DNA of 64,000 nucleotides from assembly GCF_001424875.1 (NCBI RefSeq), contig NZ_LMCT01000072.1, positions 798-64,797 of the forward strand, read 5' to 3'. The position numbers and the translations under genes are program-made. Of this stretch, positions 1-64,000 are shown piece after piece (position 1 is the stretch's first letter; every line of letters starts with the position of its first letter). The DNA is from Kitasatospora sp. Root107. GTDB taxonomy: Bacteria > Actinomycetota > Actinomycetes > Streptomycetales > Streptomycetaceae. The notes below the pieces were generated by a model that was not told where the DNA came from, made no database searches, and saw only the letters and a list, made by a program, of their open reading frames with translations.

Positions 1-371
1 GGCGAGCCGTGTCGAGTAGCCAACCGGCGGTGCGGCTGAACGCACCACGTGCGACCTGAGTGTCCCTCAGCACCTGCAGGAGCAGCCAGAGTTCTGTCTG
101 GAAGAGGCCATCAAGGGGAAGCGGGTGCTCCGCATCGGGGTCAGTGGCGGCGACTGACAGGCAGAGGCAGCCTGCTCCGCCCCTCGGGCCCTGGTTGCTG
201 CTCGGTCAGTGTTCGGTTGCCTGGGGTGCTCGCAAGCTTGGGGACATGGATCAGTGGTTGTGGTAGTGCGGTCAGCCGGGTGAACGCGTTGACCAGGTCG
301 CCGGCCCAGGGCCGGCCCTCGGCAATGCGCAGCCGGGTGCGTCCGGCGGTGCGGGTGTGCGGGCCGCGACG
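1..371. other. Left edge, no supported gene; possible transposase scrap
   Basis: No reading frame here has a convincing start, ribosome binding site and codon pattern together. On the minus strand about 240-365 encodes a stretch (around residues RLRIAEGRPW) that resembles the C-terminal end of actinobacterial IS transposases. It is too short and unanchored to assign to a family. The segment is best read as decayed island DNA next to the integrase scrap at 372-480. Confidence 0.3.
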
Positions 372-480
372 TGCCTGTCGACCAGCGCGAACATCTACGC
401 CGACCTCACCCGCTCGCCGCCCGCGCGGCCGTCGACGCCGTAGCCTGGACCCTCGACAACGCCGACCGCGCGATCCTCGG
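372..480 (+). pseudogene. Integrase (tyrosine recombinase) C-terminal remnant
   Basis: The plus strand encodes LSTSANIYADLTR and then, after a one-frame shift near 411-417, AARAAVDAVAWTLD. Both match the C-terminus of the intact integrase at 35307-36581 (LSTTANIYAHLTR, AARRAVDAIARALD), including the catalytic tyrosine of NIY. Everything upstream of this end is missing. As with the intact copy, it lies just left of a tRNA-Pro-derived sequence. It is therefore read as the stump of an older element inserted at the same tRNA. Confidence 0.75.
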
Positions 481-635
481 CGGACCCGTCTGCCACGCCC
501 AGCGCCCCTGGCGCCAACATCCACGCCCGCACCGGCAACTGCCCGCATGCCAGCGCCCCGGAGTGGAAGAAACATCAACGCCATGGCCGATGCGGCCCGG
601 TGGCCACAATGCGACCACCAGGCTGACGCAGCAAC

Positions 636-673
636 AGAAAGAGCCGGCACCTGATTTCCCAAGTACCGGCTCT
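636..673 (-). terminator. Rho-independent-type hairpin left of the tRNA relic
   Basis: The arms AGAGCCGG (640-647) and CCGGCTCT (666-673) enclose an 18-nt loop. Read on the minus strand, a short T-rich stretch follows. It sits just downstream of the minus-strand tRNA relic at 691-752, as the intact tRNA's terminator does at 36646-36681, but the sequence differs. Confidence 0.5.
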
Positions 674-690
674 CACAACCGACTTCACAG

Positions 691-752
691 TCGGGACGAC
701 GGGATTTGAACCTGCGACCCCCTTGGCCCCAGAGTGCGCTACCAAGCAGCGC
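691..752 (-). pseudogene. Degenerate tRNA-Pro relic (old attachment site)
   Basis: On the minus strand the T-arm, acceptor 3' strand (CGTCCCGA) and D-arm (GCGC, TTGGTA, GCGC) match the intact tRNA-Pro at 36699-36775. The anticodon arm is about three bases short. The 5' acceptor strand does not pair with the 3' strand, and CTG replaces CCA. It cannot fold as a working tRNA. Its place beside an integrase C-terminal scrap marks it as a leftover integration junction. Confidence 0.75.
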
Positions 753-885
753 CGCTGGAGGGACCTCTTTTCCACGAGGCCGGAGAGGCCAAGTCGGCGT
801 GATTGCACGAGAGTTGTCGCCGATTCAGGTCATGGGGGAGTGGCTCGGCGTAACGGAGGGTCAGGCGTTTACGATGTCCAGGATT

Positions 886-1170
886 GTCCACATCCGCCCA
901 CTGGCGCCCATCCGCGCTGGTGGCGGCTGATCCCAGAGCGGTCCCAGAGGATGCCCCGAAGGCATCGTTGCGCCAGGGCGGTGCGGGCCGACGACGACAA
1001 GCCGACCTATGGCGCACCGGACGACGGCCAGATGATCGAGGCCGCTCCGGCCCGTGGCACCCAGTACGAAAGCCACAGCTACGCCGTCCGCGTCCTCGGC
1101 TGGGCACTCGTCGGCCGACGCCTCGTCACTGCCGCGGGGCACGGGACACTCCCGTGCCCTGCGGCAGTCG
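886..1170. repeat. Duplicated segment, copy A (copy B at about 16113-16375)
   Basis: Two blocks recur around 16.1-16.4 kb. Positions 886-925 match 16335-16375. Positions 1063-1170, including a frame ending SHSYAVRVLG, match 16113-16210 (SHSYAIRVLG then stop). Each copy is associated with a minus-strand sapA-like gene or remnant. The region 753-1340 otherwise shows no intact gene. The peptide shared with the pseudogene at 15750-16149 shows that it holds the tail of a lost plus-strand gene. Confidence 0.6.
1128..1168. terminator. Long hairpin terminator
   Basis: An 18-bp imperfect stem (1128-1145 with 1151-1168) has a short loop. It lies between the remnant ending near 1110 on the plus strand and the 3' end of the minus-strand gene at 1341-1754. 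It is homologous to the hairpin at 16167-16207 and can serve both directions. Confidence 0.6.
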
Positions 1171-1340
1171 ACGGTCGTCCCACCCGCATGACCTCACCCG
1201 CCGTCCGCTCGTCCGAGCCGAAACCGCGGACGCCTGTGTCACCTGGCAGGACAGCTTTGACTCCGTTCAGCAGCAGGCAAGTTGGCCGACAGGCGCGGTC
1301 GCACCGTCAGAACGACCTATGCCGACGAACCTCCACGACC

Positions 1341-1754
1341 TCAGCCGCAGTGAGAATCGAGCTGCTGTGCCGAGTCGTCGTCGATCTGGGCAACCCAGTC
1401 GATGCACTGGCCCGGCGCGTACACGTAGACCGGTCCGGCGTAGGTGCTGTAGTAGTCGCCGTCCTTGTGCCAGGGGCTTCCCCCGGTGGCGACCCTGATG
1501 GACGCGAGCATGTACACCGGACTGCCGGGGCTGTTGCGAACAGTCACGGCACAGTTCTGCCCGGTCGAGCTGTTGTACGTCAGGAACGCGGTGCCACCGG
1601 CGAGCGACATCGAGTCGACGACGTGGTAGCCCGAACCGCAAACCCCGTTGTAGGAGGCGGCCTGCGCCACCGAGGGGACGGCGACCACGGCACCGGCGGT
1701 GGCGACCGCGGCGACGCTCACGCGGGCGAGAGTCTGCGTGATGCTTCGCTTCAT
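1341..1754 (-). CDS. SapA-like secreted protein (copy 1)
   Basis: A 137-residue protein with a Sec signal peptide of about 31 residues ending near SVAQA-A. The mature domain starts with YNGVCGSGY and continues with FLTYNS, a QNCAVTV segment, YAGPVYVYAPGQCIDW and a C-terminal HCG. This pattern, with its conserved cysteines, is that of streptomycete spore-associated protein A. Its role is unknown; it is a small exported surface or matrix protein. The ATG at 1754 has a GGAG ribosome binding site. Paralogs lie at 4308-4718, 11509-11925, the C-terminus of 12121-13116, 15342-15806 and the remnant at 16240-16345. The sequence supports family membership, not function. Confidence 0.85.
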   Translation of the reverse strand: MKRSITQTLARVSVAAVATAGAVVAVPSVAQAASYNGVCGSGYHVVDSMSLAGGTAFLTYNSSTGQNCAVTVRNSPGSPVYMLASIRVATGGSPWHKDGDYYSTYAGPVYVYAPGQCIDWVAQIDDDSAQQLDSHCG

Positions 1755-1840
1755 GAGTGGTGGTGCTCCAAATCTGATGGTGAATCAGGCATGCGGCGGC
1801 CAGGCGCGATTTCGCGCTCTTGCCGCAGTCTTCGCCAGAG

Positions 1841-1878
1841 CCGGGCCCCAATACGCGAGAGCGCGTATTGGGGCCCGG
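1841..1878. terminator. Strong hairpin terminator
   Basis: A 16-bp stem (1841-1856 with 1863-1878) closed by a 6-nt loop lies 18 bp past the stop of the minus-strand I36-family gene (1897-2289) and upstream of the sapA-like gene at 1341-1754. It separates the two transcripts. Confidence 0.75.
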
Positions 1879-1896
1879 TTGCCAGGTGGGTGAGGC

Positions 1897-2289
1897 TCAG
1901 CAGTCCTTGGCGAATATCACCGAGGCGTTCTCGTTGTACGTGTTGACCAGGTTGCTCGCGTTGCGGTAGTTGAACGCGTCGCGCGGGCCGCCGTAGTTGG
2001 AGTTGTAGAACACCGTGACCGTCATGCACACGTTGGACACAGCCGATGCGGCGTTGTTCTTGAGCCGCTGCCCCTGGCCGTTGCCGGGGCTGGTGAAGGT
2101 GTACCCGGCAAGGTCGGGCACGTCCCGCACTCGCAGTGCGGTGTGGGAGCCCTGCTCGTTCGAGTTGTAGAAGAAACAGAAGTAGCCTTCCTCGCAGTCG
2201 CTCGCGTCGGCGTGCGCGGCGGTGGCGAGGGTGGGGACGAGCAGGGCAGCGCCCAGGGCTGCTGCGGCGAGCTTGAGGGTACGCTTCAT
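1897..2289 (-). CDS. Secreted peptidase-inhibitor I36 / crystallin-like protein
   Basis: A 130-residue protein with a Sec signal peptide of about 26 residues (KRTLKLAAAALG core). The mature part starts CEEGYFCFFYNSN and contains LAGYTF, GQGQRLKNNAASA, VFYNSNYGG and NTYNENASV. These are the repeated motifs of the peptidase inhibitor family I36/beta-gamma-crystallin-like fold, whose founder is the Streptomyces metalloproteinase inhibitor SMPI. Target inhibition here is unproven. The start is ATG 2289, with a purine-rich stretch upstream. It lies 106 bp after the lipoprotein gene 2396-3340. The same gene pairing recurs at 5104-6583, which suggests the two products act together outside the cell. 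Confidence 0.85.
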   Translation of the reverse strand: MKRTLKLAAAALGAALLVPTLATAAHADASDCEEGYFCFFYNSNEQGSHTALRVRDVPDLAGYTFTSPGNGQGQRLKNNAASAVSNVCMTVTVFYNSNYGGPRDAFNYRNASNLVNTYNENASVIFAKDC

Positions 2290-2395
2290 TTCTTTCGGTC
2301 CTCTCTTGATGGGCGTTCCAGGCGTAGGCAATCCCCCTGTTCTGCCTGGGGATTGGTGGGCGCGCCCGGACGTGAAAAGGTGTCGGCCCACTACT

Positions 2396-3340
2396 TCACT
2401 GATCGCGCAGCACGGTGTCGGCCTTGGCGAGTTGCTCGTTCTTCGCTGCGAGTGCCGCCGTGAAGTCGGCTTGTTGCCGTGCGATCAATTCCTTCTGCAA
2501 GGAAGTCTCGACTGCGAACCAGGTGTCGATCAGATTCACTTGCTGCTTGCAGGTCACATCGGCCGTCGCGACCTGGAGCTCCAGCGGCGTGGGCAGGTCC
2601 TCCAGGAAGCGGCGGTCGCTGATGGCATCCATCGGATTGGGGTAGGAGTAGCCCTTCTCCTTCATGCAGCCGGACCACGCTTCGAATGCCTGCGTGACCT
2701 GCGGCATTGACAGACTGGCCTTGAAGGTCTGGAAGTTGGCCTGCTGGGCCACGCCGCTCGGGCCGAGCTCCCCCGAGCCGGCCAGGCCCCGCTTCGCCTC
2801 CTCGTAACAGCCGCCGGGTGGTATCGGTACGCCGTTGATCTGGAGCTTCGTGTCGTCCGTGGCGGTCTTCTCCGGGAGGTGTCCGGTGAGCACCTGCTGC
2901 TGTTCGGCGGAGAGCTGCGGCGGGTGGACCGGGTGGGTGCGCGGGTCGCGGTCGCCGAGGTGGTAGCCGTTGGTCGCCGCCTCGGCCTGGTCCGTCACGC
3001 CGTACCGGCGGTCCATGAAGGTGCGCGGTCCGGTCGGCGGGTTGGCGGGGTTGATGGCGTAGTCGAGGCCGAACCGCTGCAGGCACGCCTTGCGGAGCAC
3101 GGCTCCCGCCCTGGCCAGCTTCTCGGTTTCCGTCTCGGAGAAGAGATACGTCTCTATCGGAAGATGCGGTTCAGCACTCGCCGGGAGCGCGGACGGAGAC
3201 TGCGCGGTCGGCACCGCCTCGGCGGCTGGATGCCCGGATGACGAACAACCTGCCAGGGCAAGGCACATGAGCCCGGCCAGGCCGGCCAGCCGTACTCCCA
3301 CACCGCTGCCGGTCAATCGCTGATGCACGGCGAGACTCAT
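2396..3340 (-). CDS. Secreted lipoprotein, paralog of 5657-6583
   Basis: A 314-residue protein with a lipoprotein signal peptide: hydrophobic GLAGLMCLALAG, then C as lipobox cysteine followed by SSS. The mature protein has FGLDYAI, RRYGVTD, NGYHLGD, IPPGGCY and a CMKEKGYSYPNPM segment. All are matched in the second lipoprotein at 5657-6583, so this is a defined but unnamed extracellular family. Conserved cysteines suggest disulfides. The ATG at 3340 overlaps the stop of the small frame 3337-3546 as ATGA. The gene for an I36-family protein follows on the same strand. No catalytic motif is recognised. Confidence 0.75.
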   Translation of the reverse strand: MSLAVHQRLTGSGVGVRLAGLAGLMCLALAGCSSSGHPAAEAVPTAQSPSALPASAEPHLPIETYLFSETETEKLARAGAVLRKACLQRFGLDYAINPANPPTGPRTFMDRRYGVTDQAEAATNGYHLGDRDPRTHPVHPPQLSAEQQQVLTGHLPEKTATDDTKLQINGVPIPPGGCYEEAKRGLAGSGELGPSGVAQQANFQTFKASLSMPQVTQAFEAWSGCMKEKGYSYPNPMDAISDRRFLEDLPTPLELQVATADVTCKQQVNLIDTWFAVETSLQKELIARQQADFTAALAAKNEQLAKADTVLRDQ

Positions 3341-3546
3341 ATGCCGACGGCCTCGATCGCGGTCACCGTTGCGCTCATGGCCAGGTGCTTGCACATCTTC
3401 CGCATCTCGTCCTGCGTCCTCTTCCGGTCCGTTGGTAGTGGGCCGCGGGGTGAGCCCCCGCCCTGGGACGCCATCGTGGTGCGCGGAAGTATCGCGGTGG
3501 TCTCATCCCCGTGATACCCGGCGGCGCCGGCCGGGAGCCTCGGCAC
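3337..3546 (-). CDS. Possible small leader protein coupled to the lipoprotein gene
   Basis: A frame of up to 69 codons (GTG at 3546; an internal ATG at 3474 would give 45) ends in a 4-bp ATGA overlap with the lipoprotein start at 3340. That overlap is the main argument for it. The C-terminal part (DEMRKMCKHLAMSATVTAIEAV) could form a helix. No family is recognised and no strong ribosome binding site is seen. Its 5' end abuts the tRNA relic at 3559-3584, so the original start may have been lost on integration. Confidence 0.3.
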   Translation of the reverse strand: MPRLPAGAAGYHGDETTAILPRTTMASQGGGSPRGPLPTDRKRTQDEMRKMCKHLAMSATVTAIEAVGI

Positions 3547-3558
3547 CCGAGTCAGTTG

Positions 3559-3584
3559 TCGGGACGACAGGATCTGAACCTGCG
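3559..3584 (-). pseudogene. tRNA-Pro 3'-end relic (attachment-site remnant)
   Basis: These 26 bp match the T-arm and acceptor 3' strand of the intact tRNA-Pro (36702-36727) with one difference (GATCTGAAC for GATTTGAAC). The rest of the tRNA is absent. Orientation is the same as in the other copies. It marks a further, older integration junction inside the left part of the island. Confidence 0.7.
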
Positions 3585-3589
3585 CGGCA

Positions 3590-3902
3590 CATTCCGGAGC
3601 CGGGCACCCCTGTCCAAGTTGGCCGGCAGCCCTACCTGGTGTCGACGGTCAGTCAATTCCCCACCCTGAATGCCATGTGATGGGCCAGGGGGACGGCGGT
3701 GCCGCGACCGTTGTGGACATGGGGACGGTGGCCGCGCGTCGAGATTCCCATGACGCCAGAGGTCGCCGGCCGCCCGATTGCCAGGCCGCCGTTCATGCTG
3801 GTCAGGGCTGTCCGCCGCAGACATCCCCGACCACGCGACGTTCAGCGTTTGATTGGGGGTCGAGTCGGGCGTGCGACGGAAGGTAGGTGGGGAGGGCGCA
3901 AG
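3590..3902. other. Intergenic, no supported gene
   Basis: No reading frame here carries a credible start with codon pattern. A plus-strand frame runs through into the small gene at 3903, but its part before 3903 lacks gene-like composition. The promoter of that gene probably lies at the right end. Confidence 0.4.
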
Positions 3903-4088
3903 ATGCCGGTTCCGTGGTGGACCGGGACGGCTGAAGGCGGAGTCTTCCTGCTCCGAGCCCGGCGCTCCACCGTCTCCACGGCACTGATCGCCGCGGTGTT
4001 CGGGTTCCTGCTCGCCTCCACCGGCGTGGCCCCTGTGGTGGACAGCGTGCTGCGCGGGGTCGACCAGGCTGCACATACCCTCAAGTGA
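3903..4088 (+). CDS. Small single-pass membrane protein
   Basis: A 61-residue protein preceded by a GGGGAGG ribosome binding site 7 nt before ATG 3903. It has a charged N-terminal segment (FLLRARRSTV), one hydrophobic helix (TALIAAVFGFLLASTGVAPVV) interrupted only by small residues, and a short amphipathic tail. No family is recognised. It may be a membrane peptide of the island. Support rests on the ribosome binding site and the membrane segment. Confidence 0.45.
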   Translation: MPVPWWTGTAEGGVFLLRARRSTVSTALIAAVFGFLLASTGVAPVVDSVLRGVDQAAHTLK

Positions 4089-4307
4089 CTTGGCGTCAGC
4101 CCGGGCGGCACGGTGTTCGGACCGGGTCGCGGTCCGGTGCTGAGTCAGGCTCAGGCCCGGGCCCGGGGCGGCCGGATTTCCGGTGCGTGTACGCGATACT
4201 CCCGCGATACCTGCACGCGACCATGGTCAACTAGCGTCGCGCTGCAGGTCGCGCCACCGCCCGAGCTCGGGCGCCGCACGGACGCGGCCCCGTGCGAGGG
4301 AGTTCTC

Positions 4308-4718
4308 ATGCGCCAGCTCGTCCACCGTGCCACCACCGCCGTCGCGGTCGCGACCGCCGCCTTGGCCGGAGTGGTCCTCGTGCCCGGCTCGGCCGAGGCC
4401 GCCGTCTACAACGGCGCCTGCGGGAGCGGCTACACCGTCGTCGACGCCCTGGAGGTCGGCGACCACGGGACCGTCTACCTCACCTACAGCCGGACCACTG
4501 GCAAGAACTGCGTCGTGAACGTGCGCGACAACCCGGGCGCCCGGCTGTACATGAACGCACTGGTCCGGGTGTCCGGCTCGCCGGACTGGATCGGCGACTA
4601 CGGCCAGTTCACCACCTACGCGGGCCCGGTGTACGTCTCCGCGGCCGGCACCTGCATCGACTGGGGCGGCGAGATAGAGACCGTTTACGTCTACCGCCTG
4701 AACGTCCACTGCGGCTGA
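4308..4718 (+). CDS. SapA-like secreted protein (copy 2)
   Basis: A 136-residue protein with a GAGGGAG ribosome binding site before ATG 4308 and a signal peptide ending at SAEA-A. The mature chain begins VYNGACGSGYTVVD. It continues with VYLTYSRTTGKNCVVNV, YAGPVYVSAAGTCIDWGG and a terminal HCG. This is the same SapA architecture as 1341-1754 but on the opposite strand and clearly divergent, so it is not a very recent duplication. Function is unknown. Downstream lies a group II intron remnant, then an I36-family gene. Confidence 0.85.
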   Translation: MRQLVHRATTAVAVATAALAGVVLVPGSAEAAVYNGACGSGYTVVDALEVGDHGTVYLTYSRTTGKNCVVNVRDNPGARLYMNALVRVSGSPDWIGDYGQFTTYAGPVYVSAAGTCIDWGGEIETVYVYRLNVHCG

Positions 4719-4896
4719 CCGCCGCGGCGCTGGGACTGCCCGACCGGTCGGCTGCAGATCAACGTTGATCAGATTGCAGCGCAGGAGACCGAGCTGTCCG
4801 ACATCGCGGCGGTCACCGTGACCAGGTACCGCTTGCGAGGAACGCGGATCCCAGTCCGTGGACCGAGATCCAAAACCCCACGGCAGTTCCCGTGGA

Positions 4897-4986
4897 GAGC
4901 CGGATGCGGTGAGAGCCGCACGTCCGGTTCGGCAAGACGTCCGGGGAAACGGAGTGGGAGCAATCCCGGCACCGCCCCGGGCCTAC
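4897..4986 (+). ncRNA. Group II intron 3'-end remnant (domains V and VI)
   Basis: Positions 4897-4930 read GAGCCGGATGCGGTG then AGAGCCGCACGTCCGGTTC. This matches the 34-nt domain V hairpin consensus of bacterial group II introns, with a GAGA-type tetraloop and the AGAGCCGC side. The next 50 nt form a second hairpin closed by CCGGGG (4941-4946) and CCCCGG (4975-4980), as in domain VI. The segment ends in the usual CCTAC 3' boundary. No reverse transcriptase frame lies upstream; the 5' part is missing. The remnant sits between a sapA-like gene and an I36-family gene. Confidence 0.75.
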
Positions 4987-5103
4987 TCGGAGAAGTTCTG
5001 TTCCGAACTGCGCCCAACGGCTGTGGCCGCCCCGGTGGGTGGCACACGTCGCCATTGGGTACGCTTCGGCCACCCAAAAATGATCAAGAACATGGGGGAG
5101 TCA

Positions 5104-5589
5104 ATGCTTTTTTCTCGTAAGGCACTTGTCACTGCGTCAATAGCGATGTCAGCCGTTGTCGGCGCCCTTGCCGCAGCCTCTCCGGCGAGCGCAGAAATCT
5201 CGACCGGCTCGTACAGCGTCGGCGACTGTGACGCCCAGTGCCTGGTCCTCTACTTCAACACCGGCTACGGCGGCTCGCACACGGTGATTCACTCCAGCAC
5301 CCCCAACGGCGGCGAGGGCATCTACGACCTGTCGGGGTACACCTTCCAGAGCGCCGGTGCCGGGCAGGGGCAGAGTCTGAAGAACAACGCAGCCTCGGCG
5401 AAGGCCCGGATCTGGGGTATCGACACCAGCGTGACGGTCTACTTCAACAGCGGCTACGCCGGCCCCTGCGACAAGTTCCACAAGACCGAGTACCCGGTCG
5501 CTTGGCAGCTCTCGAACACGTACAACGAGAACGCGTCGGTGTACTTCCGGAACGTTCCGGTCAACCAGGGCTGCGTCAACTTCGGTTGA
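5104..5589 (+). CDS. Secreted peptidase-inhibitor I36 / crystallin-like protein
   Basis: A 161-residue protein with a signal peptide ending ASPASA-E. The mature domain has CLVLYFNTGYGGSH, LSGYTFQSAG, QSLKNNAASAKA, VYFNSGYAGPCDKF and NTYNENASVYF, the same I36-type repeats as 1897-2289. ATG 5104 follows a GGGGGAG site at short spacing; in-frame ATGs at 5080 and 5092 are less likely because they lengthen the signal peptide. It is followed by a hairpin and then the lipoprotein gene 5657-6583, which mirrors the pairing at 1897-3340. The inhibitor role is inferred from the family only. Confidence 0.85.
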   Translation: MLFSRKALVTASIAMSAVVGALAAASPASAEISTGSYSVGDCDAQCLVLYFNTGYGGSHTVIHSSTPNGGEGIYDLSGYTFQSAGAGQGQSLKNNAASAKARIWGIDTSVTVYFNSGYAGPCDKFHKTEYPVAWQLSNTYNENASVYFRNVPVNQGCVNFG

Positions 5590-5606
5590 TCGGAGTCATG
5601 AATTCG

Positions 5607-5634
5607 TGGCGGCCGCGTACCCACGCGGCCGCCA
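5607..5634 (+). terminator. Hairpin between I36 gene and lipoprotein gene
   Basis: A perfect 12-bp stem, TGGCGGCCGCGT and its complement, has a 4-nt ACCC loop. It lies 18 bp after the I36 stop and 22 bp before the lipoprotein start. It could reduce read-through or stabilise the upstream message, so that the small secreted protein is made in excess over the lipoprotein. Confidence 0.65.
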
Positions 5635-5656
5635 TATTCCTTGTGGAGAGAAGTGG

Positions 5657-6583
5657 ATGACTGTGCGGAGACAGGGCTTGCCGACCGGGGCATCACGCGC
5701 TCTTGTGTTTGTCGCGGCCGCGCTCATGGCGACGGCCGCCTGTTCGGCAACCAAGGACCGAACCGGCGGTGAGCCCGGCGGTCGGAGCGTGGACGTTCGT
5801 CCCTCGGCCGTGCCCTCGGGCAGCGTTTCCATGCCTATCGAGAGGTTCGCTCTCACTGTCGAGGAGTCCAGCGCGGTCGACCGGGCCAAGGTCCTCCTGA
5901 CCAACGAGTGCCTGGGAGGCTTCGGTCTGGACTACCGGATACCGGAGCACCCGCCGCTGGTTGCCGAATCCTCCAGGCGCTACGGGATAACGGACCGCGA
6001 GGTCGCCCACGACCACGGGTACCACATCCCTCCACCGGCCGGCGGGACAGGCGTCACCAAGCGGCCCACCGAAGCGCAGGGAGCGATCCTGTTCGGAGCG
6101 ACTCGTGCGGGAGAGCCGCAGTCGACAAGTCCCGACGGCCGCCCGATTCCACCCGGCGGCTGCTACGGGGATGCCGAGGCCCGGCTGGACGGCGGACCGC
6201 GTCCTGAACCCGACATCGCCGCCGCGACGGCCATCGACAAGGAGAGCTTCAAGCAGTCCCGGGAGGACGCGACGGTCGTACCCGCCTTCCGGGCGTGGTC
6301 GACCTGCATGGAACGCCACGGCTACCGGTACCAGGACCCCATGGCATCCGTGGGGGACCGGGCGTTCGACACTGCGGAGCCGACGCAGCGGGAGAAGGAC
6401 GTGGCTCTGGCGGACATGGACTGCAAGACCGAGACAGATCTGCTGAGGAGATGGAGTGCCGTCGAGGCGGAGATCCAGACGCGCATGATCGAGGAGAACT
6501 CCTCGGCCCTGAACAGGCTGAGCTCCTTTCAGAAGCGCAAGGTCGGCACTGCACGCGAGGTGATCGAACGCCTCGGCAACTGA
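5657..6583 (+). CDS. Secreted lipoprotein, paralog of 2396-3340
   Basis: A 308-residue protein with a GGAGAG ribosome binding site before ATG 5657. The signal peptide ends ATAAC-SAT, a lipobox. Conserved blocks shared with 2396-3340 are FGLDYRI, RRYGITD, HGYHIPP, IPPGGCYGDA, CMERHGYRYQDPM and a C-terminal helical tail. The family is not one I can name. Its repeated linkage to an I36-family gene and its surface anchoring suggest a cell-wall-associated partner or receptor for the small secreted protein. That is inference. Confidence 0.75.
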   Translation: MTVRRQGLPTGASRALVFVAAALMATAACSATKDRTGGEPGGRSVDVRPSAVPSGSVSMPIERFALTVEESSAVDRAKVLLTNECLGGFGLDYRIPEHPPLVAESSRRYGITDREVAHDHGYHIPPPAGGTGVTKRPTEAQGAILFGATRAGEPQSTSPDGRPIPPGGCYGDAEARLDGGPRPEPDIAAATAIDKESFKQSREDATVVPAFRAWSTCMERHGYRYQDPMASVGDRAFDTAEPTQREKDVALADMDCKTETDLLRRWSAVEAEIQTRMIEENSSALNRLSSFQKRKVGTAREVIERLGN

Positions 6584-7130
6584 GCAATGCCCCCGACACG
6601 GCGAAGCCTGGGTGTGGACTCCGGTCAGGGCACCTGCGACAGCGAGGGCCGAGGCCATGGACAGGCAGCAACGGGCCGCACCGAGGCGCCCACGCCGGGC
6701 TCTGGCGGGAGACGCTCGGTCGGTGTCCGCGGGGCGCCCGGGCCCTCGCCTGGTCAGTACCCGCGTCGCCGCGCCCAGCTGGGCCTTGATGCTCGCTCTG
6801 GCCTTCGCCATGGCCGCTGCGAGCGCCGCCAGCGACGACCATCTCCGGTGAGGTCGGCCGGCCGCAGGTGCACGGAGCCCACCCTCCGTAACGGCTGTCC
6901 GTCCGGGTAGTGGGGGCGGAGCCGTACAAGCAGTGGCGCACCGAGAGAGTGACGCTCCGTCAGCGCACTCCACCGCCTCAGGAACAGTGGGAGTTGTTCT
7001 CCTGCGCCCAGCCCGCACCGACCCTCCAAGGCGCGAGACCGGTCGTCGCCGGCCGACATCGCACCTGAAGTCCGCCTACCGGGGTTGGCCTGAGGGATGG
7101 TCAGGGGAATCGGAAGGGGTCCGGCGGGAG
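6584..7130. other. Intergenic, about 550 bp without a supported gene
   Basis: Several short open frames exist on both strands, as expected at this GC content, but none has a good start, conserved motif or clear hydrophobic segment. It lies between the 3' end of the lipoprotein gene and the 3' end of the minus-strand prenyl synthase, so it needs only terminators. No clear hairpin was noted. Confidence 0.4.
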
Positions 7131-8225
7131 TCAGTGGTCGCGGTCTGCGGTCCAGGTCGGCATGTGCTCGAAGAAGGTCACGGCGTCCGCGCGCCAGCGG
7201 GTGCGCCAGGAGCCTGCGAGGGTGGATGCCTCACGCGCATAGCGGTAGGCGTCGGCCTGCACCGCGCGGTCGATGCCGTGCCGCCGTGCGATGGAGCGCA
7301 CGCGGTCGAGCGTGTCGTCGTCGCCCTGCGGGTCGCCCAGGGCGGTGTCCACGATCTTGCGCTCGGACTCGTCGGTGTCGGCGGCCAGCAGGGCGCGGAC
7401 GACGTAGCTGCGGCGGCCTGAGCGGAGGTCGGAACCGAGGGACTTGCCGACCACGGCAGGGTCGCCGAACAGGTCGAGCCAGTCGTCGCGAAGCATGTTG
7501 GCGATCCCCAACGCGGTGGCGTAGCAGCGCAGTTCGCGGTCGTACGGTGCCGGGTCGACACCGGCGGCGAGCAGCCCGAGGCGCAGCGGGGCCAGGATGG
7601 AGTAGCGGGCGGTCTTGAACTCGGTGACCGCGTGCAGGAAGTCGAGGTCGGGGACGGGGCCGAAGTCGCGTTCCAGATCGAGGAACTGGCCGATGACGGT
7701 GGTGGCGCCGACGTCGGCCAGCTCGGCGGCCATGGCTGCGGCGAGGTCGGGTGGCAGGTCGGAGGCGACCAGGACACGCAGCGACAGGAAGGCGGCCAGG
7801 TCGCCCGCGAGGACGGCCAGGCCCAGGGCGGTGTCGGGCCGGTCCGGGTACTCGTCGCGGTAGGCGTGCGGGACTGACGGTGCGCCACGGCGCACGGCCG
7901 AGCCGTCGATGATGTCGTCGTGGATCAAGCCGTGGGTCTGGAGCAGCTCGATGCTGATGGCGGCTTCCTCCAGGCCCGGCACCGGTTGGTCGGTGATCAG
8001 CGCGGCGGCCTCGTGGAGGACCGTTACGCGGAGGCGTTTGCCGCCGCGCAGTGACATGTCGCGCAGCAGGTCGAGTGCGCGCGCGGGAAACCTTCCGTGC
8101 TGTGGCCCGTCGAGGGCTCCGCCCGCGGGGTCGGTCAGGGTGTCGAAGTACGTCGCGAAGCGGGCGTCGAACCGGCGCTGGTGCTCGGCCGCGCGCCGCA
8201 GGGCGGCAGTGATCATGTGGTCCAC
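7131..8225 (-). CDS. Polyprenyl diphosphate synthase family protein
   Basis: About 364 residues. The first aspartate-rich motif is HDDIIDGSAVRRG and the second is LRDDWLDLFGD; RGGKRLR lies upstream of the first. These are the Mg-binding and substrate motifs of trans-isoprenyl diphosphate synthases, which condense isopentenyl diphosphate with an allylic diphosphate. Chain length cannot be read with certainty. The start is GTG 8225 (GGTGGAAG site upstream) or ATG 8216, both in frame. No terpene cyclase or other isoprenoid gene is nearby, so it is an orphan within the island. Confidence 0.85.
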   Translation of the reverse strand: MDHMITAALRRAAEHQRRFDARFATYFDTLTDPAGGALDGPQHGRFPARALDLLRDMSLRGGKRLRVTVLHEAAALITDQPVPGLEEAAISIELLQTHGLIHDDIIDGSAVRRGAPSVPHAYRDEYPDRPDTALGLAVLAGDLAAFLSLRVLVASDLPPDLAAAMAAELADVGATTVIGQFLDLERDFGPVPDLDFLHAVTEFKTARYSILAPLRLGLLAAGVDPAPYDRELRCYATALGIANMLRDDWLDLFGDPAVVGKSLGSDLRSGRRSYVVRALLAADTDESERKIVDTALGDPQGDDDTLDRVRSIARRHGIDRAVQADAYRYAREASTLAGSWRTRWRADAVTFFEHMPTWTADRDH

Positions 8226-8541
8226 CGGCCCAGACTTCCACCCACCCCGCCAGGAGCGCCAACTCGTGGGCCGCCGCCGGGGGACGAAGTCCAGCGTCCC
8301 GGTCGGGTTCGCCACCGGGCCCGTGGTGGTGTGACAGCGGGGTTATCCGGCTGATACGCGCCCTTCCTAGGTTGGTTCCGAAGTGGACCGGTGCCGCCGA
8401 TTCCGGGCCGGAGCTCTGCCAACGCGAGGCTGACGTGCCAGCCCGACGGCAACCTGACCGACCCGAAGCATCGCGACATCGCGACACCCACAACCTCCGC
8501 CGCGCCACGCCGTTGCGCGGCGGCCTTTCGGAAGGACCCTC
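8226..8541. other. Divergent intergenic region
   Basis: 316 bp between the minus-strand prenyl synthase and the plus-strand lectin gene. It must hold both promoters. Short G-rich and CCGCGCC stretches are visible but no clear operator or hairpin. Confidence 0.35.
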
Positions 8542-9048
8542 GTGACACCCAGCAAGTCCGGTCGCTCCACGGCCCGCAGGCGCATTGTGCGCGCCGCCTT
8601 CGTAGGCACGGCGATCGCCAGCGCGATCGGTCTGACCGCGACCACCGCGTCGGCCAACGCCTTCATCGCGAACTTCACCCTCTCCCAGTACGACTGGACC
8701 GCCGGTGCCAGCGTGGGGGCGGACAACGGCATGTCGCAGTTGGTCTTCCAGTCCGACGGCAACCTGGTGCTCTACAAGTTCACCGGAGCCGAGAGCTACC
8801 CGGTCTGGGCTTCGGGGACCAGGGGCGACGGCGTCGTGCGGGTCGACTGGTCGCGGTCCGGATACGTCAAGCTCCTCAACTCCTCCGGTGGCATCGTCTG
8901 CACCCTGGGCGCGCTCAACCCGGCGCCCGGCGGCCACGCCGAGCTCCGGAACGACGGCAACCTCGTCTTCCTCAACACCAGCGGCAATGCCACCTGGTCC
9001 ACCGGTACCTCCCAGGGGACCGGCAACCTCAACTACTGCTGGACCTGA
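8542..9048 (+). CDS. Secreted B-lectin (mannose-binding-type) domain protein
   Basis: A 168-residue protein with start GTG 8542 after a GGAAGGA site. The signal peptide ends TTASA-NA. The mature part contains two copies of the monocot-lectin signature, LVFQSDGNLVLYK and ELRNDGNLVFLN, of the QxDxNxVxY type that binds mannose-like sugars in the beta-prism II fold. A cysteine pair sits near IVCTLG and the C-terminal NYCWT. It is a likely extracellular glycan-binding or bacteriocin-like lectin. A strong terminator follows. Confidence 0.85.
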   Translation: MTPSKSGRSTARRRIVRAAFVGTAIASAIGLTATTASANAFIANFTLSQYDWTAGASVGADNGMSQLVFQSDGNLVLYKFTGAESYPVWASGTRGDGVVRVDWSRSGYVKLLNSSGGIVCTLGALNPAPGGHAELRNDGNLVFLNTSGNATWSTGTSQGTGNLNYCWT

Positions 9049-9083
9049 TCGGCCGTATCCGCCGGACACCTCCGCGACACACA

Positions 9084-9124
9084 GGGCGCTGCCCCGGGAC
9101 ACCTCTGGTCCCGGGGCAGCGCCC
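9084..9124 (+). terminator. Strong hairpin terminator after the lectin gene
   Basis: A 16-bp perfect stem (9084-9099 with 9109-9124) and a 9-nt loop, 36 bp past the lectin stop. Confidence 0.8.
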
Positions 9125-9324
9125 CATGCGTTCCCGGTCTCGATCACATCCGCCCCCTGTGCAACAATCTGATGATCAGTCACCTGGTGCGCGTTACACA
9201 TTGCTGCAGGTCAGCAGTGGGGCCGACGGGTTCGTGGCAGCGAGACCGGTTACGGCTGACGGCAACAGAGCTGAGGGGGTTCCGGGGGTGTCCGTACCGA
9301 CGATGGGCGGCGAAGGGGAGTCCG

Positions 9325-10581
9325 ATGCCCCCTAGGCCACGACCGCTCGACCCCGATGACGGGCCACTGCAGGCGTTCGCCTACGAGTTGAGGTGTCTGC
9401 GGCAAGCGGCCGGGAACCCGAGCTACCGGGCACTCGCAGGAACCGCGGGCTTCAGCGCCACGACGCTGAGCGACGCCGCCGGCGGCGTGCGCAGGCCCAC
9501 ACTGGACGTGACGCTGGCGTACGTCGGCGCCTGCAGTGGCGACGTCAAGCTCTGGGAGAAGCGCTGGTACGCACTCGACCGGCGGCTCGCCGGCAGCACC
9601 GGAGCCGACGCGCGGGTCCGGCAGTCGAGTGTCCAGGCCGCACTGACCGTCTCGGAGGTGATCGAGCCGACAGAGGCGGACGCCGAGAACCGCGCCCCGG
9701 TGGTGGACGCGTTCCAGAAACAGGACTTCGAGCCCGAGCCGGTCGACGGCGAGGAGCCGGGAGTACCGCATCGGCGCCTGTGGCGGTCGCGGGCGTGGCT
9801 GCCCGCCATGGCTGTCGCCCTGGTGCTGGTGCTGACCGGCCTGCTCGTGGGTCTCAAGCGCGGGTCCGGCGACACACAGACAGTCTCCGGAGCCGGCTGT
9901 CCGGTCGGCCCGGCCGGCGGAACGACGTTCCAGGGCCTGACCTACAGCGGGAGCACCCGGGTCCGCAGCAGCGCCAGCCGCAGCGCACCGGTGATCGACC
10001 AGATCCCGCCCGGGTGCACGGTCCAGTTCGTCGGCTTCTGCATCGGTGACGCCGAGCAGGACGTGACGGCCGGGACTCCCGATGTGCGCTGGTTCAAACT
10101 GGCCAGCGGCGGGATGGTCTCGTCGGCGGTGGTGCACGGCAATCCGCCGTGGGAGTTGAGGCCGGACCGCTGCCCGGGTGAGTTCCCGGCTCCCTCGTCG
10201 ATCTCCCTGGTGGTCGCGCCACGGCCCTCCGATCCCGAGGCCGTGGAACTGCGCGCCAGCGGTTCCTACCTCGGCGTCGTGGGGTTCGCCGGGTACTTCT
10301 CCGACAGCGGCCAAGCCGTGCCCGTGCCGCGCTGGCACCAGCTCGGCCTGATCGGCGTCGGCGTCGACGGATTCGTGCTCCCCTGGCGGATCGCGAAGCC
10401 GACGGCCGATCAGGGCCCGATCCAGCTGGTCGCCGTCGCCTGCCTGGGCGGGGACGGCCCCACCGATGTGCTGGACGCGCTGACCGTCCCCCCTGCGACT
10501 CCCACCCAGGCGCGGCCGCTGTCGCTGGGCGAGGGCGACCGGAGCACGGCCGCACGGACCGCCTGCCGCTACCCCGCCTAG
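9325..10581 (+). CDS. HTH-domain protein with one membrane helix and extracellular domain
   Basis: A 418-residue protein with ATG 9325 after GAAGGGGAG. Residues about 12-75 look like an XRE-type helix-turn-helix (YRALAGTAGFSATTLSDAA). A low-complexity acidic linker follows. One transmembrane helix (LPAMAVALVLVLTGLLVGL, about residues 155-174) precedes an outside region. That region begins with an SH3-like segment (VRSSASRSAPVIDQIPPGC) and has paired cysteines. Streptomycete proteins of this layout are thought to link a cell-surface signal to cytoplasmic DNA binding or assembly. No direct target is visible; the downstream genes are small secreted proteins. Confidence 0.7.
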   Translation: MPPRPRPLDPDDGPLQAFAYELRCLRQAAGNPSYRALAGTAGFSATTLSDAAGGVRRPTLDVTLAYVGACSGDVKLWEKRWYALDRRLAGSTGADARVRQSSVQAALTVSEVIEPTEADAENRAPVVDAFQKQDFEPEPVDGEEPGVPHRRLWRSRAWLPAMAVALVLVLTGLLVGLKRGSGDTQTVSGAGCPVGPAGGTTFQGLTYSGSTRVRSSASRSAPVIDQIPPGCTVQFVGFCIGDAEQDVTAGTPDVRWFKLASGGMVSSAVVHGNPPWELRPDRCPGEFPAPSSISLVVAPRPSDPEAVELRASGSYLGVVGFAGYFSDSGQAVPVPRWHQLGLIGVGVDGFVLPWRIAKPTADQGPIQLVAVACLGGDGPTDVLDALTVPPATPTQARPLSLGEGDRSTAARTACRYPA

Positions 10582-10893
10582 GCGGTGCGTCAAAGGGTCA
10601 GGCCCACATGAGGAGTGAGGCGAGCGTGGCTGCGGCTTGGTAGGACCGTATCCCGTGCCACGGCGATCACGTCCTCCTCACCGCGCGGGCGGGTGCCTCG
10701 GGCTCCGTCCGAGCCCTGCGCGGCCGCCCCCGTCGGGCAGGCCCACAGCAGACGGTCCCCGGGGACCGCGGCGAGGCCCCCCGGGTCGGCTGACGGTGCG
10801 GGGCCCTCGTGCGATACGGCGACGTTACGCGGCTGCGCCAGCATGGTCGACGTTCGATCGATCATCGATGATCCGCCTCAGACAGGGTTCCGT
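10582..10893. other. Intergenic with promoter for the gene at 10894
   Basis: 312 bp with no convincing gene. It contains GC-rich imperfect repeats but no strong terminator hairpin that I can define. The promoter of 10894-11352 must lie at its right side. Confidence 0.35.
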
Positions 10894-11352
10894 ATGCACG
10901 TCCTCCGCCGAGTCCTCGCGGTGTTCGCCAGTGTGGCGCTGCTCGCCGGCGTCAGCCTGTCCGCGTCCTCCACCGCGCAGGCCGCCACCTCCTGCTCCGG
11001 CACCGTCACGTACGACCAGAGCGTCTCGCACAACGGCAGTGCCATCGGCGAGTTGGTCATCTACTACAACAGCAGCAACGGCGGCACCAACAGCGCCTGC
11101 TTCTACCACCGCGGGGCGTCCTACGGCGTCTCGGCGACGACCAGCGTCGAGATCTACCGGTGCCTGCAGACGTCCGGTACGGGCGGCGGCTGCACCGTCG
11201 ACGCCTCGTCGCGCATCGACAAGGGATCGTACGCGTACAACGCCGGACCGGTCGGCGTGACCGGCACGGCGAACTACTGCGTCTACGCCTACGGCTACGT
11301 CAACTGGGCCGGCCACGAGTACTCCGTGTCGAGCGGAACCCGGGGCTGCTGA
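10894..11352 (+). CDS. Small secreted cysteine-containing protein
   Basis: A 152-residue protein with ATG 10894 and a signal peptide ending STAQA-A. The mature part has CSGTVTYDQSV, LVIYYNSSNGGTNSACFYH, SVEIYRC, a YAYNAGPVGVTG segment and ANYCVYAYGYV, with a C-terminal GC. The NAGPVGV and YCVYAYGY elements recall the YAGPVYV/CVDW region of the SapA-like proteins next door, so it may be a distant relative. I do not recognise the family. It opens a run of three plus-strand secreted-protein genes. Confidence 0.7.
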   Translation: MHVLRRVLAVFASVALLAGVSLSASSTAQAATSCSGTVTYDQSVSHNGSAIGELVIYYNSSNGGTNSACFYHRGASYGVSATTSVEIYRCLQTSGTGGGCTVDASSRIDKGSYAYNAGPVGVTGTANYCVYAYGYVNWAGHEYSVSSGTRGC

Positions 11353-11508
11353 GCCCCGCGTCCCGCCCCCGACGGGCCGCGGGAACGTCCCCGAGGTCCC
11401 GTTCCCGGCTCCGGTGGGCCCGCCTCCCGGCGGACCGACCAGAGCCCGGCAGATCCGCATTTCCGACCGTGTCGAACCACTGGATGTTCGGCGCAAGAGA
11501 GGTTTTCC

Positions 11509-11925
11509 GTGCGCAAGAAGCTCGTCTCCGTCCTCGGTGCCCTCGCGATGGCCGGAGCCGCCACCGTGATGACCGCGCCTGAGGCCTCGGCTCTCGCCGC
11601 CTCGCCGGCGGAGGTCTGCGGCCCCGGCTACAAGGTCGTCGACTCCGAACAGCTCATCAACCGCGACGTGTGGGTCTACCTGACCTACAACAGCTCCAAC
11701 GGCTACAACTGCGTGGTCACCGTCCGCGGGAACGCGGGCACCCCGGTGCACATGGCGGCCCGCCTCACCGTCGAGGGCAGCCCCGAGAAGAACGACACCG
11801 GCTACTACGGGTCCTACGCCGGCCCGGTCTACGGCTACGCCGCAGGCAAGTGCGTCCAGTGGGGCGGCTGGTTCAGCGACAACGACCAGAGCTCGTATAT
11901 GAGCCCCTGGAGCCACTGCGGCTGA
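11509..11925 (+). CDS. SapA-like secreted protein (copy 3)
   Basis: A 138-residue protein with start GTG 11509 after AGAGAGG. The signal peptide is of the form KKLVSVLGALAMAGAAT, ending near ASALA. The mature domain shows VCGPGYKVVDSEQL, VYLTYNSSNGYNCVVTV, YAGPVYGYAAGKCVQWGGW and WSHCG. The last blocks are closest to the C-terminal domain of 12121-13116 (CVQWGG, WSHCG), so these two neighbours share a recent common ancestor. Function is unknown; it is an exported surface protein. Confidence 0.85.
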   Translation: MRKKLVSVLGALAMAGAATVMTAPEASALAASPAEVCGPGYKVVDSEQLINRDVWVYLTYNSSNGYNCVVTVRGNAGTPVHMAARLTVEGSPEKNDTGYYGSYAGPVYGYAAGKCVQWGGWFSDNDQSSYMSPWSHCG

Positions 11926-11938
11926 CCCGCCGACGTTG

Positions 11939-11993
11939 GCCCCGCCACCGGACCCGGAGCCCGCCCCACAGCGGTCCGGCCCGGTGGCGGGGC
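11939..11993 (+). terminator. Hairpin terminator after the third sapA-like gene
   Basis: The arm GCCCCGCCACCGG (11939-11951) pairs with CCGGTGGCGGGGC (11981-11993) across a GC-rich loop, just past the stop at 11925. Confidence 0.65.
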
Positions 11994-12120
11994 TTCGGCG
12001 TTCCACTCCGCCCGATGCCGCTGCGGCCCGATGCCAGGGCCGAACGCAGCGGGCCTGATCCGGACGGCACCGTCGGCCGCGCCGCGCCGCGCCATGTCCT
12101 GTCCTTCCCTCACGAGGAGA

Positions 12121-13116
12121 ATGGTGAATCACCGTCACCTTCCGGGCCTGGTCCGGCGGATAGCCGGCGCCACGGTCGCAACCGTGGTGTTCGCTCTGCT
12201 GAACCTCGCCAACGTCACCACTGCCTCCGCCGCCACGGGCACGGGCGCCGCTTCGCTCGCCGCCGCCAACATCGACAAGACGGCCGGCACCTGCGCGAAC
12301 AGCCCGACCCACAACAGCCTCGGTGGCTCGCAGTTCGAAACCAGCTGCTCCGGCGGGGGGTCGGGAGGTCCCGAGTACTGGTGCGCCGACTTCGTGCAGT
12401 GGGTCTGGCGGAACTCCGGCTTCTCCACCGGTGGGTTGGATGCCGATGCTGCCAGCTTCTACGGCTATGGCCGGGACAACGGCACCCTGCACACCTCGGC
12501 CTCCTACCAGCCGCAGCCGGGTGACGCGGTCGTCTACGGCAGTGTGAACGACACCGAAATCCATCACGTCGCCATCGTGACCTCCGTCAACGCCGACGGT
12601 TCGATCACCACCGCCAACGGCGACTGGGGAGGCACCCCGGGCACCGGCTCGATGGCCGACTTCGCCGTCAGCTCCCGGGTGGCCGCCATCACCATCTCCG
12701 CCGGCCAGAAGAGCGTGGGCAGCGTACCCAGCAACGTGGACACCGCGGACGGCTACACCATCGTCGGCTACACCACCCCCACGACCACCGGCAGCACCAA
12801 CCCGAACACCCCGACCGCGATCTGCGGCACCGGCTTCAAGGTGATCGACTCGCACGCCCTCGGCGGCGCGGTCGTCTACCTGCTGTACAACGGCTCCACC
12901 GCCCAGAACTGCGTCACCACCGTGGCCACCAACCCGGGCGGCAAGGTGGCAATGGACGCGACACTGGCCGCGCAGGGTGGCTCCTCGGCCGCCAATCCGG
13001 GCAACTTCACGTACTACGCCGGCCCGGTCACCCTCGGGGCGGCGAACGTCTGCGTGCAGTGGGGCGGCTCCTACGCGGGCACCTCGTGGACCAGCGGCTG
13101 GAGCCACTGCGGCTGA
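12121..13116 (+). CDS. CHAP-domain cell-wall hydrolase fused to a SapA-like domain
   Basis: A 331-residue protein with a GAGGAGA site directly before ATG 12121 (GTG 12124 is also possible). The signal peptide ends TTASA-A. Residues about 70-190 form a CHAP domain: catalytic Cys in YWCADFVQWVW and His in IHHVAIVTSV. These proteins are amidases or endopeptidases that cut peptidoglycan. After a Thr/Pro-rich linker, residues about 230-331 are a full SapA-like domain (CGTGFKVIDS, YYAGPVTLG, CVQWGGS, WSHCG). The fusion suggests that the SapA domain targets or regulates cell-wall cleavage. Compare the I36-CHAP fusion at 20991-21812. Confidence 0.85.
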   Translation: MVNHRHLPGLVRRIAGATVATVVFALLNLANVTTASAATGTGAASLAAANIDKTAGTCANSPTHNSLGGSQFETSCSGGGSGGPEYWCADFVQWVWRNSGFSTGGLDADAASFYGYGRDNGTLHTSASYQPQPGDAVVYGSVNDTEIHHVAIVTSVNADGSITTANGDWGGTPGTGSMADFAVSSRVAAITISAGQKSVGSVPSNVDTADGYTIVGYTTPTTTGSTNPNTPTAICGTGFKVIDSHALGGAVVYLLYNGSTAQNCVTTVATNPGGKVAMDATLAAQGGSSAANPGNFTYYAGPVTLGAANVCVQWGGSYAGTSWTSGWSHCG

Positions 13117-13285
13117 CCCCTGCTCGACAGCGGAACACCGGGCGCTTGTCCGGGATTGACCGCCCATCACCGGCTCAACGCTCCCTGACAACCAGCCGTC
13201 GCCTTAGATCTTGTCCGTCAGCACGGTGCGCTCGGGAAACCCGCGCGCACCGTTCGGAACACCGACGGCGCAGGAGAACAGGCGA

Positions 13286-15265
13286 GTGGAATTCGGGATC
13301 CTGGGGCCCCTTGTGGTCAGTGACGGAGTGCAGGCCCGCACCGTCCCAGGCGGCAGGCAGCGGGCGCTGCTCGCGGCGCTCCTGGTCCGGCACGGGCAAC
13401 CGACGTCGGCGCAGTTCCTGGCGGAGGCCATCTGGGACGGGCAACCGCCCAGGAGTTCCTCCACCGCCCTGCGCAACTACGTGATGCGGCTGCGCAAGGC
13501 GCTCGGCGCGGCGGGTGAGCGGATCGAGACCACCACCGGCGGCTACCGGATCAACGTCGACGCGCAGGAGCTCGACCTCCGGAGGTTCACCGTCCTGCGC
13601 GACGAGGGCGTCGCTGCGCTGCGCCGACAGGACTTCGAGTGCGCTGCCACCCGACTGGACACTGCCCTCCAGCTGTGGCGCGGGCCCGCGCTGGCCGACA
13701 TCCCCTCGGACGCGCTGCTCCGCAAGGAAGCCGGGTGGCTGGCCGAAGCCCGCCTGGACGCCGTGGAGGCGAGGCTGGAGGCACAGCTGTGGCTGGGCGG
13801 CGACGTCCGGGCACTCACCGCCGAGCTGCAGGCACTCACCACCGAGCACCCGGAGCGGGAGCTGCTCTGGGCCCAGCTCATGACCGTGCTGTACCGCAGC
13901 GGGCGCCAGTGCGAGGCGCTGGCCGTCTACCAGCGGGTGCGGCAGACACTGATCGAGGAGATCGGCGTCGAGCCCGGCAGCGAACTGCGCGAGCTTCACC
14001 AGCGTGTGCTGCGCGGTGACCCTGCCCTCGACGGGCCGGCCCGGCCCCGCCCCGAGCCGATCAGCATCAACTCCGCGGGCGCGGGAGCAGGAGCCGACGC
14101 GGGGGCCGGAGCCGACGCGGGGGCCGGAGCAGGCCCGGCCGGGCAACCGGCACCCGACCGGACCGCGCAGGGGCGACCGGCGTTCGCCGTGACGCCCTGT
14201 CAGCTTCCCTCGGCCCTGCCCGACTTCACCGGGCGCGGGTGGGAGATGTCCCTGCTCGTCGGCCGCCTGACCGCCGTGGACCGCAAGGCACCGTTCACCG
14301 CCGTGATCTCGGGCCAGCCCGGCGTCGGCAAGAGCGCGCTGGCCGGCCAGGCTGCGCACGCCGCCCGGGCCGCGTTCCCGGACGGCACGCTGCACGCCGA
14401 GCTACGCGGGACGGACGGCAGCCCGACCCCGCCCGCCGCCGTGCTCCGGACCTTCCTGATCGCTCTCGGCGTTCCCGCCGACCTGGTGCCGGTCGGACCG
14501 GATGACCGGATCTCGCTCTACCGCTCGCTACTGACCGGCCGCCGAGTCCTGGTGGTGCTGGACGATGCCCGCGACAGCGCCCAGATCCGCTCGCTGCTGC
14601 CCACCGACTCCGGCTGCGCGGCGCTGGTCACCAGCCGCTACCGACTCGCCGACCTGGTCGGGGCGCTGCCGCTCGAACTGGACGTGCTGTCGGCAGCGGA
14701 GGCCGAGCTGCTCCTGCGGCAGCTGGTCGGAACCGCACGGGTGGCAGCCGATTCGGCAGCAGCGGCCCAGGTGGTCGCCACCTGCGGACGACTTCCGCTG
14801 GCGCTGCGGATCTGCGCCGCCCGGTTGGGCGCGCGGCCCGGCTGGAGCATGCGGCATCTTGCGGACCGGCTGGCCGACCAGCTGCTGCTGCTGAACGAAC
14901 TGCGGGTGGGCAGCCTGGACGTCAGGGCCAGCATCGAGCCCAGCTACCGGGCACTCGACCCCGCCTCCGCCCGGGCCTTCCGACTGCTCGCCACGACTAC
15001 GGACGGCCCCCTCTCGACCATGCAGGCCGCCCAAGCACTGAACCTTCCCCTGCCGGCCGCCGAGTACTTGCTCGAACGGCTCGTCGACACACACCTGCTG
15101 GTCACCGACGTGCCCGGCCAGTACCGCTACCCGGCCTTGCTGCGGGCCTTCGCCCGCGAGCAGGGCGGCCTGCGGCCCGGGACGGTGCCGGCGCAGAAGG
15201 ACAGGCGCGCCGCCGCCGAGCGTCCGGTCGCGCTCGCCGGCCCCGCGTCTGCGATGGGCGACTGA
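13286..15265 (+). CDS. AfsR/SARP-family transcriptional regulator with NB-ARC ATPase
   Basis: A 659-residue protein with GTG 13286 and an AGGAGA site 9 nt upstream. Order: OmpR-type winged helix DNA-binding domain (FGILGPLVVSDG to RIETTTGGYRI, about 1-95), bacterial transcriptional activator TPR domain (about 100-250), an Ala/Gly/Asp repeat linker (AGAGADAGAG), then a STAND/NB-ARC module with P-loop GQPGVGKSA near residue 343 and Walker B VLVVLDDARD. It ends after the winged-helix part with no C-terminal TPR array, so it is shorter than AfsR. SARPs bind direct heptameric repeats to activate genes. Targets here are unknown; it may control the secreted-protein genes. Confidence 0.85.
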   Translation: MEFGILGPLVVSDGVQARTVPGGRQRALLAALLVRHGQPTSAQFLAEAIWDGQPPRSSSTALRNYVMRLRKALGAAGERIETTTGGYRINVDAQELDLRRFTVLRDEGVAALRRQDFECAATRLDTALQLWRGPALADIPSDALLRKEAGWLAEARLDAVEARLEAQLWLGGDVRALTAELQALTTEHPERELLWAQLMTVLYRSGRQCEALAVYQRVRQTLIEEIGVEPGSELRELHQRVLRGDPALDGPARPRPEPISINSAGAGAGADAGAGADAGAGAGPAGQPAPDRTAQGRPAFAVTPCQLPSALPDFTGRGWEMSLLVGRLTAVDRKAPFTAVISGQPGVGKSALAGQAAHAARAAFPDGTLHAELRGTDGSPTPPAAVLRTFLIALGVPADLVPVGPDDRISLYRSLLTGRRVLVVLDDARDSAQIRSLLPTDSGCAALVTSRYRLADLVGALPLELDVLSAAEAELLLRQLVGTARVAADSAAAAQVVATCGRLPLALRICAARLGARPGWSMRHLADRLADQLLLLNELRVGSLDVRASIEPSYRALDPASARAFRLLATTTDGPLSTMQAAQALNLPLPAAEYLLERLVDTHLLVTDVPGQYRYPALLRAFAREQGGLRPGTVPAQKDRRAAAERPVALAGPASAMGD

Positions 15266-15279
15266 CGTCTGACACGGCG

Positions 15280-15319
15280 TCCGGCCGCCGCGGTGGCCAG
15301 GGCCCCGGCGGCGGCCGGA
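15280..15319. terminator. Bidirectional terminator between convergent genes
   Basis: The arm TCCGGCCGCCG (15280-15290) pairs with CGGCGGCCGGA (15309-15319). It sits between the SARP stop (15265) and the stop of the minus-strand sapA-like gene (15342). Confidence 0.7.
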
Positions 15320-15341
15320 TGATGCGTCAGGTCGGCTCGGC

Positions 15342-15806
15342 TCAGCAGTGGAACATCGGGCTGCGGTAGTCGGCCATGGTGCCGTGGGTGTCGTAGGTGA
15401 TGCCGGTCGCCATGACGCAGTGCCCGTCGCCGTGCACGGTGACCGGCCCGGCGTAGGAGTTGTAGTAGATGTCGGAGCGGCCCGGATCCATCGGGTACTC
15501 GATGGCCGTGCACTGGCTGGCACTGCCGCCCTCCGGGCTGTCCTGGCGGCAGGCAATCAGCGCGACCTGGGTCAGGGTCGGCGTGCCGGAGAGGCTGCCG
15601 GTCTTGACGTTGACGGCACAGTTCTGCCCCGTGGAACTGTTCCAGTAGAGGTGCACGTAGCTGTACACGGCACCCGAGTCGGTGGTCACGGCGTACGGCG
15701 AATCGCTCACCTCGCTTCCCGAGCAGCCCCAGCCGGCCACCACGCGAGCATGACGACTCCGGATACCACCGCGTCTCGGACCGGTATCGCGCCGCTCGGA
15801 CGCCAC
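15342..15806 (-). CDS. Divergent SapA-like protein, likely missing its signal peptide
   Basis: The frame allows up to 154 residues. The SapA-like part (CSGSEVSDSPYAV, LYWNSSTGQNCAVNVK, YYNSYAGPVTVHGDGHCV, MFHC) begins about 30 codons in. The preceding residues (MASERRDTGPRRGGIRSR) are basic and not a signal peptide. They overlap the plus-strand remnant 15750-16149. So the original 5' end has probably been replaced by a junction near 15720-15750. It is either a truncated pseudogene or a protein now kept in the cytoplasm. Confidence 0.55.
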   Translation of the reverse strand: MASERRDTGPRRGGIRSRHARVVAGWGCSGSEVSDSPYAVTTDSGAVYSYVHLYWNSSTGQNCAVNVKTGSLSGTPTLTQVALIACRQDSPEGGSASQCTAIEYPMDPGRSDIYYNSYAGPVTVHGDGHCVMATGITYDTHGTMADYRSPMFHC

Positions 15807-16149
15807 TCCGTGCTGACCTTGCGAGCCGCAGATCCCGTTGCCGCCGCGCTGTTCACCGCCAGGGCGGACCTCGACGGCCGTGACGGGACGTCACTCAACG
15901 CCGACATCGTCAGCGTGGACACGTACCTCCAGGGCACGACGGTGCCGGTCGACTGCCAGGCCAAGGGCGACGCGGCGTACGGCTCGAAGTCTGGGACAGG
16001 ACCAACGACGGTCTCTCAGCTACTCCTGGGGTGCCGGCCCTGCGGTATCGCCTCGCTCTCCCCGGGCGGCTACAGCGACTACAACTCCCTCGGTGCACGT
16101 CACCAACGTGTACGGAAGCCACAGTTACGCCATCCGCGTCCTCGGCTGA
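15750..16149 (+). pseudogene. Remnant of a secreted SH3-like / cell-wall protein gene
   Basis: The plus strand encodes VDTYLQGTTVPVDCQAKGD and AYGSKVWDRT across a frame change near 15990. It then reads VTNVYGSHSYAIRVLG to a stop at 16149. The VPVDCQ and SKVWDRT motifs are those of SH3-like modules attached to actinobacterial cell-wall amidases. At least one frameshift and the loss of the catalytic part make it a pseudogene. Its last codons are duplicated at about 1063-1110. Confidence 0.55.
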
Positions 16150-16166
16150 GCACTCGTCAGCTCGTC

Positions 16167-16207
16167 ACTGCCGCCGGGCCCGAGACACTCCCGGGCCCGG
16201 CGGCAGT
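16167..16207. terminator. Hairpin terminator
   Basis: The arm ACTGCCGCCGGGCCCG (16167-16182) pairs fully with 16192-16207 across a 9-nt loop, just after the stop at 16149. It is homologous to 1128-1168. Confidence 0.7.
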
Positions 16208-16239
16208 CGACGGCAGCCCCACTCGCAGGACCTCAGCCA

Positions 16240-16345
16240 CAGTGGAAATCGAGCTGTTGTACGTCAGGATCGCGGTGCCACCGGCGAGCGACATCGAGTC
16301 GACGACGGGGTAGCCCGAACCGCAAACCCCGTTGTCCACATTCGC
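16240..16345 (-). pseudogene. sapA-like remnant with internal deletion
   Basis: Minus-strand codons read NGVCGSGYPVVDSMSLAGGT then AILTYNS, nearly identical to copy 1 (1341-1754). The sequence then jumps straight to the bases that follow copy 1's stop region. Relative to copy 1, 208 bp are missing between two TCGAGCTG octamers (1357-1364 and 1565-1572 in copy 1; the single joint copy is at 16249-16256). The 5' end with the signal peptide is also lost at about 16335. Confidence 0.75.
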
Positions 16346-16545
16346 CCAGTGGCGCCCATCCGCGCTCATGGCGCTTGGTCCCAAAGTGGTGGTCCCGGGG
16401 GGCACAGGCCGTCCGCGGTCACTGCCAGCAACAATGATCTGACGGGCCATCAGCAGAGGGGTTCGTGCTCCCAGGGGAGGCCCCGTCGTTGCATCAGACG
16501 ACGACCCTTGGAGTGCCCCTGTAGTATCGGTCAGCTGCTTCGGGG

Positions 16546-17520
16546 TTACAGCCAGTCCTTCCGCGCGGCTTGGGCCCCCGCCTGGAATCGGCTTTCGGCG
16601 CCCAGACGATTCATCAGGTCTTGCATCATTCGACGCACTGTCCGCAAAGACAGGCCCAGCTTGCGGCTGGCGGACTCGTCCGTGTGGCCATGGCCCAGCA
16701 GCCGCAACAGAGCGCGCTCGGACCCGGTGAGGTCTTGATCGTCACGGGGGGTGGGCTGACCGAAGTCGGCTCCGCTGCGCCACAGTTCATCGAACAGTGC
16801 GTACAAGGGCTGGATGAGCGCCTCACCGTGCAGTTCCAGTGCGCCGCGGCGGCCGTCACTGGGGTCGGTCGGAATCAGAGCGATGCTGCGGTCGACGATC
16901 ACCAGTCGTATCGGCAGGAGCGGCACAGTGCGCGTCAAACCGCCCAGATCGGCCAACCATCGGGCATAGCGCAGGGTGTCGGGGTCGTTGCGGAAGCTGT
17001 CCTGGAAGATGCTGCGGATGACTACCCCGCGCTCCAGCGCCATCTGATTGGGGTGTTTGCCGGCCTGGATGGAGTCGGGGCGAACAGCTCCCCCGCGCAT
17101 CAAGGACAGGCATTCCTTGGTCGCGGTCGCTGCGAGTTCCTCAAGGCGGTCACGGACGGCTTCGAGGGAGTCCAGCCGCAGGACCATCTCGTCATCGGGT
17201 CGCCGGTCGATGTACTCGGCGGAAAGGGCTGCGATCGCGGTCCGGGTGCTCTCCAACTGCTGCTGGCGAAAGAGCAGTTGGTTCTGGTTACGGGCGAGCA
17301 GCCTGGTCAGTCCGACCTCCGGGCTGACGGCCCGCAGCGCACGGGAGTCGGCCGCGGGCCGCAGCAGCGTCAGTTCCAGCAGTTCGTCGAGCGCTTCACG
17401 TACCTCTGCCTCCGGCAGGTGCAGGTTGGCGGCGATCAGGTCGACCCCCCAGTCCGGCTCGGTCAGCAGGGTCCTGTAGATGCTCTCCGTCAGTGCGCTC
17501 AGTCCGAGTGCTTGCAGCAC
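16546..17520 (-). CDS. TrmB/LuxR-type transcriptional regulator
   Basis: A 324-residue protein. The N-terminus (LGLSALTESIYRTLLTEPDW, residues 4-70) is a TrmB-like winged helix. The middle part resembles the helical/phospholipase-like region of this family. Residues about 255-315 are a LuxR-type HTH (LTGSERALLRLLGHGHTDESASRKLGLSLRTVRRMM). Such two-HTH regulators are common in Streptomyces. The start is ATG 17520. It is flanked by a sapA remnant and an IS remnant; its targets cannot be read from the sequence. Confidence 0.8.
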   Translation of the reverse strand: MLQALGLSALTESIYRTLLTEPDWGVDLIAANLHLPEAEVREALDELLELTLLRPAADSRALRAVSPEVGLTRLLARNQNQLLFRQQQLESTRTAIAALSAEYIDRRPDDEMVLRLDSLEAVRDRLEELAATATKECLSLMRGGAVRPDSIQAGKHPNQMALERGVVIRSIFQDSFRNDPDTLRYARWLADLGGLTRTVPLLPIRLVIVDRSIALIPTDPSDGRRGALELHGEALIQPLYALFDELWRSGADFGQPTPRDDQDLTGSERALLRLLGHGHTDESASRKLGLSLRTVRRMMQDLMNRLGAESRFQAGAQAARKDWL

Positions 17521-17589
17521 CGCTCCCCCTCTCGATGTTGATGATCATCATCGGTGCATGGCGCCCGGCGACGCAATGCCTTTCTGCGG

Positions 17590-18196
17590 ACTGAGAAGTC
17601 ATCTCATTTGGGGGTTTTGCGGGTACAGATGAGGATTGCGGCGATACTGGCGGGGCCGTGAAGTGGTCGGGCTTTCGTTCGTGGCGGCGGTGGAGCCGGC
17701 GGAAGCGCCCGGCCAGGCGACGGTGCGCTCGATCATCCAGCGGTGCCGGCCCAGGTGCCGGGAGGAGTCGATACCGCAGCGGGCGATGCGGGCCGGGATC
17801 TGGCGTCGTCGAGCTGTGTCAGGGCCTGGCTGTCATGGACGTCGGCCCCGAAAATCGCCAGGGACAAGAGCGCACTTTCAGGGCGCGCATGTTCACCGAG
17901 TCGACCGCGCGCCTCGACCAGTCGAGCTCGCCCCGCGAGCCGAGCTCGTCCAGGACCACCCGGACGTCGTGACGAGCACGATCGCCGCCGGCACCTCGCG
18001 GTCCCCGTACCGTCTGCGACCTGCGACCTGCGACCTGCGACCTGCGACCTGCGACCTGCGACCTGCGACCTGCGACCTGTGGACGGGACGGCGCGTCCGG
18101 CACGACCACCAGGAACAACTCCCACGGCTCGTCCGGCACCGGACGCTCTTCGATCGGCAGGCCCGGAGTCCACTCAGTACGTCAAACGAGATGACT
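17590..18196 (-). pseudogene. Degraded IS5-family transposase
   Basis: Minus-strand fragments in several frames fit the order of an IS5-type DDE transposase: MPDEPWELFLVVVPD (N-terminus), VVLDELGSRGELDWSRRAVDS, NMRALK, GADVHDSQALTQLDD, ARIARCGIDSSRHLGRHRWM, IERTVAW and finally RRLHRRHERKPDHF. Frameshifts occur near 17715 and elsewhere. A heptamer repeat (18014-18076) replaces the segment between the N-terminus and the DELDWSR-like block. No terminal inverted repeats are clear. It is a non-functional remnant. Confidence 0.7.
18014..18076. repeat. Tandem heptanucleotide repeat (CTGCGAC)9
   Basis: Nine uninterrupted perfect copies of the 7-bp unit CTGCGAC, followed by a partial copy. It lies inside the IS5-like transposase remnant. 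Copy number would be expected to vary by replication slippage. Confidence 0.95.
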
Positions 18197-18372
18197 TCTA
18201 AATGATCTTGCACCTAGGTGCCAAGCGACTTGGCGCCAGCTCTGTAGCCGTGACATCGCCTTGTGTGGACGGCAGGATCTTTCTCAGCAGCGGAAAGCAC
18301 TACAAGGACCGGGACGAGTTCCGTGAACCATTCACGGGCACAGCATCGGTTACGAAACAGGAGAGAAAAGTC

Positions 18373-18558
18373 GTGGGTCACTCAATACGCATCGCATGCG
18401 CTGCCCTGGTCGTGGCATTCACCGCCGGCCTGGGCGCCACCGCCGCAAGCGCCACCGCCGCAGGCGGCGTCGCAGATCGCTCGGCCGTCCAACTCACCGT
18501 CACCGCCTCGGGTTTCGACTGGGACAGCCCTCGCCCCGCACCACCCGCACAGAGTTGA
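18373..18558 (+). CDS. Small secreted peptide
   Basis: A 61-residue protein with start GTG 18373 and a CAGGAGAG site upstream. Residues 1-30 are a signal peptide (IRIACAALVVAFTAGLGATA). The mature peptide of about 30 residues (LTVTASGFDWDSPRPAPPAQ) has no cysteine and no known motif. It may be a truncated relative of the other secreted proteins; the stop falls where a longer domain could have continued. Confidence 0.5.
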   Translation: MGHSIRIACAALVVAFTAGLGATAASATAAGGVADRSAVQLTVTASGFDWDSPRPAPPAQS

Positions 18559-18567
18559 CCGGATTCC

Positions 18568-18837
18568 GTGCATTTGGTCGCGGTGACTCTCATCTGTTCT
18601 GATCCGGCGCCATCGCAGCTGACGGCCGAAGTGGTCACCGATCTGATCTGGATGCACAGCCAATACGAAGACCGGGTGGAACACATCCGCGCCCGCGTCG
18701 AGCTCAACCGCTGTCGCATCGCTGCCGCGATCATCGCAGCCACTCCGGACGCGGCAACCGCGAAGCTGCGCCGCGTCTGCGAACGCGCTCTGCAGTACAC
18801 GCCGGCCCTGCGCAACTGGTGCCTCGTCCTCACGTAA
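18568..18837 (+). CDS. Hypothetical small helical protein
   Basis: Up to 89 residues from GTG 18568, or 84 from the in-frame GTG at 18583. The chain is helical in character (EVVTDLIWMHSQYEDRVEHI, RVELNRCRIAAAIIAATPDA) and ends LRNWCLVLT. No family is recognised. It begins 9 bp after the secreted-peptide stop, so it could be in the same transcript. Ribosome binding signals are weak. Confidence 0.35.
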   Translation: MHLVAVTLICSDPAPSQLTAEVVTDLIWMHSQYEDRVEHIRARVELNRCRIAAAIIAATPDAATAKLRRVCERALQYTPALRNWCLVLT

Positions 18838-19251
18838 GACCTCCACGAACCAAGCCCACGGCTCTCCTGGCCACATGAGCGCAGTCGCTCCGGCAGCTTG
18901 AGAACCACCTGCCCGCCTCCGCCAGACCACCTCGGGTCGGCCGAGCACACGTGACGTCCGCTCGGAAGGAAACACGCCCGACCGCGACGGTCCTGATCAC
19001 CGGCGCAGCGGTCGTTATCACGGGCTCTTCCGCCTCATCCGCCATGTCCGCGCGGCCTGCGGTCCCTGGCCGGCTGCGCCGGCAGGGCGGACCGGCGCCA
19101 GGTGACCTGACTCGAACCGCAGCGCCCCGTCAACCCGGCACCGGTGACTCGGCATTCCGGTCTGCCTGCGGAAGAGGCTCGCTCCAACGCCTTGGCGGCT
19201 GCCGAGGACATCTCCTCCAATTCCCCTTTCCTGAAAGAAAGTTGTTCCACC
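18838..19251. other. Intergenic, no supported gene
   Basis: A plus-strand frame from about 18951 starts with a hydrophobic stretch (TATVLITGAAVVITGSSASS) that could be a decayed signal peptide, but it runs on without gene-like composition. The ribosome binding site for 19252 lies at the right end (GAAAGAAAG). Confidence 0.35.
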
Positions 19252-19683
19252 ATGCGTATCCTGACCAAGATCGCTGCCGTCGCCGCCCTTGCCGTGCCGG
19301 CGCTCATCGCGCTTCCCGGGACCGCTCAGGCCTCCACGCCCTCCGGTTGTTCCAGCGTCACGCAGATCGGCAGCACCGCCTACCTCAACGTCGGCGGGGA
19401 GACGATGGCGTCGGTGAAGCAGTACAAGGGCTGCGGCAAGAACTACTCCTACCTGTACGTGTGGGAGGGCTACCGCTCCAACCACAGCAGTTGGGACGCC
19501 TGCGCGGCCATCGTCACCGGCGGCTCGCACGTCCAGGACCCCCGGTGCGGCCACAACTCCGTGGAGATCTGGTCCTTCGGCGCCGACACCCTGTCGGAGT
19601 GCACCCAGGCCCTGGGTTGGAACGGGACCGGCCCCATTCCGTACTCCGGCGAGGTCGCCGTCAAGACCGACGTCCGCTGCTGA
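19252..19683 (+). CDS. Small secreted protein of unknown family
   Basis: A 143-residue protein with ATG 19252. The signal peptide is of the form RILTKIAAVAALAVPALIAL, ending GTAQA-S. The mature domain of about 115 residues has six cysteines (GCSSV, KGCGKNYS, DACAAIV, DPRCGHN, SECTQAL, DVRC), probably three disulfides, and many aromatic residues (YLYVWEGYRSNHSSW). It is not recognisably SapA or I36. Its role is unknown, but it fits the island's theme of small disulfide-rich exported proteins. Confidence 0.7.
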   Translation: MRILTKIAAVAALAVPALIALPGTAQASTPSGCSSVTQIGSTAYLNVGGETMASVKQYKGCGKNYSYLYVWEGYRSNHSSWDACAAIVTGGSHVQDPRCGHNSVEIWSFGADTLSECTQALGWNGTGPIPYSGEVAVKTDVRC

Positions 19684-20031
19684 CCCTTCGCCCCACGTCG
19701 AACGCCGTAACGCCGGTTCCCACAACGGCAGTTGCCGACTGGCCAGCGGATTCCGCGAGCCCGGTCATGTCCATCGAGCAGTACCGGTCCCGTGTCGTCA
19801 CCGGAACTCGTACCGCTCACCCAGCTTCGCCGGCCAGCGGCAAGCGCGCCTGCGCGGACGCCGCCCTTCTCCGCGGCAACCACGTCACCCACGGCCGCAC
19901 CCACCAGCGGTGCCGCTGAGGGCTGCCCGCTGCCCCAGCCGGGTGTCCTCCATCAGCCCTCTCACCCGTCGGTGCCCGACACCGGGACGAGGGAAGGGCC
20001 GATCCTCCACCGAACCAGAAGGAACCACCAC
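19684..20031. other. Intergenic, no supported gene
   Basis: 348 bp between two secreted-protein genes. No good gene is seen on either strand. The right end carries AAGGAACC, the ribosome binding site of 20032. Confidence 0.4.
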
Positions 20032-20922
20032 ATGGCATCCGCCATCAAGACCCGCACCACCGCAACCCGCCTGCTCGGGGCCGTCGCAGTCCTGAGCGGC
20101 CTGGTGCTGAGCACTGCACAGGCCCAGGCGGCAACCCCGCCGTCCCCCACCGAGGCATCGGCGGCTGTCGCCACCGTGCTGCCCGTGGTGGACATGGAAG
20201 CCACCGTCCTGGCTGCCCAGATCGATCCCCGACGCGCCGACAGCACGCTCACCCCGGGGGCCAAGGACTCGGTCCTGGCCGTCGAGCGGGCCCTCCAGGC
20301 CCGTGGCCTCCTCGACGCCGTCAGGGTGGACGGGTACTTCGGCACCACCACCATCACCGCCTACGCCGCCTTCCAACGCTCCCTCGGCTACAGCGGCCTG
20401 GACGCCAACGGACTGCCCGGTGTCACCTCCCTCACCGCACTCGGGCAGGGCCGGTTCACCCTCACCCACCAGATCTCAGCCGGCGCGAAGGTGCAGCGCG
20501 ACGGATACACCGTCGACACCCGCACCCAGAACATGCTCACCGAGGCCGAACGCCTCCTGGGCTTCCGCCTCACCCTCGACCAGGGTTCCTACAACCCTGG
20601 CGGCGACCCCACCTCCGCCGGCACCCACGACGGCGGTGGCGTCGTGGACATCAACGTCGACGGCATGACGAGCACCACCCGCACCGCCGTCGCCAAGGCA
20701 CTGCGCCAGGTCGGCTTCGCCGCCTGGATCCGCAACCCCAACCAGGGCGACTGGCCGTGGCACATCCACGCCGCAGCGATCAGCGACACCGATCTGGCCA
20801 CCCAGGCCCAGAACCAGACCGGTGACTACTACCTCGGCTTCAACGGCCTGGCCAACCACGGCGCCGACGACGGCCCCCGCATCCCCATCCAGACCTGGGA
20901 GGAGTACCAGCGCACCCACTGA
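20032..20922 (+). CDS. Secreted peptidoglycan-binding protein with M15-type peptidase domain
   Basis: A 296-residue protein with a signal peptide ending AQAQA-A. Residues about 75-140 form a PG_binding_1-type domain (VERALQARGLLDAVRVDGYF, TTITAYAAFQRSLGYSGLDA). Residues about 150-270 look like a zinc D-Ala-D-Ala carboxypeptidase/peptidase M15-like domain: the metal triad is readable as HDGGGVVDI (His and Asp) and WHIHAA (His). The predicted role is trimming of peptidoglycan stems outside the membrane. It is followed at 69 bp by the I36-CHAP gene, so two wall hydrolases are neighbours. Confidence 0.75.
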   Translation: MASAIKTRTTATRLLGAVAVLSGLVLSTAQAQAATPPSPTEASAAVATVLPVVDMEATVLAAQIDPRRADSTLTPGAKDSVLAVERALQARGLLDAVRVDGYFGTTTITAYAAFQRSLGYSGLDANGLPGVTSLTALGQGRFTLTHQISAGAKVQRDGYTVDTRTQNMLTEAERLLGFRLTLDQGSYNPGGDPTSAGTHDGGGVVDINVDGMTSTTRTAVAKALRQVGFAAWIRNPNQGDWPWHIHAAAISDTDLATQAQNQTGDYYLGFNGLANHGADDGPRIPIQTWEEYQRTH

Positions 20923-20990
20923 CCGCGCACGGTACCTCCCGAGCACGACCTGACAACCCGTCAACGACACCTCACGAAACGAGCCATACC

Positions 20991-21812
20991 TTGAAGAGCA
21001 TACGCACCACCCTCACCATCGCCGGCACCGCACTGGCCATGGCCGTCCCGCTGATCGCCACCACCTCCGCCCCCGCCTTCGCCGCCTCCCGCGACGGCGT
21101 CTGCGACTCCGGAGAGTTCTGCCTCTACTACAACAGCGACCAGGCCGGCTCGGTCTCCGACTTCACCGGCTCGATCAGCGACTACGGGGCCACCCAGCCG
21201 AGCTGCTACGAATTCAAGAGCGCCGGCAGCGGCCAGGGCGTCTGCGTCAAGAACAACGCCGCATCGGTGTGGAACCGCACCGGGCAGACCGTCCGCGTCT
21301 ACTTCAACAGCGGCTACGCCGGTGCCAGCCAGGACTTCGCCTCCGGCGCCAAGGGCAACCTCAACGCCACCCTGAAGAACAACGAGGCCTCCCACCAGCT
21401 CCTCAGCAGCGGCGGCGGCGGCAACGAGAGCGCCACCAACGACTTCGACTACGGCACCCGCGGCTTCGCCGCCAAGAACTGCACCGCCTTCGCGGCATTC
21501 CGCATCGCCGACCGCCTCGGCGTCCCGAACTTCAGCAACTCCTACGGCGGCACCACCTGGGGCAACGCCGGCACCTGGGACGACGCCGCCCGCCGCGTCG
21601 GCGTCACCGTCAACACCACTCCCACCGTCGGTGCCATCGCCGTCAACGACACCCACAATGTCGGCCACGTCGCCTACGTCAACGCCGTCTACTCCGACGG
21701 CTCCTTCGACGTCGAGGAGTACAACTGGAACAACCCCCTCGCCTACGGCACCCGCAGCCACCTCCGCGTCAGCAGCGCGGAGTCCTCCTTCCAGTACATG
21801 CTCCACTTCTGA
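20991..21812 (+). CDS. I36/crystallin-like domain fused to a CHAP cell-wall hydrolase
   Basis: A 273-residue protein with start TTG 20991. The signal peptide ends TSAPAFA-A. Residues about 30-130 are an I36-like domain (CDSGEFCLYYNSDQAGS, GQGVCVKNNAASVWN, VYFNSGYAGASQDF). Residues about 150-273 are a CHAP domain with catalytic Cys in KNCTAFAAFRIAD and His in NVGHVAYVNAVY. The order is the reverse of the CHAP-SapA fusion at 12121-13116. The two fusions link both small secreted families of this island to peptidoglycan hydrolysis. A strong terminator follows at 21934. Confidence 0.85.
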   Translation: MKSIRTTLTIAGTALAMAVPLIATTSAPAFAASRDGVCDSGEFCLYYNSDQAGSVSDFTGSISDYGATQPSCYEFKSAGSGQGVCVKNNAASVWNRTGQTVRVYFNSGYAGASQDFASGAKGNLNATLKNNEASHQLLSSGGGGNESATNDFDYGTRGFAAKNCTAFAAFRIADRLGVPNFSNSYGGTTWGNAGTWDDAARRVGVTVNTTPTVGAIAVNDTHNVGHVAYVNAVYSDGSFDVEEYNWNNPLAYGTRSHLRVSSAESSFQYMLHF

Positions 21813-21933
21813 GCAACCACCAGCAGGACACCGGCACACCCGGACCAAGGGCAGCTTCACCGCCGGGATGATCTTGTGAGTGTGCAGGCCACGGCGGTGT
21901 GACGATGCCCGCCGGAGCCGCAGCGGTACATAA

Positions 21934-21989
21934 CGAAGCCCCGTCGAACGAAGGCGACCTGGAAAGGTCACCTATCCGACGGGGCTTCG
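21934..21989 (+). terminator. Hairpin terminator after the I36-CHAP gene
   Basis: The arm CGAAGCCCCGTCG (21934-21946) pairs perfectly with 21977-21989. An inner AGGCGACCT/AGGTCACCT pair gives a branched or extended stem. Confidence 0.75.
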
Positions 21990-22590
21990 ACCTGCCGCCA
22001 CTCTGCCAACGACCACCCCGTCAAGTCGAGCCGTGCCGGTACTGCAGAGGTGCTTCGGGAGCTTGCCATCTCCGTCTCGCGCAGAGGTAGTCGGTGTTGC
22101 CGCCGGAAGGGAGAGTCCGTTGGGCCATCCACCGGATCACCCTCACCAGCTGACCCCGAATCCGCCCGTGGCCCGCGGCAGTACCGCCACCGGCCACGGA
22201 CGCTTTGGCTCCTGGCGGTGCGTCAGGCCCTCAGTCGTGTCGGTCGACTCGCCGTACCCGCAGACCAGCCAAGGGAGCGGAAGCCCGGCAGCCGACGCAG
22301 CATCAGACCCGCTTCGGGCGAGCGGCATGAACACCCATCAGTGAGAGGAACCTCCGGGAGTTCCCCGGCCTCGCCCAGGACGCTGGTGAAGGTCAGTGAG
22401 CGGGTGTCGTGGCGCTGCTTCCGCGATGGCTTCTCCTACTGCGGCTGGGTCACGTGTCCCTGGCGCGCTCCGACTGACGGGCGGCACAGGTGAGCAGGTC
22501 CGGCCAACGCCAGACCCCGGGATGGCCGTGTTCAGCGAGCGCCCTCACCGTGACCACGCGACGCGGCCGACCCAAGGGAACGGACCACCA
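21990..22590. other. Right end of the older island layer, no supported gene
   Basis: About 600 bp just left of attL. It shows open frames of random type only. Unlike the left relic and the young element, no integrase C-terminus could be recognised here, so the enzyme that mobilised the older layer seems lost. Confidence 0.4.
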
Positions 22591-22598
22591 ATGAGAAA

Positions 22599-22630
22599 AG
22601 GTCGCCCTCGCATCTCTGCGAGAACGACCT
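22599..22630 (-). terminator. Copied tRNA-Pro terminator at attL
   Basis: The stem AGGTCG...CGACCT with inner CTCGCA/TGCGAG is a diverged copy of the terminator at 36646-36681. A T-run follows on the minus strand. It shows that the shared segment extends, imperfectly, beyond the 67-bp identical core. Confidence 0.65.
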
Positions 22631-22694
22631 CCGACCTGCGTAAACGCTGGTCGGGACGACAGGATTTGAACCTGCGACCCCTTGACCCCCAGTC
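22628..22694. other. attL of the 14-kb integrative element
   Basis: These 67 bp are identical to 36679-36745. They comprise 24 bp of flank and terminator edge plus the 3' part of the tRNA-Pro (CCA end, acceptor, T-arm, variable loop and anticodon arm to AGTC). After 22694 the sequence leaves the tRNA. The direct repeat frames an integrase-bearing segment, the standard signature of site-specific insertion into a tRNA 3' end. Distance between repeats is 14,051 bp. Confidence 0.92.
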
Positions 22695-22913
22695 GCCCTC
22701 CGGAGTAGATGACTGCACGTCAGACGGTAGACAGCGCGCGCTGTTCGTTCATGAAATGGCGCCTCGGAGATGGTGGCGCACAACGCGTGGTCCCCGGCGA
22801 GTCCCCGATTCCCAAGGGTGCCGCCCATGGTGGTGACGATGGGATGTGTTGGCTCCTCTCAGTCCGTGGTCTCGGGTCCTTGATCCGCGACGATCGGGGG
22901 CCGCGCAGCGTGC

Positions 22914-24225
22914 TCACCGCGCAGCGTCGGTGCCGCTCCGCCCGGGCGGAGCGGGCGGCGCATCCGTAACGGCCGGCTGTGGCACGATCCGGATCGCGAG
23001 TACGCTGCCGTCGCCGAACGAGACTGCCTGCCACTGTTCGCCGCAGCTGCGCTGCAGTTCCCCGCGCAGCCGGTACGCCTGTCGCCGGTACTCCTCGACC
23101 TGATGTGCCGTCAGCAGCTCGAACAGGTCGGCCTCCAGCCCGGAGAACGCCTCCACCCAGACTCCACCGAGTCGGAACACCTGATCGGTGCCGACGTACC
23201 GGGTGGCGCCGAAGTGATGCTCCGCATCGTGGACGCTGTCCGATCCCGCGAACGTGTCGATCTCGTAGTGCTTCCCGCCCTGATCCTCCGTCAGGTACCA
23301 GGCGATGTGTTTACCTCCGCCTGCCAGCGCGAGCTGACTCGCCGCCCCGACGTGCGCCATGACGTCCTGTACTCGGCCCACCCGGCCGTCGGCGGCCGGG
23401 ACCCGGACGGCGTTGGCGTAGGGCGGGTTCGCCTTCCGGGGTCGCTCGTCGGCACTGCCCCGGCCCGTGGCGGGCCGGGGCGGCAGCGAGCCGGCGCCTC
23501 GGGCGCGCAGCGCGTGGACGGTGATGCCGTCGGGAGCGAGCAGTTCGGTCGACAGCATCAGGCACGGCACGTCGTTCCAGTCGGCGAGCTGGAAGTTCTC
23601 CGCCCGTTCGGAGCCCCGGGCCAGTTGGTTGTAGCTGGTGCGGTCGGTCGTACCTGTCCGCTTGCCGGCCACCTGGTGGTTGCCGTTCACGGTTACCGCG
23701 AACAGCCTGGACGGTGCTCCGGGCCGCCATGCCTCGATGAAGTAGTCCGGCCGGGGTCTGGCCCCCAGGTTGGGCAGGCCTTTCGAGCGGGCGAACCCAG
23801 CCAACAAGACGGGTTCGGCGTCGACCGTGGACAGTATCCGGTCGGGGAAGCGCTTCCGCACCGCCCGCTCCGCCACTGCGAGACCGAAGGCCCGGCCCAA
23901 CTCCCGGGCCTGCATGCTGCGGTACGCCTGCTCCGGCAACAGTCCGCCCCGCGACAGTCGCATCGCCCCGGTCTCCGAACGCGGAGCAGTACTTGAGGAT
24001 CTGCCAATGCTCGGCGAGCCCCCGGCCCCGCCCCTGCCTGGCCAGTGCGGTGGCCCGGGCCAGTACGCCGAGCAACTGCCAGGCGGTGATGGACATATCG
24101 GCGTCGTCGCGCAGCGGCACCAGACCCGGCTTGCGGTGCGCGGGTTCGTCGGTCGCGGTGCCACGTTTTCTGGCACGCTTGCGGTCGATCGCTGCAGCAG
24201 CCGTGCCGACCTTGGCTGCCAGCAC
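22914..24225 (-). pseudogene. Last gene of the conflict operon, frameshifted; possible inactive nuclease fold
   Basis: The frame from GTG 24225 (MLAAKVGTAAAAIDRKRARK, then SITAWQLLGVLARATALARQ) loses sense after LKYCSAFGDRG. Gene-like sequence continues in another frame (MRLSRGGLLPEQAYRSM, QARELGRAFGLAVAERAV) to the stop at 22914. Removing one base of the GGGG run at 23966-23969 joins them into about 436 residues. A segment PDYFIEA...RLFAVTVNGNH resembles a PD-(D/E)XK core lacking the usual acidic/lysine residues. It lies 21 bp after the nuclease-like gene. It may be a real pseudogene, a sequencing error, or two proteins (internal ATG near 23964). Confidence 0.6.
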
Positions 24226-24246
24226 AGGTCGTGGCCGGTCTTGCGC

Positions 24247-25983
24247 TCAGCGTGGCTCGTCGAAGCCTGGCAGTTGTAGGGGTGTGACGGTCAGGGGGGC
24301 CTGTTCGTCGAGCCATTGGTCGGGCATGTAGATGCGGAAGGCCTCACCGTTGCGAGGGATGAGCTGGAGTTGGCTGCCGTCGGCTCGTCCCACGGCGAGC
24401 GCCTGCAGCGCCACTTCGTAGCCGTGAACATCGACCTGGGTGTGGAATAGGCAGACTCGGCCGATGGGGAGGTCACGGCCTGCGAACTCCATTTTGAAGT
24501 CTTCGTGTTGAGCCCGCATTGCGTGTGGTCCGGGGGAGAGCACACCACGTAGCACCTCGTCGTCCGTGCCGTTCAGCGTCAGGGTGACGGTCTGCGCGCC
24601 GGCGTACACCACACATCGCCCCTCGATGAGCCTGCGGGCGACGCGGAGGTTGATCCGCTCCTGGGCGGTGGTGTGTTCGGGTACGGCGAAGATGTGACCG
24701 CTGTGCCGTTGGACAATGTCGAGGTCCTCCACGAGGGCCCGCAGACGCGCACGGAGGCTGGCCTCGTCCGGGGCGTGTGGTCCTAGTGTCCGACCGCTGC
24801 AGAACACCGAGCCCTGGAAGCTGAGTTCGAAGCGGCGGTAGGAGTGGACGTGCTCAAAGATGGCGAAGGCGAGCAGGGCGGTTGAAGGCAGGGCACCGGC
24901 GAGCTTGCTGCTGAGGTGGAGCGTGGGCGGGGAGTTATCGCTGGGGGAGGTGAAGGTCAGGGTGACCAGGTTGTGAAGGCTGACAATCAGTGACTGTCCT
25001 TGCTGTCCGCGGCCGTGGTGCTCCACTGTTCCTTCGAAGCAGGCTGTGGTGCGGCCCTGATCGTCGGTGAAGCGCAGGTCAACCGTTGTGCGGGGCAGAG
25101 AACTTGGGGCAGGTGCCCAGGTGACCTCGACGTTCTCGTGGGATTCCGCGAGCCACTGCGGCCCTGTGATGGACAGGCTCTCGACGACTTCTGGCGGCAG
25201 GGTCACGGTTTCGGGAAGGCCGTAGCCGATCGCTCGCTGGAATGCCTCGGTGAGGTCGGGAGCGGCACAGTCCCAGCGGCTGCGGAGGTGGATCGTCACC
25301 GGGCTGACTTCCGCCGCGCGGGGGTGCTTTGCACGCAGGTGCCGGATCACTTCTCCGCCCCGCTGCTCGAAGTCGAAGGTCCAGTCGGGGTCGGCCCGGT
25401 CGGCCAGCCTGCCGAATGCCTGGACCCGCTCGGTCAGTTCAGCGGCGGTCGCAGGCAGGACGCTTGACTGGATGAACGTCTTGACAGCGTCGTTGTGGTG
25501 GTGGTTCTGATCGAAGTAGCCGTCCAAGTCGGGGAAGGCGGCGAGGCTGCCGTCGAGTTCGGCGCGCCCCATCACCGATACCTTCACCCGGCGCTCGCCG
25601 GCCAGAGCATCGATGAAGTCCTGCTCGGAGGGGGTGAGATTGCGAGGCACGACGAGCGTCCACTGGAACGGCTCGTGTTCCATCGCGGTCTCGAAGGACG
25701 CCTGGATGGCCGCACGGCGCTTCTTGTAGCTGCTGCTCGGGAAGCCGTCCGGGTAGTACTTCAGCTGGAAGATCCTGCGCCTTCCACCCTGGACGACCTC
25801 GAAGTCCCTACCGCCGTCACCACCACGCCCATCCAGCGCACGCGCGCTGTCCGCCTCGGCGTAGGTGCGCAGCAGCAGCGCCTCCACCACCCGGTCGAAC
25901 TTCGGCTGGCCGATGAACTCCCACTCGATCGTGACGTCACTCTCCCCAGGAAGAAGCTGCCCGGCAACTCTCCCACCACGCAC
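24247..25983 (-). CDS. PD-(D/E)XK nuclease-like protein of the conflict operon
   Basis: About 578 residues from GTG 25983, the only fair in-frame start before the conserved region. Residues 20-130 carry a restriction-endonuclease-like core: E34 (RVVEALLL), the glycine-rich GRGGDGGRDFEV with D60, then RRIFQLKYY with Q73 and K75, as in Mrr-type nucleases. The remaining 430 residues (beta-rich, e.g. VEVTWAPAPSSLPRTTVDL and FELSFQGSVFCSGRTLG) match nothing I know and may sense a ligand or bind the ATPase. It is fifth in the operon, 116 bp after the STAND ATPase gene. It is a likely DNA-degrading effector; this is inference. Confidence 0.7.
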   Translation of the reverse strand: MRGGRVAGQLLPGESDVTIEWEFIGQPKFDRVVEALLLRTYAEADSARALDGRGGDGGRDFEVVQGGRRRIFQLKYYPDGFPSSSYKKRRAAIQASFETAMEHEPFQWTLVVPRNLTPSEQDFIDALAGERRVKVSVMGRAELDGSLAAFPDLDGYFDQNHHHNDAVKTFIQSSVLPATAAELTERVQAFGRLADRADPDWTFDFEQRGGEVIRHLRAKHPRAAEVSPVTIHLRSRWDCAAPDLTEAFQRAIGYGLPETVTLPPEVVESLSITGPQWLAESHENVEVTWAPAPSSLPRTTVDLRFTDDQGRTTACFEGTVEHHGRGQQGQSLIVSLHNLVTLTFTSPSDNSPPTLHLSSKLAGALPSTALLAFAIFEHVHSYRRFELSFQGSVFCSGRTLGPHAPDEASLRARLRALVEDLDIVQRHSGHIFAVPEHTTAQERINLRVARRLIEGRCVVYAGAQTVTLTLNGTDDEVLRGVLSPGPHAMRAQHEDFKMEFAGRDLPIGRVCLFHTQVDVHGYEVALQALAVGRADGSQLQLIPRNGEAFRIYMPDQWLDEQAPLTVTPLQLPGFDEPR

Positions 25984-26099
25984 CGACAGTTGTGCCGACG
26001 GTGCAGGGTTCAGCAGCCAGGGGTACTTACCTGGGACCCGAAAGCCGGACCTGTGGCGCTGTCGGCTGCATCGCGGGCGTCCCCGTGCGGACGAGAGCG

Positions 26100-28937
26100 T
26101 CAGCCTGGGCGGTTGGTCCGGTCGCGCGAGGCTCGTGCGTCCAGCCACTGCTGGTAGATCAGGCGAAGTACGGCAGCGATGGCAGCACTGCCGCCGGTGG
26201 CGCTCAGGGCCGTCAGCGAACTTGCCAGAAGGGCCGGGGAGGTGTCGGCCAGCCATCGTTTCCATGAGCCCGAGCGGGCGACCTCCTCGCCCATGCGGCG
26301 CGGCTCGATCCCTCGAGCCGGTGTGGTCCTCGGGCCTTCCCAGCGCTCCAGCGCTCCCCAGCGCTCCAGCGCTCCCGCCAGTCTGCTGCGTTGACCGGTC
26401 GAGAGCTCCTGCAGCCCGATCACTCGCAATGTCTGCCAGACCAGTTCGGGTCGTAGGTCGCCCACCGCAGCGGTGAGGCTGAGCAGCAGGGCCGGGTCTC
26501 GGGAGACTGCCTCCACTCTCCGGTCGTCGATCAACTCCGCCAGCATCTCCCTGGCTTCCCTGACTGCGCGGCGGGCTGAAGTGGACGAGTGTGTCTGCCG
26601 GGCCAGTTGGCAGCGGGCCAACTCGATCCGCAGCGGCATGAGCGGCTCGTCCTGTGGTGTTGCCAGCCGGGCCGCCTCCATGAGCAGCCGTCGGGCCTGC
26701 CTGGCCTCACCGAGTTCCATCGCCGAAACGGCCTGGGCGTAAGTCGCTTCGAGCAGAGTTTCACCGTCGCCCTCCTCCGCAGCTCGGTGCCGGGAGAGGG
26801 CCACCAGGGCGCGTGCCTTGCCGTCATCGCCGAGTTCGGCCCGTACGCGTGACTCGAGCAGTAGCAACCGACTGCTCGCGCTGCCGGAGGGGTGGGCAGT
26901 AAGCACGGTCGCCGCGCCGATGGCGTCACCCAGCGACAGCAGCTTGGCCACCTGGACCTCCGCATGCCGTCCCCACTCCGCCAGTGGGACCTGCCGTAGC
27001 TTCGCGGGCGCCAGGGTCACCCCCGAGCGCGCCGCAAGATAGGCCTGACCAGCCGGCGGCAACTCGTCCAGCGACCTGATCAGCAGGGCCTCGACACCGG
27101 GCACCCAACGGGCGTCCAGAGCGGCCATCGAGTCGCCGAGGCTCATCCGGTGGTAGAGCTCCTCGGCGCGGTCAACCAGACCAGCCTGCCCGCAGTAGTA
27201 CTGGACGGCAGCGCGATGGATCGCCAAGACCTTCGGCAATTCGCTGTGACGCAGCAATGGAAGTAGCTGGCGGCGGACGTCGCTGCGGTGTTCGAGCGCG
27301 CCGTCAGGTGCACGGGCCAGCAGGGAGACCTCCTGGCCGCAGAGATCGAAGAGCTCATCAGCTCGTGAATCGTCCGGTACGTCGACACCGCAACATGCGG
27401 CGAGTACATGCCTGATCACGCCCGAGGTGATCCGCCGCATCACGAGTCCTGGGCTGGCGAGCTTCCGCACGTCGTGGTCCTCGATGTGGTCGAGCACCCG
27501 GCGGTAAAGCCAGCCCTGAACCTGGTCGCCGGCGACCCGGGCCTGGGTAGCTTCCACCCGGATGTCGGCCAGGTCGGCCCGCCCCCCGCTGCCCAGCAGG
27601 TCTGCGGCGAGGCGCAGGCTGAGCGGATTGCCGCCGACCAGGTCGATCAAGGCGTCGATGTCCGCTGGGTCTGGGGCGATGTCCGGTGTCAGAAGGGCAG
27701 TCAGGTAACCCCGAGCCGCCTCCCGGTCGAACGGCGGTACCTGAACGGAGCGGGTGAGCTGGTCGACCTCGGCACGGCCGGAGAGGACCACGCGGAGCAG
27801 CGGGCTCCGCCGGGCCAACTGCTCGAACATCCGCCATAGCTCGGCCAGAGCCTCGGGCCCCTGCCGCTGGGCGGTCTCGAAGGTATCGATCACCAGCAGG
27901 ACCGGGCGATGCGGAAGGTTGTGTGCCAGGAATCTTGTGAAATCGCGGTAGAGCCTCGCCCTCTCGGCGGGGGCCGTCAGGAGCGTTGACGAGGCGGTGA
28001 TGTTGTCGGGGGTAGTGCGGGAGCCTACGGAAGGCTCGAGGACTGCGTAGCCGAGCCGGTCAAAGTCGGGGGCCTGCACCCGTCTGATCCAGCCCGAACG
28101 GAAGCGCTCCTCGGCGGGCCCCAGCCCCGGGAATTCGATCCGCAGTTGACGTACGGCCTCCAGCAGCAGGCTGAGGGGCTCTTGCGCAAGCATCCCGGGG
28201 TGGTCAAGGTCGATGAAGATGAAAGGCAGTCGTTCGGTGGCATGTTCACCGGCGCAGTCCAGGATGAATTTCGCTAGCACCGTGGACTTGCCGACGCCAC
28301 CCGGCCCCCAGAGCAGCAGCGGCACGGTCGCGGCCGTACCTCGGACATGGTCGGCAAGTTCGTTCAGTATGGCGTCACGGCCGCCAAAGTGTTCACCGAC
28401 TAGCCGGGCTAGTGGGGCGAGGAGCTGCTTCCTCTCGATATGTCCCTTGACCTCCTCCTGCGAGGGTAGATCGGGTATCACTCCGTCAATCCAGTCCACC
28501 ACGCGGGCGGTGGCGAGGAGCTCGGTAAGAGACTGCTGTGCAAGTGGCAGTGCGGAGCCAGTGAGGTAGCCGGTGAGGGCGTCTTGGACTGATCCCTGCG
28601 GGTGGTCGGGGTTGGCAGCCAGGGCCTTGCGGACAGCGGCGGGCCCACCCAGGCTGGCGATCGCCTCGCGGCGGTCCGAGTCCCGTAGGCGCAGCTCGGG
28701 GCGGCCTCCCTCGCCGATGGCTGGCTCACTGATGTCCGCCAGTGAATCCCTAACCGCCGGGTCGGGGTCGAGGTCGACCGGGCGGATCGCCGTGGGATCG
28801 AAGCCTGCCAGGACAGCCGCCGCCGCCCGGTAAGCGTGTTCGGCAGTAGTGAGCGCCCTCGCTTCCTCGGGCAAGAGCTGGGACAGTCGCTCGTCCACCA
28901 TGTCAGCGGTGATCCGCGGGCGTGACCCGGTCATCAC
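26100..28937 (-). CDS. STAND-type ATPase with helical repeat tail
   Basis: A 945-residue protein. Residues 85-195 form a helical adaptor (RRE-LGG-ALAANPDHP ... VIDWIDGVIPDLPS-like) seen ahead of signalling ATPases. Walker A is GPGGVGKST (211-219) and Walker B LLVIDTFE (347-354), followed by RVVLSGRAEV (sensor-like) and a GGNPLSLRLA motif typical of AP-ATPase/NB-ARC winged-helix boundaries. The C-terminal half (about 520-850) is TPR-like helical repeats, the usual ligand sensor. ATG 28937 overlaps the stop of the preceding gene by 4 bp (ATGA), so they are co-translated. Probable role: NTP-dependent switch that recognises an invader and licenses the effectors. Confidence 0.85.
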   Translation of the reverse strand: MMTGSRPRITADMVDERLSQLLPEEARALTTAEHAYRAAAAVLAGFDPTAIRPVDLDPDPAVRDSLADISEPAIGEGGRPELRLRDSDRREAIASLGGPAAVRKALAANPDHPQGSVQDALTGYLTGSALPLAQQSLTELLATARVVDWIDGVIPDLPSQEEVKGHIERKQLLAPLARLVGEHFGGRDAILNELADHVRGTAATVPLLLWGPGGVGKSTVLAKFILDCAGEHATERLPFIFIDLDHPGMLAQEPLSLLLEAVRQLRIEFPGLGPAEERFRSGWIRRVQAPDFDRLGYAVLEPSVGSRTTPDNITASSTLLTAPAERARLYRDFTRFLAHNLPHRPVLLVIDTFETAQRQGPEALAELWRMFEQLARRSPLLRVVLSGRAEVDQLTRSVQVPPFDREAARGYLTALLTPDIAPDPADIDALIDLVGGNPLSLRLAADLLGSGGRADLADIRVEATQARVAGDQVQGWLYRRVLDHIEDHDVRKLASPGLVMRRITSGVIRHVLAACCGVDVPDDSRADELFDLCGQEVSLLARAPDGALEHRSDVRRQLLPLLRHSELPKVLAIHRAAVQYYCGQAGLVDRAEELYHRMSLGDSMAALDARWVPGVEALLIRSLDELPPAGQAYLAARSGVTLAPAKLRQVPLAEWGRHAEVQVAKLLSLGDAIGAATVLTAHPSGSASSRLLLLESRVRAELGDDGKARALVALSRHRAAEEGDGETLLEATYAQAVSAMELGEARQARRLLMEAARLATPQDEPLMPLRIELARCQLARQTHSSTSARRAVREAREMLAELIDDRRVEAVSRDPALLLSLTAAVGDLRPELVWQTLRVIGLQELSTGQRSRLAGALERWGALERWEGPRTTPARGIEPRRMGEEVARSGSWKRWLADTSPALLASSLTALSATGGSAAIAAVLRLIYQQWLDARASRDRTNRPG

Positions 28938-29971
28938 AGCACCTCCCGCCCGAAAAGCCTCACTTCGACGGTCCTGATGACCTCGGACATCCTGCCAATC
29001 CGTTGCCTAGGGTCCTTCGGCAGGAGGCGGAAGACGTGCTTCGCCGCAAGCTCGGCTCCCTCCCGGTCGAGGTCCACTTCGGCGAGATCGGCCAATCTCA
29101 GGAACAGGTCGCAGATCACCGGCTCGTCGATGGGACGCACGTCCTCGGTGAGGACCGAGTCCAGTGGGCTTAGGTCGAAGCGACTGTAACCGAGCAGTAC
29201 CACCCGCAGGCCCGGAATCTTCTCCCGCAGGGCTGCGCCCGCAAGAAGAGCGAGGAGATTCCCAGTCTCCTCGAGCACGAGCACGCGGTCCAGACCGTCG
29301 ATTACGAAGACGTACTGGCATTTCGGCGACGGATGGTTGAGCTCGCCAACGAGCCAGTCGACAAGGCCGACTGCCTGAGCAGCGCCCGGGGCGTATTGAT
29401 CCATCGTCGGAGCGCCGAGGCGGAGCTGCTTGGCTATCGACGCCATCAGGCCGTATGGAGTGCACGGTTCGCTGTTCCAGTCGGCGAGGTCGAGCAGGAC
29501 AGGCCGGAAGGTCCCCAGTCGGGCTGCGATATGGGTGACGAAGAAGTATGTGAAGGACTTCCCGCAGGGGCGCTGCCCAGTGACCACCAGGACCCGGCTC
29601 TTACTGGCGGACACTAGGTCCTTGAAATGGCTTCGGAGCAGTGTGCGGTCCACATAGAGTCGTTGACCTACGAGGTCCGTGAGGAATGGATCGGGCTGCA
29701 TCGCCGGGGAGCCCTGTCCCCTGAGCAGTTCATCGGCGACCTCGCGGACATCCGGGTAGCGGCAAGCCGCGAACATAGTCAGCAGGTCGGCAAGCCGTCC
29801 GGTTCTTTCTGCGTCCAATACGACGTCGTACACGACGGCGTCCAGGGTTCCGCCGCCAACAATCCGCACCGGATGGTTGATTCCGCGCAGGTCGATCCGC
29901 AGGTTGTCGATATCGTAAAAATCGGCGACCACCGTCACAAGGCGCTTGAAGTCGACCCCGGGCAATTTCAC
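28934..29971 (-). CDS. P-loop ATPase with effector-associated-like N-terminal domain
   Basis: A 345-residue protein. Residues 5-85 form a small helical domain (FKRLVTVVADFYDIDNLRID ... AERTGRLADLLTMFAACRY) with the layout of effector-associated domains (EAD1-like): helix, ae.G.l..Ll, then a short tail. Walker A is GQRPCGKS (132-139, GKS at 137-139) and Walker B is VFVIDGLD (221-228). The protein is small and lacks a sensor repeat. Its start overlaps the protease stop by 4 bp and its stop overlaps the STAND start by 4 bp. EADs pair like-with-like, so it may bind the protease of 29968-31077. Confidence 0.75.
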   Translation of the reverse strand: MKLPGVDFKRLVTVVADFYDIDNLRIDLRGINHPVRIVGGGTLDAVVYDVVLDAERTGRLADLLTMFAACRYPDVREVADELLRGQGSPAMQPDPFLTDLVGQRLYVDRTLLRSHFKDLVSASKSRVLVVTGQRPCGKSFTYFFVTHIAARLGTFRPVLLDLADWNSEPCTPYGLMASIAKQLRLGAPTMDQYAPGAAQAVGLVDWLVGELNHPSPKCQYVFVIDGLDRVLVLEETGNLLALLAGAALREKIPGLRVVLLGYSRFDLSPLDSVLTEDVRPIDEPVICDLFLRLADLAEVDLDREGAELAAKHVFRLLPKDPRQRIGRMSEVIRTVEVRLFGREVL

Positions 29972-31077
29972 TGGGCTATCCCCTGGCTGTTCGGGGAGAA
30001 GACATAGTCCGTCAGACCGCGACGCGCTAGCCGCTCGTGGATAGCGCGCATCGGGACGGCCTCGTTGTATTCGGGGCGGTGCGCGGGATCAAAATTGGGG
30101 TCGCCGGAGTGGTGCAGGGCCACGAGCTCGAGATTTCTGTTGAAGCACGGCGCACCGGAGGAGCCACCCTCGGTGTCGACGGCGTGGCGAACCCGGGTGC
30201 CGTTGTCGTTGATCGCAAGGAGCCGGCCGAAAGCCAGGGTCAGCGGGCTCTTGTTGGGGTGCTGGAGCAGAAATATTGTGCTGTCGCGCGACGGAAGTAC
30301 AGCGATGCCGGTGATCCAGCCGCGTGGTGGTGCCATGGGGGCGGACCGGTCAGGTGCGACCGGATCTGATCCAGGGGTGGCATCCAGGCGGAAGACGGCG
30401 TAGTCCAGTTCGTCCTCGGCCGGAAGGCGATCACCCGGGTTCTCCATGACATCGACCACGCTCGACGGGCTGTAGTCCAGGAGCCAGTCCCCAATGTGAA
30501 GGTGGTACTCGGTACCCGGATGGAGCACCGTTCCATCGGTCGACCTCCGGTAGTCGAGACGGAAGGTAACGGCTGTCGACGGTACTTCCCCGAGGATAAC
30601 CGGTGCCAAGACGTGGTGGTTGGTCATGGCCACATCCGGTCCGACGAGTATCGCGGTGCCGGTCGCGAGAGAGCCATTTAGTTCGTATTCGACTCGGCCC
30701 ACCAGGCCTTCCAGGACCCCGAGTCGGGAGCGCCATGCCGCGGGGTTGAGATATCCGGGCTCGGTACCGAGCACCCTCTCCAGAGCCTCCCGCTGCGCTG
30801 GCCGTAACGGGGTCAGTTGGAGATGCTCGGCCAGCGCGGCGAGACGTGGGCTGCCTGGATTGAACTCGCGTGCACCTACGATCAGTTGCGGAATCCACCC
30901 TTCGCGGTCCGCCGCGTCCAAGACGTCGAAGACGATCACTGCGAAGTCCGAGCCGAGCGAGATGTGCTCTCTCCTGCGGTCGAGGTGGTAGCGCAGCATC
31001 TGGTCGAACGTGTTTGAGTTGAAGGCATCCTGCAGTGCCGCGCTGGCTTTCTTTAGCTCTTCGCCAGACATGGCCAT
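29968..31077 (-). CDS. Effector-associated domain (EAD1)-trypsin-like serine protease
   Basis: A 369-residue protein with ATG 31077 after AAGGGAG. Residues 4-88 match EAD1: LQDAFNSNTFDQMLRYHLDR, then DVLDAADREGWIPQLIVGAR and NPGSPRLAAL. Residues about 125-350 are a trypsin/V8-like protease with a complete triad: His in TNHHV (154/155), Asp in ELDYAVFRLD (D225) and Ser in EGGSSGAPCF (S307). There is no signal peptide, so it acts in the cytoplasm. EAD-protease proteins are known parts of bacterial conflict systems, where the EAD recruits the enzyme to an ATPase. It is second in the operon. Confidence 0.85.
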   Translation of the reverse strand: MAMSGEELKKASAALQDAFNSNTFDQMLRYHLDRRREHISLGSDFAVIVFDVLDAADREGWIPQLIVGAREFNPGSPRLAALAEHLQLTPLRPAQREALERVLGTEPGYLNPAAWRSRLGVLEGLVGRVEYELNGSLATGTAILVGPDVAMTNHHVLAPVILGEVPSTAVTFRLDYRRSTDGTVLHPGTEYHLHIGDWLLDYSPSSVVDVMENPGDRLPAEDELDYAVFRLDATPGSDPVAPDRSAPMAPPRGWITGIAVLPSRDSTIFLLQHPNKSPLTLAFGRLLAINDNGTRVRHAVDTEGGSSGAPCFNRNLELVALHHSGDPNFDPAHRPEYNEAVPMRAIHERLARRGLTDYVFSPNSQGIAQ

Positions 31078-31104
31078 GGTCGGACTCCCTTGGACTTCGG
31101 CCGC

Positions 31105-32016
31105 TCATGCGACCAGGGCGCGGATCGGATCGCGGACCGCCCGACTGCTCAGGTACTCCTGGGCGCCGTGGTGGTTGGCGCTGTCGTTGACGACCAGCAC
31201 GTCCTCGGTTAGGTCGCTTGGCCGGAACTCCGGCCGCACTGTGCTGTCGAGCGCTACCAGGTCACGGGCGTCGCAGGCGTTGCGCCAGGCGGCTACGCCA
31301 GCTGGTACCTCCAGGGGGTGGGCAAGCCGGTCCTGGATCTCGGTCACTCCCAATGGAGATCCGATAGTCACGAACAATGGCACATTGCGGTCGCTCTCGC
31401 GCAGCACGTCGTAGGCGATCACGGAGCCGAGACTGTGACCCACCACAACGACGGGGCCGTCCGCGCCAGCCAGCGCCTTGCGTGTGACCTCCCTGATCGG
31501 CTCTCCGAACCCTCCGAAGAAGTACGCGTAGACGTCCTTGAACGCCCGTTTGATCAGCACTCGGAAGACGGCGGTCCGCCCGCGGCGAGGTAATGGCAGC
31601 ACCTCTAGGGCCTGGTTGGTCTCGCTGGCTCCCAGCGCCTCACCTGTGTACGTCATCTCCCGGAGCCATTTCTCCAGCGCAGCCTCATCCGGCCCGGTAG
31701 CGGGCTGCCGGGCGCTCTCCAGTGGGGACGGCGAGGCGCTCTCAGCGTGCGCCTCAGCGAGCACTGAGATCACGAAGTCCTCGGGCGGGACGGGCGTCGC
31801 GTGGACGGCAACCTCAAGTGGCGAAGCCGCTAGGTGCCCCGCGCCGCCATCCGTGGACCCCGGAAGCGGCCGTGGGTACCGTAACGGCGCCCAGTAAGCC
31901 AGCCGTGAGCAGGCACCCATCGGCCGTCCGAAGACAGCGTTGTCCCACTGGGCTCTTAGCTCCGTCGCTGGCGGTTTGTTACCGATCCCGTGCACGTACA
32001 CGACTGTCAGTTCCAT
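31105..32016 (-). CDS. Alpha/beta hydrolase (lipase/esterase-like), first gene of the conflict operon
   Basis: A 303-residue protein with ATG 32016 and GAGG about 9 nt upstream; longer starts lack support. The N-terminus has VVYVHGIGNK (oxyanion-hole HG motif). The nucleophile elbow is VVGHSLGSVIAYDVL with Ser195, and a likely catalytic His lies near SANHHGAQEYL. Substrate is unknown; related hydrolases act on lipids or esters. The stop is 27 bp before the protease start. In conflict operons such enzymes can serve as membrane-damaging effectors. That role is inferred from context. Confidence 0.75.
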   Translation of the reverse strand: MELTVVYVHGIGNKPPATELRAQWDNAVFGRPMGACSRLAYWAPLRYPRPLPGSTDGGAGHLAASPLEVAVHATPVPPEDFVISVLAEAHAESASPSPLESARQPATGPDEAALEKWLREMTYTGEALGASETNQALEVLPLPRRGRTAVFRVLIKRAFKDVYAYFFGGFGEPIREVTRKALAGADGPVVVVGHSLGSVIAYDVLRESDRNVPLFVTIGSPLGVTEIQDRLAHPLEVPAGVAAWRNACDARDLVALDSTVRPEFRPSDLTEDVLVVNDSANHHGAQEYLSSRAVRDPIRALVA

Positions 32017-32407
32017 AGCGCACCTCGCGTGAAAGAACACCTCACCCCTCAGTCTGGATCGCACTGCCCTAACCCTCAACGGCACCGCCTCACTCACCGC
32101 CGTCTCGACCCCACGGCAGAACCGCTGGTCAGCGCGGGTGGAGTCGCGCGAGGCCGTATCGCCCAATGCCGCCCCAGTTCCTCCCTCCGCGAGCGGCACC
32201 CAGAACCGCCGTGGGATTCCTCGACGAAGACGATTGTGCTGTCATGAATTCGAACAGGTGCTCCACTTGTGGCGAAGTGGGGCTGGACCGAACCGCGTTG
32301 CCTGATGCCGCACGCGCTCGTTGTGGGCTACAGGACAGAGGCTGACCGACCAGCCTTCGGGCCCGACCGGCTCTCCCCCGACGAAGACACCTGACCAGTG
32401 ATGTGTC
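32017..32407. other. Promoter region of the conflict operon
   Basis: 390 bp upstream of the minus-strand operon and of the plus-strand remnant at 32408. The minus-strand frame of the hydrolase extends through part of it without a ribosome binding site. No clear operator palindrome or terminator was seen. Confidence 0.4.
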
Positions 32408-32722
32408 ATGAGGTTCGAACTGGCCCTGGCGACCACCGCCGTCGTAACCGTCGTCTACATCGTCTTCGCCGGTCTGCTCTGGGGGCACGCGGGCTCCATT
32501 CGACCCCAGGACCCATCGCCTACTGGTTTTCTCCGGCGTCGAGGCAATCACCTTCGCGGTCCTTGGTGGCTGTGCGGTCGCGAGATCAACCGCCATGCGG
32601 TCGACCAGGTCGACGACGCTAGCAAGAAGGCCCGGGGAGCCACCAAGGAGCGCGGTGAAGTAGCTGGAAAGGCACAAGCGTTGGCCGACACAGCGGAGGG
32701 GGCGCGGAATGGGGGGAGGTAG
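32408..32722 (+). pseudogene. Small membrane protein gene with compensating frameshifts
   Basis: ATG 32408 begins a good N-terminal membrane helix (MRFELALATTAVVTVVYIVF). A second hydrophobic block, LVFSGVEAITFAVLGG (about 32527-32575), lies in another frame. The hydrophilic helical tail (GREINRHAVDQVDDASKKAR) returns to the first frame. Together they form a two-helix membrane protein of a type common in Streptomyces, broken by two nearby shifts that cancel. Some sequence error is possible, but decay is likelier within a mobile element. Confidence 0.5.
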
Positions 32723-33098
32723 GCCAGGTTCGGCTGGCCAGGACTGCGCCGGACACCCTCAGGGCGCTCGCCCACCGCCTCTTACCGCCCGCCTAAGCTG
32801 TGGCGGGCCGCCTCTCGGGGGACCGACGTGGTCAGAGCCTATCGTCCTGGATGGCGGTGACCGGGGCGTGGTCGGACCATCGATCGTCGCGGGGGTGGCA
32901 CTCTCCTGGACCCGCCACGATGGAGCCTACGCGGCCTTCGCGGTGCCGCCACGACATACAAGGTGTTCCCTTGCTGCACTGTGGGTTCGGGTCTGTCGAT
33001 GCGTCCTCGAGGGAGCGCGCGTCCTCGAGTGGGTGGTTCGAGAGGCAACTCGCGAAGTGCTCCACGACCGACCCGAGTGCTGAAGTCAGGCGCGGTTG
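32723..33098. other. Intergenic, no supported gene
   Basis: Frames on both strands are open but have no convincing start, motif or codon pattern. It lies downstream of the minus-strand gene 33099-33842. Confidence 0.35.
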
Positions 33099-33842
33099 CT
33101 AGTGATCCGGCCCAGCCCAGACCGCCACCATGGGCACCGGCGTGTCAGCTGCCGCACCAGGACCCCAGCCCCCGACCACGATGATTCCAGGCGGCACCGG
33201 CCCGCCCCCACGGGGGTCGACCCTTGCGCGTGCTCCGAAGAAAAGCGGCTTGGACATTCCGGTCCGATCGAAGCGAAGCATCGGAGACTCCGCCAGAAAC
33301 GGGAACTTGGCGCGCATCTGCTGCTCGTCGGTCCCGGTGTACAGCGCGAGGTTGAGCTGCGCATCGCTGGGCCACGTGCCGTCGACCACGTACTCGACGT
33401 CCGGCGGAACGCTCGACGGTGACCGGCCGAGCAGCGGCAGGCCGGCGACGTCGAAGCAGACGACGGTCGCGACGTGGCCGCCGGCATCGAGGTCCAGTCG
33501 CTCTCCGCGCACGTCGGGGAGGCGGTTCGCCCGTGCTCCAGACCCGGTGCTCTTGCCGACATAGACGTGCGTCTGTCCCGAATGGTGCAGCGAGAGCTTG
33601 GCGTCACCGAACACAGCGTTCGGATGAATCCGGTCGGCATGGACTTCGCCGGAGAAGTCCGCAGCCACGCTCGCGGCGACCGCGCCCTTGACGCTCCAGC
33701 TGTCGCCGATGAACGGGCGGATGTACAGGCTTGCGTCGCCCGGATTGTTCGGCTTCGCCCACGACAGGTGCGCGATCTGCGCGAACCCGGATCCGCATGG
33801 CGCGACGATCCGGATGCTCTCGATCCCGTACTCAGCGGTCAT
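33099..33842 (-). CDS. Unknown cargo protein
   Basis: A 247-residue protein with ATG 33842 (MTAEYGIESIRIV). It has no signal peptide or membrane helix. The sequence is beta-rich and suggests an all-beta domain (LYIRPFIGDSWSVKGAVAAS, LDLDAGGHVATVVCFDVAGL) with a hydrophobic Gly/Pro-rich tail (VPPGIIVVGGWGPGAAADTP). No family is recognised. It lies 117 bp downstream of 33960-35096 on the same strand, so the two may be co-transcribed as a second cargo module of the 14-kb element. Confidence 0.55.
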   Translation of the reverse strand: MTAEYGIESIRIVAPCGSGFAQIAHLSWAKPNNPGDASLYIRPFIGDSWSVKGAVAASVAADFSGEVHADRIHPNAVFGDAKLSLHHSGQTHVYVGKSTGSGARANRLPDVRGERLDLDAGGHVATVVCFDVAGLPLLGRSPSSVPPDVEYVVDGTWPSDAQLNLALYTGTDEQQMRAKFPFLAESPMLRFDRTGMSKPLFFGARARVDPRGGGPVPPGIIVVGGWGPGAAADTPVPMVAVWAGPDH

Positions 33843-33959
33843 ACCGGGGACGCTACGCCCCGCAGCGCCAAGGGCACCAGTGCTTTCACGGCCACCTCGC
33901 GGTTCCCAGGGTGCCGCCGCAGCCACCGCGAGGCCGACCAGCGCAACGGACGCCGGCCC

Positions 33960-35096
33960 CTACTCCTCGTCAGTGGCGGATCCAGTCACGTACGGGTGGA
34001 CCGGACGCCCGGCGTTGAAGGGTGTGAACCAGTCGTCCACGCCCCTGGATGAGATGCCGAGCAAGGCGGCGGCGGGATCCTGGTCGATCCCGTCCATCGC
34101 AGACTGGTAGAGCCATTCGTGGTCCAGGTCCTCGTACACGCTCTCGCGGAAGGAGTTCAGGGCCTCCTGAGCGCCGTCGTCCAGCAGGCCGTGGATGTCC
34201 AGGGTCGCCTCGGTGGTCTCCAGGAGCAGCCGCAGCAGCAACTCCTCCGCGACGCTGCTCAGTTGAACGAAGCCCAGCCGGCACAGCCGCGCGGTCAGGT
34301 CCACTGCGGTGACCACCAGCTGGCGTGCGAACAGCGGTGTGTACAGGTGGGCGAACTGTGCAGGCAGTCCTTCGAGTTGGAGTAGCCCGCCATCGCACTG
34401 GGCGGCGTTGGGGGAGTCGCGGAGGGTATCGATGTCCTCGAAGAGTTCGTCGAGCAGGATGTCGACGGAGTAGAAGAGTGCGCCGGCCGCGAGCTCCGCG
34501 TCCTCGACGGCCACGTTGAACTCCTCGCCCCACTCTTCGTCGTTCTCGACGTCCTCCGGGGTGAGATGCCCCAGCGATGCGAGGCCGATGCCGGCGAGCT
34601 GCGGGGCGAGGGCTCGCAGGGTCGCCCTCATGGCTGCCCGGTCCTCGTCACTCGGTCCGGGCCGCTCGGCAGCGACTGTCCGGTGCATATGGTGCGTGGC
34701 GGCCCGGACGCCGAGGTCGGACGGGGGAACACCCGGGCCGTCGGCCGCGTCCAGGCTCTCCTTGGCCGAGTCGAGGTGCAGCTCCACCTCGCACTTGTCG
34801 ATGGACCACCCGGCCAGCGGTTCGCAGTGCTCCAGGATGTCGCCGATCAGCGCCTCGACGGCCGCCTCCGCGTCCTCCAGGGTGGGGGCATCGATGAAGA
34901 CCTTCAAGAGTGCACCCTCGGGGTGGACGCCGATGAAGTGGTCGGTGACGTCGACAATCTCGCCCGCCTCACCCTCGAGGACGTCGACCGCATCCAGCCT
35001 CTCGCCGAGGAGGTGAATGACGCCCGCCCGCTGCAGCTCGTCGAGTTCAGGAGTGCCTTCGGGACGGCTGGTGTCCACGGTGACCGCGTAGCTCAT
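33960..35096 (-). CDS. Unknown acidic cargo protein
   Basis: A 378-residue protein with ATG 35096 (MSYAVTVDTSRPEGTPELDE). It is strongly acidic, with a predicted alpha/beta N-terminal half (VFIDAPTLEDAEAAVEALIG) and an all-helical C-terminal half (AEELLLRLLLETTEATLDIH). No catalytic motif, signal peptide or membrane segment. I cannot assign a family. It lies between the conflict operon and the integrase, read away from the integrase. The acidic, helical composition would fit a protein partner or a mimic of DNA, but that is only speculation. Confidence 0.6.
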   Translation of the reverse strand: MSYAVTVDTSRPEGTPELDELQRAGVIHLLGERLDAVDVLEGEAGEIVDVTDHFIGVHPEGALLKVFIDAPTLEDAEAAVEALIGDILEHCEPLAGWSIDKCEVELHLDSAKESLDAADGPGVPPSDLGVRAATHHMHRTVAAERPGPSDEDRAAMRATLRALAPQLAGIGLASLGHLTPEDVENDEEWGEEFNVAVEDAELAAGALFYSVDILLDELFEDIDTLRDSPNAAQCDGGLLQLEGLPAQFAHLYTPLFARQLVVTAVDLTARLCRLGFVQLSSVAEELLLRLLLETTEATLDIHGLLDDGAQEALNSFRESVYEDLDHEWLYQSAMDGIDQDPAAALLGISSRGVDDWFTPFNAGRPVHPYVTGSATDEE

Positions 35097-35306
35097 GGCA
35101 CCAGACTGCCCCACTCCACCGACACCGCGGGGGACGAAACCCCCAGGAGGACCAGCGCACTTGGGCACAAGTCAAGGGATCGCCGCTGGTCACGCCGGAG
35201 ATTGGGGGAGTGGTGGTCGGGTTGTGGTCGTCGGTTGCTGTTCCGGTTCGGCCGCGCGGATCACTATGGAGGCGGCCGCTCCATGCACCGTCAGAAGGTG
35301 ATCACC

Positions 35307-36581
35307 ATGCGCGCCCACAACAGCGTGGGACGCGTTTACCGCCGCTGCGGCTGCCGCGACGAACAACGCCACCAACTCGGCACCCAATGCCCACGCCTGA
35401 CCACTGAACCCGCCCACGGGACCTGGACCTTCGCCGTCGACCTGCCCGCCACCGAACCCGGCGGGCACAACCACACCGTGCGCCGCGGTGGCTTCCCCAC
35501 CCAGGACGAGGCCCGCTCCGCTCTCCACCGCTACCTCACCGGACGGCGCGTCGGCATCAGCGCCGACCCCAACCAGACCGTGGCCGACTACCTGGCCGAA
35601 TGGCTCAAGGCCAAGCAGCTGCGGCTCAAGCCCACCACCTGGGTCCGCTACCGCGACTACGTGGAGAAGGACCTCATCCCCGCCCTCGGCACCGTCCGCC
35701 TGGACGATCTCGCCTACGAGCACCTGCTCCACTTCGTCCAGTCCCAGCTCGCCGCCGGCCGCGGGCGCCCCACCGTCTGGCACATCCTCGCCACCCTCTC
35801 CAGTGCGCTCGGTGAGGCTGTCCGCACCCACCGGCTGCCCGCGAACGTCGCCCGGCCGACCATCATCCCGCGGCCCCGGGCCGACGAGCGAGCCATCTGG
35901 ACCCCCGCCCAGGCGGTGCGCTTCCTGCGCTACTGCCGCACACACGACCCGGACTTCGCCGACCTCATCGAGCTGATCATCTGCACCGGCCTGCGCAAGG
36001 GCGAGGCCCTCGCCCTGCACTGGGACGACATCCACCTCGACCAAGGTCTCCTCTACGTCCGATGGACGCTCTCCGCGATCGACAACAACAAGCTCGTCAT
36101 GACCGCCCCGAAGACCGCCAAGAGCCGCGAATGGGTCGCGCTGTCACGCCGAACCCACAAGATGCTCGCCCGCCGCAAGGCCGAGAACAACAGAGCAGGG
36201 AAGAACGGAAACGGACTGGTCTTCCAAAAGGACGACGGCCGCCCGCTCCACCCCCAGTACGTCCTCAACCACTTCCACTACCTCGCCCGCAAGGCGCGTC
36301 TCCCACGTTGCAACGTCCACGACCTGCGCCACCTTGCCATCACGATCGCCATCAGCGAAGGCGTCGACATGGTCATCGTCTCGAAGACCGCACGCCACTC
36401 CACCCTGTCCACCACCGCGAACATCTACGCCCATCTGACCCGAAAGGCCGCCCGGAGAGCTGTGGACGCCATCGCCAGAGCACTCGACCGCGAAGAAAAG
36501 CAGTACGACCACACCACGACCACCAGACCGGCGGCCAGCAAACCGGCAGCCCGCAAGAGCCGCTACGGGAAGGCGGCATGA
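35307..36581 (+). CDS. int: Site-specific tyrosine recombinase (integrase)
   Basis: A 424-residue protein from ATG 35307 (GAAGGTG site); ATG 35283 is an alternative. The N-terminus (about 1-75) is an AP2-like arm-binding region with a CGCRDE cysteine pair. Residues about 90-180 are the SAM-like core-binding domain (VADYLAEWLKAKQLRLKPTT). The catalytic domain has ICTGLRKGEALAL (Arg), HDLRHLAI (His-xx-Arg), ARHSTLSTT (His) and NIYAHL (Tyr). It reads toward the tRNA-Pro gene and ends 98 bp from the attR core. No excisionase gene is evident. A C-terminal scrap of a relative is at 372-480. Confidence 0.95.
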   Translation: MRAHNSVGRVYRRCGCRDEQRHQLGTQCPRLTTEPAHGTWTFAVDLPATEPGGHNHTVRRGGFPTQDEARSALHRYLTGRRVGISADPNQTVADYLAEWLKAKQLRLKPTTWVRYRDYVEKDLIPALGTVRLDDLAYEHLLHFVQSQLAAGRGRPTVWHILATLSSALGEAVRTHRLPANVARPTIIPRPRADERAIWTPAQAVRFLRYCRTHDPDFADLIELIICTGLRKGEALALHWDDIHLDQGLLYVRWTLSAIDNNKLVMTAPKTAKSREWVALSRRTHKMLARRKAENNRAGKNGNGLVFQKDDGRPLHPQYVLNHFHYLARKARLPRCNVHDLRHLAITIAISEGVDMVIVSKTARHSTLSTTANIYAHLTRKAARRAVDAIARALDREEKQYDHTTTTRPAASKPAARKSRYGKAA

Positions 36582-36645
36582 AAGTGCGTCAGAACCGGCT
36601 GGCTGGGACGAGGGTCGGGCTACGACCACTCAACGACCACCAACG

Positions 36646-36678
36646 AAAAAGGCCGCCTTCGCATCTCTGCGAAAACGG

Positions 36679-36681
<3 letters not shown>
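36646..36681 (-). terminator. tRNA-Pro terminator
   Basis: The stem GGCCG...CGGCC (36651-36680) with inner TTCGCA/TGCGAA and a loop CTC is followed on the minus strand by TTTTT. It lies 17 bp past the tRNA's CCA end. Confidence 0.8.
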
Positions 36682-36775
<94 letters not shown>

Positions 36776-36911
36776 TGGTCTGTCTGCCTCGCCCGTCGGC
36801 TTCGGCTTTCTGACCTTGTCTCCGATCTCCCGGTGACGTGGAAAACAATACAGCACCGGGAGGGGTGCTCGTTGCCAGTTTCCCGAGGTGGGGCGGGCGG
36901 TGCCGTGCAGG

Positions 36912-38306
36912 TCAGGGGGCGGGGTGGTGGGCGTCGTAGTGGCGGAAGGCGGGGCGGCGGGCGGCGAGGAGGAGGACGGCGGTCACGCAGGTCAGGCCGC
37001 CGGCGAGGAGGGCGGTGGTGGAGGAGGTGAGGGAGGCGACGGTGCCGGCGAAGAAGTCGCCGAGGCGGGGGCCGCCGGCCACGACCACGATGAAGATGCC
37101 CTGGAGGCGGCCGCGCATGTCGTCGGGGGCACCGACCTGGAGCATGGTGTTGCGGAAGATCATGCTGATGCTGTCCGCGCAGCCGGCGGCGGCGAGCATC
37201 AGCAGGCCGAGCCAGAGCTGCGAGGAGAGGCCGAACGCGGCGATGGCCAGGCCCCAGGCGGCGACGCCGGTGACGATGGCGAGGCCGTGCCGCCGGACCC
37301 CGGAGATCCAGCCGGAGAAGAGGGCCCCGGCCAGCGAGCCGACGGCGGGGGCGGCGACCAGCAGGCCGACCGTGCCGGGGCCGCCGCCGTAGACGGTGAC
37401 GGCGATGGCGGGGAAGAGCGCGCGGGGGGAGGCGAAGACCATCGCGATCAGGTCGGCGACGAAGCTGGTGCGCAGGTTGGGGCGGCTGCGCAGGAAGCGT
37501 AGGCCGTCCAGGACGGAGGCGCGTTTGCGGGCGGCACCGTCGCCGGGGCGCATGGCCGGGAGCCGCCACATCGCGTAGAGGGTGCCGCTGAACGCGAGGG
37601 TGTCGACCAGGTACGCGGACTGGACCCCGAAGGCGGCGATCAGCACGCCGCCGATCATCGGACCGACGGTGGTGCCCAGGCTCATGCTCATACTGCCCAG
37701 CGCGTTGGCGGCGGGGAGCTGATGGGCCGGCACCAGCCGGGGGATCATCGCCGACCGGGCGGGCGAACTGAGCGCGAAGAAGCCGGACTGCAGGGCGACC
37801 GCCGCGTACAGCAGGCCCACCGAGCCGAGGCCGAGCAGGGCCTGGACGGCCAGTACGGCGGAGGTGAGGGCGAGTCCGGAGGAGCCGACCAGGCCGAGCA
37901 GGCGGCGGTCCACGGTGTCGGCGATCGCGCCGCCGTAGAGGCCGAGGCCGACCAGCGGGACGAGCGAGAAGAGGCCGACCAGGCCGGTGGCGAAGTTGGA
38001 GCCGGTGAGGGCGTACACCTGGACGGCGACCGCCACCGCCGTCATCTGCTGGCCGACGGCGGAGACCACCTGGCCGGTCCAGAGCCGCCGGTAGTCGGGG
38101 TGCTCGCGGAGCGGGCTGAGGTCGGCCAGTGCACCTCGGCCCAGCCGACGCCACCGTCCGCCCCCTCCCGATCCGGGACCGGACGACTCGGTACCGGACG
38201 GATCGGGATCGGACGGCTTGGCATCGGACGGTTCGGGACCGCGCGGTATGGGTTCGGAGGTGGGCGGGTTGGCAGGGGCGGGCGGAAGGGTCGACACGGG
38301 CCTCAT
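36912..38306 (-). CDS. MFS transporter (EntS/TetA-like exporter)
   Basis: A 464-residue protein with ATG 38306. A Pro/Ser-rich N-terminal tail of about 60 residues precedes a standard MFS body of about 12 helices, starting LREHPDYRRLWTGQVVSAVGQ. The GGAIADTVDRRLLGL loop is the MFS motif A equivalent (D-R-R). The subfamily is that of EntS-like and macrolide exporters. Substrate unknown. It is the first chromosomal gene right of the island and stands alone on its strand. Confidence 0.85.
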   Translation of the reverse strand: MRPVSTLPPAPANPPTSEPIPRGPEPSDAKPSDPDPSGTESSGPGSGGGGRWRRLGRGALADLSPLREHPDYRRLWTGQVVSAVGQQMTAVAVAVQVYALTGSNFATGLVGLFSLVPLVGLGLYGGAIADTVDRRLLGLVGSSGLALTSAVLAVQALLGLGSVGLLYAAVALQSGFFALSSPARSAMIPRLVPAHQLPAANALGSMSMSLGTTVGPMIGGVLIAAFGVQSAYLVDTLAFSGTLYAMWRLPAMRPGDGAARKRASVLDGLRFLRSRPNLRTSFVADLIAMVFASPRALFPAIAVTVYGGGPGTVGLLVAAPAVGSLAGALFSGWISGVRRHGLAIVTGVAAWGLAIAAFGLSSQLWLGLLMLAAAGCADSISMIFRNTMLQVGAPDDMRGRLQGIFIVVVAGGPRLGDFFAGTVASLTSSTTALLAGGLTCVTAVLLLAARRPAFRHYDAHHPAP

Positions 38307-38368
38307 CCTCACCCACCACCCTGCCGCAGCCGAAACGGTTTCCGCCCGCCCCCGACGACCCCGCCCCG

Positions 38369-39154
38369 CTACCTGCTGAGGACCTGCTTCTCGCCCGCCT
38401 CGACCGCCACCGACAGCCGGTTGCCCGGCGGCGGGAAGGGGCAGACGAAGTGGTCGGCGAACGCGCACGGCGGCAGGTACGCCCGGTTCAGGTCGAGCAC
38501 CGTCCGGCCCGCGGCGTCCGGCGCGGGCAGCGTGACGAAGCGGAACCGGTACGTCTCCCGCCCGCTGCTCCCGTCGGCAATCACTCCGCTCAGCCGGTCG
38601 CCCGCCCGGCTGACGGTGAGGGTGTGCGGCTCGCCGGCCAGGTGGAAGGCGATCCGGCCGGTGACCGGGAGCGGCCGGTCCCGGCCGTCGGCGTTCGGCA
38701 CCAGCACGTCGTGGTCGTTCTCGAAGGGGGTGAAGACCGCGGGGACCGCCCACTCCGGCGAGTACGGGTAGGTCGAGATCCCGGCGAACGCCGCGCGCCC
38801 CGGGGAGGCGGGGTCGAAGACCCGCAGAGCGGGCTCGCCCTCGCGTTCGATCGGCACCAGCAGGATCTCACCGAGCGTCAGCAGGTCGGCGGCCGGATCG
38901 GTGTCGGGGCGCAGCTCGACGGTGCCGTCCACCGCGCCCTCCGCACCCTTCACCCGCAAGCCGTCGGCAGCTGCGGCCTGCACCAGCACCGCACCGTCGG
39001 CGGCCCACCAGCGGCCGGGCAGGCCGGGGATCTCGGCCGGCTCCGGCTCCAGCCAGTGCGTGCCGGTGAGTGCGAGTGCGCCGTGCGGGGCGCCGACGGA
39101 CGCCGTGCGGCGCTCCGTCCAGTGCTGCCACTCCTCGGCGGCGGTCTCGGTCAT
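38369..39154 (-). CDS. DUF1684 family protein
   Basis: A 261-residue cytoplasmic protein with ATG 39154 and an AGGAAG site. It has the DUF1684 blocks: WTERRTASVGAPHGALALTG, a central region, PYSPEWAVPAVFTPF, and the C-terminal RTVLDLNRAYLPPCAFADH, FVCPFPPPGNRL. Family members are cupin-like proteins of unknown role. It lies 42 bp downstream of the thioesterase gene on the same strand, so the two may be co-transcribed. Confidence 0.85.
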   Translation of the reverse strand: MTETAAEEWQHWTERRTASVGAPHGALALTGTHWLEPEPAEIPGLPGRWWAADGAVLVQAAAADGLRVKGAEGAVDGTVELRPDTDPAADLLTLGEILLVPIEREGEPALRVFDPASPGRAAFAGISTYPYSPEWAVPAVFTPFENDHDVLVPNADGRDRPLPVTGRIAFHLAGEPHTLTVSRAGDRLSGVIADGSSGRETYRFRFVTLPAPDAAGRTVLDLNRAYLPPCAFADHFVCPFPPPGNRLSVAVEAGEKQVLSR

Positions 39155-39195
39155 GACTGCTTCCTCCCTGTGCGCGTACGAGTTGCTGTACGAGT

Positions 39196-39996
39196 TCACG
39201 CCCGCCGGTCACCGAGCGGCCGGAACAGTCCCTCCTGCATCACCGAGACGACCAACCGGCCGTTCCGGTCGAAGATCTGACCCCGCGCCAGCCCGCGCGC
39301 GCCGTGCGCGATCGGCGACTCCTGCTGGTACAGCAGCCACTCGTCGGCCCGGAACGGACGGTGGAACCACATCGCGTGGTCGAGCGAGGCCATGTCGAAG
39401 TTCCGGGTGCCCCAGAGCGGCTCGACCGGGGCCCGGACGGAGTCCAGCAGCGTCATGTCGCTGGCGTAGGTGAGAGCGCAGACGTGGATCAGCGGGTTGT
39501 CGGGGAGCGCGCCGTTGGTCTTCAGCCAGACGCCGCTGCGCGGCTCGACCCCGACCAGCTCCTCCTGGGTCCACCGCAGCCGCTCCACGTACCGGATGTC
39601 GAAGGGCTGCCGGCGGCTGATGAACGCCGGCATCGCCTCCTGGTGCTCGATGCCGCCCGCCTCGGGGACGTGGAAGTCGGCGGTCAGCGCGAAGATGCTG
39701 CGCCCCTGCTGGATGCCGAGCACCCGGCGGGTGGTGAACGACCGGCCGTCCCTGATCCGGTCCACCTGGTACACGATCGGCACCCCGGGCACGCCCGGCC
39801 GGAGGAAGTACGCGTGCAGCGAGTGCACCGGCCGGTCGTCGTCCACCGTCCGCCCCGCCGCCACCAGCGCCTGCCCGGCCACCTGCCCGCCGAAGGTCCG
39901 CTGGAGCGACTCCTCGGGGCTGCGCCCGCGGAAGATGTTGAGCTCGATCTGCTCCAGGTCGAGCAGGTCCACCAGCTGGTCGACGGGGGTGCCCAT
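39196..39996 (-). CDS. tesB: Acyl-CoA thioesterase II
   Basis: A 266-residue protein with the double hot-dog fold of TesB: N-terminal LEQIELNIFRGRSP, TFGGQVAGQALVAAGRTV, LHAYFLRPG (first hot-dog), then ASDMTLLDSV, NFDMASLDHAMWFHRPFRAD and a C-terminal ARGQIFDRNGRLVVSVMQEG. The D-x-x-LDH region holds the expected active-site Asp, with Thr and Gln further on. It hydrolyses acyl-CoA to free acid and CoA in the cytoplasm. Length equals the family norm. Confidence 0.92.
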   Translation of the reverse strand: MGTPVDQLVDLLDLEQIELNIFRGRSPEESLQRTFGGQVAGQALVAAGRTVDDDRPVHSLHAYFLRPGVPGVPIVYQVDRIRDGRSFTTRRVLGIQQGRSIFALTADFHVPEAGGIEHQEAMPAFISRRQPFDIRYVERLRWTQEELVGVEPRSGVWLKTNGALPDNPLIHVCALTYASDMTLLDSVRAPVEPLWGTRNFDMASLDHAMWFHRPFRADEWLLYQQESPIAHGARGLARGQIFDRNGRLVVSVMQEGLFRPLGDRRA

Positions 39997-40239
39997 AGTC
40001 GTGTCGTCCTCTCTCGGCCGGGCCGTGTGCCGGGCCCGACGCTACGTTCGTCTACCCAGAAGTCTGCACACCCGGCCCGCATTCCCGCCCGGCGCGCCCC
40101 CACCTGGGCCGTCCTGACCCGGGCCGGTCCGTGTCGGCCGGCCGACGCGGGGCGCGGCCACTTCGCCCAACCGGGTGTGCGCGCGTGCGTGCCTCCGCCG
40201 AGGGCGGGGCCGGAGGGTGGGGGCAGAGCCCCCGAGCGT

Positions 40240-40860
40240 TCAGTTCACGCCGCGCGGGCGGAACTGGATGCTGATCCGCGGCCCGACCGGGCGGGCCGTC
40301 TTCGGCACGGCGTGCTCCCAGGTGCGCTGACAGGAGCCGCCCATCACCAGCAGGTCCCCGTGCCCGAGCGCGTACCGGACCGACTCCCCGCCCCCGCCGG
40401 CGGGCCGCAGCGCCAACGCACGCGGTTCGCCGACCGAGACGATCGCCACCATGGTGTCCTCCGAGCGCCCCCGCCCGATCCGGTCCCCGTGCCAGGCCAC
40501 GCTGTCGTTCCCGTCCCGGTACAGACAGAGCCCGGCCGTCAGGAACGGCTCGCCCAACTCGCCCCCGTAGTAAGCACTCAGCTCCGTCCGCATCTCCGCC
40601 AGCACCGGATCGGGCAGCTCGTCGCCGTCCCCGAAGTACGCCAGCAGCCGGGGCACCGACACCACCCGCTCGTACATCTCCCGCTGCTCGGCCCGCCACT
40701 CGACCCCGCAGGCCAGCTGCTCGAACAACGCGTCCGCCCCACGCACCCACCCGGGCAGCACATCCACCCAGGCCCCGTGCCCGAGCTCGGTCCGGCGTAT
40801 CCCGGTGAGGGGCCCGAGCTCGGGGCGGTCGGCGCTCAGCAGTGATCCCTGGAAGTGCAT
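40240..40860 (-). CDS. alkB: Alpha-ketoglutarate-dependent dioxygenase, AlkB family
   Basis: A 206-residue protein. The Fe(II) facial triad is present: His and Asp in AWHGDRIG, and His in RTWEHAVPK; the 2-oxoglutarate arginines are in RISIQFRPRG. It repairs alkylated DNA bases by oxidative demethylation. The start is ATG 40860. It is monocistronic, with convergent or unrelated neighbours. Confidence 0.92.
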   Translation of the reverse strand: MHFQGSLLSADRPELGPLTGIRRTELGHGAWVDVLPGWVRGADALFEQLACGVEWRAEQREMYERVVSVPRLLAYFGDGDELPDPVLAEMRTELSAYYGGELGEPFLTAGLCLYRDGNDSVAWHGDRIGRGRSEDTMVAIVSVGEPRALALRPAGGGGESVRYALGHGDLLVMGGSCQRTWEHAVPKTARPVGPRISIQFRPRGVN

Positions 40861-40930
40861 GGTTCCAGCGTAACGCCCTGAATCGAAAAGCTGTTCTAAT
40901 CCTTACTCCGGGATCCGCTACACCCTGCGC

Positions 40931-41046
40931 GTGGCTCCTGCGCGATGCCTGGTTATCGAGGACAGTCCCAACGGCGTGCTGGCCGCACGGCCGCCGGCGC
41001 CACTGGGTTGATCGCCGAACTGCCCGAAGTACTGGCGCTGTTGTGA
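40931..41046 (+). pseudogene. HAD-hydrolase C-terminal remnant
   Basis: The plus strand reads ARCLVIEDSPNGVLAAR, the HAD motif III/IV region, and after a one-frame shift near 40990 continues AAGATGLIAELPEVLALL to a stop at 41046. The N-terminal nucleophile motif is absent. It is a decayed end of a HAD-like phosphatase gene. Confidence 0.6.
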
Positions 41047-41061
41047 GAGTGCTGGTCACAG

Positions 41062-41445
41062 TCACCCGTTCCGGCTGAAGCCCGCCTGGAGGGTGTGGAG
41101 GGTGACGACGCCTCCGCCGAGCATCTCGGCCTTCCGGCGGAGCTGGTCCACGACCGCCGGGCTCGGCCGCCCGTACACGTCGATGGATCTCATCCGGATG
41201 AGCGCACCGAACGCGCGGAACTTCGGTCCGCCGAGCTCCAGATGGAACTCCATCGACGCCGAATCAGGATGGACGGCCACCAGGGTCATCGTGGACTCGG
41301 ACTCATCGATGTAGAAGTTGTAGGCCATCAGCTGCGGCTCGCGCGCCTCGACGAAGGTGGCCAGGTCGCGCATTCCGTTCTGGACCTCCGCGAGCTTTCC
41401 CTCGCGGATGTCCGAGCGGTCGACGTAGTAAATGAGTTCCACCAT
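41062..41445 (-). CDS. Small conserved protein of unknown function
   Basis: A 127-residue cytoplasmic protein with ATG 41445. It starts MVELIYYVDRSDIREGKLAE, continues with TFVEAREPQLMAYNFYIDES and TMTLVAVHPDSASMEFHLEL. The alternating pattern and size fit a ferredoxin-like antibiotic-biosynthesis-monooxygenase (ABM)-type fold, a broad family of dimeric alpha-beta barrels. No cofactor or specific reaction can be assigned. The downstream neighbour on the plus strand is the HAD remnant. Confidence 0.6.
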   Translation of the reverse strand: MVELIYYVDRSDIREGKLAEVQNGMRDLATFVEAREPQLMAYNFYIDESESTMTLVAVHPDSASMEFHLELGGPKFRAFGALIRMRSIDVYGRPSPAVVDQLRRKAEMLGGGVVTLHTLQAGFSRNG

Positions 41446-41592
41446 GCCGCCCGAACCTACCGCCGGAGGCCCGCCCGTTCCGCTCGGCGCGCGGGTCCCG
41501 TCCTGGACTCGATCGTGCCGTTCTTCGAGTCTGCCGAACGGTTCCCGGAAGTCGGTGGAGGTGGTCCGACGGTCGGTGGCAGACTGGCGCGC

Positions 41593-42183
41593 ATGACCGA
41601 GACGGGGCCCAAGGCAGACCTTCAGCTGTACCTGCAGGACGCGCGCGACGTGCTGCTGCTGAAACTTGACGGACTGTCGGAGTACGACCTCCGTCGGCCG
41701 ATGACGCCGACCGGTACCAACCTGCTGGGGCTGGTCAAGCACCTGACCAGCGCCGAGGCGGCGTATTTCGGTGAGACCTTCGGGCGGCCGTTCGAGACGC
41801 CGCAGCTCTGGATCGCGACCGACGCCGAGCCGAACTCGGACCTGTGGGCGACCGCCGACGAGAGTCGCGAGCAGATCGTCGGGCTGTACCGGGAGGCGTG
41901 GGCCCACTCGGACGCGACGATCGCGGCGCTGCCGCTCGACGCGCTCGGCCGGGTGCCCTGGGGCAGGCGGGGCGAGCTGACGTTGCACCGGATTCTGGTC
42001 CACATGATCGGTGAGACCCACCGGCACGCAGGTCACGCCGACATCGTCCGGGAGCTGATCGACGGATCGGTCGGCCAGCGCGGCGAGAACGACAACCTGC
42101 CGCCCGGCGATCCCAGTTGGTGGGCGGGGCACCGTGACCGGCTGGAGCAGGCGGCGCGGGAGGCTGATCGGCGCGGGGCCTGA
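41593..42183 (+). CDS. DinB/DUF664 family protein
   Basis: A 196-residue four-helix-bundle protein with ATG 41593. The DinB-like metal-binding histidines are recognisable in LLGLVKHLTSAEAAYF (first His) and LVHMIGETHRHAGHADIVRE (last pair). DUF664 proteins belong to the DinB/YfiT hydrolase or thiol-transferase-like group; a role in stress detoxification is possible. Specific function is unknown. Confidence 0.85.
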   Translation: MTETGPKADLQLYLQDARDVLLLKLDGLSEYDLRRPMTPTGTNLLGLVKHLTSAEAAYFGETFGRPFETPQLWIATDAEPNSDLWATADESREQIVGLYREAWAHSDATIAALPLDALGRVPWGRRGELTLHRILVHMIGETHRHAGHADIVRELIDGSVGQRGENDNLPPGDPSWWAGHRDRLEQAAREADRRGA

Positions 42184-42216
42184 CGGCGGACTGTCCGGCG
42201 TGGTCAACTCATCGAC

Positions 42217-42687
42217 ATGGAAACTGTGTTGGCTGCCACGGTGGCCGTACTCGGCACCCTGATCGGCACGTTCGGGACGCTGGTGCTCCAGCGTCGCGCC
42301 GCCGACCGCACCGCGTCTCACGCCCGGGAGGACCGCCTGCGGCAGGAGCGGGCGAGCGCCTGCCTGGCGTTCGCGGAGGTGCTCTCGGAGCTGAAGCGCG
42401 CGTCCGTCGACGTCTGGCTCCGCCGTCACGACCAGCCGCGCGACGAGGAGGCCGTCCGAGCCGCCCGGCAGGAGGCCGACCGTTGTGGCGCACAGGCTCA
42501 GTCCGCGATGTTCCGGATGCAGCTCATGACCCACGATCGGCAGCTCGGCGCGCTCGCCCACGCCGCCTTCGAGCTGGTCGGAAGCGTCCAGCCCGCAGGC
42601 AGCCGTACGGAGTTGAAGCGTGTGGAGCGGGCCTTCGAGGTGGCGGTGGAAGCGTTCATCGCGGACGCCCATCGACTGGTGATCTGA
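42217..42687 (+). CDS. Small membrane-anchored helical protein
   Basis: A 156-residue protein with ATG 42217. One N-terminal membrane helix (ATVAVLGTLIGTFGTLVL, residues 6-23) is followed by a long charged, coiled-coil-like cytoplasmic part (RTASHAREDRLRQERASACL to the end). Similar proteins are common in Streptomyces and unassigned. It ends 16 bp from the convergent LRV-repeat gene. Confidence 0.7.
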   Translation: METVLAATVAVLGTLIGTFGTLVLQRRAADRTASHAREDRLRQERASACLAFAEVLSELKRASVDVWLRRHDQPRDEEAVRAARQEADRCGAQAQSAMFRMQLMTHDRQLGALAHAAFELVGSVQPAGSRTELKRVERAFEVAVEAFIADAHRLVI

Positions 42688-42703
42688 CCGGGAGAGTTTC
42701 AGG

Positions 42704-44221
42704 TCACCGAGAGGTGATCAACTGCTCGGCGAGGGCGCGCGGCAGCGCGGGGTTGGCGGCTGCCGCCTCCACCACCTGCCAGTCGTCGTCACCGAGCAAC
42801 TCGGCCACCACCGAAGGCGGGAGGGCGGGATGCCCGGCCGCCGTCCGCCGGGCCCGGGGGTCCGTCAGGCAGACCTGCAACGCCGGTGCCGTCGCATGCC
42901 GGTGCAGGGCGATCTCCCGGAGCGCCTTCCGGGCCGGTGGGCTGCGGTGGGCGAGGTCGGCCAGCAGGGCTGACGGAGCATCGGGGTTGGCGGCCACCGC
43001 AGCGGCCACCCGGTCGCCGTGGCGGTCGAGCGCGGTCCGGAGCTGCGCCTCGGACAGGCCGGGGTGCGGTGCGACCGAGGCGACCACCTTCGCATCAGGG
43101 TCGGCGGCCAGGGCGTCCCGGAGCTCGGCGGGCAGGTCCCGGCGCTGCGCCACCAGCATCCGTACCGCCGAACTCGGCGACTGTGCAAGCTCGTTGACCT
43201 CGCCCGGGGAGGCGGCCGCCACCCGTGGCAGCAGGACCGGGCCGGTCCGGACGGTGTCGGCGAGGGAGGTCAGCAGGTCGAGCGGAAGATGCGGGTGGTG
43301 CGCGAGGCTGCGCCGGACGTTGTGCCCGTCGTCCACGGCAAGCCGGCGCTGCAGGGCCTCGTCGATCGCCGGGTTCGCCGCCAGGGCGGCCCGCGTCCAG
43401 GGCACGGCATCCTCGGCGAGCCGGGCATACGTCGACGCCGACAGATCGGTCCGGCAGGCGAGTTCGTGGCGCAGCAGAGCCGACGGATGGTCGGCGAAGG
43501 CGGCGCAGGCCGCCGGGGGAGTGGCCGGGTTGCCCAGCGCCGCCTGCTGGATCGCGTGCACCGTGGACTGGTGGCCGCCGTCGCAGGCGGCGTCCGGCGG
43601 CAGAGCGCAGTCGCGGCGCGGGCAGTGCGGGTCGTGTTCGAACGGGACGGGCTCGTGGTCGCAGACCAGGCACCACCGGGCCGGCGGCAGGCCGTCGCCG
43701 GTGAGCAGCATCGCCAGTACGGCCGGAGGTGCTGCCTGGTTGGCGGCCACCGAGCGGCGTACCTCGGCGTGTGGGTGTTCCGCGAGCCGGGTGGCTGCCT
43801 CGGACGTCGTCCACAGCGCGAGCTCCGCGACCACCCGGATCTCGGGATCGGCGGCGAGCAGCGCCACCACGTCGGACGGCAGGTCGGGGCAGGCGGCCAG
43901 CTTCTCGCGGCGTTCCATGGCCGGGTGCGTCGCCAGCAGCCGCGCCCAGGCGGGGGGCCCGGCGCGCTCGTCGAGCAGGGCCAGTGCGGCCGAGGGCTGG
44001 GCAACGGGATCGACGTCGGCGGCGGTGAGCAGGCCGGCGTAGGCGAGCCGGATCGCCGCGTACTCGTCGCGGGCCGCCAGCGCGACCGCCTCGGCGTGGC
44101 TCAGGTCCGGACGATCAGCGAGCTCCACGAGCGTGTCGGTGTCGGCGGTGGCGATCAGCCGGTCGAGGAGCGTGCGGGGCAGGGCCGGGTTGGCGGCGAG
44201 GCCGCGCAGGGGGTGGGGCAC
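42704..44221 (-). CDS. LRV/HEAT-like repeat protein with a cysteine-rich insert
   Basis: A 505-residue protein built of about 18-20 repeats of roughly 24 residues with the pattern LA.NP..P..LL..L (e.g. LAANPALPRTLLDRLIATAD), as in leucine-rich variant (LRV) repeats. The central insert CLVCDHEPVPFEHDPHCPRR carries a CxxC...C...C set that could bind zinc; LRV proteins of nitrogen fixers bear a [4Fe-4S] cluster near their N-terminus. No catalytic domain. It is probably a protein-interaction scaffold in the cytoplasm. Confidence 0.75.
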   Translation of the reverse strand: MPHPLRGLAANPALPRTLLDRLIATADTDTLVELADRPDLSHAEAVALAARDEYAAIRLAYAGLLTAADVDPVAQPSAALALLDERAGPPAWARLLATHPAMERREKLAACPDLPSDVVALLAADPEIRVVAELALWTTSEAATRLAEHPHAEVRRSVAANQAAPPAVLAMLLTGDGLPPARWCLVCDHEPVPFEHDPHCPRRDCALPPDAACDGGHQSTVHAIQQAALGNPATPPAACAAFADHPSALLRHELACRTDLSASTYARLAEDAVPWTRAALAANPAIDEALQRRLAVDDGHNVRRSLAHHPHLPLDLLTSLADTVRTGPVLLPRVAAASPGEVNELAQSPSSAVRMLVAQRRDLPAELRDALAADPDAKVVASVAPHPGLSEAQLRTALDRHGDRVAAAVAANPDAPSALLADLAHRSPPARKALREIALHRHATAPALQVCLTDPRARRTAAGHPALPPSVVAELLGDDDWQVVEAAAANPALPRALAEQLITSR

Positions 44222-44300
44222 GGCAGAATCCTGTCAGGAGGGTGCTCCTGCGGCCCGTGGTTTTTCCCCGGGCGTCCCGACCTCGAAAGGCCTCACCGTC

Positions 44301-44864
44301 ATGAACGACCGTCAGCCCGCACCGTTCGGGAACTTCGAGACCGCCTTCGCCGCGCTCACGCTGGAGGAGCCGCTCGTCGGGCCGGTGGCGGACGCGTTGA
44401 CGAACTGGGACGTGCCCGGCGCCGCCCAGTCGGTGCTGTACGTCGACACCGATCCGTCGAAGGCCGACACCGCCGTGTTCTGCGAGGCGTACGACGTCGC
44501 CCCCGAGGTGTCCGCGAACTGTGTGGTGATCGGGGCCAAGCGCGGCGGGGAGACCACCCTGGCCGCCTGCCTGGCGCTGGCCGGTACCCGGGTGGACGTG
44601 AACACGGCCGTCCGCAAGCACCTCGGTGCCCGCAAGGCGTCCTTCGCGCCGATGGAGACGGCGGTCGCGGAGACCGGCATGGAGTACGGCGGCATCACGC
44701 CCGTCGGCCTCCCGGCCGGCTGGCCGCTGCTGATCGACGCGGCCGTGGTGGCGGCGCCGTACGTGCTGGTCGGCAGCGGGCGCAGGCGGGGCAAGCTGAT
44801 CCTGCCGGGCCGGGTGCTGGCCCAACTGCCGGGTGCGCAGGTACTGGAGGGGCTGGCCGGGTAG
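44301..44864 (+). CDS. YbaK/EbsC-type aminoacyl-tRNA deacylase
   Basis: A 187-residue protein with ATG 44301. It has the YbaK core: SVLYVDTDPSKADTAVFCEA, ANCVVIGAKRGGETTLAACL, and the conserved lysine/glycine region KASFAPMETAVAETGMEYGG with ITPVGLPAGWPLLID. The family clears misacylated tRNA such as Cys- or Ala-tRNAPro. Substrate is not settled by sequence alone. A GNAT gene follows at 17 bp. Confidence 0.85.
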   Translation: MNDRQPAPFGNFETAFAALTLEEPLVGPVADALTNWDVPGAAQSVLYVDTDPSKADTAVFCEAYDVAPEVSANCVVIGAKRGGETTLAACLALAGTRVDVNTAVRKHLGARKASFAPMETAVAETGMEYGGITPVGLPAGWPLLIDAAVVAAPYVLVGSGRRRGKLILPGRVLAQLPGAQVLEGLAG

Positions 44865-44881
44865 CGGTCTAGGGTGGCCGG

Positions 44882-45415
44882 ATGAGCGAAGACACCGTCG
44901 TCACACTGCGGCCCGTACGGGAGGACGACCTCCGGGTCCTCGAGGCGTTCCTCACCGATCCCGAGGCGGCCGGGGAGTTCCAGTGGCAGGGCTGGTCGGA
45001 CCCGGGGCGCTGGCGTCGGCAGTGGCTGGAGAACGGGATGCTGGGCGAGGAGGGCGGCACGCTGATGGTGGCCGCCGCCGCCGGCGGGGAACCGGCCGGG
45101 TTCGTCTCCTGGCGGAAGGTGATGTGCTGGCGCGGCTCGTCCTGCTGGAACGCCGGGATCTCGCTGCTGCCGGCGGTCCGCGGGCGCGGCCTCGGCGCTC
45201 CGGCGATGCGCGAGCTGGTCCGCTACCTGTTCGCGCACACCCAGCTGGTCCGGATCGAGGCGGCCACCGAGGTGGCGAACGTCGCCGCCCAACGGGTGCT
45301 GGAGCGGGCCGGGTTCAGCCGGGAGGGAGTGCTGCGCAGCGTCGCGTACCGGAACGGGCAGTGGCACGACGGGGTGGGGTACAGCGTGCTGCGCTCCGAC
45401 CCCACCTGGCAGTAG
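44882..45415 (+). CDS. GNAT N-acetyltransferase, RimJ-like
   Basis: A 177-residue protein. It begins VTLRPVREDDLRVLEAFLTD. The acetyl-CoA site is LLPAVRGRGLGAPAMRELVRY (R-x-x-G-x-G/A), followed by VRIEATTEVANVAAQRVLER and GFSREGVLRS, typical of RimJ/RimL-like enzymes that acetylate protein or small-molecule amines. It is probably co-transcribed with the YbaK gene and is convergent with the MerB-like gene. Confidence 0.9.
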   Translation: MSEDTVVTLRPVREDDLRVLEAFLTDPEAAGEFQWQGWSDPGRWRRQWLENGMLGEEGGTLMVAAAAGGEPAGFVSWRKVMCWRGSSCWNAGISLLPAVRGRGLGAPAMRELVRYLFAHTQLVRIEAATEVANVAAQRVLERAGFSREGVLRSVAYRNGQWHDGVGYSVLRSDPTWQ

Positions 45416-45425
45416 CGGCGGCGAC

Positions 45426-46046
45426 TCAGAACAGGTCGGCCAACCGCTTCCCGACCGCCCATGCCTCCGCGGCGTCGCAGGCGGCCAGTTCGAGATCGGC
45501 GGCCACGGCACGGTCGGCCAGTTCACGGGTGGCGTAGAAACGGACCCGGTCGCAGAACACCTCGCGGATGTCGGCACCGGCAGCGGGCGCCAGCGTGACG
45601 GTGGTGGTGGCGGGGGTGAGGTCCCGGATGCCGTCGGGTGTGACGGTCAGTGAGATCGGTACGCCCGTGGCGGTGCACCGCGCGGTGACCCGGCTGGCCG
45701 CCTCGCCGAACACCACGGGGAACATCAGCGCGTCCATCGCGCACCAGCCGGACCGGAACTGCCCCAGCAGCTCCATCCGGTAAGGGAGTTCGGGGTTGAG
45801 CGACACTCCGGCGCCGATGATCAGGCCCTCCGGGTCGGTCTCCAGCGCGAAGTCCATCGCCCGGAACCGCGCCAGCACCTCGTCGCCGGGCCAGCCCAGC
45901 AGTTCCCCGGCTGCCGCCGGGGTGAGCGGGCCCTGCTTCAGCAGCCCGTCCACCACGGTGGCCCCGGCGGCCATCAGCACCATGCCCCGGGGTGAGCTCC
46001 ACTTGGCCACCAGCCGGTCGGACAACTGCTGGGCAACGCGGTCCAC
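45426..46046 (-). CDS. merB: Organomercurial (alkylmercury) lyase, MerB family
   Basis: A 206-residue protein with start GTG 46046 and an AGGTAGGAG site. The N-terminal winged-helix-like part is followed by the MerB core: RSGWCAMDALMFP (Cys102, Asp105), RVTARCTATGVPISLTV (Cys124) and REVFCDRVRFYAT (Cys165). The classic catalytic set C96-D99-C159 of R831b MerB is matched in identity and in spacing (63 residues between the two cysteines). MerB cleaves the carbon-mercury bond of organomercurials. No merA, merR or merT gene is nearby, so the cellular role may differ. Confidence 0.8.
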   Translation of the reverse strand: MDRVAQQLSDRLVAKWSSPRGMVLMAAGATVVDGLLKQGPLTPAAAGELLGWPGDEVLARFRAMDFALETDPEGLIIGAGVSLNPELPYRMELLGQFRSGWCAMDALMFPVVFGEAASRVTARCTATGVPISLTVTPDGIRDLTPATTTVTLAPAAGADIREVFCDRVRFYATRELADRAVAADLELAACDAAEAWAVGKRLADLF

Positions 46047-46226
46047 ACTAACTCCTACCTGGACGAACGACCCCCGTCCCCGGCCATGCTGGGTCACTGC
46101 AAGGCCCACGGCAGCCCGCCCCGCCGAAAATCTCCGAGAAAATCTTCCACGCCGTTGAGTGCTCCGGCGACCGGCTCCGTACTGATGGATGCGAACGTCC
46201 ATCAGATCTCGTGGGGGAGACCACTC

Positions 46227-46784
46227 ATGCGCAACCTTCGTCGCACCGCCCTGCTGACCGCTCCGGCTGTGGCCGGTCTGCTGCTGCTCACGGCCTGCGG
46301 CTCGGACAGCAAGCCCGTCGCCGCCTCCCCGTCCGCGCCCGTCGCAGCCACCCCGTCCGCGCCGGCGGCGTCCGCTCCCGCCGCCGACAAGGCCGTGCTG
46401 AAGGGCTCGCTGGCCGCCGGGAACACCGCGAAGTTCGGCGCGATCGTGCTCGACGGCCTCGACTACACGCTCTACCGCTTCGACAAGGACACCGCCAACC
46501 CGTCGGCCTCCAACTGCAACGCCGACTGCGCCGCCAAGTGGCCGCCGGTGCCGGTGAACGCCCAGAGCACGATCAAGGGCATCGACGGCAAGCTGGTCGG
46601 CAGCGTCACCCGGGCCGACGGCACCAAGCAGCTCACCCTGGGCGGCTGGCCGCTCTACCGCTTCGCGGGCGACAAGGCCCCGGGCGAGACCAACGGTCAG
46701 GGCGTGGGCGGCACTTGGTTCATCGCCGCCCCGGACGGCAAGAAGGCCGCGGCCGCCGCCGGCACGGGCGGCAACGGCTACTGA
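46227..46784 (+). CDS. Secreted lipoprotein with COG4315-type repeats
   Basis: A 185-residue protein with ATG 46227 after a GGGGGAGA site. The lipobox is LLLLTAC-GSD. After an Ala/Pro/Ser linker come two copies of the Y-x-[FWY]-x-x-D motif region: LDGLDYTLYRFDKD followed by CNADCAAKWPPV, and GGWPLYRFAGDKAPGE. COG4315 lipoproteins are surface proteins of unknown role, often next to ECF sigma factors and redox genes. The stop overlaps an ATG of the sigma gene as ATGA/TGATG, so translation may be coupled. Confidence 0.85.
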   Translation: MRNLRRTALLTAPAVAGLLLLTACGSDSKPVAASPSAPVAATPSAPAASAPAADKAVLKGSLAAGNTAKFGAIVLDGLDYTLYRFDKDTANPSASNCNADCAAKWPPVPVNAQSTIKGIDGKLVGSVTRADGTKQLTLGGWPLYRFAGDKAPGETNGQGVGGTWFIAAPDGKKAAAAAGTGGNGY

Positions 46785-46825
46785 TGGGAACCGTGACCCC
46801 GCTGCTGCTCGACGAGGAGAGGCGC

Positions 46826-47389
46826 ATGCGGCACGATTCGGCGGTGACCGGAGCACGGAACGAGGCGGTGCGGAGCGAGGCGGTGCAGGGCGAGGAGCTG
46901 ATCCGCGCCCTGCACGACCAGCATGCCGCCGCCCTGCTCAGCTTCGTGCTCCGGCTGGTCGGCGGCGACCGGCACCAGGCCGAGGACGTGGTGCAGGAGA
47001 CGCTGGTCCGGGCCTGGCGGAACATCCACCGCCTGGAGCCGACCGCCGCCTCGCTCCGTCCCTGGCTGGTGACCGTCGCCCGGCGGATCGTCATCGACGG
47101 TCACCGGAGCCGGCAGTCGCGCCCGCCCGAGGTGGGTGATGCCATGCTCGAAGTCATGCCCGCAGAGGACGAATTGGAGAAGGCGCTGCGTCTGATGACC
47201 ATCTCCGACGCCCTGGACGCCCTCACCGAGCCGCACCGGCAGGTGATCGTCGAGACCTACCTCAAGGGGCGTACGGTCAACGAGGCCGCCGCCGTGCTCG
47301 GTGTGCCCGCCGGTACCGTACGGTCCAGGGTCTTCTACGCGCTCCGCTCGCTCAAGATCGCACTCGAAGAACGAGGAGTGACATCGTGA
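46826..47389 (+). CDS. ECF sigma factor
   Basis: 187 residues from ATG 46826 (GAGGAGAGG site), or 201 residues from ATG 46784 that overlaps the lipoprotein stop. Region 2 is LLSFVLRLVGGDRHQAEDVV with QETLVRAWRN. Region 4 is LDALTEPHRQVIVETYLKG with VNEAAAVLGVPAGTVRSRVF. It directs RNA polymerase to stress genes, probably including this operon. The next gene, at a 4-bp overlap, encodes its zinc-type anti-sigma factor (ECF19/SigK-L-like layout). Confidence 0.92.
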   Translation: MRHDSAVTGARNEAVRSEAVQGEELIRALHDQHAAALLSFVLRLVGGDRHQAEDVVQETLVRAWRNIHRLEPTAASLRPWLVTVARRIVIDGHRSRQSRPPEVGDAMLEVMPAEDELEKALRLMTISDALDALTEPHRQVIVETYLKGRTVNEAAAVLGVPAGTVRSRVFYALRSLKIALEERGVTS

Positions 47390-48129
47390 CGTCCCCGCAG
47401 GAGCAGCACCTCGACGTGGGTGCCTACGTCCTCGGGCTGCTCGAACCGGAGGAGATGGCGGAGTTCGCGGTGCATCTGGCGGACTGCGCCCAGTGCACGG
47501 CCGAGGCCGCGGAACTCTCCGGGCTGGAAACGCTGCTCTCGGAGTACGCGGACGCGGTGCGTCCGGTAGCCGGCGCCGCCCCAGGTGCCGCCCCCGGCGC
47601 CTCCCCTGGCGCCGAGCTGCTGGAGCGGATGGTCGCCGAGGTGACCACCGTCCGGCGCACCTCCCGGACGCGTCGGCTCTTCCTGGTCGCCGCCGCCGTC
47701 GCGGTCCTGATCGCGGGGCCGCTGCTCGGGGCGACGCTCGGCGACAGCGACGGCGACGGCCCGGCCCCGGTGGCCCACTCCACCAGTCCCGCACAGGACT
47801 TGATGGACCACGGCACCCTCCGGACGGCCACCGACCGGACCACCGGAGCGGTCGCCACGGTCGCCCTGGAGGACAAGAAGTGGGGCACCCACGTCGCCCT
47901 CCGGCTGGGGGGCGTCAAGGGTCCGCTGTCCTGCTCCCTGATCGCGGTGGCCCGGGACGGACAGCGCCAGACCGTCACCAGCTGGGCCGTCCCGGAGACC
48001 GGCTACGGCACTCCGGGCCAGCAGGACGCCCTCGTCACGCACGGCGGCGTCGGCTTCCCGGCCACCCGGATCGACCACTTCGAGGTCCGCACCACCGAGG
48101 GCAACGAACTGGTCGCCATCCCGGTCTGA
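47386..48129 (+). CDS. Membrane-anchored zinc-type anti-sigma factor
   Basis: A 247-residue protein with GTG 47386 that overlaps the sigma stop by 4 bp. The N-terminal anti-sigma domain has H-x3-CxxC in AVHLADCAQCTAEA, with an upstream His in QHLDVGAYVLGLL. An Ala/Pro linker leads to one membrane helix (LFLVAAAVAVLIAGPLLGA, about residues 97-115) and an extracellular sensor domain of about 120 residues (LEDKKWGTHVALRLGG, LSCSLIAVARDG). It is expected to bind the ECF factor and release it on a redox or envelope signal. Confidence 0.9.
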   Translation: MTSPQEQHLDVGAYVLGLLEPEEMAEFAVHLADCAQCTAEAAELSGLETLLSEYADAVRPVAGAAPGAAPGASPGAELLERMVAEVTTVRRTSRTRRLFLVAAAVAVLIAGPLLGATLGDSDGDGPAPVAHSTSPAQDLMDHGTLRTATDRTTGAVATVALEDKKWGTHVALRLGGVKGPLSCSLIAVARDGQRQTVTSWAVPETGYGTPGQQDALVTHGGVGFPATRIDHFEVRTTEGNELVAIPV

Positions 48130-48155
48130 CGCCTGGCCCGGCCCCGCGCAGCCGG

Positions 48156-48953
48156 TCAGGGCAGGGCCACCACCGGCGCCCGGTCCGCGTACGGGTTGCG
48201 CGGGGCCGGGACGGTGCGCACCTCGAGGACGTCCAGATGCGGGACGGGCGAGCGGTTGTCGAGCTGGGCGAACCGCCAGCGGCCGGTGACCTCGACCCAA
48301 CTGTTCAGCGTGGGGGCCTCCTTGCCGTGGATTGCCACCCGGAGCGGGCGGGCGTCGGCGGCGCAGCAGCTGACGGTCAGTCGGTTCAGGTGCCAGTCAG
48401 TCCCGGCGCCGCCCTTGGTGACGAAGCCGGTGAGCAACACCTGACGATCCGTCAGGCTGCCGCTGTCGTGCAGGCTGCGTCCGATGAACTCGGACATCGA
48501 CATCGGGGTGACCGGCCCGGTGGCCAGCTCCCGGTAGTCGGCCAGTTCGACGGTGGCGGCGGCCCCGTCCCGGTTCGCGGTGTAGGCGCCGAGCGCGGGC
48601 GGCGCGAAGAGCAGCAGTGCCAGCGCGGGCGCCCCGAGCAACCAGGCGATCCGCGGCCCGGCGCCATGGCTGTGCCCGTGTTCGTCCTCGTCGTCGTGCT
48701 CGGCCGCGTGCGCCTCGACCTGGTACGCCCCGTGCTCGTCCCGCCGGTAGTGGTGAACCGGCTGCCGCAGCAGCGCGCGCAACTCCCGTGCCAGGCCCGT
48801 CAGTCCGAGCCCGAGCAGTACGGCCCCGGAGAGCATCACCAACGGATGCAGGCTCTCCTTGACGTACCGCAGGTAGATCTCGCTCCCGACCGTGATGCGC
48901 AGCAGAGCTGCGCCGAGCAGCGCCAGCAGGGCCGGATACGTCAGCTTCCTCAT
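48156..48953 (-). CDS. TIGR03943-family membrane protein (permease partner, DUF1980-like)
   Basis: A 265-residue protein. Two N-terminal membrane helices (LTYPALLALLGAALLRITVG and LVMLSGAVLLGLGLTGLARE) are followed by a His/Asp-rich loop (AAEHDDEDEHGHSHGAG) that could bind metal ions. A third helix and an extracytoplasmic domain with a CC pair (VSCCAADARP) follow. ATG 48953 overlaps the stop of the permease gene by 4 bp. TIGR03943 proteins accompany YraQ-type permeases; their cargo is unproven. Confidence 0.85.
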   Translation of the reverse strand: MRKLTYPALLALLGAALLRITVGSEIYLRYVKESLHPLVMLSGAVLLGLGLTGLARELRALLRQPVHHYRRDEHGAYQVEAHAAEHDDEDEHGHSHGAGPRIAWLLGAPALALLLFAPPALGAYTANRDGAAATVELADYRELATGPVTPMSMSEFIGRSLHDSGSLTDRQVLLTGFVTKGGAGTDWHLNRLTVSCCAADARPLRVAIHGKEAPTLNSWVEVTGRWRFAQLDNRSPVPHLDVLEVRTVPAPRNPYADRAPVVALP

Positions 48954-49972
48954 AGCAACACAGCTCCGATCAGCACGCTGACCAGTATCGCGACCACGAA
49001 GGTGGTGCTGGCGAAGCGTGCGGGGAAGGCGCGGCCGAACGCGCCGGACTGAAGGGCGATCAGCTTCATGTCGACCATCGGGCCGACCACCATGAAGGCG
49101 AGTCGGGCGGTGGGGGAGAAGCCGGTGAGCGAGGCGGCGACGAAGGCGTCGGCCTCGGAGCAGACCGAGAGCAGCACGGCGAGCAGTGCCAGCAGCGGCA
49201 CGGAGAGCCAGGGCGAGTCGGTGAACATGGCCAACACGCCGGGCGGGACAAGGACGTTGAAGGTCGCCGCCGCCATCGCACCGACCACCAGGAAGCCGCC
49301 CGCGTGCAGGAAGTCGTGCTGCATGCCGCGCCGGAACTCCTCCCAGCGCGAGCCTCCGGTGCCGTGCGATTCAGGGCGCTTCGGCAGCCGCAGCCACTCC
49401 TCCTTGCCGAACCTGATCCAGAGCCAGCCCATGGTGATCGCGGTGATCAGCGAGGCGGCCAGCCGGGCGGCCACCATCTCGGGCTTTCCGGGGAAGGCGA
49501 TCGCGGTGGAGACCAGCACCACCGGGTTGACGGCGGGGGCCGAGAGCAGGAAGGCGAGCGCGGCGGCCGGGGTGACCCCGCGCCGCATCAGGCTGCCCGC
49601 GACCGGCACCGAGGCGCACTCGCAGCCTGGCAGCACCACACCCGCCACCCCGGCCACCGGCACGGCCAGCGCCGGGTTCTTCGGCAGTATCCGGGCGAAC
49701 AGGCTGGGCGGGACGAAGGCACCGATCGCGGCCGAGACCACCGTGCCGAGCAGCAGGAACGGCACGCCCTGCACCACGATCGAGACCAGCAGGGTCCGCC
49801 AGGCGCCCACCACGGCGGCGTCGGACCAGCCGAAAAGTCCGGTGCCCGCCAGGACGATCACCGCGCAGCCGAGCCCGAAGAGCCACCCGGACGACGACTG
49901 GGTCTGCTCGGTCAGCGGCTCCGCCGCCGGCCTGGTCCGACTTCTCGGTGGCGATGCCTGTTTCGTCCCCAT
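48950..49972 (-). CDS. YraQ/DUF318-family permease
   Basis: A 340-residue protein with ATG 49972. A basic N-terminal tail precedes about eight membrane helices. The family signature is PGCECASVPVAGSLMRRGV with two cysteines, plus SAPAVNPVVLVSTA and SVCSEADAFVAASLTGFSP. Related permeases are implicated in metal or metalloid transport. It forms an operon with TIGR03943 (4-bp overlap). A Zur-like 15-mer lies near 50060-50085 upstream. Confidence 0.85.
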   Translation of the reverse strand: MGTKQASPPRSRTRPAAEPLTEQTQSSSGWLFGLGCAVIVLAGTGLFGWSDAAVVGAWRTLLVSIVVQGVPFLLLGTVVSAAIGAFVPPSLFARILPKNPALAVPVAGVAGVVLPGCECASVPVAGSLMRRGVTPAAALAFLLSAPAVNPVVLVSTAIAFPGKPEMVAARLAASLITAITMGWLWIRFGKEEWLRLPKRPESHGTGGSRWEEFRRGMQHDFLHAGGFLVVGAMAAATFNVLVPPGVLAMFTDSPWLSVPLLALLAVLLSVCSEADAFVAASLTGFSPTARLAFMVVGPMVDMKLIALQSGAFGRAFPARFASTTFVVAILVSVLIGAVLL

Positions 49973-50057
49973 GCCAAGATCCGCCCCTGCTCTGCGAGCT
50001 GCTCGTGGCAGCACTCGATGACCGGACCGGTCGATCTGCCCGGTCGGCGGAGGCAAG

Positions 50058-50088
50058 ACTAGCGACGATAACCATATTCATCTACGTC
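50058..50088 (-). promoter_or_regulatory. Possible Fur/Zur-like site ahead of the permease gene
   Basis: The minus-strand sequence TGAATATGGTTATCG matches 11 of 15 positions of the actinobacterial Zur box TGAAAATGATTTTCA as I recall it. Its two halves are not good inverted repeats. It lies about 90 bp upstream of the permease start, over the end of the GNAT gene. Only a weak suggestion of zinc control. Confidence 0.25.
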
Positions 50089-50633
50089 TGAGCGCCTGCC
50101 AGTTCTCCGGGCAGCCGGAGGTTCGGGCGGCCCGGCCCGAGCGGGATCTCGAAGTGCACGGTGGCCACGCCGGGCCCGTGCTCGCCGGTGGTGCGCGCGT
50201 CGCAGACCTCGACCGCCAGGCTGCGCCAGAAGGGTTCGGCGCCGGCGATGTCCACGTTGGTGTGCAGGTAAAGGTGCTGGTAGCCGCCCTCCCGGCCGGC
50301 GAACTCCGTTGCCAGTGCGACCATCCGCCGGGCCAGCCCGTGCCGACGGTGGCCGGCCCGGACGTACACCCGGACGAGTTGTGCGGTGAGCCCCGAGGGA
50401 TAGCGCTCGGCCAGCCACTGCGGGTGCGGCGGGTGGGCCGGGCCGCGCGAGTGCAGGGCGGTGTGCCGGGGGTGGTCGAGGTAGGTCGCCTCCAGGGCGA
50501 CCACGTCCTCGTGCCAGGCGGGGACGTAGCCGTAGCCGAACTCGCGGTAGAAGGTGTCGAGCATCAGGGCGCGGGCGCCGGGCAGGTCGTCCCGGCGGGC
50601 GTGGCGTACCTGGTAAGGCTGGTGACTGGTCAT
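50082..50633 (-). CDS. GNAT N-acetyltransferase
   Basis: A 183-residue protein with ATG 50633. The N-terminus reads YQVRHARRDDLPGARALMLD. The acetyl-CoA motif is VYVRAGHRRHGLARRMVALA (R-x-x-G-x-A), followed by LYLHTNVDIAGAEPFWRSL. The substrate is unknown. It is divergent from the metallophore operon, and the palindrome at 50675-50703 lies in the shared promoter region, so it may be co-regulated. Confidence 0.85.
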   Translation of the reverse strand: MTSHQPYQVRHARRDDLPGARALMLDTFYREFGYGYVPAWHEDVVALEATYLDHPRHTALHSRGPAHPPHPQWLAERYPSGLTAQLVRVYVRAGHRRHGLARRMVALATEFAGREGGYQHLYLHTNVDIAGAEPFWRSLAVEVCDARTTGEHGPGVATVHFEIPLGPGRPNLRLPGELAGAQT

Positions 50634-50674
50634 CAGTTCGTCCTGGGTGGCGTCGGCCGGTGGGCGGAGTCACA

Positions 50675-50703
50675 GTCTACATGGAAACGGTTTCCATGTA
50701 GAC
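50675..50703. promoter_or_regulatory. Palindromic operator, Fur/Zur-like 7-1-7 core
   Basis: A perfect 14+1+14 inverted repeat: arm GTCTACATGGAAAC, central G, then its exact reverse complement. The middle 15 bp, TGGAAACGGTTTCCA, has the 7-1-7 layout of Fur-family boxes and matches 11 of 15 positions of the Zur consensus. It lies between the divergent GNAT and ATP-grasp genes, 77 bp upstream of GTG 50780. A TGAAAATGA half-site follows at 50708-50716. A metal-responsive repressor is the natural reading; the regulator is not in the window. Confidence 0.8.
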
Positions 50704-50779
50704 GTATTGAAAATGAAAACGCGTGTCGGCTAGGTTCTGCTTCTACACCGTCCTGCCGGGTGGAGCGAGAGGGAGATCC

Positions 50780-52048
50780 GTGGCGCATCTGTTGGTGATC
50801 GAAAGCTGGGTCGGGTCCATGAGCAGACTGCTGCCCAGGGCCATCGGGGAGGGCGGGCACCGGTTCACCTTCCTGACCCGGGACCTGCACCACTACCTCC
50901 GGGCGGCGCCGGCCGACACCGCCCACCCGTTGCTGGCGGCCGCCAACGTGCTGACCGCCGACACCAACGACCCGGACCGGCTGCTCCCGTACGTCGAGCG
51001 ATTGCACCAGGTGCTCGGCTTCGACGGGGTGATCTCGTCCTGTGACTACTACCTGCCCACCGTGGCGCTGGTGGCCGAGCGGCTCGGGCTGCCGGGGCCC
51101 TCGGTGGCGGCGGTCACGGCCGCCTGCCGGAAGGATCTGACCCGGCAGCGGCTGGCCGAGGAAGGCGTGCCGGGGCCTCGGTTCGCGCTCTGCCGGGACC
51201 GGGACGAGGCGGTCGAGGCGGCGGCCGGGATCGGCTACCCGCTGGTGGTCAAGCCGGTCGACCTATGCGCCGGGATGCTGGTCCGCAAGGTCGCGAACGA
51301 GGCCGAACTGTACGCGGCTTACCGGGATTTGGACGAGTTCCCGGTGAACGCCCGGGGGCAGCGGCGGCAGCCCGTGGTGCTGCTGGAGGAGCTGCTCGGC
51401 GGGCCCGAGGTAAGCGTCGAGACCGTGTCGTACGGCGGCCGGACCGAGGTGGTCGGGGTCACCAGCAAGAGCGTCGGTGGTGCGCCCGCCTTCATCGAGA
51501 CCGGGCACATGTTCCCGGCCGCGCTGAGCCCGGCGGACGCGGCGGCCGCAGCCGAGACCGCCGTCCGGGCGCTGGCCGCGCTCGGGCTCGACCAGCTGGT
51601 CGCGCACACCGAGATCAAGCTGACCCCGCGCGGCCCCCGGGTGGTCGAGGTCAACCCCCGCCCGGCCGGGAACCGGATCACCGAGCTGATCCGCCGGGTC
51701 GCCGGGATCGACCTGGCGGCGGCGGCCGTGGACGTCGCGCTCGGCGTCACCCCGGACCTGACGGTCCGTCCGACCGGCGTGGCCAGTGCAGCGATCGCCT
51801 TCCTGCTGCCGGAGCGGGACGGTCTGCTGACCGGGATCGACGGTGCGGAGCAGGTCGGCCAGGAGTCGGCGGTGGTCGAGCTCACCCTCGCCGAGCCGGG
51901 CCGCCAGGTCCGCCGCGCGGTCAGCAACAACGAGTACCTCGGCCACCTGCTGGCCACCGACACCGAGGGCGCCGCCGCGCTCGACACCGCCGAGCGGCTG
52001 CTCGCCCGGCTGGTGCCCTGTTACGCGGAGGAGGCGGTGCCGGTATGA
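50780..52048 (+). CDS. ATP-grasp ligase (first gene of the metallophore operon)
   Basis: A 422-residue protein with start GTG 50780 after GAGGGAGA. The N-terminal Rossmann-like domain begins LLVIESWVGSMSRLLPRAIG. The ATP-grasp domain has GYPLVVKPVDL, the glycine-rich VVLLEELLGGPEVSVETVSY, and metal-binding EIKLTPRGPRVVEVNPRPAGN (Glu, Asn). The carnosine-synthase/BacD-type group joins an acyl phosphate to an amine to make amide bonds. In this operon it probably links amino acid building blocks of the metallophore. Substrates cannot be read. Confidence 0.88.
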   Translation: MAHLLVIESWVGSMSRLLPRAIGEGGHRFTFLTRDLHHYLRAAPADTAHPLLAAANVLTADTNDPDRLLPYVERLHQVLGFDGVISSCDYYLPTVALVAERLGLPGPSVAAVTAACRKDLTRQRLAEEGVPGPRFALCRDRDEAVEAAAGIGYPLVVKPVDLCAGMLVRKVANEAELYAAYRDLDEFPVNARGQRRQPVVLLEELLGGPEVSVETVSYGGRTEVVGVTSKSVGGAPAFIETGHMFPAALSPADAAAAAETAVRALAALGLDQLVAHTEIKLTPRGPRVVEVNPRPAGNRITELIRRVAGIDLAAAAVDVALGVTPDLTVRPTGVASAAIAFLLPERDGLLTGIDGAEQVGQESAVVELTLAEPGRQVRRAVSNNEYLGHLLATDTEGAAALDTAERLLARLVPCYAEEAVPV

Positions 52049-52854
52049 CCAGCACGAAGACCAGCTCGGTCGACCGACTGGTCGAGCAGGTCAACTCCGG
52101 TGCGTACGGGCTCGATCCGGCGGCCGAGCGGATCGCGCTGGCCTTCACCACCAGCCAGGCCGTCCGGCACTCCGGCCGGGCGAGCGGGTACCGCAACGAG
52201 GTGCTCAGCCTGCGGCTCGGCCCGGCCGTCGGCTCCTGCGCGGTCGAACCCGGCGCGCTGCCGCCCGGGGCGCTGGACGACTGCGTGGGCGCGAGCGTCG
52301 CCGAGCTGCTGGCACATCCGCTGCTGCCGGTGCGGATCGCCGCTCTGGACGCCTTCCTGCTGCTGGCTCGCCCGCACACCCCCGAGTGCGGCGCCCGCCC
52401 GGTGCCGATCCCGGCCGGGAGTTCGCTGGTCCGCTCGCGGGCCCGAGCCCGTGCGGTGGTCGGCCTGGTCCCGGCCGAGGCCCGGCGGGTGCTGGTGGTC
52501 GGCGTGGTCAACTCGCTGCTGGAGCAGCTCCGCGAGCGCGGCACGGCGTATGTCCCGTGCGACCTTAAGGGCGGGCGGACGGAGTGGGGCGATCCGATCC
52601 GGACCGAGGCCGAACTCGACGACTGCGACGCCCTGTTGGTCTCCGGGATGACGCTCGGCAACGGCAGTTTCGAGACCTTCGCCGAGCATGCCCGGCAGAC
52701 CGGCAAGCCGCTGGTGATGTTCGCTCAGACCGGCAGCGCGGTGCTGCCCCGGCTGCTGGGGGACGGGGTCACGGCGGTCAGTGCCGAGCCCTATCCGTTC
52801 TTCTGGCTGGACGGCGGCCCGAGCAGCATCCACCTGTATGGGGGGCTGCGGTGA
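52045..52854 (+). CDS. DUF364 putative heavy-metal-chelation protein
   Basis: A 269-residue protein whose ATG overlaps the upstream stop by 4 bp. The C-terminal half is the DUF364 Rossmann-like domain: RRVLVVGVVNSLLEQLRERG, DALLVSGMTLGNGSFETFAE and KPLVMFAQTGSAVLPRLLGD. The N-terminal half is the enolase-N-like portion. DUF364 (PF04016) is described as putative heavy-metal chelation, and two-domain members occur in metallophore and transport operons. Its reaction is unknown. Confidence 0.8.
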   Translation: MTSTKTSSVDRLVEQVNSGAYGLDPAAERIALAFTTSQAVRHSGRASGYRNEVLSLRLGPAVGSCAVEPGALPPGALDDCVGASVAELLAHPLLPVRIAALDAFLLLARPHTPECGARPVPIPAGSSLVRSRARARAVVGLVPAEARRVLVVGVVNSLLEQLRERGTAYVPCDLKGGRTEWGDPIRTEAELDDCDALLVSGMTLGNGSFETFAEHARQTGKPLVMFAQTGSAVLPRLLGDGVTAVSAEPYPFFWLDGGPSSIHLYGGLR

Positions 52855-53930
52855 CCACCGCCCTGCTGCGGCCCGTCGCCGCCAACCCGGAGCTGCTCTC
52901 GCTGCTCGGCCACACCCCGCTGGCCAGGATCAGCGCACCGCTGCCGCAGGCGCACCCCGGCTTCTGGGCGAAGCTGGAGTACCTCGGCGCTGGCGGCATG
53001 AAGGCCAGGTCGGCCGTCGCGATGCTGCGCGGCGCCCACGCCAGGGGTGAACTCCGCAGCGGTGCACCGGTGGTGGAGTCGACCTCGGGCACCCTGGGGA
53101 TCGGCCTGGCCTTCGCCGGGCAGGCCCTCGGGCACCCGGTGGTGCTGGTCGGCGACGCCGAACTCGAGCCGTCCATGCGTCAGTTGCTCCGCTCGTACGG
53201 AGCCCGTCTGGAGCTGGTCGAACGACCGGCCGAGCGCGGCGGCTGGCAGGCGGCCCGGCTGGCCCGGCTGCGGGAGGTGCTCGACCGGCTGCCCGGTGCG
53301 TACTGGCCGGACCAGTACAACAACCCGGACAACGCCGCCGGTTACCTCTCGATGGCCCGTGAGCTGACGGACCGCCTGGACCATCTGGACGTGCTGGTGT
53401 GCAGCGTCGGCACCGGCGGCCACAGCGCCGGCCTGGTCGAGCCGCTGCGCCGCCGCTGGCCCCGCCTCCAGGTGATCGGGGTCGACTCGGTCGGCTCGGC
53501 GATCTTCGGGCAGCCCGCCAGGCCCCGGCTGATGCGCGGGCTCGGCAGCAGCATCCACCCGCGCAACGTGGGCTACCGGCACTTCGACGAGGTGCACTGG
53601 GTCGGCCCGGCCGAGGCGGTGGACGCCTGCCGTCGGCTGGCCAGGGGCAGCTTCGTGAGCGGCGGTTGGAGCACCGGCGCGGTCGCCCTGGTCTCCGCCT
53701 GGGCCGCCAGGGTGCAGCCCGGCGCGGTGGTCGCCACCGTCTTCCCGGACGGCCCGCACCGCTACCTGGGCACGGTCTACGACGACGACTGGTGCCACGC
53801 CCACCAACTGCCCGCACCGGTCTCCCGGCCGGTGGAGATCCCGCACCCCGGCGCCGTCGAAGTGACCGGCTGGGCGCGCTGCCGCACTGTCATCGACCCC
53901 CTGACGACCGCGTTGGAGACCCGACCGTGA
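52851..53930 (+). CDS. PLP-dependent cysteine-synthase-like enzyme (SbnA-like)
   Basis: A 359-residue fold-type II PLP enzyme with start GTG 52851, overlapping by 4 bp. The PLP lysine is in AGGMKARSAVAML; ESTSGTLGIGLAFAGQALG is the Asn/Ser loop equivalent; CSVGTGGHSAGL binds the phosphate. It differs from housekeeping CysK by its divergent substrate loop and long C-terminal extension. Relatives such as SbnA of staphyloferrin B make diaminopropionate precursors. No SbnB-type partner is present, so the product may be another beta-replacement. Confidence 0.82.
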   Translation: MTTALLRPVAANPELLSLLGHTPLARISAPLPQAHPGFWAKLEYLGAGGMKARSAVAMLRGAHARGELRSGAPVVESTSGTLGIGLAFAGQALGHPVVLVGDAELEPSMRQLLRSYGARLELVERPAERGGWQAARLARLREVLDRLPGAYWPDQYNNPDNAAGYLSMARELTDRLDHLDVLVCSVGTGGHSAGLVEPLRRRWPRLQVIGVDSVGSAIFGQPARPRLMRGLGSSIHPRNVGYRHFDEVHWVGPAEAVDACRRLARGSFVSGGWSTGAVALVSAWAARVQPGAVVATVFPDGPHRYLGTVYDDDWCHAHQLPAPVSRPVEIPHPGAVEVTGWARCRTVIDPLTTALETRP

Positions 53931-54979
53931 AACTCGACCTACGCGTGGTGGAGCTCCATCTCACCGAACCGCTGCGCATCTCCCGCTCCACCATGGCCTC
54001 GCGCGACGCGGTCGAACTCGCCGTCCGGCACGGCGGGTTGAGCGGCTACGGCGAGGTGGTCGCCAGTACGTACCTGGGCCTGCCCACCGAGCGGATCCTC
54101 CGGCACAGTCGGGCCCTCGACCTGGCCCGCTACCCCGACCCGGAGACCGCGCTGATCGAACTCCAGCGCCTGGAGGCCCCGTTCAAGGAGCTGCCGCCCG
54201 GAGTGCTGGCCGGGGTGGAGGCCGCCCTGCTCGACCTGGTCGGCAAGCGGGCCGGTGCCCCCGTGCACCAACTCCTCGGACTGCTCGGTACCCCGGCCGC
54301 CGCCACCGCCCGCACCATCGCCATCGTCGACCCCGTCCGGGCCGCCGCCCAGGCCGCCCGGCTGGCGGTCAGCGGCTTCCGGGTGCTCAAGGTCAAGGCG
54401 GGCTCGCCCGATCCCGAGGACGACCTGGCCCGGGTCAGGGCCGTGCAGATAGGAGCCCCCGAGGCCGAGTTGCTGCTCGACCCGAACGGTGCCTGGACGG
54501 TGGCCCAGTCGCTGGCCCTGATACCGAGGTTCGCCGAGCTCGGGGTGACCGCCGTCGAGCAGCCCACCGCCCCCGGGCACCCGGAGTGGCTGGCCGAGGT
54601 GGCCGAACGCTCCGAACTGCCGGTGATCGCCGACGAGGACGCCGTCTCACTGGACGACGCCGAGCGGCTGGCCGGGCGGGTGCAGGGCATCAACATCAAG
54701 CTCGCCAAGTGCGGCGGCGTCTCGGCCGCGCTGCGGATCTGCGCCGCCCTGCACGGCAGCGGCACCGAGGTGATGCTCGGCTGTCTGACGGCGAGTTCGC
54801 TCGGCATCGCCCCCGCCGTGCACCTGGTGGACCGGGCGCGCTGGGTCGACCTGGACGGCCACCTGCTGCTCCGGCACGACCCCTGGCGCGGCATCGGCGG
54901 CACCGACGGCGTGGTCCGGGCCGCCGACCGGGCCGGGCTCGGCGTCCGGCCGGCCGAGACGCCCGGGACGACCGCGTGA
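53927..54979 (+). CDS. Dipeptide epimerase, enolase superfamily
   Basis: A 350-residue protein with start GTG 53927 (4-bp overlap). The muconate-lactonizing subgroup motifs are clear: KVKAG of the KxK pair near residue 155, metal ligands in LLLDPNGAW (Asp), AVEQP (Glu) and VIADED (Asp), and the second base lysine in INIKLAKCGG. Its relatives epimerise L-Ala-D/L-Glu and related dipeptides. Here it may invert an alpha-carbon of an amino acid or dipeptide intermediate, comparable to CntK's role in staphylopine. Confidence 0.88.
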   Translation: MKLDLRVVELHLTEPLRISRSTMASRDAVELAVRHGGLSGYGEVVASTYLGLPTERILRHSRALDLARYPDPETALIELQRLEAPFKELPPGVLAGVEAALLDLVGKRAGAPVHQLLGLLGTPAAATARTIAIVDPVRAAAQAARLAVSGFRVLKVKAGSPDPEDDLARVRAVQIGAPEAELLLDPNGAWTVAQSLALIPRFAELGVTAVEQPTAPGHPEWLAEVAERSELPVIADEDAVSLDDAERLAGRVQGINIKLAKCGGVSAALRICAALHGSGTEVMLGCLTASSLGIAPAVHLVDRARWVDLDGHLLLRHDPWRGIGGTDGVVRAADRAGLGVRPAETPGTTA

Positions 54980-56178
54980 GGACGGTCCGCGCGGTCCGGA
55001 GCTTCCCGCTGCCCGTACGGCTGCTGCTGGTCAACCAACTCGGCGTCAACACCGGCTTCTACCTGCTGATCCCGTACCTGGCCACCCACCTCGGGCAGGA
55101 CCTGGGCCTGTCGGCGGTGGCGGTCGGGCTGGTGCTCGGCGTGCGCAACCTCAGCCAGCAGGGCCTGTTCATCCTGGGCGGCTCGGCCGCCGACCGGCTC
55201 GGCGCGCGGGGCGTGATCATCGCGGGGTGCGCGCTGCGCACCGTCGGCTTCGGTCTGTTCGCGCTCGGCGACGGGATGACCGTCCTGCTGGCCGCCTCGG
55301 CACTCAGCGGACTGGCCGGAGCGCTGTTCAACCCGGCCGTGCGGACCTACCTGGCGCACGAGTCGGCGGAGCGGAAGGCGGAGGCGTTCGCCCTGTTCAG
55401 CGTCTTCGCCACCACGGGTGCGCTGCTCGGCCCGCTGCTCGGCACGGCGCTGCTGCTGGTCGACTTCCGGGCAGCCGCGCTCACCGCCGCCGGGATCTTC
55501 GCCCTGCTGACGGTGGCCCAGGCCTGCGTCCTGCCACCCCGGCCGGTGCCGGCGCCGAGCACCGGCGTGCTCGGGGACTGGCGCGAAGTCCTCGGCGACC
55601 GCCGGTTTCTGGCCTTCGCGCTGGCCCTGGTCGGCCTGTACGCGCTGGAGAGCCAGCTCTACTTGCTGCTGCCCGACCGGGCGCGCCAGGTCACCGGCTG
55701 GGACGGCGCGGTCAGCCTGCTCTTCCTGACCAGCACGGTCGCCAACCTCACCCTGCAACTGCGAATAACCCGCTCGCTCCAGCAGCGCGGCACCCGGGGC
55801 CGGTGGATCGCCCTGGGACTGCTGGTCGCCGGGCTCGCCTTCCTGCTGCCCCTGCTGGCAGGCGGGTTGGTGCCGCTGCTGCTGACCGCGCTGCTGCTGC
55901 ACGTCGGTGTGATGATCGCTCAGCCCTTCGTCCAGGAGCTGATACCCGCCTTCGGCCGGGCCAGCCTGACCGGCACCTACTACGGCGTCTTCTACCTGGT
56001 CTCCGGACTCGCCGCCGCGCTCGGTAACGCCTCCGTCGGCTGGGCGATGGACACCGCCGACTGGGCGCCCTGGCTGCTCTGCTGCGCCCTCGGACTGACC
56101 TGCGCCCTCGCGGTCGCCCGGCAACGGGCCCGACTGCCTGATCCGACCGTCCGACAGCTGATCGGAGAACCGCTATGA
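54976..56178 (+). CDS. MFS exporter of the metallophore operon
   Basis: A 400-residue protein with start GTG 54976 overlapping the epimerase stop by 4 bp (GTGA). It has about 12 helices with MFS motif A-like GGSAADRLGARG between helices 2 and 3, and LVLGVRNLSQQGLFILGGSA before it. Its place in the operon between biosynthesis and import genes matches CntE, which exports staphylopine. Predicted to secrete the product. Confidence 0.88.
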   Translation: MRTVRAVRSFPLPVRLLLVNQLGVNTGFYLLIPYLATHLGQDLGLSAVAVGLVLGVRNLSQQGLFILGGSAADRLGARGVIIAGCALRTVGFGLFALGDGMTVLLAASALSGLAGALFNPAVRTYLAHESAERKAEAFALFSVFATTGALLGPLLGTALLLVDFRAAALTAAGIFALLTVAQACVLPPRPVPAPSTGVLGDWREVLGDRRFLAFALALVGLYALESQLYLLLPDRARQVTGWDGAVSLLFLTSTVANLTLQLRITRSLQQRGTRGRWIALGLLVAGLAFLLPLLAGGLVPLLLTALLLHVGVMIAQPFVQELIPAFGRASLTGTYYGVFYLVSGLAAALGNASVGWAMDTADWAPWLLCCALGLTCALAVARQRARLPDPTVRQLIGEPL

Positions 56179-56957
56179 CCAGCGGAAACCTGCTGACCGA
56201 CACGCCCGAGCTGTACGAGCTCCGGTTCCCCGACCCCGACCACCTGGCGGCCCGCTGGGCCGACGCCACCCTGCGCCGCTACGGCGCCGGGCCCCGCGTG
56301 CTCGACCTCGGCTGCGGCACCGGCCGGGACGCCGCCTGGCTGCACCGGCACGGCGGGCGGCACGTGCTCGGCCTGGACAGCTCCCCGGCGATGGTCGAGT
56401 ACCGCTGCGGCGACATGCGCGAACTCGATCTGGGGGAGCGCAGGTTCGACGCGGTGCTCTGCCTGGACAGCGCGCTGCTGTACTGCCACACCAACCAGGA
56501 CCTCGACCGCCTGCTCGAGCGCTGCCGCCAGCACCTCGCCCCCGGCGGCCTGTTGGTGGCGGAGATGCGCAACGGAGCGTACTTCCTCGGCCGGACCGAC
56601 CTGCTGGACACCGTCCGCACCGACAGCGTCGAGCACGACGGTGTCCGGTACACCTCCCGCACCAGGCTGTGGATCGACCACCCGGCCCAACTGCTGCGCC
56701 GCTCCCGGGAGTGGAGCACCGAGGACGGCAGTGCGCCGGTCGAGCAGCGCTCCGCCTGGCGGCTGCTCTTCCCGCAGGAGCTGCGCCACCTGCTGGCGGC
56801 GCACGGCTTCGAGGTGCTCACCCTGCACGACCGCCCGGGCCCGCGGACCGAACCGGCCTGGACCGAGGGCGCCGAACCCGCCGACACCGCCGACTCCGAC
56901 CGGCTGCACCTGGTCGCCCGACTTGCCGACACCACCACTGAAACGAGCAGACCGTGA
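56175..56957 (+). CDS. SAM-dependent methyltransferase
   Basis: A 260-residue class I methyltransferase; ATGA overlap. Motif I is VLDLGCGTGRDAAWL; acidic loop LGLDSSPAM; motif IV region FDAVLCLDSALLYCH; post-motif LLVAEMRNGAYFLG. Closest in style to small-molecule O/N-methyltransferases. In this context it probably methylates an amine or acid of the metallophore. Not essential for membership. Confidence 0.88.
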   Translation: MTSGNLLTDTPELYELRFPDPDHLAARWADATLRRYGAGPRVLDLGCGTGRDAAWLHRHGGRHVLGLDSSPAMVEYRCGDMRELDLGERRFDAVLCLDSALLYCHTNQDLDRLLERCRQHLAPGGLLVAEMRNGAYFLGRTDLLDTVRTDSVEHDGVRYTSRTRLWIDHPAQLLRRSREWSTEDGSAPVEQRSAWRLLFPQELRHLLAAHGFEVLTLHDRPGPRTEPAWTEGAEPADTADSDRLHLVARLADTTTETSRP

Positions 56958-58480
56958 ACCGCCGTACCGTCCTGATAGCCGCAGCCGCCCTGGGCATGGC
57001 CGGCTGCGCCTCGACAAGCAAGGCCCCTTCCGCCGAGACCGCGACCCCGAAGAACGGCGGCCGGCTGCGGGCGATCTTCGCCGGCGGTGGCACCAACGAG
57101 ACCCTCGACCCGCACCTGAGCAACCTGTTCGTGGACGCGGCCCGGGCCAAGGCGCTCTACGACAAGCTGGCCGACTCCGGCTCCGACCTGGCCGCCGTGC
57201 CCCGGCTGGCCACCGGGTGGGAGCCGAACGCCACCCTGGACGTGTGGACCGTCAAGCTGCGCAAGGCGACCTTCCACGACGGCCGCCCGGTCACCGCCGA
57301 GGACGTGCTGTACAGCTACCGCCGGATCACCGACCCCAAGCGCGCCTTCCGGGCGAAGGCCTCGCTGGAGCCGGTCGACCTGGCCGCCAGCCGGGCCGTC
57401 GACGAGGGCACGGTGGAGTTCAGGCTGAAGCGCCCGTACGCCGAATTCCCCAACGTGCTGGCCGCGTTCGGCGCGTACATCGTGCCGAAGGACACCGAGA
57501 GCTTCGCCGAGCCGGTCGGTTCCGGCCCGTTCAGGTACGTCTCGTTCAAGCCCGGCAGCTCACTGCTGGTGAAGCGCAACCCCGACTACTGGGAGGGCGC
57601 CCCGCACCTGGACGAGCTGGAGATCCTGATCGCCAACGAGGAGTCCGCCAGGGTCAGCGCACTGCTCGGCGGACAGGCCGACTACGCCCACGAGTTGAAC
57701 CCCGCCACCGCCCGCGTCCACGAGGGCCGGGGCAAGGTGGAGGTGATCCGGCTGCGGAACAGTGCCATGCAGGGCTTCGTGATGAAGACCGACCGGGCGC
57801 CGTTCGACGACAAGCGGATCCGGCAGGCGTTCTTCCTGATCGCCGACCGCAAGGAGCTGGTCGACGGCGCGCTGTCCGGCGCGGGTGAGGTCGGCAACGA
57901 CCTGTTCGGCAAGGGAGCGCAGTACTACCCGAGCGAACTCCCGCAGCGCACCCAGGACTTGGCGAAGGCCCGAGCGCTGCTCAAGGAGGCTGGGCAGGAG
58001 GGCCTCAGGGTCACCCTGGACACCTCGCCGGTGGCCGCCGGATTCGTGGAGGCGGCGGGCATCTTCAAGGAGCAGGCGGCGAAGGCGGGTGTCACGATCG
58101 AGGTCAAGGTCGGCAACAAGGACACCTACTGGAAGGACATCCTGGACGGCGGCGTGCTGGCCTCCTACCGCTCGGGCACCATGCCGATCGAGTCGCACCT
58201 CTCCCAGCGGTTGCTGACCAAGTCCACCACCAACGCCACGCACTGGAAGCAGCCCGACTTCGACGACCTCTACCTGCAGGCCCAGTCCACCGCGGACCCG
58301 GCCGCGCGCACGGCGATCTACCAGCGGATGCAGCGTCGGCTGTACGACGAGGGCGGCTTCCTGATCTGGGGCTTCGCGGACTGGATCGTGGCCACGGCGC
58401 CCACGGTGCGCGGGGTCGCCAAGGACGCGCCGGCCAACACGCTCGACTGGGCCCGCTTCGACCGGACCTGGCTGGCATGA
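56954..58480 (+). CDS. ABC transporter substrate-binding lipoprotein (family 5)
   Basis: A 508-residue protein with GTG 56954 (4-bp overlap). The lipobox is LGMAGC-ASTSK, 18 residues in. SBP_bac_5 signatures are NETLDPHLSNL, LATGWEPNATLDVWTVKLRK, ATFHDGRPVTAEDVLYSYRR and FRYVSFKPGS. The family carries peptides, nickel and opine-metal chelates (DppA, NikA, CntA). Together with the following permeases and ATPase it forms a complete importer, likely for the metal-loaded product. Confidence 0.92.
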   Translation: MNRRTVLIAAAALGMAGCASTSKAPSAETATPKNGGRLRAIFAGGGTNETLDPHLSNLFVDAARAKALYDKLADSGSDLAAVPRLATGWEPNATLDVWTVKLRKATFHDGRPVTAEDVLYSYRRITDPKRAFRAKASLEPVDLAASRAVDEGTVEFRLKRPYAEFPNVLAAFGAYIVPKDTESFAEPVGSGPFRYVSFKPGSSLLVKRNPDYWEGAPHLDELEILIANEESARVSALLGGQADYAHELNPATARVHEGRGKVEVIRLRNSAMQGFVMKTDRAPFDDKRIRQAFFLIADRKELVDGALSGAGEVGNDLFGKGAQYYPSELPQRTQDLAKARALLKEAGQEGLRVTLDTSPVAAGFVEAAGIFKEQAAKAGVTIEVKVGNKDTYWKDILDGGVLASYRSGTMPIESHLSQRLLTKSTTNATHWKQPDFDDLYLQAQSTADPAARTAIYQRMQRRLYDEGGFLIWGFADWIVATAPTVRGVAKDAPANTLDWARFDRTWLA

Positions 58481-59415
58481 CCCGATCCTGGTTGGGCCGC
58501 CGGCTGCTCCTCGGGGTGGCGCAGTCGGCGGCCGTGCTGGTGCTGGTCTTCGTGCTCACCGAGGCACTGCCCGGAGACGCCGCCGTCGCCCTGGCGGGGG
58601 ACAACCCCGACCCCGAGCGGATCGCGCTGATCCGCTCGGCGATGGAACTCGACCGCCCGGCCCTCGAACGCTTCCTCGGCTGGCTCGGCGAACTGCTGCA
58701 CGGCGACCTCGGTCGCTCGCTGGTGACCGGACGACCCGTCAGCGGCTACCTGGCCGACGGCCTCGGGGTCACCCTGCTGCTGGCCGCGCTGACCCTCGCC
58801 CTGCTCGTCCCGCTCGCCCTCTGGCTGGGCATGCTGGCCGCCCGCCGGGAGGGCTCCAGGCTGGACCGGCTGATCAGCTCGGCGACCCTCGCGGTCTACG
58901 CCGCACCGGAGTTCGCGCTCGGCATGCTGCTCAGTACGGTGCTGGCGCTGCGGCTCGGCTGGCTGCCACCGACCGCCGTCGGCGGTGTCGCAGCCGACCC
59001 GGCGGTGCTGGTGCTCCCGGTGCTGGTGCTGCTGGCCCGGCCGGTCTGTTCGATCAGCCGGCTGGTGCGGGCCGGGATGATCGAGGCGCTGGCCCGGCCG
59101 TACGTCGCCCAGGCCCGCCGCTACGGCGTACCGGAGTGGCGGGTGCGCTGGCTGCACGCGCTGCCCAACGCCTTGGCCCCGGCGGCCCAGCAACTCGCCA
59201 GGACTTGTGACTGGCTGCTCTGCGGGGTGGTCGTGGTGGAGGCGCTGTTCGTGCTGCCAGGTCTGGGCAGCGTGCTGCTGGACGCGGTGGCGGCCCGGGA
59301 CGTGCCCGTGGTGCAGGGCCTGGCCGTGGTCTTCGCGCTGCTCACCGTCGTGCTCAACCTGGGCGCCGACCTGGTGGCCCGGCGGTTCGCCCCCCGGACG
59401 GAGCTGACCCGATGA
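58477..59415 (+). CDS. ABC transporter permease, DppB/NikB type
   Basis: A 312-residue protein with about six helices; ATGA overlap with the binding protein. The EAA loop is ALARPYVAQARRYGVPEWRV. N-terminal ALPGDAAVALAGDNPDPERI and LDRPALERFLGWLGELLHGD are standard for this subunit. It forms the pore with the next gene. Confidence 0.92.
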   Translation: MTRSWLGRRLLLGVAQSAAVLVLVFVLTEALPGDAAVALAGDNPDPERIALIRSAMELDRPALERFLGWLGELLHGDLGRSLVTGRPVSGYLADGLGVTLLLAALTLALLVPLALWLGMLAARREGSRLDRLISSATLAVYAAPEFALGMLLSTVLALRLGWLPPTAVGGVAADPAVLVLPVLVLLARPVCSISRLVRAGMIEALARPYVAQARRYGVPEWRVRWLHALPNALAPAAQQLARTCDWLLCGVVVVEALFVLPGLGSVLLDAVAARDVPVVQGLAVVFALLTVVLNLGADLVARRFAPRTELTR

Positions 59416-60212
59416 CCCGCAGCCGGTACGCCCTCGGGGCGGCGCTGGTCGCGCTGCCGTTGCTGCTGGCACTGTTCGGACCGCTGCTCGCGGGCGAGGC
59501 CGGGCCCCGGTCGGTCTCCTTCACCCAGGGTGCGGGCCACTGGCTGGGCACCGACTTCACCGGACGGGACGTCTGGCGCCAAGTCCTGCTCGGTGGACGG
59601 CCGGTGGTGCTGGTGGCACTGTCCGCCACCGCGCTCGCGTACGCCGTCGCGCTGCCGCTCGGGCTGGCCGCCGCGCTCACCCGGCTCGGCTGGCTGGAGG
59701 AGTTGCTGATGCGGCCGCTGGACGTGCTGCTCGCGGTGCCCTCGCTGATCCTGGTGCTGCTGGTGGCCGCCGCGCTGGAGCCGGGCCCGGTCGGCCTCAC
59801 GGTGCTGGTCGCGGTGGTCGCGGTGCCGGACGCGGCCCGGGTGGTGCATGCCGCCGCCGTCGAGATCGCCGCCCGCCCGGCGGTGGAGGCGCTGCGGATG
59901 CACCGGGAGTCCTGGGCCAGGATCGCACTCGGCTACACCACCCGCGAGCTGCGCCGCACGCTGGCCGCCGACGCGGGCACCCGGCTGGTCGGAGCGCTCT
60001 ATCTGGTGAGCACGGCCGCCTTCCTCGGCGTCGGGGTGGCTCCGGACGCGGCCGACTGGGCCGTGATGGTCGACCGTAACCGCCCCGGCCTCGACCTCCA
60101 GCCCTGGGCGGTGGTGATCCCCGCCGTGCTGATCGCCGGGCTCTCGATGGGGGCCAACCTGCTGTTCGACGCGGCGCTGCAGCGGCGCCCGCTCAAGGGA
60201 GTTGAACGATGA
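59412..60212 (+). CDS. ABC transporter permease, DppC/NikC type
   Basis: A 266-residue partner permease; 4-bp overlap. It has LGTDFTGRDVWRQVLLGGRP, the DppC-type start, and an EAA-type loop around EALRMHRESWARIALGYTTR. About five to six helices. It completes the membrane part of the importer. Confidence 0.92.
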   Translation: MTRSRYALGAALVALPLLLALFGPLLAGEAGPRSVSFTQGAGHWLGTDFTGRDVWRQVLLGGRPVVLVALSATALAYAVALPLGLAAALTRLGWLEELLMRPLDVLLAVPSLILVLLVAAALEPGPVGLTVLVAVVAVPDAARVVHAAAVEIAARPAVEALRMHRESWARIALGYTTRELRRTLAADAGTRLVGALYLVSTAAFLGVGVAPDAADWAVMVDRNRPGLDLQPWAVVIPAVLIAGLSMGANLLFDAALQRRPLKGVER

Positions 60213-61570
60213 CGGCACCGCTGGTCCAGGTGACCGACCTGCGGGTCGAGGTCGGCGGCCGAACCCTGCTGGACGGCGTGCACCTGCGCGCGTACCCCGG
60301 CCGGGTGACCGCCCTGCTCGGAGCCTCGGGCTGTGGAAAGACCACCACCGGCCTGGCACTGCTCGGCGAGTACCCCGAGGGTGCGAAGGTGTCCGGCACG
60401 GTGCTGACGCCGGCCGGGGCGGTCGGGTACGTGCCCCAGCACCCGGCCACCGTGCTCAACCCGGCCCGCCGGATCGGCGCCCTGCTGGGAGAGTTGGGGC
60501 CCCGGTCGGCCGTCGAGGACGCGCTCCGCCGGGCCCGGCTGGACGACCCCGCCGCCGTGTTGCGGCGCTTCCCGCACCAGCTTTCCGGTGGGCAGCAGCA
60601 GCGGGTGGTGATCGCTCAGGCCCTGTTGTTCGGGGCCAGGGTGCTGGTCGCCGACGAGCCGACCACCGGGCAGGACCCGGAGACCAAGCGGCACCTGGTC
60701 ACCGAGCTGGCCGCGCTGGTGCGGGACGGCCTGGCTCTGGTCCTGCTCAGCCACGATCTGGACGTGGTACGGGAGTTGGCTGATGAGGTGGTGATGCTGC
60801 GCGGCGGCCGGGTGGTCCGGGCGGGTGCCTGGGACGAAGTGCCGGCGGTCAGCCCCCGTCGGTCCGCCGAACCGACCGCGCCGGTGCTGGCGGCACGTCA
60901 CCTGACGGCCCGCCACCCGGGCGGCGCGTTGGCACTGGCCGATGTCACGCTCACCCTCGGCGCGGGCGAGTGCCTCGCCCTGACCGGCCGCTCGGGCAGC
61001 GGGAAGACCACCCTGGGTCGCTGCCTGGCCGGCCTGCACAGCGCCTACCAGGGCACGGTCACCCTGGACGGGCGCCCGCTGCCGCGCAGCCTGCGTTCCC
61101 GCAGCCGGGCCGAGCTCGCCGCGGTCCAGTACGTCTTCCAGGACGCCCGGGCCGCCTTCGACGAGCGCCGCCCGGTGGCCGGGCAAGTGGCCAGGGCGGC
61201 GGTCCGGCTCGGCGGTCTGGGCCCGGCGGAGGCCGACGGGGCAGCGGCCAGGTTGCTCGCCGAGCTGGGCGTACCGACCACCGGCCGGCCGGCCGAACTC
61301 TCCGGCGGTGAGCTGCAACGGGCGGCACTGGCCCGGGCGTTGGTGGCCAACCCGCGCGTCCTGGTCTGCGACGAGATCACCTCGGGTCTCGATGCGCTGA
61401 GCCGCCGCCTGATCCTGGACCACCTGGCCGGGCTGCGTGACCGGACGGGTCTGGCGCTGCTGCTCATCACCCATGACCGGGCGGCGGCCGACATCCTGGC
61501 CGACCGCACGCTGGACCTTCAGACAGTCCCCAGCGGCGGAGTGTCGGGTTCCCTGAGCACGGCCAGGTAG
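60209..61570 (+). CDS. ABC transporter ATPase, two nucleotide-binding domains in one chain
   Basis: A 453-residue fused ATPase (DppD-DppF or CntD-CntF in one chain); 4-bp overlap. Domain 1: Walker A GASGCGKTTTG, signature LSGGQQQRVVIAQALL, Walker B VLVADEPTTG. Domain 2: Walker A GRSGSGKTTLGR, signature LSGGELQRAALARAL, Walker B VLVCDEITSG. It powers the importer. Its last 52 bp overlap the 3' end of the convergent minus-strand aat-like gene (61519-62199), an unusual arrangement. Confidence 0.92.
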   Translation: MTAPLVQVTDLRVEVGGRTLLDGVHLRAYPGRVTALLGASGCGKTTTGLALLGEYPEGAKVSGTVLTPAGAVGYVPQHPATVLNPARRIGALLGELGPRSAVEDALRRARLDDPAAVLRRFPHQLSGGQQQRVVIAQALLFGARVLVADEPTTGQDPETKRHLVTELAALVRDGLALVLLSHDLDVVRELADEVVMLRGGRVVRAGAWDEVPAVSPRRSAEPTAPVLAARHLTARHPGGALALADVTLTLGAGECLALTGRSGSGKTTLGRCLAGLHSAYQGTVTLDGRPLPRSLRSRSRAELAAVQYVFQDARAAFDERRPVAGQVARAAVRLGGLGPAEADGAAARLLAELGVPTTGRPAELSGGELQRAALARALVANPRVLVCDEITSGLDALSRRLILDHLAGLRDRTGLALLLITHDRAAADILADRTLDLQTVPSGGVSGSLSTAR

Positions 61571-62199
61571 CGCTCGCGCGGCAGCAACTCGGCGCCCAGC
61601 GAGCGGATGTGCGGGCTGTCCCACTGGGCGTCCAGCAGCCGGCCGCCGACCGCGCCGAACCGGGCGCCGAGATCGGCCAGGACGGCGGTGCCCGCTCCCG
61701 GCCGGCGGTGGAACATCGAGTCCAGGCTGAGCACCGGCCCCACCTGGATCCCGTACGCCCCGCCGACCAGCTCGTCGTCCTCCCAGACCTCCCCGCTGAC
61801 CGCTCGCCCGTCCCGGTGCAGTTCGCGCAGTGCGGCCGTCAACTCGTCGGTCAGCCAGACGGGTTGGCGGTCGCGGCGGCACTCCTCCAGGACCCGGTCG
61901 AAGGCCTGCCCCACTGTGCAGCGCCGGCGCGGCCCGGCCCGCAGGCGGTTCACCGGCAGCACCGGCCGAGGGTCGGGCGACCACCAGGCCAGCGCATACG
62001 GGTCGTCCCCACCGACCAGAGTGGCCGGACCGTCCGCCCAGCGTGCCTCGTTGAAGGCGGCCAGGACCGGATCGGCCGCCGGGAAGGGGAACAGCCCGGC
62101 CCGGTAGGCGCCGAGCAGGGTGCGGGCGTCCAGCGCCCCGCCGAAGGCCACAGGAGCGTCGGCGGGTGCGTCGGTCAGGTCCAACTCCTCCCACCACAC
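61519..62199 (-). CDS. Leucyl/phenylalanyl-tRNA--protein transferase-like enzyme
   Basis: A 226-residue protein. Family motifs: LAWWSPDPRPVLPVN, VSGEVWEDDELVGGAYGIQV and LDSMFHRRPGAGTAVLADL, then GRLLDAQWDSPHIRSLGAEL. In Escherichia coli Aat the matching SESMF-like loop has Glu156 and the LIDCQ loop Gln188; here Gln is kept and Glu reads as Asp. Aat moves an amino acid from aminoacyl-tRNA to an N-terminal amine. It lies 7 bp after the NRPS stop in the same operon, so it may make a tRNA-dependent amide bond in a natural product. A housekeeping N-degron role is the alternative. Confidence 0.8.
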   Translation of the reverse strand: MWWEELDLTDAPADAPVAFGGALDARTLLGAYRAGLFPFPAADPVLAAFNEARWADGPATLVGGDDPYALAWWSPDPRPVLPVNRLRAGPRRRCTVGQAFDRVLEECRRDRQPVWLTDELTAALRELHRDGRAVSGEVWEDDELVGGAYGIQVGPVLSLDSMFHRRPGAGTAVLADLGARFGAVGGRLLDAQWDSPHIRSLGAELLPRERYLAVLREPDTPPLGTV

Positions 62200-62206
62200 G
62201 GGCGGT

Positions 62207-64000
62207 TCACCTGCTCGCGGTCGGCGGGTCGAGGTAGCCGGAGCCGATCAGGTTCCGCAGGTAGCGGTCCAGCAGTGCGCCGTCCACCGGCGGGAACTCC
62301 ACCCCGCTCCCGGCCAGGTCGGCGTCCACTCCGGACCGGTCGAAGCGCGGGAAGGTCCGGCGGAAGTACAGCTCGCTGACGGTCAGTTCGGGCCGCCCCG
62401 CGCAGCGGTCCACGAACAGCGGCAGGAAGGGGGTGGCCGGGTGCTTGGGGTGCTCGGCGGCGTACCGGGCGAACCGGCGCACCCACGCCTGGTACGGGAG
62501 CTCCTCCACCGGGTAGCCGAACGCCCGTAGCCGGGCGGTGAGTTCGCCGAGCAGCGGGTGCCGGGGGTTGGTCAGGTGGTACGCCTGCCCGGTGGCCTCG
62601 ACGTGGGTGGCGAGGTAGGTCACCGCGCGGGCGAAGCTGTCGGCGGGCAGGAAGTCCATCGGCAGGTCCACGTCGGGCGCGCACCCGGTGTCGGCGATCA
62701 GCCGGATCAGTGCGCAGATCTCGGTGGTGCTGTTCATCGCGCCGGTGGCCTGGTCGCCGGTGACGTCGTTCAGCCGGTGCACGGCCACCGGCAGACCGGC
62801 CTCGGCGGCCTGCCGCAGCAGCTCCTCGGCGACCCACTTGGTCTCCGCGTACCCGACCGAGAGGTGCCCCGGGTGCCCCAGCGGGGTGCGCTCGGTGACC
62901 TGCCGGACACCGGCCGCCCCGTAGCCGGCCAGCACCGACATGCTGGACAGGTGGTGCAGCGGGACGGCCCGGGAGTGCCCGGCCAGCCGGACCAGCTCGC
63001 GGGTGCCGCCGACGTTGACGGCGCTCAACTCCCGGTACGGATAGATGAAGTTGACTCGGGCGCCGCAGTGCAGGATCAGGTCGAGTCCGTCGGCCAGCTC
63101 GGTGAACCGACGCTCGGTCAGCCCGAGCAGCGGTGCCCCGAGGTCGCCGGGCTCGGGCACCACCCGGCCCGGCGCCACGCCGTCCAGCGGGTCCCGGAGC
63201 AGGTGGCGCAGCCCGGCCGCGCGCAGCCGGTCCAGCGCCTGCCCGGGGTCGGTGTCGCGGACCAGGCAGTGCACGGTGGCGTCGGTCTCCCGGAGCAGGG
63301 TGTCCAGCAGGTGCGAGCCGCAGTAGCCGGTGGCCCCGGTCAGCAGGATCGCGCCGGGGCGGCGCCAGTTCGGCACCGGCCCGCCGTTGCTCCTGATCGG
63401 TACCCCGAGCTCGGCCTCGCCGACGAAGTCGGGCGGCGGGTCGCCGGCCGTCAGGGTCCCGGCCCGGGCCGCCTGGGTGTTGCGGGCGAACGCGGCCAGC
63501 GTCGGTTCGGCCAGCAACGCACGGGTGAGCGCCCGGAGTTGACCGACCCCGATGCCGAACATGATCCGGGCCCTGGCCAGCATCTCGGTGGCCAGCAGCG
63601 AGTCGCCGCCGATCCGGAAGAAGTCGTCCCCGGGATGCACCTGCTCCAGGTGCAGCATCCGGGCCCAGAGCTCGGCCACGCCGGTGCCGACCGGGGTGAG
63701 CGGCTCGGCGGCGGCCGTCGGTGGTGGCGGCGGGGGAGCGGTGGAGAGCAGCAGGCCCTTGCGGTCCAGCTTGCCGTTGTGGTCCAGCGGCAGCTCGGCC
63801 ACCTCGGCCAGCCTGGCGGGCAGCATCCAGCCGGCCAGCCGCTCGGTCAGGAACCTGCTCACGTCCTCGGGCGGGACCGGGCCCGCGGTGGTGTAGAAGG
63901 CGGCCAGCGCCCCGTCCTCCGGCACCACGGCGGCCTGGTCCACCGCCGGGTGGTCGGTCAGGGCCGACTCCACCTCGGCCGGATCGACCCGGTAGCCGCG
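62207..64000 (-). CDS. NRPS C-terminal part with thioester reductase domain (runs off window)
   Basis: 597 codons of the C-terminal end. Order: end of an adenylation domain with the A10 lysine motif DHNGKLDRKGLL, a carrier protein (FFRIGGDSLLATEMLARA, phosphopantetheine Ser), and a Lys2/CAR-like reductase domain with the NADPH fold ILLTGATGYCGSHLLDTLLR and the SDR pair Y-x3-K (VGYAETKWVAEELL). Such domains release the chain as an aldehyde or alcohol. The start lies beyond 64,000. It is followed by the aat-like gene and converges on the metallophore operon. Confidence 0.9.
   Translation of the reverse strand, partial: RGYRVDPAEVESALTDHPAVDQAAVVPEDGALAAFYTTAGPVPPEDVSRFLTERLAGWMLPARLAEVAELPLDHNGKLDRKGLLLSTAPPPPPPTAAAEPLTPVGTGVAELWARMLHLEQVHPGDDFFRIGGDSLLATEMLARARIMFGIGVGQLRALTRALLAEPTLAAFARNTQAARAGTLTAGDPPPDFVGEAELGVPIRSNGGPVPNWRRPGAILLTGATGYCGSHLLDTLLRETDATVHCLVRDTDPGQALDRLRAAGLRHLLRDPLDGVAPGRVVPEPGDLGAPLLGLTERRFTELADGLDLILHCGARVNFIYPYRELSAVNVGGTRELVRLAGHSRAVPLHHLSSMSVLAGYGAAGVRQVTERTPLGHPGHLSVGYAETKWVAEELLRQAAEAGLPVAVHRLNDVTGDQATGAMNSTTEICALIRLIADTGCAPDVDLPMDFLPADSFARAVTYLATHVEATGQAYHLTNPRHPLLGELTARLRAFGYPVEELPYQAWVRRFARYAAEHPKHPATPFLPLFVDRCAGRPELTVSELYFRRTFPRFDRSGVDADLAGSGVEFPPVDGALLDRYLRNLIGSGYLDPPTASR

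Follow-up and report, generated by a model that had tools for sequence, protein, structure and literature searches.

We describe a ten-gene operon of Kitasatospora sp. Root107 that, with a probability we put at about 0.75, is a Zur-repressed operon for zinc starvation, serving the synthesis and recovery of a small zincophore made without an NRPS. It lies in a 64,000-nucleotide stretch of the genome (the window), the positions of which are used throughout. The features of the locus are as follows:

48156-48953, minus strand: DUF1980_C protein, 3′ of GNAT; possible zinc-stress gene
48950-50056, minus strand: ArsP_1 permease, 3′ of GNAT; possible zinc-stress gene
50082-50633, minus strand: GNAT acetyltransferase, shares the operator region; candidate co-regulated gene
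50676-50702, unstranded: 27-bp perfect dyad TCTACATGGAAACGGTTTCCATGTAGA (13-1-13), with the central 15-mer at 50682-50696 as Zur-box-like operator
50714-50728, plus strand: second, weaker Zur-like element TGAAAACGCGTGTCG, from motif-search alignment with the shared box of homologous operons
50780-52048, plus strand: g1, ATP-grasp L-amino-acid-ligase-like enzyme with LAL_C2 domain; predicted amide-bond-forming step
52045-52854, plus strand: g2, DUF364 protein
52851-53930, plus strand: g3, SbnA-like fold-type II PLP enzyme; predicted C-N-forming beta-replacement on O-phosphoserine
53927-54979, plus strand: g4, enolase-superfamily dipeptide epimerase
54976-56178, plus strand: g5, MFS transporter, predicted product exporter
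56175-56957, plus strand: g6, class I SAM methyltransferase, predicted tailoring step
56954-58480, plus strand: g7, solute-binding protein SBP_bac_5 (NikA/Opp type), probable lipoprotein
58477-59415, plus strand: g8, ABC permease, NikB/OppB type
59412-60212, plus strand: g9, ABC permease, NikC/OppC type
60209-61570, plus strand: g10, fused double ABC ATPase, NikD-NikE like

The ten co-directional genes (50780-61570) are joined by 4-bp overlaps, each starting in the last four bases of the gene before it, and re-reading of coordinates, lengths, start and stop codons confirmed them as real genes. Pfam and NCBIfam profile searches of the ten proteins also upheld the gene labels given in the original prediction: ATP-grasp_4 with LAL_C2, DUF364, PALP, MR_MLE enolase family and MFS_1 (Pfam) for g1-g5, and SAM methyltransferase, SBP_bac_5, two BPD_transp_1 and a fused double ABC_tran for g6-g10. 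By Pfam, none of the ten contains NRPS modules or an IucA/IucC synthetase domain. The GNAT/ArsP_1 permease/DUF1980 group, which had been overlooked along with the Zur-type operator at 50676-50702 and the wide conservation of the operon, diverges from the operon's intergenic region. In 19 of 83 relatives' loci a GNAT homologue lies no more than 1.5 kb from g1; S. scabiei and G334 have one next to another Zur-like box and an SBP_bac_5-like gene. The ArsP_1 permease is found in 3 of the 83, and the pair it forms with DUF1980_C may be linked to Zur. The MbtH-A-PCP-reductase (NRPS-like) and Aat-like neighbours were rejected as members of the system, being convergent and present in 0/83 relatives' loci.

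The families and active-site residues of the predicted biosynthetic enzymes fit amide- or amine-linked aminocarboxylate chemistry. The nearest solved relative of g1 is the L-amino acid ligase BL00235 (3vot), followed by BacD. Among NCBIfam models, g1 scores best against a fusion of ATP-grasp and argininosuccinate lyase, of which the alignment covers the ATP-grasp part only. g2 belongs to DUF364 (PF04016) at 27.6 bits against a cut-off of 23. A phmmer search of the PDB with g2 matched no chain at E <= 1; its AlphaFold2 model (pLDDT 86.8) had as top PDB match the DUF364 structure 3l5o (E 7e-9, TM 0.59/0.64). We found no reaction assigned to DUF364 in the literature. For g3, the best NCBIfam model is SbnA (TIGR03945; 256.6 bits, under the equivalog cut-off of 349.95), and the nearest solved relative is SbnA of staphyloferrin B biosynthesis (5d87/5d84, E about 1e-46). 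We aligned 84 sequences each for g2 and g3. The PLP lysine of g3, Lys51, is kept in 84/84, and the equivalents of SbnA Arg132, Gln151 and Tyr152 (positions from the SbnA alignment) in at least 97%; TSGT stands in place of TSGN in all 84, so that the Asn is lost, and g3 has Gly at the equivalent of Ser185 (the roles of SbnA active-site residues are covered in passages of PMC12414870). The sub-cut-off score and the altered motif rule out g3 as a plain SbnA. In g4, K155, K157, D185, E211, D236, K258 and a DxD motif (D308, D310) are invariant in 81/81 sequences; the KxK, the D/E/D metal ligands, the late-strand Lys and the DxD, which in such enzymes anchors the ammonium group, are those expected of a dipeptide epimerase.

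The operon promoter contains a perfect 27-bp dyad with TGGAAACGGTTTCCA inside, an operator of the type present at known Zur targets of the same genome, which points to membership of the Zur regulon. In the 8.17-Mb genome, TGRAAAYGRTTWYCA (<=1 mismatch), a pattern drawn up after the operon dyad was known, has four matches. Three lie at the operon promoter, at znuA and at the zinc-independent ribosomal-protein locus rpmB2-rpsN2//rpmG2-rpmE2; the fourth is intragenic, within an unrelated frame. A control pattern has 0. At four positions (two symmetric pairs) the operon 15-mer does not follow the motif obtained by ChIP in S. coelicolor. The second element scores 17.4 in the motif search, where scores reach 46.0, and GAAAATGAAAAC, which overlaps its start, is present in 8/13 same-genus relatives. 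A promoter and terminator scan of the intergenic region gave nothing informative.

It is this operator evidence that points to zinc (Zur), where the original prediction had left zinc, nickel and iron open; its metallophore interpretation otherwise stands on the make-export-import layout, cnt-like yet lacking the cnt biosynthetic enzymes. The transport genes score highest against nickel/Opp models of NCBIfam, every score being below the equivalog cut-off, and a Nik/Opp-type importer might as well take up peptides or nickel. g7 has a lipobox-like LGMAGC. The scores of the transport genes would suit a metallophore for nickel, cobalt, copper or iron instead of zinc, and a broad choice of metals is common among metallophores of about this size; however, the operator agrees with Zur sites, and the iron and nickel operators of Streptomyces appear to differ from it in look. 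We consider another metal unlikely.

Of the 83 relatives' loci, 72 have all ten genes in the same order, and among the remaining 11 there are 6 that stop at a contig end; six loci with missing genes (L017, L018, L019, L030, L034 and L045), viewed in part, offered no informative alternative. The conserved ten-gene order exceeds chance, and the operon also occurs on a plasmid of Rhodococcus, of another order, where a Zur-like box precedes it. The actinobacterial Zur core (<=2 mismatches) was found 5′ of 61/66 non-redundant operons, the window operon counted in, versus 29/3000 control windows and 15/308 low-GC windows; at this threshold it was not found in 5/66. The shared box came from a motif search in which one site was forced per sequence and one upstream region (L065) scored negative; a simple best-palindrome scan of the upstream regions did not find it. 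Among 13 same-genus relatives, 10 have a Zur-type site 5′ of g1 (<=1 mismatch to either of two patterns, an uncontrolled count) and 3 have none at that threshold. In S. scabiei 87.22 the sole exact match is the operon's box, and znuA has a double box; each of the two S. scabiei boxes has a ZnuA-like frame beside it, and the Root107 genome likewise has such a frame. Most 2-mismatch matches in S. scabiei look like chance, and the backward control gives one match.

These data also bear on a reading in which the operon makes a dipeptide antimetabolite comparable to bacilysin or dapdiamide, with the MFS protein conferring self-resistance and the ABC system simply importing peptides. The kinship of the ATP-grasp ligase with BL00235 and BacD, together with the dipeptide epimerase and the SbnA-like enzyme, would suit such a pathway, and dapdiamide A synthase is one of the weak NCBIfam matches to g1. 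The Zur-like boxes of 61/66 upstream regions, the related box that znuA and the rpm locus carry, and the conservation of the importer together with biosynthesis in 72/83 loci nevertheless make it quite improbable. We regard as very improbable that the 50676-50702 dyad is the operator of a LacI-family or other regulator of a nutrient-regulated amino-acid or peptide pathway, fortuitously like Zur: its TGGAAACG-GTTTCCA form, and the general form of the 15-mer, presumably resemble LacI-family operators, but no LacI-family protein is among the ten operon proteins, Zur-like boxes lie 5′ of g1 in the Streptomyces, Embleya and Rhodococcus homologues, and TGRAAA-type sites do so in most same-genus relatives.

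DUF364 of the ten-gene type (>=65% identity) is present in 54 of 297 Streptomycetaceae genomes, a count that rests on the DUF364 match, the other nine genes having been checked in some of these genomes; DUF364 of a shorter-cluster type is present in 29 of the 297, and both types in 2. The operon is common in Streptomycetaceae, not peculiar to the Root107 genome, and is shared by many soil actinomycetes. The "unfamiliar composition" originally predicted thus does not mean rarity; it holds insofar as we found no description of the ten-gene operon in the openly licensed literature, a scope that makes this weak evidence of absence.

The shorter cluster encodes DUF364, a GHMP kinase, a PLP enzyme with SSGI in 4/4 sequences read, and FecCD, and has Zur-like boxes (<=2 mismatches) in 4/4 cases checked. 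This second Zur-boxed DUF364 cluster suggests a wider class. On plasmids, the gene immediately after a g3 homologue encodes an MFS protein in 6/6 non-operon contexts opened (of 73 matching records); two of these MFS genes were compared with g5 and are its homologues (44-46% identity). In one plasmid context serA adjoins this cassette. A Zur-like box at <=2 mismatches was found in 0/6 cassettes, so the activity shared by g3 and g5 is not necessarily specific to zinc uptake. DUF364 does not always accompany a PLP enzyme: among 24 loci outside the family (flanks of about 1.5 kb or less), one (L136) has a g3 homologue and four have FecCD. Tentatively, and at somewhat short of an even chance, we propose a new zincophore class, defined by DUF364 and an SbnA-like PLP enzyme without the Asn of TSGN. 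Zur-type operators would govern two or more forms of it, among them the ten-gene form (ATP-grasp ligase, dipeptide epimerase, Nik/Opp importer, TSGT) and the shorter one (GHMP kinase, FecCD importer, SSGI), and its PLP-enzyme and MFS core would also occur alone on actinobacterial plasmids, sometimes beside metal-efflux genes, as a one-enzyme chelator synthase and exporter. Such a class would provide DUF364 with its first tested pathway.

Judged by its genes, the operon looks like a system that makes, exports and re-imports a zinc chelator by a route that differs from those known. When zinc is plentiful, Zur would repress it. Once expressed, g3 would bind O-phospho-L-serine on PLP, eliminate phosphate and add an acceptor amino acid through its amino group; the product would be an N-(2-amino-2-carboxyethyl)-amino acid. 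Since the operon has no SbnB, this unit would be retained rather than cleaved to diaminopropionate. g1 would then form an amide bond between the g3 product and another amino acid, g4 may invert one alpha-carbon of the resulting dipeptide, g6 may methylate it, and g2 could perform one further step. The chelator would leave the cell through g5, and its zinc complex would be captured by g7 and imported by g8, g9 and g10.

If this is true, many Streptomycetaceae have an undescribed zinc-acquisition pathway, which would be a source of new zinc chelators and would give DUF364 a testable function. A published map of bacterial zincophores used the opine dehydrogenase CntM as its handle (passages of PMC7438024), and the ten-gene system would therefore be invisible to it. 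According to parts of PMC10792612, chelators of broadly this type attract interest for inhibiting metallo-beta-lactamases. The literature on aspergillomarasmine biosynthesis yielded nothing usable.

Like the operon, the staphylopine/pseudopaline (cnt) systems combine in a single locus the genes for biosynthesis, export and ABC import: judged by family, an exporter (g5) and an Opp-type ABC importer (g7-g10) are both present here, and the S. aureus staphylopine system presumably exports via an MFS transporter. Passages of PMC7438024 describe import via Opp- or FecCD-type systems at opine-zincophore loci, with CntM as a defining feature of opine zincophores, and parts of PMC6103462 place P. aeruginosa cnt under Zur regulation. 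Whereas cnt has CntM and the nicotianamine-synthase-like CntL, the operon has instead an ATP-grasp ligase, DUF364, an SbnA-like enzyme and an epimerase. Neither CntM-type nor CntL-type proteins are among the ten; genome-wide, CntL (PF03059) was absent with a positive Methanosarcina control, and PF10100 gave no opine dehydrogenase, which is weak evidence because the control genomes were silent too. A staphylopine-type assignment is ruled out, and profile searches bear out the predicted cnt-like layout without these two genes, weakly so genome-wide for the opine dehydrogenase.

[S,S]-EDDS of Amycolatopsis japonicum and EDHA are, like the proposed product, small actinobacterial aminocarboxylates. 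These aminopolycarboxylates arise by SbnA-type chemistry, and their pathways (aes genes) have an SbnA/SbnB-type pair and a lyase joining a C4 unit. The operon differs, with an SbnA-like protein alone, neither an SbnB-like nor a lyase family in the Pfam results for the ten and, compared with the aes genes, an extra DUF364, dipeptide epimerase, methyltransferase and Opp-type importer. EDDS is Zur-controlled, according to passages of PMC6103462 and PMC9252823. Compared with SbnA of staphyloferrin B, g3 keeps the PLP Lys and the Arg132/Tyr152 equivalents and differs in TSGT, in Gly at Ser185 and in having no SbnB partner. The L-amino acid ligases BL00235 and BacD are remote relatives of g1, which shares their ATP-grasp fold and LAL_C2. 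Finally, the g2 model shares the fold of the DUF364 protein Dhaf4260 (3l5o), for which passages of PMC2954201 suggest a role in heavy-metal chelation from genome context; unlike Dhaf4260, g2 stands within an operon that is complete for biosynthesis and transport and includes an SbnA-like enzyme.

The ten co-directional genes with 4-bp overlaps described in the original prediction (g1-g10) were confirmed when their coordinates were re-read in the window, and Pfam and NCBIfam support the family labels of all ten. The DUF364 gene, g2, is a genuine but divergent member of its family (27.6 bits against a Pfam cut-off of 23), and the top PDB match of its AlphaFold2 model (pLDDT 86.8) is a DUF364 structure, 3l5o. 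The label "SbnA-like" for the PLP enzyme g3 holds in that SbnA is its nearest solved relative; its score of 256.6 bits, however, is under the curated cut-off of 349.95.

Across 396 genomes sampled from the phylum, seven match the window DUF364 (E <= 1e-8). These are the strain's own; L009-L011, family members that carry the complete operon; L012 and L013, also from the family but with DUF364 in a different cluster type; and a distant genome (L014) with no other operon genes within the 6.7 kb examined. A collection scan gave at least 263 relatives, the best 80 of which, by title mostly Streptomyces but also Embleya, Wenjunlia and one "Actinobacteria bacterium", were taken as loci. All ten genes stand in order in 72 of 83 loci (these 80 and L009-L011); 6 of the other 11 stop at a contig end, and 5 miss genes without a contig end as the cause. 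DUF364 is present at E <= 1e-20 in 81 of 297 genomes of the family; by row count, identity is at least 65% in 54, 39-47% in 29, and both in 2, and in the opened subset of these carriers the first group is the ten-gene type and the second the other type. The operon also occurs, with identical gene order, on a plasmid of Rhodococcus, a member of another order (42-61% identity for g1-g9; g10 by annotation only).

Upstream of g1 lies TCTACATGGAAACGGTTTCCATGTAGA (50676-50702), two perfect 13-bp arms with one base between, a dyad that we take to be LacI-like in appearance. We consider a Zur-repressed zincophore operon the best explanation of the locus; this appearance, and the dyad's untypical sequence for a Zur box, count against that reading. 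In the strain's genome, TGRAAAYGRTTWYCA with at most one mismatch occurs at four places (backward control, 0):

operon promoter, ahead of g1
rpmB2-rpsN2 / rpmG2-rpmE2, a divergently arranged set of ribosomal-protein paralogues (names from reading translations)
start of a ZnuA-like frame, with the ZnuA domain match 142 bp away
within an unrelated long frame

Since this pattern was composed only after the window dyad was known, the informative part is its recovery of znuA and the ribosomal locus. In S. coelicolor, znuA and ribosomal-protein loci are Zur targets (excerpts of PMC5472717 and PMC6103462).

A motif search without a preset motif in 67 non-redundant upstreams gave one common 23-mer, GACAATGAAAAYGATTATCGATA. 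As controls for box counts we used 3000 windows from the same loci and, as a subset, the 308 of lowest GC. The actinobacterial Zur core, a consensus taken from an excerpt of PMC5472717, is found with at most one mismatch in 44/66 upstreams, versus 6/3000 control and 4/308 lowest-GC windows, and with at most two in 61/66 (29/3000 and 15/308); the S. coelicolor ChIP motif is found within two mismatches in 54/66 (83/3000 and 28/308). In S. scabiei 87.22 the sole exact match to TGAAAAYGATTATCR is the box of the ten-gene operon. One mismatch gives one match, between genes without an evident zinc role, and two give nine rows, of which two are boxes at a ZnuA-like gene, a third is the box of a GNAT and SBP_bac_5-like locus, and the remainder are probably chance (backward control, 1 match). 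Among 13 same-genus relatives searched with two patterns, a count made without a control, the site was present within one mismatch in 10, within two in one and within three in two; several of these sites are divergent in sequence and keep the near-dyad form. TTGGTAACGGTTGTCATTA lies ~58 bp ahead of the Rhodococcus operon. Separately, a Zur-like box stands between a homologue of the window GNAT gene and an SBP_bac_5-like gene in S. scabiei (L120, ~991.5 kb) and in genome G334 (L130); these loci may represent another Nik/Opp-type importer that stands alone under Zur control.

The second cluster type comprises DUF364, a GHMP kinase, a PLP enzyme with SSGI, FecCD-type ABC genes and an MFS gene in 4/4 cases (L012, L013, and S. 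melanogenes and Tsukamurella plasmids, the MFS of both plasmids by annotation). A Zur-like box with at most two mismatches was found in 4/4 of these clusters (L012, L013, L173 and L174). Genome-wide, a 17-mer matches at just two places in each of two genomes: the second-type cluster and the ribosomal locus in G171, and that cluster and the GNAT/SBP locus in G334 (control 0 in each). At locus L136 (G196), outside the family, a PLP enzyme (28.5% to g3) lies no more than ~1.5 kb from a canonical DUF364.

SbnA converts O-phosphoserine and glutamate to N-(2-amino-2-carboxyethyl)-glutamate, O-phosphoserine binding being attributed to Arg132, Tyr152 and Ser185, and SbnI supplies its phospho-amino acid (excerpt of PMC12414870). 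By analogy with SbnI, the GHMP kinase of the second type could be such a supplier. Among 84 g3 sequences, the PLP lysine is kept in all, and the residues corresponding to Arg132, Gln151 and Tyr152 are conserved in at least 97%; g3 has Gly at the Ser185 position, and TSGT replaces TSGN in 84/84. The assignment of g3 as a C-N bond former may be wrong. SbnB is the next enzyme after SbnA, and the operon is without it; SbnA chemistry and this absence together predict that the g3 product would be an uncleaved aminocarboxylate unit. The ATP-grasp enzyme g1 is nearest to L-amino acid ligases, and g4 keeps the dipeptide-epimerase catalytic residues and DxD anchor in 81/81, so that, judged from sequence, formation of a dipeptide bond and then epimerisation are likely. 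Methylation would fall to g6, export to g5 and re-import of the product to g7-g10. That Nik/Opp-type importers also carry other cargo is a point against the zincophore reading.

Relatives of g3 occur in 73 plasmid records. In all six non-operon plasmids opened from these (L167-L172), an MFS gene directly follows the g3 homologue; two of these MFS proteins, when compared, were g5 homologues (44-46%), and two of the PLP enzymes read TSGS and TSGT. Metal-efflux genes are neighbours in 2/6 cassettes, namely CDF and ArsR/SmtB genes in one and a heavy-metal P-type ATPase in the other, and a further cassette has a BlaI/MecI/CopY-type regulator and serA. No Zur-like box with at most two mismatches lies within 600 bp in any of the six. 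We hypothesize that the PLP enzyme and MFS are an older synthase-exporter pair, later recruited into zinc scavenging.

Near the operon lie the following genes:

48156-50056 (-), two paired genes, for an ArsP_1 permease and a DUF1980 protein, located downstream of the GNAT gene adjoining the operator region
61519-62199 (-), Aat-like leucyl/phenylalanyl-tRNA transferase
62207-63973 (-), single-module NRPS-like gene (MbtH, A, PCP and terminal thioester-reductase-type domains), running beyond the window end (L116)

The last two genes converge with the operon and make an unusual combination; the pair was present in 0/83 relatives' loci.

We found no published account of the ten-gene operon in literature judged by titles and abstract starts, and no opine dehydrogenase in the strain's genome, the control genomes being silent too. 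The staphylopine/pseudopaline system, cnt, works similarly, although its defining enzymes are missing from the window operon. The system for the metallophore EDDS, which is Zur-controlled and whose defining enzymes the operon also lacks, works similarly too.
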